A stretch of DNA of 64,000 nt from Xestospongia bergquistia (taxonomy: Eukaryota > Porifera > Demospongiae > Haplosclerida > Petrosiidae): the NCBI GenBank assembly GCA_963965975.1, contig OZ014412.1, forward strand, positions 13,096,849-13,160,848, written 5' to 3'. The translations under genes were made by a program, and so were the position numbers. This document shows positions 1 through 64,000 of this stretch, in pieces. Within the stretch, counting starts at the first letter, position 1, and every line of letters starts with the position of its first letter. The notes beneath the pieces were generated by a model. The model made no database searches. It saw only the letters and a list, made by a program, of their open reading frames with translations, and was not told the DNA's origin.

Positions 1-1589
1 GGCTAAATACGAGAGAAACATATATGGATGAAAAAAATCCATATCAAATCACAACATGATACCCAATGAACATCAATTTTAAGTATATGGTTCTGAAAAC
101 CTATATACCTGTATAAAAATAAAGGTCACCTGATTCTTTTCAATCCTGGATATTCACCACTGAAAGACTAATAATTATATATCAAATTGTAGTTAAGAGT
201 CCAGACTTTTTACTGTAAAATTCTGGTTACATATGAAAGTTTTATTGCACTAATTTATTTTTCATCACTACTTTTTGTTTCCTAGATCTTTTTTATTTGA
301 AAAAGTTTCATTTTACTTGGTTGTCATTCTTTCTGGGTATTTATAACATTGGTTTGACTTTATGAACCATTGCTGTTACAATCATTAAAATAACCTAGCA
401 AATCTGTGGAGACTCAATCAACTTTTGAACTGATGATGATCATTGTTTTAAGCCATCCATTTACAAGACCTGTGTTTCATTTGTAATTTAAATGTGATAA
501 TTGTTATGTAAGATTTAAGAGACACTTTATCATTGTGTGAACACTACTATTGAAATTTATACAAAATATTATTTTTCTAAAAGAATGATAACTGAAGAGT
601 TTGCATTAAGTGTTGAAAGTGAAGGCACTGAAAGCAATGGTGATGAAAATTAATCTGTAATTTCATGCTACTGAGAGAATAATTCAATTCAAGATGAAGG
701 GTTAGAGATAATTTTACTGGAAAACTTAGCTATAATGAAATGTGAGCTATTGAAAAGTAAATAACAAGCTATACTCATGTTTTTGTTGACAAGACTACAT
801 GTAATATGGAATTTGACTTATCTAGAAGCCATATTATCTGTGAAACATTCATAAGGGAAAATAATTGTTTATAACTTTCCCTTGTTATAAGGAACATAAT
901 TACTCTGCTTAATGATAAAAGCTGTTCTAAAGAACATACTAGCTAATATTATAATAAAGGGGGTGATCAAACCTGCTCAGAATTGTACTTTAAACTAGTA
1001 AATGACTTTTTCTAAAAAAGAACAAGAATTATATTTCCTATGGTGTGTCCTTAATGCATTAACTGTTACTATATTCTCCAACAGCACTCAATTGTGAATG
1101 AAAGATTGATACCATTAGTTTTAGTAATTACAGAGTGCAAGAAGATACAACTCTTCCTATCAGTACCCCTCTCTGACTCTTTGGCTATTCTTAAGAACTA
1201 TAGTCAACTTAATAGGTTCATGTACTTACAGTTGATGTTGAACAGAATGGTCAAGGGTGATAATGTCAACTAAAGTCAACCTGCAGTATTTGTTATAATA
1301 TGTTCTTGTGAAATAAATTCTAGAATAATCACAGACAGTACAGGGCTGTTTTGCAAATGCAATTGCATGTTTTGTTTACAAGAAACATGCAAGTGAAGGA
1401 CCATTTTAGATGTTATATCAATGCAAGCAAAAGCATAACAACCACTAGGTGTCATATACATTATACAAACAAGAGTATTATTATTGTATATACAAGTACA
1501 ACACTCGTAAAGAGAAGGTGCTACATCATGATTATAAGTAAATGACAACATTATTTGTGATGTATGAATTAAATGTATATAGTACTAAC

Positions 1590-1687
1590 TTTATCATCAT
1601 CATCTAGATTAGCTCCTCTGTTAACCAAAGAGCAGCAACTTCAGTCTCTCCTTTACTTGCAGCATGATGCAAAGGAGTTCTCTTGTC
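1590..1687 (-). pseudogene. Ankyrin-repeat exon, frameshifted (gene A)
   Basis: On the minus strand the exon is bounded by acceptor TTTTAG and donor GTTAGT. It reads as an ankyrin repeat starting DKRTPLHHAASKGETEVAA. It is 98 bases, while the paralogous exon at 39875-39973 is 99 bases (33 codons). The missing base lies in the second helix (GCTCTTTGG against GCACTTTTG) and throws the end of the repeat, normally INRGANLDADDK, out of frame. Confidence 0.85.
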
Positions 1688-4600
1688 CTAAAATATATAG
1701 ACACCTTTATTAACACAATACAAAGTAATACATGTACATAGGCTGTACTGGTACACTATGTCCAAATGTTGGCTATTCCTAATGTATCAGAGAAAAACTG
1801 TTAAATACTATTATGTAGGTGTAGTATGGTACAAGTTATATACAACCAGTTTATTTGTATAAAACATTTGCACAAAAAATAATTGTATAATAATGCTCTA
1901 TATTGATATAACATTAATCTGGAGTATACAGAGACAACACTATCATAAACATCAACACTATCATGCAGATTGGAGAATGGCAGACAGGAGGGAACATACT
2001 TTGACAAGCAATAAAAGCATATTAATATGTGTCCAGTGTATTTTTTACAGTACAATATAATACAAGTTATACTGTACATAAGACAGATATTATAATTAGA
2101 AGGAGCATGGTGTAAAAGCAACAGGAACACATGTAATATCTGTTTGTGACAATACTGAGTCAACTATTTTGCAAGTGATGTACTCTATAATTTATTGTTG
2201 TGAATTGTTAATAAAATATTATGATTAATATGGGCAATAGTTTATCATGATCCACTTCATATATCATTTTATAAGCTTATAAAAGTGATGAACCTTCTGA
2301 AAATTCTATTTTACAAGCACATTTTATCTCTCAATGTAAAATGTCAGAGCACATTTCTCTAAGTAATAAATAGTATCCTGTAATATTTACTTTGTTGCTA
2401 ATGTGAGCTTCAAACAAATTAAGTAACAGAATGCATATTGAAGGTACTGATCAGTTACTGCTAGAGTTATATTAAATATAGCCATGCTGTTTTTAATGTG
2501 TTGATATGAAGTCTTTTGAAAGTTGGAGACAATTTCATTCTAGCTTATAGACTAATTGATGACATTGGGTCAGTCAAATCTATACCCACATGCACAACTT
2601 TAAACACAACAGGACTTTGCTACAAACTAAAACAATATTTTTTTATAATCTCTGACATTTTAATATTAATACTGCTGTTATTATGAAACACAAATAATTG
2701 CAATGTTCCAAACAAGTGTCAAACCACAGGGGTTAGTCTCTATACATGATATCACACCATGAGAAAATAGTGCATTTAGTTTTATATATTAACACAATTA
2801 AACAATTGTCATATATGTCCAGTCATATTATAAGTCTTAATAATTATAGAGGGGTGTGTTTAGAGTATTAAATATATATAAATTTTGTTAAGGAATGCTC
2901 TTGAATAGACAAGATTCAAAATCATTGTATCATCTTATTCAGTCTACAATATCAACTCCATAATATCCATTACTATAATGTAAACTGTCAACTCCAGTGA
3001 CCAGTATTAGTATCCAGTGAAGATATTATGGTTGTAGTCCAGCAATATTTGAGCTAATTAGAGTATAACTAAGACTAATATGATGTCAACAGAACACACG
3101 AATAGGTCATTGATATTATTATTATAAAGAAAATATCTGTATATAAAGCCCTATTTCTTGGTTCTTTGTTAATGACAAGAAATCCTGTTTGTAACCTGTT
3201 CTAGAACAGCTTAATATATTTGTTTATTATTCATAGTTGATATAGTATAGTATTAATCTTTGTGATATTAACAGGTTATATTATATAAACATTTCAAATT
3301 TGGGGATTAAGACTCAATTATAACATACACCTACATCAGACATGATACTGACTACAGATATAATGTATCATAATTAGCTTTATTTGATGACAATAATCAA
3401 GGTGGTACATTATTCATTTGGAACCATTGATCAATACATATATACTGAAACAGTGCCATGTATTAGAATATCTAGAAGCCTTGTTACATTATATTCTTGT
3501 GTAATTGGCATATTTTTGTGTTAAAGAGTGATTTTAATGAAAACATTGTAAGACTGCTTAGTGTTATACAATGTGTCTTGTTGACTCCACCCACATAGAA
3601 ATGTAAAGTACTTAGGATAACATCCTTGTATTATGACTGATCATCAGACAAAAATGAATGAAGAATTGATGAAACAATGATAGATAGTAGCAGCTGGCTA
3701 TGAATCAAAAATTAATGTTTGTTACTGAAGTTTTGAATGTTAGTTAACTCAATTTTGTGAGTAGTAGCAATTATTTAAATAAATGTTATTAGAACAAAAA
3801 TGTACCATGCTTGTCATAATATTATGTTAAATATGATGAGGATATATACATTGTGTTTGGTTTAGTTGGCATAATAATTAATGTTAGAACTTTATTATAT
3901 GCAATTTAATTTTATCTTTCATTTTTAGTGTAGATTAAATCTTGTTCTGCTACAAATACTTGACTAGAGCTATGTTCAAAACTGCATTGTCTGAGAATGA
4001 CTGATAGTATTTAATACTAAAAATATAGGCAAAGAAACAGATAATGAGACACTTCAAACATGATCAATTATATTAATTGTTGTAGAACTAATGATTAATG
4101 TTAATAAATTCACTGGTTGCTATATGTGTCCGTCACTCTTCACTTTTAATTGTCACATACAACAATATAACTTAACAAAGCAAGCCGAAATGCAGACATA
4201 AAAATATGGTTAACATATGATCCAAAGCCACTATTAATACTGTGTGTCCGGCAGCAAAAATGCTTAAAGACTTCTTTCAAATGAATGTGAAACAACTTAA
4301 TGATTCATATTGAGCAGGTATTTTATTGGAAAGGTATGCATTATCATCAATTTTTTACGCACAGGTAGACAATAGAAGCTGGAGATTAATCATACACTTT
4401 TGGTTAGAGTTTGTGCTATATCTTTCAAAGTAAATCCTAGAATATTCTCACACATGGATAATAAGGTTTTGGAATGCAATCGAATCGCTTGTTTAAAATA
4501 AGCATCCATGTCATTGATTTTTACAATTCACTAACATGGAAAAGAATTTGCCTTCTTTACTGATATTAAAATTTATCTTATACAAAGTTGTATCAATGCT

Positions 4601-4773
4601 AACTAAATGTACCAATGATTTAGTGTCATGTATGTTATACACTCAAAAGTATTATTATTAATATTATTGTATATATGGGTATGATACCTTGCAACGATGA
4701 GGTGCTAAATCATAATTTTGTGTACATGACAACATTATATGTGATGTATGAAGTAAATTTATATGGCACTCAC
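1688..4773. other. Intron sequence, no gene seen
   Basis: This is AT-rich non-coding sequence between two ankyrin exon positions on the minus strand. Parts of it (about 2670-3070) are recognisably similar to the next intron at about 5580-5960, and the stretch just left of the 1.6-kb exon resembles that left of the 4.77-kb remnant. These point to old duplication of exon-intron units. Short open frames here have no coding character. Confidence 0.7.
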
Positions 4774-4817
4774 TTTATCAAAAGCATCTAGATTTGCTCT
4801 GCTTTTAATCAAGAGTG
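4774..4817 (-). pseudogene. Half ankyrin exon remnant
   Basis: Only the C-terminal half of an ankyrin repeat remains (LLIKSRANLDAFDK, minus strand) followed by a good donor GTGAGT. The first half of the exon and its normal acceptor are gone: repeat sequence runs straight into sequence that in the sister intron lies beyond the acceptor. A TTGTAG occurs at the junction and could act as a cryptic acceptor, but the resulting 44-base exon would not keep the frame. The same remnant is at 43065-43108 and 51744-51787. Confidence 0.7.
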
Positions 4818-5337
4818 CTACAATACAAAGTAACACATGTACACAGACTGTACTAGTACACTATGACAAAATGTTGGCTAATATTAACGTATCACAAAAT
4901 AATGTTAATTACTCTGGATGTAGTATGGTACATGTTTTCTACAACCAGGTTGCTTGTATAATACATTATTGTACAGTGTAACTAAATAAACAAGCTATGA
5001 CTTCTAATGTTGAGTTAAAATTACAAATAGGACAAATTTGTACCATAGAAAATGTAGACACAAAATCCATTATATCTCCAGTTCATAAAAGGTTTTTCAC
5101 AATAAACTCAATAATACTAATTTTCAAATTCTCTACAATATGATATGAGGCAGTATGCATGTTATTATATCAACAGAGAAACTTTAAAAAAATTTTGCAC
5201 AAGATTCTACTCATTATAACTAACAATCAATTATTTTTACCATAAAAGGCTACTTAAATGCAGTAATAAAAACATTACATACAAAATCAGCCTTGTATAT
5301 AAATGATAAGATGATGTTTAATAATGGAGATACATAC

Positions 5338-5392
5338 ATTGTTAACAGCATCTAGTGATGCGCCAGCTTTTATAAGTATATCAGCTACATCA
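5338..5392 (-). pseudogene. Half ankyrin exon remnant
   Basis: The minus strand reads SDVADILIKAGASLDAVNN, the second half of an ankyrin repeat, then donor GTATGT. No first half (the TPLHxAA helix) precedes it, and neither nearby AG (exon of 55 or 68 bases) gives a phase compatible with the flanking phase-0 exons. It is present unchanged at 43621-43675 and 52300-52354, so the truncation predates the larger duplications. Confidence 0.6.
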
Positions 5393-6561
5393 CTGACAGA
5401 CAGTACTTAGTTTCTTTACAGTATTACTGATCATTGTCTTTGATATAGGTATGACTAAATGAATTAGTGAAAGTTACTGTAATGATCCATCCTCAGTACT
5501 TTCAAACATTGTGATAATTTTCTTCTATACTTTAAGACAATGCTAGTTTATATTATTGTTGCATGTGTTAATTTGTTCAATTAATACTGTTGTTCTTATG
5601 AAACACAAACATAAATTGCAATATTCAAAGAAGTGTTAAACCAGTGTTAGCTCTATATATGAAATGACATTGTGATGAAATAATACATATATACAAAGTC
5701 AATATGACAAATGTCTAACATTCTAGTCATATTATCAGTAAGGATTAAAGGAGGGATGTGGTCATAGTATTAAATAAAATATTATATTGAATTTATGTGT
5801 GAAGGATAGCCTCTTATTAGACTTGACTCATGATTATTGTGGCGTCTTCTCACTTCTCATAATATAAATTGCCAACTCCAGTCAACAGCATCAATACTCT
5901 ATGAAGATATTATAGTTGTAGTCCTGTAATACTGAGGTAATTAGTGTATAACTAGAACTAATGTAATATCAGTGGAACAAGCGAATATTCTTTATTCAAA
6001 ATATAAGATATAAATGAATTCTGCTCATAAGTGCATTAATGTTATATTAATGTAAATACTAAGTGATTATGCTATTTTTAAACATTCATTCTAAGCACTT
6101 GCAAGCCTTCACATTTTGAGTATCGTATTCAAATAATAAAGTATGAACAATAGCCAGATATTATTTTCTAATGTTTATAAAGTAAAGTCATCTTTGTTGC
6201 TGGTTGATTTAATTAAATTGATATTGCTAACCTACCATTGCCAGTTAGTAATAACTGTATTGTTTTAATATCTAGCCACTAAAACTTTCAAAGTTGCAGA
6301 GCAACAATTTTTATTAGGCAGTCTATGTGATTACATAAATATACCTATATTTAAGAAAATGTTGACATAATACTCTTAAGAGACTGTATGAGTAATGATA
6401 ATTTTAATTGTAGAAAAGTAGTTGTAGTTGTGATCGATTGTTGTTTAAGTAAATGTAATGGTAATGTTGAAATGATCAAATAATTGTAACGTAAGCTGAT
6501 AAAATTGAGACTGTAATGGTGACATCACTAGTATTTAGTATAGTAAATATTTAATACTAAC

Positions 6562-6660
6562 CTCATCAACAGCATCTAGATTAGCTCCATTATTAATCAA
6601 AAGTACAGCAACTTCAGTTTCTCCATATTGAGCAGCATAATGCAAAGGAGTCCAGTTGAT
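6562..6660 (-). CDS. Ankyrin-repeat exon (gene A)
   Basis: A complete 99-base phase-0 exon with acceptor CTTCAG and donor GTTAGT encodes one 33-residue ankyrin repeat. It begins INWTPLHYAAQYGETEVAV and ends NNGANLDAVDE. The TPLHYAA helix start and the GANLDA loop are canonical. Ankyrin repeats are protein-binding modules; the ligand is unknown. Identical exons lie at 44845-44943 and 53524-53622. Confidence 0.9.
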
Positions 6661-8427
6661 CTGAAGACATTGGCACATTAACAACACAATACAAAGTAAT
6701 ACATGTACATAGACTGTACTGGTAAAGTATGTTGACTAATGCTTTAAATTGTATCATAGTATAACTAATTATTAAAAAAATGTAGGTGTAATATGATGAT
6801 ATAAGTTAGATATTACTGATTTGTTATCATAGATTTAGGTGTACCATACAGTAACATGATGATGATAACAGTTAATTATATAAGAAACATTAGACATTTA
6901 ACATGAGCTCTACTAGTGTTGTTTTACTTGAAGTAAAAATTATTTTAGTACTTCATTTTTATGTTTTTTTCCAGTCAAAATAAAGGTACTAATACTGTAT
7001 TAAAATGGTTTTAATTCAATTTACTAAAACTGTCAATGTGAATCAGTTATTTATTTCTGTGGTGCCTTAGTAGGTAGTGATTTGGGGCCTGTATTTATCT
7101 AACCCTGTAGCAATTAAAGTATTTGTCCTGTACTGTAGTTGTAGTGGCTTATATATTGACAGGGTGCTGTATCAAACAATGCTATACGGAATTGAAGACA
7201 AAAATATTTAGCACATTATTGTATGCCTTGTGTATGACTATAATGAATTGTTGATCTGGTCTCTGTGTCTAAGTTACTTTATATACATGTGCAAATTAAA
7301 GTAAAGACTATATACATAAAACTGGCTTGTCTCCAGAATGTGCTAAAAGGTAGTACAAATATTATATGTTTCTTGGCTAAGAAATTTGGATTTTGTCGGA
7401 ATACTATATTGAAGATATACTATTGTATAATATATAATTGCATAGCTTTGTTAAGGTTACAATATCTCACTTTAGATCTGTCACTGACTTGACTAAGTTT
7501 AATAAAGAAAAGTATGTCAGTTCTAGAATGTACTTAGTTACTGACAGTAATAATACTTTTCATTAAAAAAATGCTTGAATGATAACTTCTATTGATTCTT
7601 AGTAAATGAATCTAGGCAACAAGATCATTATATACACTGTCAGCATGACAGTGAACTAACTTTACACTTTGCTATTGAAGAGCTAAATGTTGTCATTCAA
7701 CAATATCAATTACTATTATACTACAATTTAGTGACACTTTAAAACTTGTGCATTAGTGTTAATAGCTTTATTGTAATTGTTTATATCTGTTAATTGCTTT
7801 GTCATACAAAGCAGTCCTTATATTGTATTTCTACTACAGTTTTCTGCTTATATCTATGTAATTGTAACTATTTTGTATCCTTTATACTATTATCATATTG
7901 GATATCCAAAAAAAGAGAATTAAATATAAAACTTGTATAATAACCTTCGTAACAAGTATTTTTTTATTGTTATTAAGAGCATATTGATTGTGTGTGTAAC
8001 TAATTGACACTTAAATGTACCTAAAGGCAATGTCCCTAACCAACCAAACATTTATTCAACTAAGCAGTCTTGTACAATCTAAGATGTCTATAGCAATGCT
8101 TTTACCATTGAAAGATTATTAGGATTATCTTTTTAGTTAAAAACTTTTGAATATGCAAAGTACGGCTAAAATGAGTGCTAGTCATTTAGTACCATCAAGC
8201 AATATAATATATATTGATATCATATAACATCCTCCATATTACAAGTACTATATACAGTTGACTTGTTAAGAAATTAAATAGACAATTCCATCTTTGACTA
8301 CTAATCAGAAATATCAATATTTGTGTGTGACCTTTCACTACTCTCAATATAACCTCCAATATAACCTAAGTATAGTGTATACATTATGTGCATTTATAAA
8401 CATTATTTTTTGTATCTGAACACTTAC
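6661..8427. other. Intron sequence, no gene seen
   Basis: AT-rich intron between two ankyrin exons, duplicated with few changes at about 44.94-46.72 kb and 53.62-55.39 kb. Short plus-strand open frames here are not conserved as proteins between the copies, and I see no domain in them. Confidence 0.6.
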
Positions 8428-8521
8428 CTTATTCGTGGCATTTGGGTTACCACAACTTTTGTAATAGGAATGATACAACCTCAATCTGTCCATATTGAGA
8501 TGCAGCAATCAGGGGTGTTGC
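8428..8521 (-). pseudogene. Ankyrin-repeat exon, frameshifted (gene A)
   Basis: Acceptor TTGCAG and donor GTAAGT bound a repeat starting ATPLIAASQYGQIEVVSFLL. Copies B and C have a 93-base, 31-codon exon here. Copy A has 94 bases: an extra base in the CAAAAGTTGTGG stretch (CAAAGTGGTGG in B) makes it read LQKLW and then a stop. A substitution accompanies the indel, which argues against a simple homopolymer sequencing error. Confidence 0.85.
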
Positions 8522-8640
8522 CTGCAACGAGTAGATGATAAGTTTTATTATTAACAATGATATTTTCAAAATGTAGATATTGTATAATTAATTAGTGAAA
8601 TTTATTTTAAAGAGTACAGACAATATAACAATAGTATCCA

Positions 8641-9064
8641 TACTACATTAGTTGCTCTTTTGAGAGACCACCCTCATATCCAACAAATAGTGCTTTCCCA
8701 AAAGAGGTTGTCTTCCACTAGAGGTGGGTGGGATAATGGGTTGGATCAATTTTTAAACATGAGAATAATGTATGTACATGTATTTAGCTCTAATAATTCT
8801 ACTTGGTAGTTCTACTTTAGTTAACTACAGCTGCAAGTCATATGATATGCAATTATGTGCATGCATTGAATTCTACATGCAATTTACATTTCTAATGGTC
8901 TTAAAAATGCACAATGTTAGTAGTCTCTGGGCTCATAAAAGATATGGTCTTTGACTAGGGGTTGTTTTGTATTGCAATGCATCGGTACACACAAATTGTG
9001 GTCTCTCAAAAGAGGTGGTCTTGCATTGGAATGGTATCTCAAAAGAGGGAGTACTGTATTAGTA
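8641..9064. mobile_element. Non-autonomous element with imperfect terminal inverted repeats
   Basis: The left end (TACTACATTAGTTGCTCTTT) and the right end are imperfect inverted repeats of about 30 bases centred on TCTCAAAAGAG. The interior repeats related GGTCTCTCAAAAGAGGTGGTC motifs several times. No transposase is present. It lies in an intron and was carried along in the duplications (46935-47359, 55614-56038). The small conserved open frame inside is a by-product of duplication. Confidence 0.55.
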
Positions 9065-9578
9065 TATTACTGAAATATTAGTTGTTGTTATAAACTATGT
9101 TGGTCATACTCAGGTAATGAATAATAATTATTAGTTAGTGTTATTACAAATGTATACTTCTCATTACATATCTATGAGCAACTTACAAGATATGGACCTA
9201 ACATGATAGGGAAGATATGTGATAATGTTACTCTACATCCTACTAATTACATTTAAAACATTTGTTAAAATATTTCTGTATTGAGATCCATACAACAATC
9301 ATTCATCTGGCTGTCTAATAGTTGATGACTCTTTAGCTGTTACTAAGGACTTATTATATGATATTTGATTAGTTGTTGCATTATAAATATTATTTGTTTT
9401 TTGTTGTGATCTTAAGTATTGGCTGTCCAGACAAAAATAAAGTCTATTATGTCTTTTACCATTTGATAGCTATCTAGCTAAGTCACTTCTAATATTATTT
9501 ACTATACAATTATAGTTAGTCTGTGGATCTGTTAACACTAGAAGTTTTGATGTACAATTATTGGATTGGATTTGTATA

Positions 9579-10440
9579 TTAAAGATCACTTTTATATATG
9601 AAATTACAAACTTAATCATTTTAACTGTGATAAAAAATTAATCAAATTATTAGTAGGCTACAATATTGCTATAATGAACAAGCAAAGAGGATTTTTTGTG
9701 CAAATATTATTATACAACTATAATAAAACACCTAATTATGATTCTCATACAAGATACTAAGTAGTGGATAGTTTCGAAGGGAGATGATTGTTTATATGAA
9801 GTAAAAAATATACAACATTGTGAAACATTAATCAAATCATTAGTAACCTAACAAGATATGGAAAACATGTGACTTTACTTTACATACTCTATAATTAAAT
9901 ACTTTTCAATTCATTTATTGAATTTATTGCAACTGCAGAAATTATTCCGAAAATTTTAACGCAAGTCTATTATGCTATTGTCTTTGCTGACTATACTGGT
10001 TATGAATGGATAAAAAATAAAAAAATAATTTTGATTCTGAAGTATAAATTTTGGAATACAGTAAACCTAAGAGCACTCTAAAAAATATTCATGATCTAGG
10101 CTTCTCTTTGGAATTTTAACAAACTACACATACTAGACCTTTATAAGGATTCTGGTAGATTATGAATTTATAAATAAAGTGAGTGTACGAATATGAGTGT
10201 GACATATTCTCTTGTAATGAATCTACAAATTGGCACATTAATAGTAATATTGCCATAATATAGTTCCTAGAAAGTTTGTAGAGTCAGGAAAAATGTGTTT
10301 GAGGAGCCATTGTATAATAAAACTTCATTGACAAAATATTATATAATAAATTAATGCAAACATGTTTGGTGGGCATAACCATTGCCACACCTACTTTTGC
10401 TGAAAATCAAAGTAAGCAACAAAGTGCTTATGTCATAGTA
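9579..10440. other. Block present in copy A only
   Basis: Copies B and C join sequence equivalent to 9578 directly to sequence equivalent to about 10441, so about 862 bases are missing there (or were inserted here). The junction shares only a few bases (TA/AC), as in a deletion by end joining. The block is intronic and AT-rich, with no coding sequence seen. Confidence 0.8.
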
Positions 10441-10516
10441 CACACTTAGTCTGAACTATTGCTTCACACACAGTGTCTTATAATTTAATCGTACATCATA
10501 AGAGTTAGCTAATTAC

Positions 10517-10615
10517 CATATCTGGATTATGATAGTTTACATCTGCTCCTTGCTCAATAAATAACTTGACTTGTTTGATGTCTCCAGCACTAGCTACCAA
10601 ATACAGCTGTTCATT
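10517..10615 (-). CDS. First ankyrin-repeat exon (gene A)
   Basis: A 99-base phase-0 exon (acceptor ATAATAG, donor GTAATT) encodes NEQLYLVASAGDIKQVKLF followed by IEQGADVNYHNPDM. This capping-type repeat opens an ankyrin array. The same exon in copies B and C differs at one codon: GCA (Ala) here, CCA (Pro) in B and TCA (Ser) in C. Confidence 0.85.
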
Positions 10616-10798
10616 CTATTATAAATACAGACACGTATCATCTACTGTAGTATAGTGGTTATTCAGATGAGCCTTGTAAATAAAGAGCATTTTTAGAAAG
10701 ATATTCTGCCTATACAATATAATACTTTTATATGACTTTAGTCAATATCAGAGATATATAGATATGATGACATAGTATTAGAAAGATGATAGACTTAC

Positions 10799-10865
10799 AA
10801 GCTGTTTTTGACACATCTTTAAAGTGTATTTCCTTTAGCTGGCCACTATCTCTATTTTCAAGTCC
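10799..10865 (-). CDS. Possible small exon upstream of the ankyrin array
   Basis: The minus strand has AG, then an open 67-base stretch reading GLENRDSGQLKEIHFKDVSK, then donor GTAAGT. It is retained in copies B (48230-48296) and C (56909-56975). The length is not a multiple of three, so including it would break the phase-0 chain of the neighbouring exons. It may be an alternative exon or chance. Confidence 0.25.
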
Positions 10866-12159
10866 CTAGGTACTAGTAATACGGGAAGAAAATCAACTAG
10901 CTAGATAGTGGTAAGTTCTACATTCAAATACGGAACTCTACTAACTAAATCAACTGTAATCAAATTATAGTAAGATGAGAGTATACTGTCTGTCAACTAA
11001 CTAAAAAATGATTGGTTGATTTAAGCAGTACACATATGATTCATGAAACTGAAAGTAAACATCATGCTTTAGTTATTGCTATAGGATCAACTGTTTATTT
11101 AAACAATGAAGTCCATAATGTATTAGTAATCAAAAGAACCCAGGTAAAAGAAAAGCATACTTTAAAATATAATTTGTAAACTATATTCCAAAATATTCAT
11201 TATATATATATATATATATAATCCAAAATTAGCAGTTTGTAAAAAAGGTATGTGAGCATATTTTTTACACAATGTTACATAATTTGATAGTGTATATAAA
11301 TAACGTACTAACATTATCTTGTCAGATGTCTCTTAGAAATACCATGATGATGAATTGAAATTTGAAAAAGAATTATTTTTGAAAAATCAATAACGATACT
11401 TTATTATCTTACTAATAAGTAAGGTAGTGGTATTTCACAATATGTAGAGAATCGAGGGGTTGTGATCATAATAAAGGACGTATACAACTCACTGGTGTAT
11501 TGAACAATTCAAAGTTAGTTTATATATTACAATTAGCTACTTCCAATTTACATACTCACAGACATTGTAGATGAGGGTATTTTGAACCCAAGCAATCAAT
11601 TTAATTATATATGTATATATAATGCTAGATGTCCATATTTCGTCAGAACTTTTTTAGTTCTACTAATTACAATACTCTCATCAGTTTCTTACTAGTAATA
11701 CTATTATCATATAATATCAATGGAAAAGACATACTTTATAGGAAACAATGAAATCATTAGGTGACCGGTGTTGAGTTAATACTGGAATTAACTTTGGTAC
11801 TTGTTATAAGTGAAGACGCAATGATGTTGATCATGATATTATATGTTCAACAAGACAAAGATATAAAAGAAACAAAATTATTAGGTTAACAATAATTATT
11901 AATAATAGAATAATGAAATATCTCACAACACAAAAGGATCTATGCAATAAGTGTAATGTACACTAACTAATTTTAATGATTTTAGTAACTATTCAGTTTC
12001 ATATGACTTCCTTTTTTAAGAGTATCAAATCATCTTTAGTATATTATAGGACTATACTAGATGTAGATCATCACATGTTGATGTAGAATAAATTACTATT
12101 ATAATAGAAGAGAATAAATAGTAAAAACAATTATTTAATAAGTGTTTCTATTAACTTAC
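10866..12159. other. Intron sequence with a TA microsatellite
   Basis: Non-coding AT-rich sequence. A perfect (TA)n run of about 20 bases lies at 11200-11220 and recurs in copies B and C. Homology to copy B ends at 12037; past that point copy A is unrelated to B. Confidence 0.7.
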
Positions 12160-12210
12160 TAGAAGAAAAACACTCATCTCTAATAGATCAGCAAACAGAT
12201 CTATTCTATC
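12160..12210 (-). CDS. Small coding exon, 17 codons (gene A)
   Basis: Acceptor TTTTAG and donor GTAAGT bound 51 bases that read DRIDLFADLLEMSVFLL without a stop, phase 0 at both ends. It joins in frame to the first ankyrin exon downstream and to the 38-base exon upstream. The amphipathic sequence looks like a helix. I recognise no domain. Copies B and C have an unrelated 39-base exon in the equivalent position. Confidence 0.6.
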
Positions 12211-12249
12211 CTAAAAGTAGGTATTATTTAAAATTAGTTTAAAACTCAC

Positions 12250-12287
12250 AATTAGTTGATGATCATCTCCAGTAGAAAACAGTCCTA
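12250..12287 (-). CDS. Small coding exon, about 13 codons (gene A)
   Basis: Acceptor TTTATAG and donor GTGAGT bound 38 bases reading GLFSTGDDHQLI after two bases of a split codon. It ends in phase 0, matching the start of the next exon. The exon that should supply the first base of the split codon was not found with confidence. Confidence 0.55.
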
Positions 12288-12449
12288 CTATAAAATGAAA
12301 AATAGTTATTACGACAGAGCAGCAATAATTATTATTATAAATTGACAAGAGTCTGTTGTATATTAAAATTACTTTTCTAGTGTACAACAGTCCATGTCAG
12401 TTATCTGGGATAAAGAGAAGACTTTATATTTCATAGATATCTGCTATAA

Positions 12450-13020
12450 AACCTAACTTAAAATTCTAGATGCCATACTGAAGTAAAGTTTTAGATGCTA
12501 TTAAAAAACACTGTAGTAAATTTTAGATGCCAGTAAAAAAGACTTAAGTAAAATTCTAGATGCCATTAAAAATGCTGTAGTAAATTTTTAGATGCCAGTA
12601 AAAAATAGTTAAGTAAATTTTAAGATGCCACGAAAAATACTGTAGTAAATTTTTAGATGCCACTGAAGTAACTTTTTAGTTGCAAGTAAAAATACTGAAA
12701 TAAAATTCTAGATGCCAGTAAAAAGTACTGAAGTAAAATTTTAGATGTCAGTAAAAAATACTGTAGTAAGATTTTAGATGCCAGTAAAAAATACTGAAGA
12801 AAAATTTTAGATGCCAGTAAGAGAACTGGAGTATAGAGATGTCAGTGAAAGAACTGGAGTAAAATTATAGATGTCAGTAAAAGAACTGGAGTAAAATTAT
12901 AGATGTCAGTAAGAGAACTGGAATAATATTACTGATGTCAGTAAAAGAATTGAAGTAAAATTTTAGATACTGGTAAGAAAACTGAAGTAAAATTATAGAC
13001 ACCTGTAAAAATACTGATGC
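12450..13020. repeat. Minisatellite, about 33-bp unit
   Basis: About 17 diverged tandem copies of a 32-33 bp unit with core TTTTAGATGCCAGTAAAAA followed by TACTGAAG. Units drift along the array: the left part has TAAAAAATACTG, the right part has TAAAAGAACTGGAG. Stops in the unit rule out a coding repeat. Confidence 0.9.
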
Positions 13021-13675
13021 GAGCATTATCTAGTAGAAAACATCTTTGGCAATGTTGGAATATGTAGGAATAATATACAACAAACAAAACAAGACAAGAG
13101 GAAACAAAAATAGCAAGAGGAAGAGTAAATATTACAATACATGAACTCTCTGAGTCATACACTACAAGACTGTAATATGTATGATATATCAAGAAAACAA
13201 TAGAACATCTTTAGCCTACAAAGTACTGAAAAACTAATGAATGTAGGGTACAGACAATAATATAACATCATACAAAGTGTTATAGAACAGATGTAGGAGA
13301 TGGATGTTAAAGATAACATAGACGACTAAACAAAATGTCAGATCAAGTATAAGAGTGTTAACAGTCACAGGAGATATTAACACAAAATAGAACTTGTATA
13401 GTAACAAGAAGTCAAGAGTTATAACAACTACAGTAGATGGCAACAAGAGATCAACACAGGAGCTACATTGAACAGCAAGTAACAAGAACCAAATCAGATT
13501 CTACCAGTAAAATTGTAGACACTAGCGTGAATATGAGATTTACAAAAGTATTATAGTTTTAGTGTACAAGGTCACAAAAGCTTTGTTAGAAAACAGAATT
13601 TATACAAAATACAGATAACAAATATTAATGAATTCATAATAATATTACACAAGGAATGTGTTGTGTGCTATTAGG
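13021..13675. other. Intron sequence between minisatellites
   Basis: Purine-rich plus strand with scattered AACAAGA and AGATG motifs but no clear tandem period that I could define. Minus-strand open frames here (84 and 83 codons) look like low-complexity chance frames. Confidence 0.4.
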
Positions 13676-14395
13676 TATAATAGGTTTGTATGTACATGTC
13701 ACAAGAATAGGTTGTATCATAGGACATAATGTGGTTTGAGTAAGAAGATATTTGTGCATAAATATGTCAAGAAGATTTGTATAAGTGTGTGTCACAGGGA
13801 CTAGGTTGTATCATATGATATAATGTGGGTATGAGTAACAAGATATTTATGTACAAATATGTCAAAATGTTTGTGTACAAACATGTCACAGGGATAGGTT
13901 ACATAAGATTATGTGGTTGTATGTACTACAAGAGGTTGGGTATTAAAACATTTGTATGTAATGGGTTATTACTTGTATAATAGGACATGTGGTATGGGTA
14001 ATTAGACATTCAAACATGTACATGTCAGAGACAAGGTTATACCATATTGTAAGAGAATGTGCCACAGAACTAGTAACAAGACATTTGTGTATGAATATGT
14101 CAAAAGGTTTGTATATGTACATGTCACAGAACTAGGTTGTATCACAGGACATAATGTGGTACGAGTAACAAAACATTTGTGTATGAATATGTCAAAATGT
14201 TTATATGTGTACATGTCACAAAACTAGGTTGTATCATAGGACATAATGTGATATGAGTAACAAAACATTTGTGTATGAATATGTCAAGGTTTGTACATGG
14301 ACATGTCACAGGACTAGGTTTATTACCATAAATTAAAAGAAAGGAAGTTACAAGTGTGTCTGAATGTACATGTTATAGGTCTATAGGACTTACAA
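13676..14395. repeat. Minisatellite, about 94-bp unit
   Basis: Roughly seven copies of a unit with GGTTGTATCATAGGACAT, AATGTGGTATGAGTAACAA, GACATTTGTGTATGAATATG and TACATGTCACAGGACTAGG in order. Successive starts of the first motif are 94 and 92 bases apart. The last copies are incomplete. Confidence 0.85.
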
Positions 14396-14399
14396 GAGG

Positions 14400-15780
14400 T
14401 TGGGATATCTAGATGTCATACTGTGATAGGATTACCAAAACGTGTGCGTATGTAAATGGATTAACAAAGGATAAGCCACGTATATGCTATGTTGATCACA
14501 AGTTGAGTTATAACACTTGCTTTATATAACACAACTAGATAGTATAATGGTCACTTAACACAACAAGACTTGGATCATTAGACATTGCAATGATTTAGTT
14601 TCTACATGATATGATGGTACAATATAAGACCAAAGTGACAAGACATCTAAAACTATGTAAAGTGTCTATTATAAAAATGTACAATAGAAATTATTAATAT
14701 GTCAAATTAAGGTTACTTTTAAAAGTTGGTCTCCAAAGCTTGCACAAACTACAATTATTAATACATACAAGACTTGTACTCTAGTTATTCATTTGACATG
14801 TGTTACACCAAAACAGGGTTCGAACAGGGTTGTGAACATGTTCTAAAATTAGACTATTGAACCCACAGAGTTCATGTACTTGGCAGGGAGGCTCCGCTAA
14901 TAATTATAGTTAACAAGATGACTTCTCATTAGTTAGACTGTGGTTATAAGCTACAACCAAGAAGAAAGCTAGCCTGCTATAAGGAAACTGCTGGTACAAG
15001 TAAGCTTCATATTCTATCGAAGTGCTTATATATTCCAGGCTTCAAATTTGGTTCTCAATGTGAAATGAAATACAACTACTTGGCTTGTCAGCTAGATGCC
15101 AGGACCTTCCAACTTAGCTCTATGCTTATTGTCAGCGATAGCATTCATGAAAAGGTTACTCAGTACTCACAATCTATCTAGGAAAGATTTTCACTAGCCA
15201 TTTTAGTCGTGTTTAGGACAGCAAAAATCTCTACTCCGAATACATCTAATCAATATAACAGCTTTCTGTACACACTACCTTGGATTGGTGCTACACTGAA
15301 TAGGCCAACTGAATATTGACTTAAACTGAGGTAGAACTAAGCTTTGATAATATACTATTATAGAATTAGGCTGCCTCAACAGATCAAAGAATCTCAAGTC
15401 ATAAGAAAGTAGCTAGAAGAGGCTATAAGTATGTGAAACGATAGTAACTTTCTGTGCCAAACAAAGCTAGAATATCTGAATTAGGCTATACACATGGCGT
15501 ATGTTTACTCTGACCTGAATGCTTTCTCTGCTTGTGTATGTGCTGGAACAAAACGAATTTGCTGTAGTTGCCCTCGAGTTGACTGTAACATTTTTCTGCA
15601 TTAGAGGTGAATGAGAATTGAAGAAGGTATTAGCTTGACTGGATACAAAAGCGACAGATTGTAGACAGCAGCACGGTTGTGCTCTTCTTCTTTAAAACAT
15701 ATCGGTCCAGCAGCAGCACTTGTCCAATAGGCACAGTCATCTTGCAGAAATGAGGCGGTCTACCTAATGCATAGTATTAT
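14400..15780. other. Unassigned stretch of less AT-rich sequence
   Basis: From about 14.8 kb the sequence is visibly richer in G and C than its surroundings and free of tandem repeats. I found no long open frame, no clear splice-bounded exon and no RNA gene. It could be an old transposon, a promoter region or a non-coding RNA. Confidence 0.3.
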
Positions 15781-15895
15781 TTGGACTAAAAATTGGTGTC
15801 ACTTTAGCGGTTTGTTGAACTGAGCATGTTCAGTTTACCAAAACTGGTGCCATTAGAGCAGCATGTTAAACTGAGCATGCTCAGTTCATTGGGTA
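15781..15895. repeat. Two copies of a repeat carrying palindrome AACTGAGCATGCTCAGTT
   Basis: Two adjacent units of about 58 bases share the plan TTGGTGCCA (or TTGGTGTCA), about 20 bases, then AACTGAGCATG(C/T)TCAGTT. The second has the perfect 18-base palindrome; the first differs at one base. A third unit lies at 30008-30062 next to TTTGGCGCCA. The strict spacing suggests a short mobile element or a protein-binding site. Confidence 0.6.
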
Positions 15896-16271
15896 CAGAT
15901 AAGAATGTGTGATAAAATCATAGTAAAAATAAATGGACAATAAAACACATATTCTATCTGTCACTACATTGTCTATTTATTTTGTTTGTAACAATGCAAA
16001 GTGATGCTAATCCATTAAGAACTACGTATAATTTCATCAGTACAACCTTGAACACTAATGCATTATCATAGATGTTAATATCAAAATAATTATAAACTAT
16101 ATAATATAAGTTCTGTTTGTGTTTAAGTGGGCAGAGCAGGAGGATACAGAGGTGATGACAGAAGGGAAACTTCACTTGGATTAGTAGATAGTTTGCATTT
16201 CTTTGTGACAATTTAGTGTTAATTACCATAATTATAATATAATTGCAACAATATGCATCATGTACACTAAC

Positions 16272-17149
16272 TTTTTATATACTAAAAGTATTATTCAATT
16301 TAGCATATGTATCTGTTGAATTACAGGTGATACAGATAGAAAGAATTGTAAGATTCTTTCTAAGACAACGTAATTGTAAGTGTTTCAATTTATTGATCTC
16401 TTACTTTTTATCTTGTTCATTAGGTAGACATATTTCTAATAATAACTGTATCATGCTACTCGCTTGAGCAGTTGTTAGTGCAATTCTAGCTCCTCCCTCT
16501 CTTGCCCATTTAATTGTTGACCTAGAGTAAGATGAGATGAATTATTGGGAATTAGAATGAATACGCAGAAAAGTAATGGTAGTATAGGAATGAGTAAGAC
16601 TGTTTGGAATAAGGAAATGGTATGTGATTTGAATGAATGTTATGGGACTGAGACTGGATGGTATGAGAATGAGGCTAACATAGTATGAAAATTAAGAACG
16701 GATGGTATAGGAATAAGATGTGATTCAGACTAAACAATATTGTATTAAGAATGTACAGTATGGGAGTGAGACTGCATGGTATGAGATTAGAACATCCAGT
16801 ATGGGAATAAGACTGGACAGTATGGGAGTGAGACTAGGAATTAAATACCTGAAAATGTTTTTGGCATTGCTATGTTTGTACAATTAAGAATGTGAGTTTG
16901 TTCTAATAGCCAGATGTGTGAAGCTGATGAGTAGCTGCTAAAATTCTTAAAGGATTTCAAAGACTGCAGGGCATCTGTAATAAAATAACAAACTTCCATT
17001 TCTGAGAATTAGTCTCACCCATATACCTGAAAACACGAGTATCACATCTTAACACAATCAATGGATCTTCGATGAGATTTTGATGGGTATAGGTTGAGTG
17101 TGTCTTTTGATTGGCAGGCCAAAGGGCATTATCTGTCTCCACCCACAAC
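16272..17149 (-). CDS. Fragment of unrecognised spliced gene
   Basis: Two minus-strand exons join in phase. One (17027-17149, acceptor TATTTAG, donor GTATAT) reads LWVETDNALWPANQKTHS and continues open to CDTRVF. The other (16405-16521, acceptor CTCTAG, donor GTAAGA) reads STIKWAREGGARIALTTAQ and continues to LPNEQDK. The first ends and the second begins in phase 2, giving an arginine across the junction. A last exon after acceptor GTCTTAG (from about 16364) could continue to a stop near 16272. A minisatellite fills the intron. I recognise no domain. A cysteine-rich open stretch at 17345-17540 could be an upstream exon. The fragment may be a nested gene or part of gene A. Confidence 0.4.
16540..16850. 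repeat. Minisatellite with GGGA(A/G)TGAGACTGGA(T/C)(G/A)GTAT unit
   Basis: About a dozen degenerate copies of a roughly 20-base unit such as GGGAGTGAGACTGCATGGTAT. The best-preserved copies lie at 16755-16840. It sits wholly inside the intron of the fragment described above. Confidence 0.75.
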
Positions 17150-17740
17150 CTAAATATCATATGAAAAATTTAACATTAAAATACTGTACATGTAATTAGC
17201 AAGTTTTATAAGGGGTTAAAATTATAGTATCTGGCACTCTGAAATGTATACAAATCTGAATATTTATAAAATTTGTTGTAAAAGACATTGAAATCAACCA
17301 GATGTTTATTTTTACATTTATTTTTATTTCATACTAAAACAATACTATTTAACATGCACACCTTTGTGATATAATTGAGTTAAGCCTTGTCCACAATTAC
17401 AAGTGCAGCTGCTGTAACCTTTTGCTGACATTATCATGTTGAAGATGACACATTGTATATGTAAGCACAGTGGTAAATGAGATAAGTGAGGAGTTTGGAA
17501 GACACGAAAGGTGAGAACATTAAAATGCTTTGGAATGATTAGAACCCAGTTCATTAAGAGCTATGAGAGAAAATACAATGTTATACAAACTTTTACTGAA
17601 TAGTATAGTATACAGAGTTACACAAAGATAATATTCTTAAGAGTGATTGTCAGTAACAAATATAATCTGTTTGCTCTATTGGAAAAGAAATACTTTAACC
17701 TAAATAAATCTTAGTCTCTAATTCAGCCAGTCAAACACTA
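17150..17740. other. No assigned gene; possible upstream exon
   Basis: Contains a minus-strand open frame of 69 codons with segments VFQTPHLSHLPLCLHIQC and SSCTCNCGQG. The cysteine spacing is loosely like a zona pellucida C-terminal half, but the match is too weak to name. The rest is AT-rich with no other signal. Confidence 0.25.
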
Positions 17741-17744
17741 ACTG

Positions 17745-18145
17745 AAGCAGCTCTCCTCCCTATCATAGTGCAAATATTACTGTTAAATAAAAATAGATCA
17801 TTCTAATTAATTCATAGTTATGTAGATCGCACACATCACTAATAAATATATTTATATTTAAAAGTATTAATATATGACTTTTTACTCTATTGTCATTAAC
17901 TAGTCTATTACTATCAGATTATACATGGGAGTTTAAATAAATGGTTGTCAAAGAAATGCCAATCACTTTGTGAATACCATCACAAGTATGTGAGAAACAA
18001 TGGCATGTTAGAAGTAATAAAGATTATAATCAACAATGATGAGGAAATGAAATCTTTGTTTTCAGATGATTTGTTCACAGTTTCTTCACTAGTTCTGAAA
18101 ATCTCATCCATTTCTATAACCACAGCTTTACAAATGTGTTAATGA
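17745..18145 (+). repeat. Diverged duplicate of the right-hand window end, with open frame
   Basis: Matches 63465-64000 (minus the MITE inserted there): CTCCCTATCA(T/C)AGTGCA, TTACTGTTAAATAAA and the run after CAGATTATACATGGG align. After acceptor-like ATCAG the plus strand reads IIHGSLNKWLSKKCQSLCEY and stays open for about 73 codons to TAA at 18140-18142. In the other copy three residues differ within the first 15 but the frame is kept as far as the window shows. It may be a terminal exon of a plus-strand gene or just a repeat. Confidence 0.45.
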
Positions 18146-18149
18146 GTGC

Positions 18150-18915
18150 TATTCCTCATGTTTGTAATGCCATTATAAATATTATACTTCACTTAATGAT
18201 ACATAAACAATGTGTTACTTAAACTTAATATGTATTAACAATAATATACTCAATATAATATATTGCACTGAAAATTTCTTTACTATTAAAGAACATGCTT
18301 GATTTAGTAATGATAATGAGAAAGACACCCTAAGTGTTCCAGGACATGCCTGTAGGAGAACATATTCATTTTTGGCAATTAATATGAAAAAAATTTTCCA
18401 GATTGTCCACTTTTAGATAAATATAATCCTTTGCATGAAGTTAAGGACACAAAACAAAACAGTATGTGATTAATTAAACCTAAAAGAAAGTTTGGAGGTT
18501 ATGATATTGAAGTGATTGTCATACACTCTTATATCTAATCACCAATTAAATGTGTGGCTCAAAAATGTGTAAGACGTATGTTTTTCTTCTATTAGATTTT
18601 GACTTGGTAAAAAAGTCTATAAAATTGGTAGCTCAGTGCTAGCTGTAATTAAATTTAATTTATTTAATAATCCATTTTTGGGATATGGAGAAACTCTGTA
18701 CAATAACACAGTCACTCATCAGTCTAACAATTTCAAACTTTAGAATCTACTAGTCAAACTACAGAGCTATTATATTTTATAAAGTTTAAAGAATGAGCTA
18801 AGGATTGACAGTACTCTCAGTACATCATAGTTAGGATACCTATGATGCTCCAAACGACACCACGTGGAGGTTGTACTGTATTGCCGTCCACCCACCTTTC
18901 CCACCTCTCATTCTT
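18150..18915. other. No feature seen
   Basis: AT-rich sequence with no open frame, repeat or splice-bounded exon that I can support. Confidence 0.5.
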
Positions 18916-18919
18916 TTTT

Positions 18920-19235
18920 TTGGCCTAATATGCTCAAAATACATCTTTTAATGGCCTAATATGCTTAAAATACATCATTTAATGGTCTCATATGCTCAAA
19001 AGACATCTTTCAATAGCCTAATATGCTCAAAATACATCTTTTAATGGCCTAACATACTCAAAACAATTACATTAGGACAAATAGCCTCATACGCTCAAAA
19101 GACATCTTTAAATGGCCTAATATGTTCAAAATACATTTTTTAATAGCCTAATATGCTCAAAATACATTTTTTAATAGCCTAATATGCTCAAAATACATCT
19201 TTGAATGGCCTAACATACTCAAAACAATTACATTA
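18920..19235. repeat. Minisatellite, about 30-bp unit
   Basis: About nine copies of a unit with core GGCCTAATATGCTCAAAA followed by TACATCTTTTAAT. Two copies are interrupted by AACAATTACATTAGGACA, which is sequence of the neighbouring 28-bp array, so the two arrays are interleaved at their border. Confidence 0.9.
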
Positions 19236-22005
19236 GGACACAGTATATAGAACAGTTACAAAATAGCAAAGAGGACTGTTACATTAGAACACAGTAGATG
19301 GAATAATTACTTCAGGCCACAGTAGATAAGACAGTTACATTAGGACATAGTAGATAGGATTGTTACATTAGAAGACAGTAAATGGGAACATTACTTTAGG
19401 ACATGTTAAAACATACAGTTAGATTAGGACATAGTAGATAGGATGGTTACATTTGAAGACAGTAGATGGAAAGTTACATTAGGACACAATAGATTGGATG
19501 GTTACATTAGAACACAGTAGATGGGACAATTAATTTAGGACACATTAGATTGCACAATAAGATTAGGACACAATAGATTGGACGGTTACATTAGAACGCT
19601 GTAGATCAGACTGTTACATTAGAACGCAGTAGATGGAACAGTTACGTTAGAACACTGTAGATCGGACAGTTACATTAAAACGTAGTATATAGCACAGTTA
19701 CATTCGGACACAGTAGAGAGGAAAGTTACATTAGGACACATTAGATGGCACATTACATTAAACACAGTAGATGGGACAGTTATGATAGAATACAGTAGAT
19801 GGGACAATTATGTTAGGACACAGTACAAGGGACAGTTACATTAGGACACAAAAGACCAGAGAGTTATACTAAAACACAATAGATGGGACAGTTACTATAG
19901 GACACAATAGATAGGACATTCACTCTAGGACACAGTAGTTGGACAGTCACATTAGGACACAGTAAATGAAAGAATTATGTTAGAATGCGGTAGATGGGAC
20001 AATTATGTTAGGACAAAATACATAAAAGAGTTACTTTAGGACAGAGTAGTTGGACAGTCACATGAGTACACCGTAGATTGGATAATTACAAGAACACAGT
20101 AGATGAGACAGTTATGTTAGAATACAGTAGATGGGACAATTACGTAAGGACACAGTAGATGGGACACAGGGCACAATAGATAGGACAGTTACTTTAGGAT
20201 ACAGTACTTGGACAGTCACATTAGGACACTGTAGATTGCATAGTTACATTAGAACACAGTAGATGAGAGGGTTATGTTAGAATTCAGTAGATGGGACAAT
20301 TACGTTCTGACATAATAGATAGACAGTTACATCAGGACACAATAGACCGGAGAGTTATATTAGAACAGAGTAGGTTGGACAGTTACTATAGGACACAATA
20401 GATAGGACAGTTACTTTAGGACACAGTAGTTGGACAGTCACATTAGAACACACTAGATTGCATAGTTACAATAGAACACAGTAGATAAGAGAGTTATGTT
20501 AGAATTCAGTAGATGGGACAATTACGTTATGACACAATAGATGGACAGCTACATCAGGACACAATAGACCGAAAAGTTATATTAGAACAGAGTAGATTGG
20601 ACAGTTACTACAGGACACAATAGATAGGACAGTTACCTTAGGACACAGTAGTTGGGCAGTCACATTAGGACACTGTAGATTGGATAGTTAACAGTAGATG
20701 GGACAATTATGTTAGGACACTGTAGATGGGAGAGTTACATAAGGATTACTATAAACTGGAGAGTTATTTAAGAAGACAGTAGATGGGACAGTTACTAAAG
20801 GACACAATAGATAAAACAGTTACTTTAGGACAGAGTAGTTGGACAGTCACATTAGGACACCGTAGATTGGATAGTTACAAGAACACAGTAGATGAGACAG
20901 TTATGTTAGAATACAGTAGATGGGACAATTACGTTAGGACACAGTAGATGGGACATAGGACACAATACATAGGACAGTTACTTTAGGACATAGTAGTTAA
21001 ACAGTCACATTAGGACACAGTAGATTGCATAGTTACATTAGAACACAGTAGATGAGACAGTTATGTTAGAATCCAGTAGATGGGACAATTACGTTATGAC
21101 ACATTAGATGGGACAGTTACATTAGGACACAATAGACCGAAGAGTTATATTAGAACAGAGTAGATTGGACAGTTACTATAGGACACAATAGATAGGACAG
21201 TTACCTTAGGACACAGTAGTCGGACAGTCACAAGTCACATTAGACACAGTAGATTGGATAGTTAACAATAGATGGGACAAAAACGTTAGGACACAGTAGA
21301 TGAGACAGTTACATTAGGATACTAAAGACTGAAGAGTTATATTAGAACACAGTAAATGATACAGTTACTATAGGACACAATAGATAAGACACAGTAGTTG
21401 GTTACATTAGGACACAGTAGATTAGATAGTTAACATTAGAGCACAGTAGATAGACAGTTATGTTAGAATACAGTAGATGGGGCGATTACGTTAGACACAG
21501 TAAATGGGAAGGTTACATTAGGACACAATAGACTGGAGAGTTATATTAGAACACAGTAGTAGTTGGGACAGTTACTATAGGACACAATAGATAGGACAGT
21601 TACAATAGGGCACATGAGACAGAAGAGTTACATTAGAACACAGTAGATGGGGCAGTTACAATAGGACACAGTAGATAGAACAGTTACAAAATAGATAGGA
21701 GCGTTACATTAGGAAACAGTAGATAGGACAATACATTAGAACACAGTAGATGGGACAGTTATATTAGAACACAGTAGATGGAACAGTTGCATTAGTACAC
21801 AGTAGATAGCACTGTTACATTAGGACACAGTAGACAGAACAGTTACATTAGGACACAGTAGACAGGACAGTTGCATTACAACACGGTAGATGGGACAGTT
21901 ATATTAGGACATAGTTGATAGACAGTTATATTAGAACGCAATAATAGGACAATTACTTTAGAAGACAGTATATAGGATAGTCATATTAGGACACAGTAGA
22001 GAGGA
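19236..22005. repeat. Large minisatellite, about 28-bp unit (array 1)
   Basis: About 95-100 tandem units built on GGACACAGTAGATGGGACA followed by GTTACATTA. Variants recur in a loose order (TAGTTGGACAGTCACATTA, GACCGGAGAGTTATATTAG, ATAGGACAGTTACTTTAGG), so parts of the array are copies of blocks of several units of about 240-280 bases. No open frame runs through it. Confidence 0.95.
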
Positions 22006-22609
22006 CTACTAATGACTACAAGATGAAATGTACTGGTTACAAAATCTAAACCAAAAACTACTAGAGAGGGAAGATATTCTAGTACTCTAGACAGCTGACT
22101 GGCTCTACTGTAATAATTGAAAAGAAGATATTGGTTAAATACTGTTATACATTTGTATTTAGAGGATGCTGTAAGGGTATAGTGTAGGTTGTAACATTTA
22201 ATCCTTGAATGAGCTCTAAAAACAAGTTCTATACATTACATGCTTTAGACCTATACTCTATTCTATTAAAACGAATGCTAAGACATATCATATTATATGT
22301 GTACTTTAAGGCTCAGTGCATATTCTAAACATGCAAGAATATTGTATTATATCAATGTATGTACCAACTCAAGTAAAATTAATATGCTCTAGAAAAGCTA
22401 AGATAAAGGCTTCTCAGTTAAGACATGCATTATACATATATTTGTGATTAAAGTTACTCTTGACTAAATTTCGTTACTTCCCAGATCACTATCTTTGTTG
22501 TAGAAACAAAGTACCAATATCACTATAGAGAGTGTAAAAAATTATTTCACAACAGTTATCAGAGAATGATATCATAATTGAATATCATTAAGTGATAGAT
22601 ATAGCTTAC
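22006..22609. other. Unique intronic sequence between arrays
   Basis: AT-rich sequence with no repeat units. It lies between the 28-bp array and the 5' coding microexons. I see no coding sequence in it. Confidence 0.5.
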
Positions 22610-22632
22610 AAGATGTTGGTGAGACTGAGAGA
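22610..22632 (-). CDS. Possible third coding microexon (gene A)
   Basis: The minus strand has CTGGAG, then 23 bases reading SQSHQHL after a split codon, then donor GTAAGC. The phase fits the exon before it (one base carried over) and it ends in phase 0. The acceptor lacks a strong pyrimidine tract, so this is tentative. Confidence 0.35.
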
Positions 22633-22709
22633 CTCCAGCAGATAAATCATCCGTTATATAGAGCAGCAACCATAGAAAAGAAACAAATACATTATTTGTC
22701 CTAACTCAC

Positions 22710-22742
22710 CATTACAAGGAACATCGTCTTCATTATATGTTC
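22710..22742 (-). CDS. Second coding microexon, 33 bases (gene A)
   Basis: Bounded by acceptor TCATTTAG and donor GTGAGT. Joined to the start-codon exon it gives M-A-T-G-T-Y-N-E-D-D-V-P-C-N with no stop, and one base carries over into the next exon. The acidic sequence is not a signal peptide, so the product is probably intracellular, as expected for Roc-COR proteins. Confidence 0.65.
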
Positions 22743-22796
22743 CTAAATGATTATAAATTTATTATATACTAATATCTGTTATCAGGTATAACTTAC

Positions 22797-22806
22797 CAGT
22801 AGCCAT
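22797..22806 (-). CDS. Start-codon microexon, 10 coding bases (gene A)
   Basis: ATGGCTACTG followed directly by donor GTAAGT; A at -3 and G at +4 suit a start site. The upstream bases (GAAAGAAAAA) are purine-rich, consistent with a 5' leader. The residues MAT recur as MATTT in the first exon at 30705-30762, suggesting paralogous gene starts. Confidence 0.65.
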
Positions 22807-23330
22807 TTTTTCTTTCTATATATGTGTATGTATGTAAAAATAACAGTGATTATTTTGTTAGAAATTTATATATAACTCACCACTATATTGTAGTGGCTGT
22901 ATATATTAAATTATGTAGCTAAGAGATCATCAGTAATATAATAATATTATTATAAAAAACAATTGTTGCATGTACAATATATCAAACTTACAAGGTAACA
23001 GTTGAGAGAACATGACCAGATCATCTTAGAAGATAAAAATCTAACTACATAACGGAATATATAGTGTTGGCTAACATTGGTTAGAATGTTATATACACAA
23101 CTCACAACCAGTATGGTATGACTAGATATATAACATTAAAAGAAAGCACAGTAACAAACAATGATCATCTACTTAATAAGTAAACAGTTAATAACATCAT
23201 GCTTAGAATTCATATAAATTACAATCAAAAAAGGCTAAATATTCATGCATAATAAAAAATCCATGTAATAACATTAACATTTCTAGCTAACAATAATAAA
23301 CCAGTAGATTTAGTACAATACAACAAGTTT
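22807..23330. other. 5' flank or leader of gene A
   Basis: AT-rich unique sequence. A possible untranslated exon with donor GTAAGT ends at 22991. No TATA box or other promoter element can be singled out because the whole stretch is AT-rich. Confidence 0.35.
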
Positions 23331-26300
23331 GAATAGATAGGATGATTACATAGGGACACAGTAAAGAGGACAGTTACGTTAGAAAACAACAGACAGGACA
23401 GTCACATTAGGAGAAGCCAGACAAGAAAATTACATTAGCACAATTTAGAAGGAACAATTACATTATGACAAGTAGACAGGACACTAAAACTAACATACTG
23501 TAGACAAGTTACATTAGGTCACAGCAGATGAAACAATTACATTAGGACGCATTAGACAGGACTGATAGGTAGATCAGACAATTATGTTAGGAGAGAATAG
23601 AGGGGACGATTGCATTAGAATACAGTAGATGATACAGGTACATTATAACATAGTAGACAAGAGTTACATTAGGACATTGCAGACGAGATAATTACATAGG
23701 GACACAATTGATAGGAAAATTACTTTTGTTAACAATAGGGAGGACAAATACATTAGGACTCAGTAAATGAAAAAAATTACATTAGGTCACACGAGATGAT
23801 ACTAGTTCATTAGGAAACAATAGAGGAGCAGTTACATTAGGACACAGCAGACAGGACAATTATATTAAGACATGATAAAATTACATTAGGATGCAAGAGA
23901 GGAGACAATTACATTTGGACACAGCAGACGAGACAAGTACATCAGAACACAGTAGAACGGTCAATTACATTTGAACACAGTAGACAAGACAGTTAGTTAC
24001 ATTCTCACACAGTAGACCTTATAATTATGTTAGGACACTCTAGACAGGACAGTTAGAATTACGACACAGTTGACCAGATGTTACATTGGGACGCAGTAGT
24101 TACAACAACTAGGTTGGGACACAGTAGATGGGTAAATATACTAGGACTCTTTAAGTTGCATAGTTACATTAGACACAATTGAGAGGACAATTAAATTAGG
24201 ACAGAATAGATGGGACAATTACATGACAACACAGTACACACGATGTTACATTATGACACTGTAGACATGATAATTATATTAGGACACACTACACAGGACA
24301 GTAGTAGTTGAGAGAATTATGCTGGGAACAGTAGAATGGAAACTTACATGCGGATACAGCAGATGGGAAAATTATGTTAGAACATAATAGATGGCACAGA
24401 TAAGTTTGTTGGACACTTAAGAAAGGACAATTACATTACAGCACAGTAGACAGGATGTTACATTAGGACACAGTAAATGGGATGTTTATGTTAGGACACA
24501 GGGACAGTTATACGAAGACACATTAGTAGGGATAGTAGGAATAGGACAAGGTATACAAGATAGTTAGTTATATTATGACACAGTACCCCTTATAATTATG
24601 TTAGGACACACCACAATGGAAACTTATGTCAGGATACAGCAGATGGGATAATTATGTTAGGACAGTTACGGTTGGACACAGTAGATACACACAGTAGACA
24701 GAATGTTACATTGGGACACAGTAAATGGACATTTATGTTAGGACAAAAGGACACTTCTACTAGGAATAATTAAATGGGATAGTAACAATTGGAGACTGTA
24801 GACAAGATAGTTAGTTATGTTATGACACAGTATACCTAATAATTATGTTAGGACACACTAGACAGGACAGTAGTAGTTGAGACAGTTATGCTAGGACACG
24901 GTAGAATTGAAACAGGATAGAGCAGATGGGACAATGATGTTAAGACCTGGTAGATAGGACACATATGTTTAGACACAGTAGATAAGACACACTAGGCAGG
25001 ATGTTACATTAGGACTGTGGAAATGGGACATTTACGCTAGGAGACAAGGACAATTATATTAGGACACATTAGATGGGATAGTAACAATAGGACACAGTAG
25101 ACATGACAGTTAGTTATATTATGACACAGTAAACCTGATAATTATGTCTGGACACACTAAACAGGACAGTAGTATTTGAGACAGTTATACTAGGACACAG
25201 TAGAATGGAAACTTAAATCCAGAACCAGCAGATGAGACAATTATGTTAAGACATAGTAGATGGTATAGTTACGATTGGACAGAGTAGATAGGACAATGAC
25301 ATTACTGCACAGTAGACAGCATGTTACATTAGCACACAGTAAGTGGGACATTTACGTTAGGACACAAGGACAATTATACTAGGACACATTAGATGGGCTA
25401 GTAACAATAGGACACGGTAGACAAGGCAGTTAGTTATATAATGACACAGTACACAAGATAATTATGTTAGGACATACTAGACAGGACAATAATAGTTGAG
25501 ACAATTTGCTAGGACACAGTAGTGTGGAAACTTACATCCGGATAAAGCAGATGGGACAATTATGTTAGGACATAGTAGATGGGACAGTTACTTTAGAACA
25601 CAGTAGATGGGACAATTACATTACAACACAGTAGGCAGGATGTTACATTAGGACAGAGTAAATGGGAAATTTATGTTAGGACACAGGGACATTTCTAGTA
25701 GGACACATTAGACGGGATAGTAACAATCAGACACAGTGGACAAGACAGTTAGTTATATTATGACACAGTAGACCTGAAAATTGCATTAGGACACACTACA
25801 CAGGACAGTAGTAGTTGAGACAATTATAGTAGGACATAGTAGAATTGAAACTAACATCCAGAACCAACAGATGGGACAAATGTTATGACAGAGTAGATGG
25901 GACAGTTCCGTTTTGACATAGCAGACACCACAATGACATTACAGCACAATAGACAGGATGTTACATTAGGACACAGTAAATGGGACATTTACGTTAGGAC
26001 ACAGAGACAATTATAATAGGACACATTAGATGGGATAGTAACAATAGGACACTGTAGACAAGGCAGTTAGTTATATAATGACAGAGTACACCATATAACT
26101 ATGTTAGGACATACTAGACGTGACAATAATAGCTGAGACAATTATGCTAGGACACTGTAGAGTGGAAACTTACATCCTGATACATGCAGATGGAACAATT
26201 ATGTTAGGACGTAGTAGATGGGACAGTTACTTTTGAACACAGTAGATGGGACAATTATATTACAACACAGTAGACAGGATGTTACATTAGGACAGAGTAA

Positions 26301-29215
26301 ATGGGAAATTTACGTTAGGACACAGGGACAAATCTTCTAGGACACATTAGATGGGATAGTAACAATCAGACACACCAGACAAGACAGTTAGTTATATTAT
26401 GACACAGTAGACCTGATAATTGCGTTAGGATACACTACGCAGGACAGTAGTAGTTGAGACAATTATAGTAGGACATAGTAGAATTGAAAGTAACATCCAG
26501 AACCAACAGATTGGACAAATGTTATGACAGAGTAGATGGGACAGTTATGTTTGGACATAGCAGACAGCACAATGACATTACAGCACAATAGACAGGATGT
26601 TACATTAGGACACAGTAAATGGGACATTTACGTTAGGACACAGAGACAATTATAGTAGGACACATTAGATGGGATAGTAACAACAGGACACAGTAGACAA
26701 GGCAGTTATTATATAACTATGTTAGAACACATTACACAGGACAGTAGTAGTTGACACAATTATACTAGGACACAGTAGAATGCAAACTTACATCCGGATA
26801 CAGCAAATGGGGTAATTATGTTAGGACATATTAGATAGGACAGTTATGTTTGGACACAGTAGGTAGGACATTTACGATAAGACACTGGGACAATTATACT
26901 AGGACAGATTAGATGGGATAGTAACAATAGGAATCTGTAGACTGACTGTTATATTATGACACAGGAGACCTGATAATTATGTTAGGACACTCTAAACAGG
27001 ACAATAGTAGTTGAGACAATTATGCTTGGACACATTAGAATGGAAACTTACATCAGGGTACAGTATAAGATACAATTATGTTAGGACATTGTAGATAGGA
27101 CAGTTACGTTTGGACACTGTAGATATGACAATCAGATTACAGCACAGTACACAGGATGTTACGCATTAGGTAGGACACATTAAATGCGACATTTTCATTA
27201 GGACAAAAGGACAATTATACTAGGATACATTTGATGGGATAGTAACAATAGCACATGATAGACAAGACAGTTAGTTATATTATGACATTGTAGACCAGAT
27301 AATCATGTTAAGACACATTACACACGACAGTAGTACGTGAGAAAATTATAGTATGACAAAGTAGAATGGAAACTTACATCAGGATACAGCAGATGAGACA
27401 ATTACATTAGGACATAGTAGATGATTGAGTTATGTTTGGATACAGTGTGATAGGACAATTACATTTAGAGCACAGTCGACAGGATGTTACACTAGGGCAC
27501 AGTAAATTGGACAGTTATGTTAGGACACAAGAAGAATTATACAAGGACACAGTAGATAGGACAATCACTTTACAGCAGAGTAGACAGGATGTTACATTAG
27601 AAAACAGAAAAATGGGACATTTACGTTAGGACACATGGAGAATTATACTAGGAGACATTAGACAGGATAGTAACAATAGGACATGATAGACAAGGCATTT
27701 AGTTATATTGTGACACAGTAGACCAGATAATTATGTTAGGATACACTAGACAGGAACGTAGTAGTTCAGACAACTATGCTAGGATAATGTAGAATGGAAA
27801 TTTAAATCCAGATACAGCAGATGGGACAATTATGTTAGGACATGGTAGATGGGACAGATACGTTTGGACACAGTAGATAGGACAATTACATTACAACACA
27901 GTAGACAGGATGTTACAATAGGACACAGTAAATGCGTTATGACACAGGGACTATTCTACTAGGACATTAGATGGGATAGTAACAATAGCACATGGTAGAC
28001 AAGACAGTGTAGACATGATAATTATGTTAGGACACACTAGACAGGACAGTAGTATTTGAGACAATTATGCTTGGACACAGTAGAATGGAAACTTACATGT
28101 GGATACAACAGATGGGACAATTATGTTAGGATATAGTAGATGGGAAAGTTACTTTTGGACACAGTGGATAGGACAATAACATCACAACACAGTAGACAGG
28201 ATTTACATTAGGACACAGTAAATGGGACATTTATGTTAGGACAGAGGAACAATTCTACTAGGATACATTAGATGGGATAGTAACAATAGGACACAGTAGA
28301 CAAGACTGTGATTTATCTTTTGACACAGTAGACCTGATAATTATCTTAAGACCCTAGACAGGACAATAGTAGTTGAGAAAATTATGCTAGGACACAGTAG
28401 AATGGAAACTTACATCAGGATACAGCAGATAGGACAAATATATTAGGACATAGTAGATGGGACTGTTACATTTGGACACAGTAGATAGGACAATAACGTT
28501 AGAGCACAGTAGACAGGATGTTCCATTAGGACAGAGTAATTGGGACACTTACTTTATGACAGGATCTTCCATTAGGACAGAGTAATTGGGACACTTACGT
28601 TACGACCCAGGGACTATTCTACTAGGACACATTAGATGGGATAGTAACAATAGAACACTGTAGACAGTTAGTTTTATTATGACACAGTAGGCCTGATAAT
28701 TATGTTAGGACACATTAGACAGGACAGTAGTATTTGAGACAATTATGCTAAGACATAGTAGAATGGAAATTTATATCCAGATACAGATACAGATTTATGT
28801 TAGCACATAGTAGATGGTATAGTTATGTTTTGACACAGTAGATAGGACAATTACATTACAGCACAGTAGAAAGGATGTTACATTAGGACTGTAAATGGGA
28901 CAGTTATGTAAGGACACAGGGACAATTATGCTAGGACACAGTACAATATAAACGTACATCTGGATAAAGCAGATGGGACAATTATGTCAGGACATAGTAG
29001 ATGGGACAGTTGCATTACAACACAGTAGGTTGGCACTTATGTTAGGACACAGTCTATGGGACAGTTGCATTAGAAGACATTAGATCAGCAATTATATTAG
29101 GACATACTTGAATGGAATGTTATAATAGAACACAGACGATTACTAGAAGACAATTACATTAGAACACAGTAGATAGGGGACAATTATGTTAGGACAAATT
29201 AGACAGGAATGTCAT
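23331..29215. repeat. Large minisatellite, 28-bp family with about 319-bp higher-order units (array 2)
   Basis: The same unit family as array 1 continues for 5.9 kb. From about 24.4 kb, distinct variants follow one another in a fixed order: GGATGTTACATTAGGACA, CATTAGATGGGATAGTAACA, AAGACAGTTAGTTATATTA, ACAGTAGTAGTTGAGACA, GAATGGAAACTTACATC. The landmark TGTTACATT starts at 25002, 25322, 25641, 25959, 26280 and 26598, steps of 318-321 bases. The order then loosens (next at 27157). Short open frames inside are chance. Confidence 0.95.
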
Positions 29216-29258
29216 GCTGTAATGCACTAACAATAAGTGCAAGAGAAGAGGAATTGTC

Positions 29259-29449
29259 TATACTGGTTACTAAAGTCTATATATTACAGAGAAAGGACTA
29301 GTGAGTATTATGTTTAAAAAAGACTTATGACAGGCTTAGTTCAGATAACAGATGCACTAAAACTAAGGATTAAAACTCACTGAATTTAAAAGTTAAGTTG
29401 GGCAAGCTAGATAGATATACTAACACACTGGAGTACTGCTACTCTGACC
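29259..29449 (+). repeat. Direct repeat, copy 1 (about 190 bp)
   Basis: Runs from TACTGGTTACTAAAGTC to ACTGCTACTCTGACC and recurs 330 bases further on with about 95% identity by eye. It directly adjoins the end of the 28-bp array. No coding content is evident. Confidence 0.9.
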
Positions 29450-29587
29450 AGCAAGTTCAAGAGAAGAGGAATTGTCTAACCATTACAATCTGATACTGAT
29501 ACAAAAGTAGACACAATGGGGGTAAATAGGCTTTTACTAAATAAAAAGACTTGACTAGTTTTATTCAGACTTGCTACATTGTACTAA

Positions 29588-29777
29588 ATATACTGGTTAC
29601 TAAAGTCTATATATTACAGAGAAAAGGACTAGTGAATATTATGTTTAAAAAGGACTTATGACAAGCTTAGTTCAGATAACAGATGCACTAAAACTTAGGG
29701 CTAAAGCTCACTGAATTTAAAAGTTAAGTTGGACAAGCTAGATATACTAACACACATGGAGTACTGCTACTCTGACC
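29588..29777 (+). repeat. Direct repeat, copy 2 (about 190 bp)
   Basis: Second copy of the repeat above, differing by a few substitutions and single-base indels. Confidence 0.9.
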
Positions 29778-30704
29778 GTATTTGTTACTACTGTCTTTTT
29801 CTTTTGTTGTAGCGAGGAACATCATTGTCTCATATTTACTGCAGAGAACACTGTCAAATGACTTTGCTGCATGGAATCCAGTTCCCTTTTTTGTCTGCAT
29901 GGAATCCAGTTCCTTCTTCTGTCTTGCTAAACAGCCCTGCAGAAGTAAAGTCCAGACACACTGGTTACTAAAATAAAGTAATGGTGTCTAAGTTTATCAA
30001 TTTTTAGTACAAATTTGGCGCCACTTGTGTGGCTATTCGAACTGAGCATGCTCAGTTGATCATGGATATTTTACGCCATGATAGTAATATAACTCCCTAT
30101 ATCTTATCAAGTACACAATGAACATTGTCTGTCTGAATATAAGTTTATCAATCACAAATATACGAAGCCCTGCTATTGTGCTACAGTACGTCATCACCTC
30201 GTTAGAATAGGTGGAGTTTCTGCCAAGCATTTGGACCAATTGAGGAACATAAACTATATGATTTATTAAGTATGCTTCCCAATGAACAATAGTTAAAACA
30301 GTATAAATACAAAATCATATCAACATAACAAGATATTAACATAAATAAAATTCAAAACATTATAAATCAGTTTCATTGATGTATACATCTGTAATGTCTA
30401 TATTTTACAGTTATCTTTGTAGAGTGTACAGTAGTCAGTGACTAAGATATAGTAAGTGTAAGAGCTTGACTTTCTTTAAATTATACCATCTAAAATTATA
30501 ATTATAGGATGACCACTTAATAACACCTGTTGATCAGTAATTCCAATAAAGTCACAGGATCCGGGACAAGAATGTCAGACATCATACACCTCCATTATAA
30601 GCTGATAACGTTACTAATGTGTTTCGATTTGTACAAATGCTTGTTATCTAATGAAGTTAATTAAGAAGTAATACAGTTATATTTTAACAGCTATTCTCAC
30701 TTAC
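29778..30704. other. Mostly featureless; one palindromic repeat inside
   Basis: Short open frames here have no domain. The unit at 30008-30062 (TTTGGCGCCA then AACTGAGCATGCTCAGTT) is the third copy of the element at 15781-15895. At 30484-30590 the minus strand reads GSCDFIGITDQQVLLSGHP, an intriguing protein-like stretch with no clean splice boundaries. Confidence 0.4.
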
Positions 30705-30762
30705 ATTTCATGTAATAAATGAAGGGGACATCACAATAATCTCTTTTTGTTGTAGTAGCCAT
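30705..30762 (-). CDS. First coding exon of a second minus-strand gene
   Basis: ATG at 30762 opens 19 codons, MATTTKRDYCDVPFIYYMK, followed by donor GTAAGTGAG with one base carried over. The MAT start, DVP motif and phase-1 end resemble the start of gene A at 22.7-22.8 kb. No following exon could be placed before the minisatellite, so the gene may be truncated. It faces the plus-strand ATP synthase relic about 430 bases away. Confidence 0.5.
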
Positions 30763-31187
30763 ATTGTTAAGGGCGTGCCAACAAAAGCATTAGCCACACC
30801 TTCCTTACACTATACACCACATGAGTATCACATGAAGAACCATTGCTGCCTGGAGAGCACTTAGCTGGCTCAGAGTCAACCATTTAGTAAGTATATAGCT
30901 AAAACAAGTATTGAAATAATTATGTAATATTCAGTAATTACTTACATAATGCTGTGTATATATATCTTAATAAAAGGCCTACAATGATTCCTGATGTTAG
31001 TAGGTCTGGGTATGAGACTATGTGGAGTCTGACTTCTGGATTGGTCATTGTCACAAAATTCAGTAATAGGTAACTTCCTTCATTTCAGGATTGATAATTA
31101 GAGACAATCAATATGAAAGTGTATCTCAATGACTTTAGAATTTAAAGTACATTAAGTTATATGTGACTTGTTCTTTTATTCATTTAG

Positions 31188-32400
31188 ACTAGTTTAATGA
31201 GACATCTGAGTACAACATTACCAACAGAAGCAGCAGCACAACAAAGTGTTAAGGTAATTGTCTAAAATGTCTGTAATGATAGGTATAATATTGGTCAACA
31301 TTTTAATGAGGGAATCATCTCAACAAAGAGTATTTAATTTGTTCTGTTAATGAGTACGTACATGAAATATGTGTTCTTGCTCTCAACAGTCTCAAGCCAG
31401 TAATTTTATCTAGTTTATGTAAATTATAAAAATATAGTAACTAGATACCACCCTAAAATTGAATATACCTGATATTAATAACATTACTAGACATATAGAC
31501 TGATGTCTATAAGACAATTTATTGTATAATGGTAAATTATTAAATGGTATGAGATCATTAGATTTTGATTTGTAACCAAAGAACGGTATCCATTGTGATT
31601 TGTGACTATTATATACAGTATTTATCATTTATATTATAGGCTCCTATTGAAGTGTTTGGATTAGAAGGAAGATATGCTCATGCTTTGTTTTTAGCTGCTT
31701 ATAAAAACATTATTAGAGAAATTGGAAGAGGAACTTAAAGACATTGAGGTAATTAATAGATATTAATATAAGTCTTATTATAACTGCTAATGTATAATTT
31801 ATAATGAAGAACATGTAGAGTTTATATGTACATGTAATGGTTTATACAATTTTTTTTTAAATAAATGGATTTGTTAATTTTATAGAAACTGATTCACCAG
31901 CTCTCTCCGGTTTTATTAATAACCCTATCATCAGAAAACAAGAGAAGCAAAGTAAGTAACTAAGATAAGTGCTTTTTTAATACTTACTCATCTTTAGCTG
32001 CTCTTAATGATGTTTTAAAAGAAAAGAAGTATTTTGATCTCACTATGAACCTCTTTGGTTAGTTATCCTTAATCCACAGTGAGATATTATGTGTTGTCAT
32101 AATAATGTTACAGGTGCATTAGCCGAAAATAATCTCTGGAGTGATCAAAGCCTTTGGTACAGTTATGAGTGCCTATAGAGGAGAAGTAAACTTTGTTGTC
32201 GCTACTGCATGCTAAATATTAATTAAAGGTTCATGTTGTCACATTTGAATGCAGCTTGACAACAAATTATACTATTATGAAATCATGAATGGGTGTCTGT
32301 TGTTTCCTGTACAGTAAACACATTAAAGGAGCTAAAACAGAGACTGCTACTTCAATTGTTACAAAGGATAATAGAAGAAAAAGGCAGAAAGAACACTGTC
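31188..32400 (+). pseudogene. ATP5PO: ATP synthase subunit O (OSCP), decayed copy with introns
   Basis: Plus-strand exons encode the peripheral-stalk OSCP subunit of mitochondrial F1Fo ATP synthase. Exon 1 (31188-31253) starts MRHLSTTLPTEAAAQQS, a plausible mitochondrial presequence. Exon 2 (31640-31748) has PIEVFGLEGRYAHALFLAA, the family hallmark, then a one-base shift at AAAAA before LLEKLEEELKDIE. Exon 3 (31886-31951) gives SGFINNPIIRKQEK. Exon 4 (31998-32057) gives LNDVLKEKKYFDLTMNLF. Exon 5 (32114-32215) shifts frame before GVIKAFGTVMSAYRGEV and ends at TAA. A relic of the next exon (ELKQRLLLQLL) follows at 32315. The retained introns make this a duplicated rather than retroposed copy. 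The C-terminal exons are missing. Confidence 0.8.
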
Positions 32401-33400
32401 CAAGTTCAAATATAGCAAATATATCTGTCCATTAATACTATGCCAGTAAATGATAGAACTTAGTTCATATGCTAAAGCTTCTACAAGTTGATCAATATTG
32501 AACTGAACAATGTTAGCATGAAAACCAGCATATCCAACTACAGTACAAAGATATGCAAGTGCATATATTACAAAAAATAATGGATTATTAGAGCAATACG
32601 CTGATAATACAACACACCAGAAAATGTCCAAACAAAAAAGCACAAGAAGATGCCAGTGACAATGATTTTATAATATCCTGTCCACATGTTAGCTATCTAT
32701 CTAAGTAATGAGAAGAAAGAAAATCCATAAAATATCCATTATTAAAAGGTAGTATTACTGGCACTATTTGATGTCTGAGTTTGCTGTACATAGTATCTCC
32801 AAAATATCTTTTAAATATAATGTAGTTATACATTGGAACATCTAAGATAGTTTACAAAAAAAGATGACTGTGAAGACAAATGACAGAAATGACTAAAAAA
32901 TCTTGACTGATGACTTGTCGTTTCTCAAAAGTTATACTTGAAAACAGAGAAACCTAAAAATTTAAAATGCTATTCATCAACGTTTATAATTCCCAATTAT
33001 AACAATGATCTGATATAAACTTAACATACTACACTTAAAATGTATTAAGTACTTAACAGCTATACTTGGGATAAACCTGATATACAACAGCATAATTACC
33101 ACTAGTTATATGTACAGATTACAAATGCAAATTTATTTTTGTTGAAATTAAGCATAAACTGTTGCTTTTACTAATGTAGTACAGTTTGTCTAGCTACATC
33201 ACCTTCACTTTCGTAATACATTAGTAATTAATAGGATATATGTTGATATTTTTATAACTATGCAACCTGTATACACTGTCTTTAAAATTAAATCAATTTG
33301 CAATCAATCATCTTTTACAGTTTTGGTACATAATTTATATGTATAGTATATAATAATGCATCATATATGATGTGTTTTGTACTAATTAATGAAGCACTTC
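32401..33400. other. No gene seen
   Basis: AT-rich sequence. A minus-strand open frame of 94 codons overlaps the last ATP synthase exon and has no recognisable domain. Confidence 0.5.
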
Positions 33401-33401
33401 T

Positions 33402-33946
33402 GTGAACCTGTTTCTATATGTGATACAAGTATTTGAGACTCAGGCAAGGTATGTAGTGACTGTTGTAAGAAGTAATTGGTTAAGGTTTTTAACTATAGTT
33501 TCAAATTCACAAATTGAGAAACTGAATAAGCTAATGAAAGCTGAGGTATCACTCAAAGATTTTGACATCTACATTTACATTTATAAAACAAAAGCTGTAA
33601 TGTTTGGTGACTATATTTTAGCTGGTCATGGTAGTCGACATTCTCACTCTTCATTTGTTTTGGCTTCATATGATTCTAGTCTTGAAACCAGACTAGCACA
33701 GGTACGAGTTTTGTTGAATGTACAGTTGTTATTAGAGTAGAAAGAGAATATATCGAAAAGTTGTTTGCAGTAGTGTCTTTGTCTGATCATCATCAGTGTA
33801 AAGTATGGTGTCGATATCCAACAGAAGTATGGAGTACTGTTTCTTTTGATAACTATTACATTATAGTATTGTATAACATTAAGTGGCTAGTTGTTTATAC
33901 CAAAGCTTTAGTTAAACTTTGGATATGTATGTTGGATCAACTTGGA
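33402..33946 (+). pseudogene. Broken open frame, probably mobile-element derived
   Basis: The first 112-codon frame contains SQIEKLNKLMKAEVSLKDF and GDYILAGHGSRHSHSSFVL. A second frame continues after a shift near 33705 with VIRVEREYIEKLFAVVSL and HHQCKVWCRYPTEVW and ends at a stop at 33947. The two parts read as one protein interrupted by a one-base frameshift. I do not recognise a named family with certainty. The H/C-rich pattern resembles ORFs found in repeated elements of basal animals (impression only). Confidence 0.4.
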
Positions 33947-34093
33947 TGACACATTATTACTATTATAATTCTAATTTCAGCATGCAAGAACAACTTTTGA
34001 ATGTGCTTAGCATGAATTTTAGTCTTATTATTAGATAGAGCTATAGCTATAGTGGTAAACTAATAACTGTATAGCAATCTTCATCTATATCAA

Positions 34094-34138
34094 ATACATA
34101 CATACATACATACATACATACATACATACATACATACA

Positions 34139-34187
<49 letters not shown>

Positions 34188-34221
34188 TTATATGTATGTA
34201 TGTATATACATATACATATAT
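34094..34221. repeat. (CATA)n then (TA)n microsatellite
   Basis: About 18 perfect CATA units, then about 10 TA units, then degenerate TATG/TACA. It lies just 3' of the Death-domain gene. Confidence 0.98.
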
Positions 34222-34644
34222 TGTATAGATATATACATAATATCCAATATTAGTGTTTATGATCAATGTAGTGGACTCTGCACATTTAGAGAAAGTGAAT
34301 TTTTGGCATTTATTGAAAGTGTAGTTGGCTACAGGACAGTTTAGAACTCAGATTTTCTAATGAGAAGAAAACAGTTCAGGTTAATAATAATTTTTCCATC
34401 TTAGTGAGGTCTGTCCACATTGTTGCTTAAAAAAAGTAAAAGAACTACATTTTTAAGGAAAAAGAAAATCAAATTAAGTTGATACTAGACAACAAAATAT
34501 TCTTGTACAAAAACAGTAGCTTGACCAACAGTACTAACAACAATGACATAATTATACATAATTCAAACTATATTCAAAATCTAAATTTCAAACTTGTAAT
34601 TACATACAAAAGTAAATATTGGATCACACTACATACAAATTTAA
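34222..34644. other. 3' flank of the Death-domain gene
   Basis: AT-rich sequence downstream of the stop codon on the minus strand, presumably 3' UTR and intergenic. A plus-strand open frame at 34479-34700 is antisense to the end of the Death-domain exon and is not considered a gene. Confidence 0.5.
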
Positions 34645-34907
34645 TTATGAAGGTAGCTCAGCAATTTTGTCAGCAATATGATGTAACTTCATATCCTTAA
34701 TTGCCATAATCAAAGCTTCTTTAGTAGCTCTGCCCTCATTTAACCATATTATGGTAATCATTTTTCTTCGACCTGTTTCTGATTGATAAAACGTGTCTTC
34801 TTTAATTGCCTTCAAAACAGAATCTCGAAAGCCTAGGTATATACCTAGTGTGTACCAATCAACTATATCATCAACAGCCTGTAAGACAGCATAGAGATGT
34901 GTCTTAT
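34645..34907 (-). CDS. Death-domain terminal exon
   Basis: Acceptor CTTATTAG, 87 codons, stop TAA at 34645-34647. It starts after a split GAT codon with KTHLYAVLQAVDDIVDW and has the Death-fold pattern: W, then LG.YLGF, VLKAIKED, GRRKMITIWLNEG, ATKEALIMAI, HHIADKIAEL. The six-helix hydrophobic spacing and the WL...T...L signature between helices 4 and 5 fit the family. This exon is fully open, unlike the GTPase exon, so it decayed least or is still selected. Confidence 0.85.
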
Positions 34908-34955
34908 CTAATAAGAAAATAACATATAACTGTATAGTCTTATTTTATTGCATAC

Positions 34956-35015
34956 CTAAAGGTCCATCTGGTATATTGGTGTGGAAAGGAACTATGGCAG
35001 GTAATGGGGTATAAT
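34956..35015 (-). CDS. Linker exon before the Death domain
   Basis: Sixty bases, phase 1 at both ends (acceptor AATGAAG, donor GTATGC), reading YTPLPAIVPFHTNIPDGPL after a split aspartate codon. It joins the 454-base exon to the Death exon in frame. Proline-rich linker, no domain. Confidence 0.75.
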
Positions 35016-35075
35016 CTTCATTAAAATAATATTAATCATTGATTTCTACACATAATATGCTTTTTGTAAACTAAC

Positions 35076-35529
35076 CAATGAGCCAACATCTTTGTCTTTC
35101 ATTTGTTATCTGTAATGTTGGCAAGTTCTTTTCAATACTACATCTAATGGATGGAGGATCATCTTCGTATGATATTAACACAGGATGTAAGTTGTATCCT
35201 GTTTTCTGATGTTGTCGTTGACAGGACACTGTTACTTTAGCCTTTAAAGCTCCTTCTTCATATGCCAGTATATCACTACATGTTGATATGGCTTCACAGA
35301 TGACTTGACAAAGTTGAAAGCAATTTTTGGTAAGGCTGGTATAATACACTTCAATCCAATAGAATCTGTCGACTAGAAGAACTGAGCCAAATAGATCTAC
35401 TGAGGCATCAAGTAAAATAGCGTAACGGAGCTGTGTGGAAAATGTAGATAAACGTGTTTCACGACTAATATAAAATTGAGGCTTCTCTTCTCAAATAACA
35501 AGAGCAACTACTACAGCAGGAAATACACC
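35076..35529 (-). pseudogene. C-terminal region exon after COR, with internal TGA
   Basis: Acceptor TGTTTAG, donor GTTAGT, 454 bases, phase 0 to 1. It begins GVFPAVVVALVI, then TGA at 35491-35493, then EEKPQFYISRETRLSTFS and on to QLRYAILLDASVDLFG, WIEVYYTSL, CEAISTCSDILAYEEG and RQRCWLIG. The homologous stretch at 62630-62869 reads GVFPAIVVALLNRKTPP where this one has the stop, so the TGA replaces a coding codon. The region appears to be a beta-rich domain that follows COR in this family; I cannot name it. Confidence 0.75.
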
Positions 35530-35619
35530 CTAAACAAAACAAACAGAAATATAATTGTAAGTGTTACTAAAAGTAGAGTCACAACCTATTAACTAATCTA
35601 TAAGAGCGAATTTTAATAC

Positions 35620-37262
35620 CTGAGGAACAACTTTAGTCTCAAAAGCAATTATCATTGGATCACATGACATTCTAAATACACTTGTATCTTCTTCAGTGAT
35701 ATGACATGGTGGTAACACAACTGGCATAAAGTATTGCTTTAGGGTTTCGTTTGAAAAAAGAGGAGCGAGGATACAGAGATATCTAAGCAATTTAAGAAAC
35801 TTCTCTTCTGAAAACAGAGGAGGAACAAAAGGAAGGCAGAGCTTACCAAGTAAAAAACTATCAAATACTCCATCTTCACGAGAAATCTGCTTAGCATCTA
35901 CTTCTAAGCACTGATTTACTGGTAAAATATCTTCTAGCAATTCAACAAATGAAAATCGTATAAGAGCTGAAAGCATATCAGGAAGATATTGAGGATTAGT
36001 AAAAATAACATAAGGAAGCACATTTGGAAAAAAGAGGAAAAAGGCCATGGAATGAAGATATATGATGGATTTCAATACATCATTACGATCCATTCCTAGA
36101 TTAACTCCAATACTTCAACAGGAGTCAAATGATATCATGCCGTGTTCCTCTTGTGACGCTTCCTCTGTTAGACGCATTTCCAACATGTAATAACGCACTG
36201 GTATTAGTACAGTTATACCAATGTGCTTCTGACATGACATGATAATTATGCCTACGGAAATACGAAGATATCTTTTTGCAATTCCACCAACAAAGGTTGT
36301 CATCTGGAAATATAAGCTCTGCAGGATTATCCTTATAGAAAATAAAATAATCTTAAAATTCATGAAGGGTTGAGAGAATCTGCTCATTCTTTTCATGCAA
36401 TATCTCTAATATCTTTTATTTTGAGCCTTTCATCTTGTCATAACAGGTGCCAATTATCATAAAAAATGGGAAGTGAGGCTTATCAGAAAGTTTTTCTGTT
36501 AATTTTGCGCAAATAATGTTCATTGTATTACCATGAACAAATGCTCGTGATACATCGGCAAATTGTGGCTGACCACCACTATCAACAATATTTATCCACG
36601 TGGCTTTATGGAGATCTTCTGATTTTTTTCGTTTAGTAAGGAGTTCTACCATATCAGTAAAATAGTGGTCAGTATCAGGCTGTCGTGACAAACGTGTTAA
36701 TTCCTTAAAAGCAGTAGTTTTGTTGTTTTCTGGACTGTTAGATGTGTGGTGTAGTATATATAGTCCTGACTGTACTGGTTGATGATCTTGTAAAGAAGCC
36801 ACCTCAGCTGGAACAGGTGATTCATTAGCAGATAAATCACATTCTTCTAGAGCAAAGTTCTGTTCTGTTGACTCCAGTAAAATATTTTCGTCTAAATGTG
36901 ACATTGGGTCAACTGATAAAATGCTGTCATTAGCATTTTCTGATATTTGAGGATTGTTTTTCACAGACTCATTTTCAATGGCAATAATGGCATCTGAGAG
37001 CATCTTCAATAGGTCAAGGCCTGTAACTGTTAACCAAATCTTGCCATCATTACATTCTGCCACTCTTTCTATTGCACGAACTGGTCTCATTGCTAAAACT
37101 GTACTATCATGAACTTTAAGTGGAGGCCATTTGAATAATAAGGACTTGAATGGTGTTTTTCCAACACTAGGAGGCCCATTAGAACCAATCGCATGTTAGT
37201 AAGATGAACAACACCTTTGTGTAGACCACATTTTAAACGATTGAGTGAAACCAGCCATAAGT
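35620..37262 (-). pseudogene. Roc GTPase plus COR domain exon, multiply broken
   Basis: A single 1,643-base exon (acceptor ATGTAG, donor GTATTA), phase 1 to 0. It opens LWLVSLNRLKCGLHKGVV and NMRLVLM, then the P-loop GPPSVGKTPFKS with one base missing at the first glycine codon (near 37175). Switch II is WINIVDSGGQPQF and a G4-like IIGTCYDK follows. TAA stops at 36416-36418 and 36353-36355 interrupt HEKNEQILSTLHEF. The frame returns near IIIMSCQKHIG, COR sequence (MLEMRLTEEASQEEHGMIS) follows, a local double shift lies near 36110, and MDRNDVLKSIIYLH to FETKVVPQ completes COR. The frame at the start and end of the exon is the same, so the indels cancel. Confidence 0.85.
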
Positions 37263-37547
37263 CTACATTATAAAAGATATAAAGAAAAGCAAATTAAGTA
37301 TAATTATTATGTGATCTTTGTTTGTGTTAAATAATTCTCTCATTTGTCAATATTACTGGAGTTAGGCAAAACAGTATGAAATAAAATTGATGTCATGACT
37401 CCACAAACAATGACATTCTATCTTTAGGTTAAAATAAAGACAATATGGACGTATTGTATTACTGTAGCAGTGGTGTATTCAATTAACTGACTAATGGTGA
37501 CTGCATATAATATGATAGAATGCATGCACTAGTTACAGAATACATAC

Positions 37548-37611
37548 TTGTATCAGTTAGCACTCTCAAAACATGATGATTAGGTGCCAAATCAAGTGCA
37601 GTTTTACAATC
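37548..37611 (-). CDS. Ankyrin-end exon joining the array to Roc
   Basis: A 64-base exon (acceptor CACAG, donor GTATGT), phase 0 to 1, reading DCKTALDLAPNHHVLRVLTDT. This is a degenerate last ankyrin repeat (TALDLA in place of TPLHLA). The carried-over A completes an asparagine codon at the start of the Roc exon. Confidence 0.8.
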
Positions 37612-38288
37612 CTGTGATAAGAAGAAGAGACATTCAATAATGCAATATCAAAACTAATATGCTGTCTATTATTTTGCAATGTAAAAGTAATAGTTTGTCT
37701 TCACTATTATATTGCAGTATACTAGATTATGGAAATGATTGATTGTAGATTATATTCATATCAACTTGGCAAATATAAAACTTAGATATAAATTCTTTTC
37801 TGCTCAAGCAAGTTAACATTAACATAAATTACATTTGCATAGCTTTTAGACGCTGTACTAAAAAGACCTCATGCTTATGTTCTTATCTATAAAATATAAT
37901 TCTACTTAACACAATATTAGTCATGTTTAGATTCTATGTTACAAAACATTCATGTACTCCTCTGAGTGTATATTAAATAAAAAGTAATATTGTTACATAT
38001 TTCTTAATTCAATATTGGACTATTAGCAGCAAATATATATAAGTGCATATGTTTACTGTTTATTAAATTAAGAAATATGAAGCGCTATTAATTTTTATTA
38101 TATATATAAGAGCAACATGTACTTATTCTTATAATTACAATGTGTTGATTTTACAATACATGTACCTGTAATAATATTGCATGCTACAATTATTTTGTGC
38201 TTGTTAAATGCATTATTTGACACAAGCAAAAAACATAATGCAAGTAATATAAAACAATTTAAAGCATAAAAAAATGTAGGAATGATAA
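37612..38288. other. Intron, unique to this gene
   Basis: AT-rich intronic sequence left of the start of copy B homology. Copy A presumably has an equivalent outside the window. No feature seen. Confidence 0.5.
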
Positions 38289-39874
38289 GGCTAAATACGA
38301 GAGAAACATATATGGATGAAAAAAATCCATATCAAATCACAACATGATACCCAATGAACATCAATCTTAAGTATATGGTTCTGAAAACCTATATACCTGT
38401 ATAAAAATAAAGGTCACCTGATTCTTTTCAATCCTGGATATTCACCACTGAAAGACTAATATATATCAAATTGTAGTTAAGAGTCCTGACTTTTTACTGT
38501 AAAATTCTGGTTACATATGAAAGTTTTATTGCACTAATTTATTTTTCATCACTACTTTTTGTTTCCTAGATCTTTTTTATTTGAAAAAGTTTCATTTTAC
38601 TTGGTTGTCATTCTTTTTGGGTATTTATAACATTGGTTTGACTTTATGAACCATTGCTGATACAATCATTAAAATAACCTAGCAAATCTGTGGAGACTCA
38701 ATCAACTTTTGAACTGATGATGATCATTGTTTTAAGCCATCCATTTACAAGACCTGTGTTTCATTTGTAATTTAAATGTGATAATTGTTATGTAAGATTT
38801 AAGAGACACTTTATCATTGTGTGAACACTACTATTGAAATTTATACAAAATATTATTTTTCTAAAAGAATGATAACTGAAGAGTTTGCATTAAGTGTTGA
38901 AAGTGAAGGCACTGAAAGCAATGGTGATGAAAATTAATCTGCAATTTCATGCTACTGAGAGAATAATTCAATTCAAGATGAAGGGTTAGAGATAATTTTA
39001 CTGGAAAACTTAGCTATAATGAAATGTGAGCTATTGAAAAGTAAGTAACAAGCTATACTCATGTTTTTGTTGACAAGACTACATGTAATATGGAATTTGA
39101 CTTATCTAGAAGCCATATTATCTGTGAAACATTCATAAGGGAAAATAATTGTTTATAACTTTCCCTTGTTATAAGGAACATAATTACTCTGCTTAATGAT
39201 AAAAGCTGTTCTAAAAAACATACTAGCTAATATTATAATAAAGGGGGTGATCAAACCTGCTCAGAATTGTACTTTAAACTAGTAAATGACTTTTTCTAAA
39301 AAAGAACAAGAATTATATTTCCTATGGTGTGTCCTTAGTGCATTAACTGTTACTATATTCTCCAACAGCACTCAATTGTGAATGAAAGATTGATACCATA
39401 AGTTTTAGTAATTACAGAGTGCAAGAAGATACAACTCTTCCCATCAGTACCCCTCTCTGACTCTTTGGCTATTCTTAAGAACTATAGTCAACTTTACTAG
39501 GTTCATGTACTTACAGTTGATGTTGAACAGAATGGTCAAGGGTGATAATGTCAACTAAAGTCAACCTGCAGTATTTGTTATAATATGTTCTTGTGAAGTA
39601 AATTCTAGAATAATCACAGACAGTACAGGGCTGTTTTGCAAATGCAATTGCATGTTTTGTTTACAAGAAACATGCAAGTCAAGGACCATTTTAGATGTTA
39701 TATCAATGCAAGCAAAAGCATAACAACCACCAGGTGTCATACACATTATACAAACAAGAGTATTATTATTGTATATACAAGTACAACACTCGTAAAGAGA
39801 AGGTGCTACATCATGATTATAAGTAAATGACAACATTATATGTGATGTATGAATTAAATGTATATGGTACTAAC

Positions 39875-39973
39875 TTTATCATCAGCATCTAGATTAGCTC
39901 CTCTGTTAATCAAAAGTGCAGCAACTTCAGTCTCTCCCTTACTTGCAGCATGATGCAAAGGAGTTCTCTTGTC
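39875..39973 (-). CDS. Ankyrin-repeat exon (gene B, outside the tandem unit)
   Basis: An intact 99-base phase-0 exon (acceptor TTTTAG, donor GTTAGT) encoding DKRTPLHHAASKGETEVAA, then LLINRGANLDADDK. The copy A equivalent (1590-1687) has lost one base. It joins in phase to the exon at 37548-37611. Confidence 0.92.
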
Positions 39974-42900
39974 CTAAAATATATAGACACCTTTATTAAC
40001 ACAATACAAAGTAATACATGTACATAGGCTGTACTGGTACACTATGTCCAAATGTTGGCTATTCCTAATGTATCAGAGAAAAACTGTTAAATACTGTTAT
40101 GTATGGTACAAGTTATATACAACCAGTTTATTTGTATAATACATTTGCACAAAAAATAATTGTATAATAATGCTCTACATTGATATAACATTAATCTGGA
40201 GTATACAGAGACAACACTATCATGACTATCAACACTATCATGCAGATTGGAGAATGGCAGACAGGAGGGAACATACTTTGACAAGCAATAAAAGCATATT
40301 AAAATGTGTCCAGTGTATTTTTTACAGTACAATATAATACAAGTTGTACTGTACATAAGACAGATATTATAATTAGAAGGAGCATGGTGTAAAAGCAACA
40401 GGAACACATGTAATATTGTTTGTGACAATACCGAGTCAACTATTTTGTAAGTGATGTACTCTATAATTCATTGTTGTTAATTGTTATTAAAATATTATGA
40501 TTAATATGGGCAATAGTTTATCATGATCCACTTCATATATCATTTTATAAGCTTATAAAAGTGACGAACCTTCTGAAAATTTTACAAGCAAATTTTATCT
40601 CTCAATGTAAAATGTCAGAGCACATTTCTCTAAGTAATAAATAGTATCCTGTAATATTTACTTTGTTGCTAATGTGAGCTTCAAACAAATTAAGTAACAG
40701 AATGGAATAAACATATTGAAGGTACTGATCAGTTACTGCTAGAGTTATATTAAATATAGCCATGCTGTTTTTAATGTGTTGATATGAAGTTTTTTGAAAG
40801 TGGGAGACAATTTCATTCTAGCTTATAGACTAATTGATGACATTGGGTCAGTCAAATCCATACCCAATGCACAACTTTAAACACAACAGGACTTTGCTAC
40901 ACACTAAAACAATATTTTTTATAATCTCTGATATTTTAATATTAATGCTGCTGTTATTATGAAACACAAATAATTGCAATGTTCCAAACAAGTGTCAAAC
41001 CACAGGGTGTAGTCTCTATATATGATATCACACCATGAGAAAATAGTGCATTTAGTTTTATATACTAACACAATTAAACAATTGTCACATATATCCAGTC
41101 ATATTATAAGTGTTAATGATTATAGAGAGGTGTGCTTAGAGTATTAAATATATATAAATTTTGTTAAGGAATGCTCTTGAATAGACATGATTCAAAATCA
41201 TTGTATCATCTTATTCAGTCTACAATATCAACTCCATAATATCCATTACTATAATGTAAACTGTCAACTCCAGTGACCAGTATTAGCATCCAGTGACGAT
41301 ATTATGGTTGTATTCCAGCAATATTTGAGGTAATTAGAGTATAGGTAAGACTAATATGATGTCAACAGAACACATGAATAGGTCATTGATATTTCATAGT
41401 ATTATTATAAAGAAAATATTCTATATGAAGCCTTATTTCTTGGTTCTTTGTTAATGACAAGAAATCCTGTTTGTAACCTGTTCTAGAACAGCTTAATATA
41501 TTTGTTAATTATTCATAGTTGATATAGTATAGTATTAATCTTTGTGATATTAACAGGTTATATTATATAAACATTTCAAATTTGGGGATTAAGACTCAAT
41601 TATAACATACACCTACATCAGACATGATACTGACTACTGATATAATGCATCATAATTATCTTTATTTGATGACAATAATCAAGGTGGTACATTATTCATT
41701 TGGAACCATTGATCAATACATATATACTGAAACAGTGCCATGTATTAGAATATCTAGAAGCCTTGTTACATTATATTCTTGTGTAATTGGCATATTTTTG
41801 TGTTAAAGAGTGATTTTAATGAAAACATTGTAAGACTGCTTAGTGTTGTCTTGTTGACTTCACCCACATAGAAATGTAGATTACTTTGGATAACATCCTT
41901 GTATTATGACTGCTCATCAGACAAAAATGAATGAAGAATTAATGAAACAATGATAGATAGTAGCAGCTGGCTATGAATTACATGACACAAAAATTAATGT
42001 TTGTTACTGAAGTTTTGAATGTTAGTTAACTCAATTTTGTGAGTAGTAGCAATTATTTAAATAAATGTTATTGTCTTGTTAGAACAAAAATGTACCATGC
42101 TTGTCATAATATTATGTTAAATGTGATGAGGATATATACATTGTGTTTTGTTTAGTTGGCATAATAATTAATGTTAGAACTTTATTATGTGCAATTTAAT
42201 TTTATCTTTCATTTTTAGTGTAGACTAAATCTTGTTCTGCTACAAATACTTGACTAGAGCTATGTTCAAAACTGCATTGTCTGAGAATGACTGATAGTAT
42301 TTAATACTAAAAATATAGGCAAAGAAACAGATAATGAGACACTTCAAGCATGATCAATTATATCAATTGTTGTAGAACTAATGATTAATGTTAATAAATT
42401 CACTGGTTGCTATATGTGTCAGTCACTCTTCACTTTTAATCGTCACATACAACAATATAACTTAACAAAGCAAGCCGAAATGCAGACATAAAAATATAGT
42501 TAACATATGACCCAAAGCCACTATTAATACTGTGTGTCCGGCAGCAAAAATGCTTACAAGACTTCATTCAAATGAATGTGAAACAACTTAATGATTCATA
42601 TTGAGCAGGTATTTTATTGGAAAGGTATGCATTATCATCAATTTTTTACACACAGGTAGACAATAGAAGCTGGAGATTAATCATACACTTTTGGTTAGAG
42701 TTTATGCTATATCTTTCAAAGTAAATCCTAGAATATTCTCACACATGGATAATAAGGTTTTGGAATGCAATCGAATCGCTTGTTTAAAATAAGCATCCAT
42801 TTCATTGATTTTTAGAATTCACTAACATGTAAAAGAATTTGCCTTCTTTACTGATATTAAAATTTATCTTATACAAAGTTGTATCAATGCTAACTAAATG

Positions 42901-43064
42901 TACCAATGATTTAGTGTCATGTATGTTATACACTCAAAAGTATTATTATTAATATTATTGTATATATGGGTATGATACCTTGCAACGATGAGGTGCTAAA
43001 TCATAATTTTGTGTACATGACAACATTATATGTGATGTATGAAGTAAATTCATATGGCACTCAC

Positions 43065-43108
43065 TTTATCAACAGCATCTAGATTTGCTCTGCTTTTAAT
43101 CAAGAGTG
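43065..43108 (-). pseudogene. Half ankyrin exon remnant (copy B)
   Basis: Equivalent of 4774-4817: C-terminal half of an ankyrin repeat, with donor GTGAGT, first half missing. One residue differs from copy A (GCT GTT in place of GCT TTT). Confidence 0.65.
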
Positions 43109-43620
43109 CTACAATACAAAGTAACACATGTACACAGACTGTACTAGTACACTATGACAAAATGTTGGCTAATATTAATGTATCACAAAATAACTGTTAA
43201 TTACTCTGTATGTAGTATGGTACATGTTTTCTACAACCAGGTTGCTTGTATAATACATTATTGTACAGTGTAACTAAATAAACAAGCTATGACTTCTACT
43301 GTTGACTTAAAATTGCAAATAGGATAAATTTGTACCATAGAAAATGTAGACACAAAATCCATTATATCTCCAGTTCATAAAAGGTTTTTCACAATAAACT
43401 CAATAGTACTAATTTTCAAAGTCTCTACAATAAGATATGAGGCAGTATGCATGTTATTATATCAACAGAGAAACTTTAAAAAAATTTTGCAACTCATTAT
43501 AACTAAGAATCAATTATTTTTACCATAAAGGGCTACTTAAATGCAGTAATAACAACATTACATACAAAATAAGCCTTGTATATAAATGATAAGATGATGT
43601 TTAATAATGGAGATACATAC

Positions 43621-43675
43621 ATTGTTAACAGCATCTAGTGATGCGCCAGCTTTTATAAGTATATCAGCTACATCA
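43621..43675 (-). pseudogene. Half ankyrin exon remnant (copy B)
   Basis: Equivalent of 5338-5392 with the same half repeat and donor GTATGT. Confidence 0.6.
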
Positions 43676-44844
43676 CTGACAGACAGTACTTAGTTTCTTT
43701 ACAGTATTACTGATCATTGTCTTTGATATAGGTATGACTAAATGAATTAGTGAAAGTTACTGTAATGATCCATCCTCAGTACTTTCAAACATTGTGATAA
43801 TTTTCTTCTATACTTTAAGACAATGCTAGTTTACATTATTGTTGCATGTGTTAATTTGTTCAATTAATACTGTTGTTCTTATGAAACACAAACATAAATT
43901 GCAATATTCAAAGAAGTGTTAAACCAGTGTTAGCTCTATATATGAAATGACATTGTGATGAAATAATACATATATACAAAGTCAATATGACAAATGTCTA
44001 ACATTCTAGTCATATTATCAGTAAGGATTAAAGGAGGGATGTGGTCATAGTATTAAATAAAATATTATATTGAATTTATGTGTGAAGGATAGCCTCTTAT
44101 TAGACTTGACTCATGATTATTGTGGCGTCTTCTCATTTCTCATAATATAAATTGCCAACTCCAGTCAACAGCATTAATACTCTATGAAGATAATTTAGTT
44201 GTAGTCCTGTAATACTGAGGTAATTAGTGTATAACTAGAACTAATGTAATATCAGTGGAACAAGCGAATATTCTTTATTCAAAATATAAGATATAAATGA
44301 ATTCTGCTCATTAGTGCATTAGTGTTATATTAATGTAAATACTAAGTGATTATGCTATTTTTTAACATTCATTCTAAGCACTTGCAAGCCTTCACATTTT
44401 GAGTATCGTATTCAAATAATAAAGTATGAACAATAGCCAAATATTATTTTCTAATGTTTATAAAGTAAAGTCATCTTTGTTGCTGGTTGATTTAATTAAA
44501 TTGATATTGCTAACCTACCATTGCCAGTTAGTAATAACTGTATTGTTTTAATATCTAGCCACTAAAACTTTCAAAGTTGCAGAGCAACAATTTTTATTAG
44601 GCAGTCTATGTGATTACATAAATATACCTATATTTAAGAAAATGTTGACATAATACTCTTAAGAGACTGTATGAGTAATGATAATTTTAATTGTAGAAAA
44701 GTAGTTGTAGTTGTGATCGATTGTTGTTTAAGTAAATGTAGTGGTAATGTTGAAATGATCAAATAATTGTAATTTAAGCTGATAAAATTGAGACTGTAAT
44801 GGTGACATCACTAGTATTTAGTATAGTAAATATTTAATACTAAC

Positions 44845-44943
44845 CTCATCAACAGCATCTAGATTAGCTCCATTATTAATCAAAAGTACAGCAACTTCAG
44901 TTTCTCCATATTGAGCAGCATAATGCAAAGGAGTCCAGTTGAT
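44845..44943 (-). CDS. Ankyrin-repeat exon 3 (copy B)
   Basis: An intact 99-base phase-0 exon, identical in protein to 6562-6660 (INWTPLHYAAQYGETEVAV). Acceptor CTTCAG, donor GTTAGT. Confidence 0.92.
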
Positions 44944-46715
44944 CTGAAGACATTGGCACATTAACAACACAATACAAAGTAATACATGTACATAGACTGT
45001 ACTGGTAAAGTATGTTGACTAATGCTTTAAATTGTATCATAGTATAACTAATTATTAAAAAAATGTAGGTGTAATATGATGATATAAGTTAGATATTACT
45101 GATTTGTTATCATAGATTTAGGTGTACCATACAGTAACATGATGATGATAACAGTTAATTATATAATAAACATTAGACATTTAACATGAGCTCTACTAGT
45201 GTTGTTTTACTTGAAGTAAAAGTAATTTTAGTACTTCATTTTTATGTTTTTTTCCAGTCAAAATAAAGGTACTAATACTGTATTAAAATGGTTTTAATTC
45301 AATTTACTAAAACTGTCAGTGTGAATCAGTTATTTATTTCTGTGGTGCCTTAGTAGGTAGTGATTTGGGGTCTGTATTTATCTAACCCTGTAGCAATTAA
45401 AGTATTTGTCCTCTACTGTAGTTGTAGTGGCTTATATATTGACAGGGTGCTGTATCAAAAAATGCTATACAGAATTGAAGACAAAAATATTTAGCACATT
45501 ATTGTATGCCTTGTGTATGACTATAATGAATTGTTAATCTGGTCTCTGTGTCTAAGTTACTTTATATACATGTGCAAATTAAAGTATAGACTATAATTAT
45601 ACATAAAACTGGCTTATCTCCAGAATGTGCTAAAAGGTAGTACAAATATTATATGTTTCTTGGCTAAGAAATTTGGATTTTGTCGGAATACTATATTGAA
45701 GATATACTATTGTATAATATATAATTGCATAGCTTTGTTAAGGTTACAATATCTCACTTTAGATCTGTCACTGACTTGACTAAGTTTAATAAAGAAAAGT
45801 ATGTCAGTTCTAGAATGTACTTAGTTACTGACAGTAATAATACTTTTCATTAAAAAAAATGCTTAAATGATAACTTCTATTGATTCTTAGTAAATGAAGC
45901 TAGGCAACAAGATCATTATATACACTGTCAGCATGACAGTGAACTAACTTTACACTTTGCTATTGAAGAGCTAAATGTTGTCATTCAACAATATCAATTA
46001 CTATTATACTACAATTTAGTGACACTTTAAAACTTGTGCATTAGTGTTAATAGCTTTATTGTAATTGTTTATATCTGTTAATTGCTTTGTCATACAAAGC
46101 AGTCCTTATATTGTATTTCTACTACAGTTTTCTGCTTATATCTATGTAATTGTAACTATTTTGTATCCTTTATAATATTAACATATTGGATATCAAAAAA
46201 AAGAGAATTAAATATAAAACTTGTATAATAACCTTTGTAACAAGTATTTTTTTATTGTTATTAAGAGCATATTGATTGTGTGTGTAACTAATTGACACTT
46301 AAACATACCTAAAGGCAATGTCCCTAACCAACCAAACATTTTTTCAACTAAGCAGTCTTGTACAATCTAAGCTGTCTATAGCAATGCTTTTACCATTGAA
46401 AGATTATTAGGATTATCTTTTTAGTTAAAAACTTTTGAATATGCAAAGTACAGCTTAAATGAGTGCTAGTCATTTAGTACCATCAAGCAATATAATATAT
46501 ATTGATATCATATAACATCCTCCATATTACAAGTACTATATACAGTTGACTTGTTAAGAAATTAAATAGACAATTCCACCTTTGACTACTAATCAGAAAT
46601 ATCAATATTTGTGTGTGACCTTTCACTACTCTCAATATAACCTCCAATATAACCTAAGTATAGTGTATACATTATGTGCATTTATAAACATTATTTTTTG
46701 TATCTGAACACTCAC

Positions 46716-46808
46716 CTTATTCGTGGCATTTGGGTTACCACCACTTTGTAATAGGAACGATACAACCTCAATCTGTCCATATTGAGATGCAGCAATCAGG
46801 GGTGTTGC
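46716..46808 (-). CDS. Ankyrin-repeat exon 2 (copy B)
   Basis: An intact 93-base phase-0 exon reading ATPLIAASQYGQIEVVSFLL then QSGGNPNATNK. Acceptor TTGCAG, donor GTGAGT (GTAAGT in copy A). It is two codons shorter than the usual 33-residue repeat. Confidence 0.92.
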
Positions 46809-46934
46809 CTGCAACTATATAAGAGTAGATGATAAGTTTTATTATTAACAATGATATTTTCAAAATGTAGATATTGTATAATTAATTAGTGAAATTTATT
46901 TTAAAGAGTACAGACAATATAACAATAGTATCCA

Positions 46935-47359
46935 TACTACATTAGTTGCTCTTTTGAGAGACCACCCTCATATCCAACAAATAGTGCTTTCCCAAAAGAG
47001 GTTGTCTTCCACTAGAGGTGGGTGGGATAATGGGTTGGATCAATTTTTAAACATGAGAAAAATGTATGTACATGTATTTAGCTCTAATAATTCTACTTGG
47101 TAGTTCTACTTTAGTTAACTACAGCTGCAAGTCATATGATATGCAATTATGTGCATGCATTGAATTCTACATGCAATTTACACTTCTAATGGTCTTAAAA
47201 ATGCACGATGTTAGTAGTCTCTGGGCTCATAAAAGATATGGTCTTTGACTAGGTGTTGTTTTGTATTGCAATGAATCGGTACACACAAATTGTGGTCTCT
47301 CAAAAGAGGTGGTCTTGCATTGGAGTGGTATCTCAAAAGAGGGAGTACTGTATTAGTAT
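46935..47359. mobile_element. Non-autonomous element (copy B)
   Basis: Carried-along copy of the element at 8641-9064, with the same terminal inverted repeats. Confidence 0.55.
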
Positions 47360-47947
47360 ATTACTGAAATATTAGTTGTTGTTATAAACTATGTTGGTCA
47401 TACTCAGGTAATGAATAATAATAATTAGTTAGTGTTATTACAAATGTATACTTCTCATTACATATCTATGAGCAACTTACAAGATATGGACCTAACATGA
47501 TAGGGAAGATATGTGATAATGTTACTCTACATCCTTACTAATTACATGTAAAACATTTGTTAAAATATTTCTGTATTGAGATCAATACAACAATCATTCA
47601 TCTGGCTGTCTAATAGTTGATGACTCTTTAGCTGTTACTAAGGACTTATTATATGATATTTGATTAGTTGTTGCATTATAGATATTATTTGTTTTTTGTT
47701 GTGATCTTAAGTATTGGCTGTCTAGACAAAAATAAAGTCTATTATGTCCTTTATCATTTGATAGCTATCTAGCTAAGTCACTTCTAATATTATTTACTAT
47801 ACAATTATAGTTAGTCCGTGGATCTGTTAACACTAGAAGTTTTGATGTACAATTATTGGATTGGATTTGTATACACTTAGTCTTAACTATTGCTTCACAC
47901 ACAGTGTCTTATAATTTAATCGTACATCATAAGAGTTAGCTAATTAC

Positions 47948-48046
47948 CATGTCTGGATTATGATAGTTTACATCTGGTCCTTGCTCAATAAATAACTTGA
48001 CTTGTTTGATGTCTCCAGCACTAGCTACCAAATACAGCTGTTCATT
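47948..48046 (-). CDS. Ankyrin-repeat exon 1 (copy B)
   Basis: A 99-base phase-0 exon reading NEQLYLVASAGDIKQVKLF, with GPDVNYHNPDM at the end: the usual GADVN alanine is proline here (CCA at 47975-47977). Acceptor ATAATAG, donor GTAATT. Confidence 0.9.
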
Positions 48047-49516
48047 CTATTATAAATACAGACACGTATCATCTACTGTAGTATAGTGGTTATTCAGATG
48101 AGCCTTGTAAATAAAGAGCATTTTTAGAAAGATATTCTGTCTATACAATATAATACTTTTATATGACTTTAGTCAATATCAGAGATATATAGATATGATG
48201 ACATAGTATTAGAAAGATGATAGACTTACAAGCTGTTTTTGATACATCTTTAAAGTGTATTTCCTTTAGCTGGCCACTATCTCTATTTTCAAGTCCCTTG
48301 GTACTAGTAATACGGGAAGAAAGTCAACTAGCTAGATAGTGGTAAGTTCTACATTCACATACGGAACTCTACCAACTAAATCAACTGTAATCAAATTATA
48401 GTAAGATGAGAGTATACTGTCTGTCAACTAACTAAAAAATGATTGGTTGATTTAAGCAGTACACATATGATTCATGAAACTGAAAGTAAACATCATGCTT
48501 TAGTTATTGCTATCGAATCAACTGTTTATTTAAACAATGAAGTCCATAATGTATTAGTAATCAAAAGAACCCAGGTAAAAGAAAAGCATACGTTAAAATA
48601 TAATTTGTAAACTATATTCCAAAATATTCATTATATATATATATATATATATATAATCCAAAATTAGCAGTTTGTAAAAAAGGTATGTGAGCATATTTTT
48701 TACACAATGTTACATAATTTGATAGTGTATATAAATAATGTACTAACATTATCTTGTCAGATGTCTCTTAGAAATACCATGATGATGAATTGAAATTTGA
48801 AAAAGAATTATTTTTGGAAAATCAATAACGATTCTTTATTATCTTACTAATAAGTAAGGTAGTGGTATTTCACAATATGTAGAGAATCGAGGGGTTGTGA
48901 TCATAATAAAGGACGTATACAACTCACTGGTGTATTGAACAATTCAAAGTTAGTTTATATATTACAATTAGCTACTTCCAATTTACATACTCACAGACAT
49001 TGTAGATGAGGGTATTTCGAACCCAAGCAATCAATTTAATTATATATGTATATATAATACTAGATGTCCATATTTCGTCAGAACCTTTTTTAGTTCTACT
49101 AATTACAATACTCTCATCAGTTTCTTACTAGTAATACTATTATCATATAATATCAATGGAATAGACATACTTTATAGGAGACAATGAAATCATTAGGTGA
49201 CCGATGTTGAGTTAATACTGGAATTAACTTTGGTACTTGTTATAAGTGAAGACGCAATGATGTTGATCATGATATCTTATGTTCAACAGGACAAAAATAT
49301 AAAAGAAACAAAATTATTAGGTTAACAATATTAATAATAGAATAATGAAATATCTCACAACACAAAAGGACCTATGCAATAAGTGTAATGTACACTAACT
49401 AATTTTAATGATTTTAGTAACTATTCAGTTTCATATGACTTCCTTTTTTAAGAGTATCAAATCATCTTTCTCTTTTATTTAATTTGTAAGACTCATCTCC
49501 ATTAGACTTCACTTAC

Positions 49517-49555
49517 CATATCATCATCATCGTCATGAATAAAGAGACTCAGCTG
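49517..49555 (-). CDS. Small exon before the ankyrin array (copy B)
   Basis: A 39-base exon with acceptor TTTGGCAG and donor GTAAGT, phase 0, reading QLSLFIHDDDDDM. It lies just beyond the point where copies A and B diverge, and replaces the two exons copy A has there. The aspartate run comes from a GAT/GAC repeat. Confidence 0.6.
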
Positions 49556-50273
49556 CTGCCAAATTAATCATATATTGAGAGATGTTCCTTAATGAACTAA
49601 TGATATTGATATATTGTACATAGTCAAATATAATAGTGACTAGGACACATTATAACAAGTTAGTTTATAATATAATTATCTGTTACAATTTGTTACTCCA
49701 TAATATAGCCTGTTTAAAATCATGTGTTCATTCATACTATGAAGATTATACCAAGACAGCGCATCTTTTTGTGTATTGTATGTCATTTGTATTATCAGAT
49801 CTAGTGATATACTTGAAGTTTTCATATCTTCTGCTTGTTTCTTATTTTCTTCTATTAGTTGATATTTTATTCCAAACATCAATACATAGAGACATTGAAT
49901 TTGGTTCTTATTAGAATGATTGTTATTGTTATAGAGTTGATTAGTATAAAGTTGCATATTTATATATATTTTACTGGTCATTTGTAATTATAATTCAGAA
50001 AATGGATACTCCTATGTGAAATTAATATATTAGGTTCTAATGTTAATAGTTTAGGTCCTAGAATATAATAATAATTTCTCATTTCTCAGTCCTTTTACTG
50101 TAGAAATAGCCACTACTACTTATATAGTGTATTCTTATAACCTCCATTTTGTATGCAATATAGTTACATGGACATACTGTTAATGTTAATAATGACTACT
50201 TTAACATTAGAAGTGCATATCCTCTAAGATTTTGTTTTAGGTTGTATTATGTTCCTTTGAATAACTAAGTAGA
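49556..50273. other. Intron or flank up to the tandem junction
   Basis: AT-rich. Two overlapping open frames on opposite strands (about 92 and 101 codons) are repeated in copy C only because the DNA is repeated. Neither shows a domain. Confidence 0.5.
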
Positions 50274-53200
50274 CTCAATTATAACATACACCTACATCAG
50301 ACATGATACTGACTACTGATATAATGCATCATAATTATCTTTATTTGATGACAATAATCAAGGTGGTACATTATTCATTTGGAACCATTGATCAATACAT
50401 ATATACTGAAACAGTGCCATGTATTAGAATATCTAGAAGCCTTGTTACATTATATTCTTGTGTAATTGGCATATTTTTGTGTTAAAGAGTGATTTTAATG
50501 AAAACATTGTAAGACTGCTTAGTGTTGTCTTGTTGACTTCACCCACATAGAAATGTAGATTACTTTGGATAACATCCTTGTATTATGACTGCTCATCAGA
50601 CAAAAATGAATGAAGAATTAATGAAACAATGATAGATAGTAGCAGCTGGCTATGAATTACATGACACAAAAATTAATGTTTGTTACTGAAGTTTTGAATG
50701 TTAGTTAACTCAATTTTGTGAGTAGTAGCAATTATTTAAATAAATGTTATTGTCTTGTTAGAACAAAAATGTACCATGCTTGTCATAATATTATGTTAAA
50801 TGTGATGAGGATATATACATTGTGTTTTGTTTAGTTGGCATAATAATTAATGTTAGAACTTTATTATGTGCAATTTAATTTTATCTTTCATTTTTAGTGT
50901 AGACTAAATCTTGTTCTGCTACAAATACTTGACTAGAGCTATGTTCAAAACTGCATTGTCTGAGAATGACTGATAGTATTTAATACTAAAAATATAGGCA
51001 AAGAAACAGATAATGAGACACTTCAAGCATGATCAATTATATCAATTGTTGTAGAACTAATGATTAATGTTAATAAATTCACTGGTTGCTATATGTGTCA
51101 GTCACTCTTCACTTTTAATCGTCACATACAACAATATAACTTAACAAAGCAAGCCGAAATGCAGACATAAAAATATAGTTAACATATGACCCAAAGCCAC
51201 TATTAATACTGTGTGTCCGGCAGCAAAAATGCTTACAAGACTTCATTCAAATGAATGTGAAACAACTTAATGATTCATATTGAGCAGGTATTTTATTGGA
51301 AAGGTATGCATTATCATCAATTTTTTACACACAGGTAGACAATAGAAGCTGGAGATTAATCATACACTTTTGGTTAGAGTTTATGCTATATCTTTCAAAG
51401 TAAATCCTAGAATATTCTCACACATGGATAATAAGGTTTTGGAATGCAATCGAATCGCTTGTTTAAAATAAGCATCCATTTCATTGATTTTTAGAATTCA
51501 CTAACATGTAAAAGAATTTGCCTTCTTTACTGATATTAAAATTTATCTTATACAAAGTTGTATCAATGCTAACTAAATGTACCAATGATTTAGTGTCATG
51601 TATGTTATACACTCAAAAGTATTATTATTAATATTATTGTATATATGGGTATGATACCTTGCAACGATGAGGTGCTAAATCATAATTTTGTGTACATGAC
51701 AACATTATATGTGATGTATGAAGTAAATTCATATGGCACTCACTTTATCAACAGCATCTAGATTTGCTCTGCTTTTAATCAAGAGTGCTACAATACAAAG
51801 TAACACATGTACACAGACTGTACTAGTACACTATGACAAAATGTTGGCTAATATTAATGTATCACAAAATAACTGTTAATTACTCTGTATGTAGTATGGT
51901 ACATGTTTTCTACAACCAGGTTGCTTGTATAATACATTATTGTACAGTGTAACTAAATAAACAAGCTATGACTTCTACTGTTGACTTAAAATTGCAAATA
52001 GGATAAATTTGTACCATAGAAAATGTAGACACAAAATCCATTATATCTCCAGTTCATAAAAGGTTTTTCACAATAAACTCAATAGTACTAATTTTCAAAG
52101 TCTCTACAATAAGATATGAGGCAGTATGCATGTTATTATATCAACAGAGAAACTTTAAAAAAATTTTGCAACTCATTATAACTAAGAATCAATTATTTTT
52201 ACCATAAAGGGCTACTTAAATGCAGTAATAACAACATTACATACAAAATAAGCCTTGTATATAAATGATAAGATGATGTTTAATAATGGAGATACATACA
52301 TTGTTAACAGCATCTAGTGATGCGCCAGCTTTTATAAGTATATCAGCTACATCACTGACAGACAGTACTTAGTTTCTTTACAGTATTACTGATCATTGTC
52401 TTTGATATAGGTATGACTAAATGAATTAGTGAAAGTTACTGTAATGATCCATCCTCAGTACTTTCAAACATTGTGATAATTTTCTTCTATACTTTAAGAC
52501 AATGCTAGTTTACATTATTGTTGCATGTGTTAATTTGTTCAATTAATACTGTTGTTCTTATGAAACACAAACATAAATTGCAATATTCAAAGAAGTGTTA
52601 AACCAGTGTTAGCTCTATATATGAAATGACATTGTGATGAAATAATACATATATACAAAGTCAATATGACAAATGTCTAACATTCTAGTCATATTATCAG
52701 TAAGGATTAAAGGAGGGATGTGGTCATAGTATTAAATAAAATATTATATTGAATTTATGTGTGAAGGATAGCCTCTTATTAGACTTGACTCATGATTATT
52801 GTGGCGTCTTCTCATTTCTCATAATATAAATTGCCAACTCCAGTCAACAGCATTAATACTCTATGAAGATAATTTAGTTGTAGTCCTGTAATACTGAGGT
52901 AATTAGTGTATAACTAGAACTAATGTAATATCAGTGGAACAAGCGAATATTCTTTATTCAAAATATAAGATATAAATGAATTCTGCTCATTAGTGCATTA
53001 GTGTTATATTAATGTAAATACTAAGTGATTATGCTATTTTTTAACATTCATTCTAAGCACTTGCAAGCCTTCACATTTTGAGTATCGTATTCAAATAATA
53101 AAGTATGAACAATAGCCAAATATTATTTTCTAATGTTTATAAAGTAAAGTCATCTTTGTTGCTGGTTGATTTAATTAAATTGATATTGCTAACCTACCAT

Positions 53201-53523
53201 TGCCAGTTAGTAATAACTGTATTGTTTTAATATCTAGCCACTAAAACTTTCAAAGTTGCAGAGCAACAATTTTTATTAGGCAGTCTATGTGATTACATAA
53301 ATATACCTATATTTAAGAAAATGTTGACATAATACTCTTAAGAGACTGTATGAGTAATGATAATTTTAATTGTAGAAAAGTAGTTGTAGTTGTGATCGAT
53401 TGTTGTTTAAGTAAATGTAGTGGTAATGTTGAAATGATCAAATAATTGTAATTTAAGCTGATAAAATTGAGACTGTAATGGTGACATCACTAGTATTTAG
53501 TATAGTAAATATTTAATACTAAC

Positions 53524-53622
53524 CTCATCAACAGCATCTAGATTAGCTCCATTATTAATCAAAAGTACAGCAACTTCAGTTTCTCCATATTGAGCAGCAT
53601 AATGCAAAGGAGTCCAGTTGAT
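53524..53622 (-). CDS. Ankyrin-repeat exon 3 (copy C)
   Basis: Identical to 44845-44943 by eye: 99 bases, phase 0, INWTPLHYAAQYG start. Confidence 0.92.
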
Positions 53623-55394
53623 CTGAAGACATTGGCACATTAACAACACAATACAAAGTAATACATGTACATAGACTGTACTGGTAAAGTATGTTGACTA
53701 ATGCTTTAAATTGTATCATAGTATAACTAATTATTAAAAAAATGTAGGTGTAATATGATGATATAAGTTAGATATTACTGATTTGTTATCATAGATTTAG
53801 GTGTACCATACAGTAACATGATGATGATAACAGTTAATTATATAATAAACATTAGACATTTAACATGAGCTCTACTAGTGTTGTTTTACTTGAAGTAAAA
53901 GTAATTTTAGTACTTCATTTTTATGTTTTTTTCCAGTCAAAATAAAGGTACTAATACTGTATTAAAATGGTTTTAATTCAATTTACTAAAACTGTCAGTG
54001 TGAATCAGTTATTTATTTCTGTGGTGCCTTAGTAGGTAGTGATTTGGGGTCTGTATTTATCTAACCCTGTAGCAATTAAAGTATTTGTCCTCTACTGTAG
54101 TTGTAGTGGCTTATATATTGACAGGGTGCTGTATCAAAAAATGCTATACAGAATTGAAGACAAAAATATTTAGCACATTATTGTATGCCTTGTGTATGAC
54201 TATAATGAATTGTTAATCTGGTCTCTGTGTCTAAGTTACTTTATATACATGTGCAAATTAAAGTATAGACTATAATTATACATAAAACTGGCTTATCTCC
54301 AGAATGTGCTAAAAGGTAGTACAAATATTATATGTTTCTTGGCTAAGAAATTTGGATTTTGTCGGAATACTATATTGAAGATATACTATTGTATAATATA
54401 TAATTGCATAGCTTTGTTAAGGTTACAATATCTCACTTTAGATCTGTCACTGACTTGACTAAGTTTAATAAAGAAAAGTATGTCAGTTCTAGAATGTACT
54501 TAGTTACTGACAGTAATAATACTTTTCATTAAAAAAATGCTTAAATGATAACTTCTATTGATTCTTAGTAAATGAAGCTAGGCAACAAGATCATTATATA
54601 CACTGTCAGCATGACAGTGAACTAACTTTACACTTTGCTATTGAAGAGCTAAATGTTGTCATTCAACAATATCAATTACTATTATACTACAATTTAGTGA
54701 CACTTTAAAACTTGTGCATTAGTGTTAATAGCTTTATTGTAATTGTTTATATCTGTTAATTGCTTTGTCATACAAAGCAGTCCTTATATTGTATTTCTAC
54801 TACAGTTTTCTGCTTATATCTATGTAATTGTAACTATTTTGTATCCTTTATAATATTAACATATTGGATATCAAAAAAAAAGAGAATTAAATATAAAACT
54901 TGTATAATAACCTTTGTAACAAGTATTTTTTTATTGTTATTAAGAGCATATTGATTGTGTGTGTAACTAATTGACACTTAAACATACCTAAAGGCAATGT
55001 CCCTAACCAACCAAACATTTTTTCAACTAAGCAGTCTTGTACAATCTAAGCTGTCTATAGCAATGCTTTTACCATTGAAAGATTATTAGGATTATCTTTT
55101 TAGTTAAAAACTTTTGAATATGCAAAGTACAGCTTAAATGAGTGCTAGTCATTTAGTACCATCAAGCAATATAATATATATTGATATCATATAACATCCT
55201 CCATATTACAAGTACTATATACAGTTGACTTGTTAAGAAATTAAATAGACAATTCCACCTTTGACTACTAATCAGAAATATCAATATTTGTGTGTGACCT
55301 TTCACTACTCTCAATATAACCTCCAATATAACCTAAGTATAGTGTATACATTATGTGCATTTATAAACATTATTTTTTGTATCTGAACACTCAC

Positions 55395-55487
55395 CTTATT
55401 CGTGGCATTTGGGTTACCACCACTTTGTAATAGGAACGATACAACCTCAATCTGTCCATATTGAGATGCAGCAATCAGGGGTGTTGC
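55395..55487 (-). CDS. Ankyrin-repeat exon 2 (copy C)
   Basis: Identical to 46716-46808 by eye: 93 bases, phase 0. Confidence 0.92.
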
Positions 55488-56626
55488 CTGCAACTATATA
55501 AGAGTAGATGATAAGTTTTATTATTAACAATGATATTTTCAAAATGTAGATATTGTATAATTAATTAGTGAAATTTATTTTAAAGAGTACAGACAATATA
55601 ACAATAGTATCCATACTACATTAGTTGCTCTTTTGAGAGACCACCCTCATATCCAACAAATAGTGCTTTCCCAAAAGAGGTTGTCTTCCACTAGAGGTTG
55701 GTGGGATAATGGGTTGGATCAATTTTTAAACATGAGAAAAATGTATGTACATGTATTTAGCTCTAATAATTCTACTTGGTAGTTCTACTTTAGTTAACTA
55801 CAGCTGCAAGTCATATGATATGCAATTATGTGCATGCATTGAATTCTACATGCAATTTACACTTCTAATGGTCTTAAAAATGCACGATGTTAGTAGTCTC
55901 TGGGCTCATAAAAGATATGGTCTTTGACTAGGTGTTGTTTTGTATTGCAATGAATCGGTACACACAAATTGTGGTCTCTCAAAAGAGGTGGTCTTGCATT
56001 GGAGTGGTATCTCAAAAGAGGGAGTACTGTATTAGTATATTACTGAAATATTAGTTGTTGTTATAAACTATGTTGGTCATACTCAGGTAATGAATAATAA
56101 TAATTAGTTAGTGTTATTACAAATGTATACTTCTCATTACATATCTATGAGCAACTTACAAGATATGGACCTAACATGATAGGGAAGATATGTGATAATG
56201 TTACTCTACATCCTTACTAATTACATGTAAAACATTTGTTAAAATATTTCTGTATTGAGATCAATACAACAATCATTCATCTGGCTGTCTAATAGTTGAT
56301 GACTCTTTAGCTGTTACTAAGGACTTATTATATGATATTTGATTAGTTGTTGCATTATAGATATTATTTGTTTTTTGTTGTGATCTTAAGTATTGGCTGT
56401 CTAGACAAAAATAAAGTCTATTATGTCCTTTACCATTTGATAGCTATCTAGCTAAGTCACTTCTAATATTATTTACTATACAATTATAGTTAGTCCGTGG
56501 ATCTGTTAACACTAGAAGTTTTGATGTACAATTATTGGATTGGATTTGTATACACTTAGTCTTAACTATTGCTTCACACACAGTGTCTTATAATTTAATC
56601 GTACATCATAAGAGTTAGCTAATTAC

Positions 56627-56725
56627 CATGTCTGGATTATGATAGTTTACATCTGATCCTTGCTCAATAAATAACTTGACTTGTTTGATGTCTCCAGCAC
56701 TAGCTACCAAATACAGCTGTTCATT
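56627..56725 (-). CDS. Ankyrin-repeat exon 1 (copy C)
   Basis: As 47948-48046 except that the GADVN alanine codon is TCA (serine). It is the only coding difference seen between the tandem units. Confidence 0.9.
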
Positions 56726-58195
56726 CTATTATAAATACAGACACGTATCATCTACTGTAGTATAGTGGTTATTCAGATGAGCCTTGTAAATAAAGAGCAT
56801 TTTTAGAAAGATATTCTGTCTATACAATATAATACTTTTATATGACTTTAGTCAATATCAGAGATATATAGATATGATGACATAGTATTAGAAAGATGAT
56901 AGACTTACAAGCTGTTTTTGATACATCTTTAAAGTGTATTTCCTTTAGCTGGCCACTATCTCTATTTTCAAGTCCCTTGGTACTAGTAATACGGGAAGAA
57001 AGTCAACTAGCTAGATAGTGGTAAGTTCTACATTCACATACGGAACTCTACCAACTAAATCAACTGTAATCAAATTATAGTAAGATGAGAGTATACTGTC
57101 TGTCAACTAACTAAAAAATGATTGGTTGATTTAAGCAGTACACATATGATTCATGAAACTGAAAGTAAACATCATGCTTTAGTTATTGCTATCGAATCAA
57201 CTGTTTATTTAAACAATGAAGTCCATAATGTATTAGTAATCAAAAGAACCCAGGTAAAAGAAAAGCATACGTTAAAATATAATTTGTAAACTATATTCCA
57301 AAATATTCATTATATATATATATATATATATATAATCCAAAATTGGCAGTTTGTAAAAAAGGTATGTGAGCATATTTTTTACACAATGTTACATAATTTG
57401 ATAGTGTATATAAATAATGTACTAACATTATCTTGTCAGATGTCTCTTAGAAATACCATGATGATGAATTGAAATTTGAAAAAGAATTATTTTTGGAAAA
57501 TCAATAACGATTCTTTATTATCTTACTAATAAGTAAGGTAGTGGTATTTCACAATATGTAGAGAATCGAGGGGTTGTGATCATAATAAAGGACGTATACA
57601 ACTCACTGGTGTATTGAACAATTCAAAGTTAGTTTATATATTACAATTAGCTACTTCCAATTTACATACTCACAGACATTGTAGATGAGGGTATTTCGAA
57701 CCCAAGCAATCAATTTAATTATATATGTATATATAATACTAGATGTCCATATTTCGTCAGAACCTTTTTTAGTTCTACTAATTACAATACTCTCATCAGT
57801 TTCTTACTAGTAATACTATTATCATATAATATCAATGGAATAGACATACTTTATAGGAGACAATGAAATCATTAGGTGACCGATGTTGAGTTAATACTGG
57901 AATTAACTTTGGTACTTGTTATAAGTGAAGACGCAATGATGTTGATCATGATATCTTATGTTCAACAGGACAAAAATATAAAAGAAACAAAATTATTAGG
58001 TTAACAATATTAATAATAGAATAATGAAATATCTCACAACACAAAAGGACCTATGCAATAAGTGTAATGTACACTAACTAATTTTAATGATTTTAGTAAC
58101 TATTCAGTTTCATATGACTTCCTTTTTTAAGAGTATCAAATCATCTTTCTCTTTTATTTAATTTGTAAGACTCATCTCCATTAGACTTCACTTAC

Positions 58196-58234
58196 CATAT
58201 CATCATCATCGTCATGAATAAAGAGACTCAGCTG
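58196..58234 (-). CDS. Small exon before the ankyrin array (copy C)
   Basis: Same 39-base phase-0 exon as 49517-49555. In a transcript from the right it would lead the first ankyrin block, and its twin would lie between the two blocks as an in-frame linker. Confidence 0.6.
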
Positions 58235-58952
58235 CTGCCAAATTAATCATATATTGAGAGATGTTCCTTAATGAACTAATGATATTGATATATTGTACAT
58301 AGTCAAATATAATAGTGACTAGGACACATTATAACAAGTTAGTTTATAATATAATTATCTGTTACAATTTGTTACTCCATAATATAGCCTGTTTAAAATC
58401 ATGTGTTCATTCATACTATGAAGATTATACCAAGACAGCGCATCTTTTTGTGTATTGTATGTCATTTGTATTATCAGATCTAGTGATATACTTGAAGTTT
58501 TCATATCTTCTGCTTGTTTCTTATTTTCTTCTATTAGTTGATATTTTATTCCAAACATCAATACATAGAGACATTGAATTTGGTTCTTATTAGAATGATT
58601 GTTATTGTTATAGAGTTGATTAGTATAAAGTTGCATATTTATATATATTTTACTGGTCATTTGTAATTATAATTCAGAAAATGGATACTCCTATGTGAAA
58701 TTAATATATTAGGTTCTAATGTTAATAGTTTAGGTCCTAGAATATAATAATAATTTCTCATTTCTCAGTCCTTTTACTGTAGAAATAGCCACTACTACTT
58801 ATATAGTGTATTCTTATAACCTCCATTTTGTATGCAATATAGTTACATGGACATACTGTTAATGTTAATAATGACTACTTTAACATTAGAAGTGCATATC
58901 CTCTAAGATTTTGTTTTAGGTTGTATTATGTTCCTTTGAATAACTAAGTAGA

Positions 58953-60724
58953 AAAACACTGTGTGGATGACTGAAGTGTTTAATTGTAATTATAAGATAC
59001 TAATTTGCATTGAAATATGTTTAAGATTCCAAATATGGTCATGAAATGAGTAGTTCTTTTTTTCTTAGTTAGAGTTTTGTCTATATATACTGTGTTCAGT
59101 TATATCCTTGTAAGATGTTTGATAATATAATATTTTGATATTACAATTTCTCTATTAACCATACTTTTCATTTCTTTTAGTAGTTCATATAATTATTTAT
59201 TTTTAAAATGATTATATAAATTGTATTGACATTTTAAGTAAGCTTTTGAAGAATTGTGAATTCTTTATTATCCCATGACTGATGTATGCAATAATAGGAA
59301 CTGATTTTTAACTGTGAAAGTGCTTAAACATAACAACCTATTTATTTAATACAACCAGTACTAGTGGTTTATTATGAAATAACTTCTTTAGCCCTGCTTT
59401 GTTCAGACATCCTAAATTATAATTGCTACATAATATATGGTTGAGAAGGAGAGGAGAGTACATTCAAGCATACATCACCTGAAACTACAAAGATGACTAC
59501 TTGACACTATAAACTTTTGAATGGAAACAATATATGTACTTCAGATCATAATGTATGATATTGTCACAAAAGATAAACAATAGCTTGTACAGAAAGTACG
59601 ATTTTATTTTGTCTTTTTTTAAATAGTAAAGAGGAAAGAATAATGTCATTATTGGAATAAATATTGTGTATTGATACTTGTTACATAAATATATACCATA
59701 TATCTTGTCAGGTTATCTATTATGATTAAGCATCAAAACGAGACTAAGGTTTGACAATATAGTAGACAAAATATCTGTATACTTACAAAACAGATTTGAG
59801 GCATATATTGATTCTGGTAGATGTAATTAAAGGAAAACATCTGCCATTTACTTCAACAGTAAGACTAAATTTCCACCTAAAAACATTAATTCACAAGTAC
59901 AAGGAGCTCAAAATACTGTCATCTTAACTTGGATAATAGCATACATAATTGTGAATGCTAGTAGATAAGTAAGTGACTAATGCATGCTCATATTTAGTTA
60001 TTGTTACAATACTATATGAAATTAAGTTAGTCTTCCATTCTCAGGGACTACAAATCTCTTGTAATAAAGTATGGTATATGCTATAAGTAACTACCAGTTA
60101 AAATAGTACTGAAGTTATATGTTTATATATCTACAGTTATACTCCATGTTTCTTGATTAAACTAGATGTTATAATTGTAAATGATTGTTATAATGAATGG
60201 CGTGCACTGCACACATTGTATATTTATGTGTAAGTAATTACTAACTACTGGCATCATTAAAAAGTTGTTTTATAAGCTGTTGGGTTGTGATTATAGACAA
60301 ACAATATTGGCATAATTTTTCATGTATATAGAGAGACACTTAATACGTCTGTCATTTCTTTGCAAAAGTTACATCAAACGTTGATGATAGCTACTGTATA
60401 TATGTTTTACTTTTAGTAGATTAACTGAACATGTTTTTTTGTATTTTTTTAATAATTTAAGTGGTCATGTTCACAGGTACTTATGACACTTACACAATAA
60501 TCTAAACATTACCATATATAGTCATCTTTGCTTCTGCTATGTAAACAAAGCAATGTAGCAAGTATGTTAATTAATGGCATATTAACTATATGCACACATA
60601 GTTAAGAGTTTAACATAGCTCCTCAGAAATCAAATCATCAGTCATTACATTAAAGGCTTAATGCAAGTTATCAGATGTTTCCATATATGTATTAATAAAT
60701 GACTTTGCTATTAAAACAACCTTG
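58953..60724. other. Mostly featureless; one candidate exon inside
   Basis: AT-rich unique sequence right of the tandem duplication. It should contain the 5' exons and promoter of gene B/C, but apart from the exon at 59787-59876 I found none, and no MAT-type start. Confidence 0.4.
59787..59876 (-). CDS. Candidate upstream exon of gene B/C
   Basis: Strong splice signals (acceptor TTTTTAG, donor GTAAGT) bound 90 bases with one open phase, reading WKFSLTVEVNGRCFPLITS and on to INICLKSV. The phase is 2 at both ends, which does not match the 39-base exon downstream, so either an exon in between is missed or it belongs to another gene. No domain recognised; the beta-strand-like pattern suggests a globular domain. 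Confidence 0.45.
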
Positions 60725-60870
60725 AAACACATTATATACATCAGTACCAGCAAAAAGTCAAGAAGAATATAGACTGATTGTCTATAGTTATTAATTAAAA
60801 TATACCCTACTATCTGTATGAATGGATGGATATAGACAGATTGAAGGATTTAATAGATAATTTAATAAAT
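60725..60870 (-). repeat. Inverted LTR-like fragment, left
   Basis: Its reverse complement matches 61345-61440 inside the LTR (GGGTA, AATAACT, GTAGACAAT, CTTGACTTTTTGCT, ACTGATGTATATA). It is also directly similar to 62010-62155, including flanking bases outside the LTR match. Confidence 0.75.
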
Positions 60871-60959
60871 AAAATAATTGAAATGATACAGATATTGAGC
60901 AGTTGATAAGTATCATAGAATTGATAAAGATAATGGGAATTATTTTGGATCACTGAATA

Positions 60960-61312
60960 ATCAGGACCTACCTGGCTACCTGGTTTTATTTTGAAACAAA
61001 CAGGACCAGTCTCATTCATAGTAAAATTAGAAGGAGGAAATGAGTGATGCGGACATGATGACCAACTCAGGAAAAGAGCAGAAACTAGTGAAAAGACATT
61101 AACTACACCAAATAATGCTAAAAACTCTTAATTAGATTTTCCGATTGAATTAGTTCCATATCCCACAGAATCATCATCTGAATCATCCACTGATAACTTT
61201 ATTGAGACACCTATTTCAAGTGATAACTCACCTGGTAATGTAGAAACAAGACGTCATTCTAACAAAAATAGAAAACCTCCCGACCACTTAGCTCCATTAC
61301 TTTTGCATTAAG
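60960..61312 (+). mobile_element. Ty3/gypsy retrotransposon pol tail, truncated
   Basis: The plus strand reads the end of an integrase: WLPGFILKQTGPVSFIVKL, then a stop where the conserved tryptophan is expected, then RHDDQ-type sequence DDQLRKR (GPY/F module), a low-complexity tail with one more stop at 61129-61131, and RKPPDHLAPLLLH before TAA. Only the C-terminus remains; gag, protease, reverse transcriptase and the 5' LTR are absent. It is dead on its own. Confidence 0.8.
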
Positions 61313-61610
61313 AAGGGAGAAAATGTGATAACTTAAAAGATATATTTTGTTTATTATAGGGTACATTTTAGTTTAATAACTGTAGACAATTAGTCTAAAT
61401 TCTTGACTTTTTGCTAGTACTGATGTATATATTGATATACAGTATTGTTTTGATTATAACTTTGATTATCACTTAGATAATGTATTCAGGGTTGTACTTT
61501 ACCATGTGCTCTGTTTAGTATAAAATAGTTATTTTCTGTACAATCACATGAGTCTACTTGTTGGTTATAAAGACAGTTATTGCTCAGTTAATATGGAAGT
61601 TATTACAGTT
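61310..61610 (+). mobile_element. Polypurine tract and 3' LTR of the gypsy element
   Basis: A purine run (AAGAAGGGAGAAAA) directly follows the pol stop and is followed by TGTGATAACTT, the expected LTR start at 61324. A TATAAAATAG box lies near 61519. The right end is uncertain: I place it near GTTATTACA (about 61609), because sequence after that resembles ankyrin-gene intron 2450-2560, but the LTR may be longer. Confidence 0.65.
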
Positions 61611-62009
61611 AGTACTAGTGTTATAGTAAATACACACATGTTGTTTATATAGTGTGATATGTTAGCTTTTGAAAGGTGGAGATGATTTCATTCTAGTTTA
61701 TATCTGGTATTATTAACAGAGATCAAGTGATATGGTGTCATTGTTCTTCTTATTACTTAATTTTGCATATCTGTATGTCAATGATTGCACTTACATCTTT
61801 TAGAACACAAAGCCATTTACTGTCTATGGAATTATAATGAAGTTGATGTCAAAAATTACAAAATTCATAATACTAACATGTAAAATTATTCAAGTCACTA
61901 ACAATAAGAAATTCTATTGCACAAATCTTTTAAAATAAAATAACAGAACATAATTAGTATTCTAAGTAATAAACAATATCCGGGTATATTAGCTTAATTG
62001 CTACCAGAT
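61611..62009. other. Ankyrin-gene intron-like sequence
   Basis: 61605-61740 resembles 2450-2570 of copy A (TTTTGAAAG(G/T)TGGAGA, ATTTCATTCTAG). 61945-61985 weakly resembles 2340-2390, out of order. This suggests a third, rearranged relative of the ankyrin block here. Confidence 0.5.
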
Positions 62010-62155
62010 CAATATATACATCAGTACTAGGAAAAAGTCAAGAATTTAGACTAATTGTCTACAGTTATTAAACTAAAATGTACCCTATTATTTTATATAA
62101 ATGGATAGATATAGAGAGATTAAAGGATTTAATAGATTAATGATTAAAGATTAAC
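62010..62155 (-). repeat. Inverted LTR-like fragment, right
   Basis: As the fragment at 60725-60870, in the same orientation and better conserved relative to the LTR. Confidence 0.75.
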
Positions 62156-62160
62156 TTACC

Positions 62161-63445
62161 TGAAGTAATTGGAACACGACTCATCATTTCAGAATTTGAA
62201 TTCGAATAAGATACTTGATTATTTACATTAAAAGATATAAGTCATTAACAATTACCATATATTGTTTCAAAATAATATTATCTCAGTTGTCTATATTGTT
62301 ATCTTTATAGAATCATTGTATGTACAAGACTTAATTTGTTCATATCAGGTGTATCCAGAATAGGAGGGACTTCAACGAATTGGATTTGATAAACTGATGT
62401 CTGATCTATAATTAAAATAACAAATAAGAAAATAAGATATAAATGTTGAAAACAGCATATCTTTGTATCCAGTAAACCAATGTCCTTCTTTCTATGTATC
62501 AAGTTGTATTGGCTCTAATTTTGTCATTAGTGTGCATTGAATGAACATATTTAGAGTGACTTAACTTTGCTGGATGTGGTTGTATATTTAAATCTGTCAT
62601 GTGATCAGGATGTCTACACAACAGACTACCTGTAAGGATGATACAGCTTCATCCAGTGTATGGTGTATGATGCTACAATTACTAATAGGAATACCAGTAA
62701 ATTAGACCTCTATCCAAGAAAGAGAATCAACCAACAAAAGTGACCCTCCTAATTCATCAGACACCTCCATAGCGTAGTTGATTTGGAATTCTGGTGATGC
62801 ACCATCTAATCTGAAGGTTGGAGGAGTCTTCCTATTTAGTAAAGCTACTACAATAGCAGGGAACACACCCTATAACAACAATAATTGTAGAGTTATGACT
62901 AACATTTATGATATAACTTACCTGAGGCACAACTTTGTTTTCAAATTGAAGAACCATTGGCTGACACGTTTTCTTAAAACGTTCCTTTTCTTTGTCTGTA
63001 ATATGACTACTAGGAAGAACTGCTGGTATAAAATTCTGTGTTAATGAAGTATGCGTAGTTTCCGTTAGATTATTTAAAGGAATGATGATACAAAGATGTG
63101 CTATTAATTCAAGGAAGGTGAACAAACCCTCAACAAACTCGACATTCTGCAAAGCATCGAGTAATTTACTTTCAAAAATGCCTTTTTCTTGAAGCTGTAT
63201 ATTCCAGCCTTGATATGGAGCACAATCTTTGATATTTTGCAAACAAAGCTCGAATGATGCAAGTGACCAACTTGACCAAGTACTGTGGATTGGTGAATAT
63301 AATATTATCAAGTACATCAGACAAATAGAGAACTAAAGATAAGGAGTTGAGCTATTTAATAAAGAGGATTGTATCAGAAGCTTTCATTTTCAACTCTTTT
63401 CCAATCTCCATACATCTGTGAAGAGAAACCATACCATGATCTACT
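62161..63445 (-). pseudogene. Second COR-type gene fragment (gene D), broken, no GTPase part
   Basis: Minus-strand homologue of the COR and C-terminal exons at 35.1-36.2 kb. From 63445 it reads DHGMVSLHRCMEIGKELK (against EEHGMISFDSC...), a TAG stop at 63352-63354, DNIIFTNPQYLVKLVTCII, a frameshift near 63270, then open COR sequence to QFENKVVPQ and donor GTAAGT at 62921. The next exon (62630-62869) starts GVFPAIVVALLNRKTPP and has TAA at 62702-62704 after SLSWIEV. Possible further exons lie at 62305-62403 (starts DQTSVYQIQFVEVPPILD) and 62161-62205 (donor GTAAGT). No Roc or ankyrin part lies upstream and no Death exon downstream; both ends are cut. Confidence 0.75.
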
Positions 63446-64000
63446 TTTTTCTTTTTTTTGACTCTTCTCCCTATCACAGTGCATATCTTACTGTTAAATA
63501 AAATAGAACCTTCTAACTAATTCATAGTTATGTGGATTCCACACATCACCATTTAAAAGTATTAATAATATGTGACCATAAATACGAAAATGGTACCTAA
63601 CGCGCAAGTGAATTTTGAACAAATGCTTGTGTAGAAACGGTTGCTACGCATCCATCTTGAGCAGGAAGTCAATGTTATTTAATATTCATGAAGGTCAATC
63701 ATTGATCTCGATACATAATGAATTTTAATAGCTTCCTGTTTAAGATGGCTGCATAGCAACAATTTATACGCAAGCGTTCACTCGAAATTTGTGTGCGCGT
63801 TAGGTACCATTTTCGTATTTATGGTCACATATATACTATTTTAATTATTAAATATAAACTGAATAGTAGTTTGTGTACTAAACAAATGACTTTTACTCTA
63901 TTGCCATTAACTAGTCTATTACTATCAGATTATACATGGGTGTTTATATAAATGGTTGTCAAACAAATGCCAATCACTTTGTGAATACCATCATAAGTAT
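63446..64000. repeat. Diverged duplicate of 17745-18145
   Basis: Same sequence as the segment near 17.9 kb, interrupted by the MITE at 63571-63829 and by a short extra stretch after it. It continues past the window end. The plus-strand frame after CAGATTATACATGGG stays open here too. Confidence 0.85.
63571..63829. mobile_element. Snap-back MITE with 36-bp perfect terminal inverted repeats
   Basis: The ends TGTGACCATAAATACGAAAA... and the reverse complement at the right are identical over 36 bases (63571-63606 and 63794-63829), flanked by TA on both sides. The homologous segment at 17.88 kb lacks it, giving an empty site. Internal sequence is also inversely repeated (GTTGCTACGCATCCATCTTG against GTTGCTATGCAGCCATCTTA), so nearly the whole 259-bp element can fold into one hairpin. 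The TA target and TIR suggest a Tc1/mariner-type mobiliser (inference). Confidence 0.92.

Follow-up and report, generated by a model that had tools for sequence, protein, structure and literature searches.

Within a tandem array of ankyrin/Roc-like/Death genes in Xestospongia bergquistia, one segment likely underwent a single recent head-to-tail duplication of 8,679 bp. The window analysed here is a stretch of 64,000 bp (C2:13096849-13160848) in an assembly of 146 Mb and 21 contigs. Within it, two adjacent units, U1 and U2, lie head to tail on the same strand and meet at a unique junction. Offset comparison and BLAST of 41592-50273 against 50271-58952 give 99.931% identity over 8,683 columns, with four mismatches and two compensating one-base gaps. 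The substitutions (U1 base first) are located at 47020/55699 (G/T), 47754/56433 (T/C), 47977/56656 (G/A), and 48666/57345 (A/G). The remaining two of the six differences are one-base indels in A-runs, one at 45852 (longer in U1) and the other at 46194/54873 (longer in U2), and run length is a frequent type of sequencing error. These comparisons confirm the original prediction of near-identical 8,679-bp tandem units that differ at about half a dozen positions and share AGA at all three boundaries, the motif being read at 41592, 50271, and 58950. As a chromosomal event, the duplication looks real but ordinary, and its value is that of a clean example. Because the paralogous segments around it keep both pre-duplication boundaries, the breakpoints, the junction homology, and the relative age can all be read from one assembly.

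The duplicated segment is part of a larger repeated structure. Repeated segments pack the surrounding 204 kb, and the 80 longest pairs, U1/U2 excepted, are 85–98% identical (with a floor of 85%). This is a tandem array of larger segments carrying ankyrin/Roc-like/Death genes, which the original prediction had overlooked. Segment A contains 97.4% (1-9578) and 97.8% (10438-12037) copies of parts of 38289-49469, and a large segmental repeat within the window pairs 1-12037 with 34329-49469 at ~97%. Segment D lies at window-relative positions 96224-109427, with its unduplicated unit copy ~36–44 kb beyond the right end of the window. Related segments are also found on C9, and Roc-like exon matches, many of them partial, occur on at least C1, C2, C5, C6, C9, C11, C12, and C14 (40 of 73 candidates scored). 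A single gene array thereby displays nested duplication at the scale of segments and at the scale of exons.

Other repeated sequences were observed alongside the array segments. Purine-skewed, internally repetitive blocks at 19224-22006 and 24184-28940 (units ~72–86% identical) recur in neighbouring segments. Dispersed repeats within the unit occupy ~46923-47355 and ~49058-50270, and matches to the latter extend past the right breakpoint. The former, with its U2 counterpart at 55602-56034, is matched on many contigs at 76–83%, and in two cases its ends match the opposite strand, as those of a small inverted-repeat element would. On the minus strand, an open frame of 105 aa (60813-61127) begins with a hydrophobic stretch, as judged by eye, and its copy in segment D (window-relative 110589-110903) is 95% identical.

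Features of the duplication and of the host gene copy, in window coordinates.
Feature	Position	Strand	Remark
Duplication unit U1	41592..50270		8,679 bp; 99.93% identity to U2
Duplication unit U2	50271..58949		8,679 bp; 99.93% identity to U1
Ancestral left breakpoint (AGA)	41592..41594		letters intact in the paralogs read
Novel junction (AGA)	50271..50273		AGA common to U1 right end and U2 left end
Ancestral right breakpoint (AGA)	58950..58952		letters intact in the paralogs read
Array segment A	1..12037		97–98% identical to parts of 38289-49469; unduplicated at the left boundary
Ankyrin exon E1	46716..46814	-	in U1; length of 99 nt from splice consensus; U2 copy (55395-55493) identical
Ankyrin exon E2	44845..44943	-	in U1; length of 99 nt from splice consensus; U2 copy (53524-53622) identical
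Truncated ankyrin exon	43621..43680	-	copy 52300-52359 in U2; truncated likewise in A and D
Truncated ankyrin exon	43065..43115	-	copy 51744-51794 in U2; truncation also in A; intact in D (window-relative 101105-101197)
Ankyrin exon E7	39875..39973	-	outside duplicated unit
Roc-like, COR-like, and Death exons of host copy	34648..37195	-	outside unit; Roc-COR frame-broken relative to paralog G

Several observations bear on the ancestral state. Firstly, the left boundary runs uninterrupted through at least nine paralogs at 91–97% identity (genome search, 40 of 120 candidates scored), and the right boundary through at least six close paralogs at 95–98% identity (40 of 139 candidates scored), with further matches spanning the right boundary at 68–76% identity. 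Where the letters of individual paralogs were read, the sequence is continuous with AGA in five of five at the left boundary and in four of four at the right. Secondly, segment D is unduplicated, carrying one unit copy between both boundaries. Finally, a 41-mer across the junction has a single occurrence in the assembly with up to three mismatches allowed, and over 241 bp around the junction the paralogs match one half only and none matches the whole. The undisturbed boundaries in the paralogs, together with the one-off junction, point to a single local duplication gained by this segment, the outgroups in this comparison being paralogs of the same genome rather than orthologs of related species.

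The sequence divergence between the units is far below that between array segments. U1 and U2 differ by four substitutions in 8,679 bp (0.046%), compared with 1.5–1.7% to segments A and D. With its left flank included, U1 shows 195 differences in 11,993 sites to D, 189 in 11,417 to A, and 347 in 7,998 to P, a more distant segment; for U2 with its right flank, the corresponding counts are 167 of 10,759, 119 of 7,841, and 208 of 5,124. Judged by paralog states, the derived base lies in U1 at 47754 (one of the four substitutions) and in U2 at 55699 and 56656 (two of the four), while the paralogs give no polarity for the fourth, 48666/57345. At one A-run, U1 is longer than U2 and the paralogs, and the other A-run has no polarity. 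The low divergence, the derived bases on both sides, and the unique junction support the earlier view that the duplication is young.

Gene conversion within the array could affect this estimate. All six differences fall within 2.8 kb (P ~0.016; P ~0.023 for the four substitutions alone), and in single 500-bp bins the divergence falls to 0.2%, from D at 58771 and from A at 52271, which makes exchange within the array plausible. Conversion may therefore make the pair look too young. A stronger version, in which the duplication is old and U1 and U2 have been held nearly identical by conversion, would also account for the clustering of differences, but it is very improbable: the junction is absent elsewhere in the genome, and both units are about equally far from A and D, so that conversion would have been needed almost only between U1 and U2.

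The near identity of the units had previously been read as either a young event or an assembly artefact, the latter meaning that the alleles of one single-copy segment ended up in tandem. A lightly heterozygous locus would indeed give near identity too, but several lines of evidence make the artefact unlikely. The join and the surrounding 204 kb contain zero N bases, and the units overlap by just 3 bp, so an overlap assembler would presumably have needed reads containing the junction. Besides U1/U2, BLAST yields no second alignment of at least 300 bp at 98.5% identity or more in 274 kb (204 kb of C2 and seven 10-kb loci), a listing that near-identical patches would escape if short or embedded in less similar alignments. 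A 601-bp probe (46000-46600) likewise has no further near-identical copy, its next best match in the assembly beyond U1 and U2 being 98%. Of the two readings, a true young duplication appears likelier than two alleles.

Homology between the breakpoints consists of AGA alone, with nothing beyond it. The best local score between the breakpoint surroundings (600 bp) is 25, which is equalled or exceeded in 148 of 200 shuffled pairs (shuffled mean 26.9), and junction homology of at least 3 bp arises in 7.5% of 200,000 random pairs placed 5–15 kb apart in the region. This chance level and the absence of longer homology argue against recombination between long repeats, without proving a microhomology route. 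The proposed 3-bp microhomology is thus real, and present at both breakpoints in the paralogs, while the mechanism attached to it is not proven. AGA is compatible with either end joining or template switching and says little about which one operated: the duplication may have come from staggered breaks that were joined, or from template switching during replication, and the sequence cannot tell these apart. Two other origins were considered and rejected, namely homologous recombination between repeats, as the breakpoints have no homology, and insertion of the unit as a mobile element, as the boundary sequences run uninterrupted in paralogs. Inverted repeats at the breakpoints are short or imperfect; a 20-nt, 80% pair at 58941-58960 and 59052-59071, noted without a chance comparison, has one arm crossing the right breakpoint.

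Each unit contains four ankyrin exons on the minus strand, two intact and two with older truncations. Splice consensus gives the intact exons a length of 99 nt and phase 0; the script used listed frame-keeping splice choices only, and for E1 and E7 it gives alternatives of 93–105 nt. None of the six differences between U1 and U2 falls in E1 or E2. Six-frame Pfam scans of U1 detect ankyrin families only, and the Ank match scores 35.1 bits against a cut-off of 21.1. The truncation at 43621-43680 is also found in A and D and therefore predates the duplication. If the exons are spliced, the duplication would add two ankyrin repeats in frame.

Left of the unit, the host gene has one more intact ankyrin exon, E7, together with the open frames of the Roc-like and COR-like regions and the Death exon. 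The suggestion that the duplication copied part of an ankyrin-Roc-COR-Death gene therefore needs qualification: the ankyrin exons are inside the unit and the Death domain exceeds its cut-off, but the Roc, COR, and Death regions are outside, Roc is below its cut-off, COR is unmatched, and the copy is probably a pseudogene. The Death match (cut-off 22.6) scores 24.5 bits in the window copy and, in paralog G, 34.2 bits; the Roc match (cut-off 27) scores 12.2 and 20.0 bits, respectively. COR has no Pfam match in either copy, and the COR-like frame is so named by resemblance. GTPase motifs were noted by eye. An AlphaFold2 model of the Roc-like exon, made without an alignment, has a mean pLDDT of 29.6, and sequence searches of the PDB returned best E values of 0.26 and 0.1. 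A comparison with stretches of two divergent paralogs, which possibly end too early, revealed no conserved exon upstream of E1 that would mark the 5' end of the host gene.

Paralog G (C2:13.60 Mb) retains an unbroken 591-aa Roc-like/COR-like frame (L027:1751-3526, minus strand), followed by a frame with the Death domain. Comparison with this frame reveals three stops and changes of frame in the window copy, and an intact reading frame is not found. Both of its frame-changing indels are common to the neighbouring segments A and D, and the Roc-COR region is broken in copies P and F too. The breaks relative to G, and their presence in the neighbours, suggest that the host copy is probably a pseudogene that was broken before the duplication, a call resting on one (G) of the two divergent paralogs compared; in the other, L029 on C1, the first 2,200 bases contain no minus-strand open frame of at least 90 aa. 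The possibility that, of all the genes in the array, just the window copy is intact was rejected: the search behind it was circular, with the copy's own open frames as the query, and the frame of the copy is broken relative to G.

The duplication would consequently have had little effect. It copies two ankyrin exons, in frame if splicing is as predicted, but in the gene copy that holds them the Roc-COR region had probably been broken beforehand. A more consequential reading is that the gene family gains ankyrin repeats through duplication of intron-bounded blocks of phase-0 ankyrin exons, and that this locus represents one such step, which would take the copy from three intact ankyrin exons to five with the frame kept. 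We regard this as a long shot, one that needs the copy to be transcribed despite its broken Roc-COR region, for example as a shorter ankyrin protein.

A known class of non-recurrent tandem duplications carries 0–5 bp of microhomology and arises via end joining or replication-based routes. The duplication described here resembles them in its head-to-tail copies, its short junction homology, and its breakpoints without long homology; its anatomy shows no difference from theirs, and the mechanistic subtype is not readable from 3 bp. At the level of the gene, DAPK-type proteins combine ankyrin, ROC, COR, and Death domains, and Pfam describes its Roc model as a DAPkinase domain. The host copy shares with these proteins ankyrin, Roc-like, and Death regions in the same order. 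Unlike them, it lacks a kinase match across the stretches that the Pfam scans covered, its Roc match is below the cut-off, and its COR region is unmatched.

Of the published systems considered, the sponge NLRs (PMC12909245) have no bearing on the locus. A closer parallel is offered by the brown algal ROCO genes (PMC11378527), which encode one repeat per exon with constant exon length and phase. The two systems differ in their parts: the algal genes, as described there, have LRRs on 72-bp phase-2 exons with LRR-ROC-COR as the sole structure, whereas the sponge locus has ankyrin repeats on 99-nt phase-0 exons, a Death domain, and an apparently broken copy. The authors of that study attribute repeat variation to exon shuffling and intragenic duplication (PMC11378527). 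The algal genes and the locus examined here are alike as Roc-type or, in the sponge, Roc-like genes with one protein-binding repeat per exon, constant in length and phase (PMC11378527).
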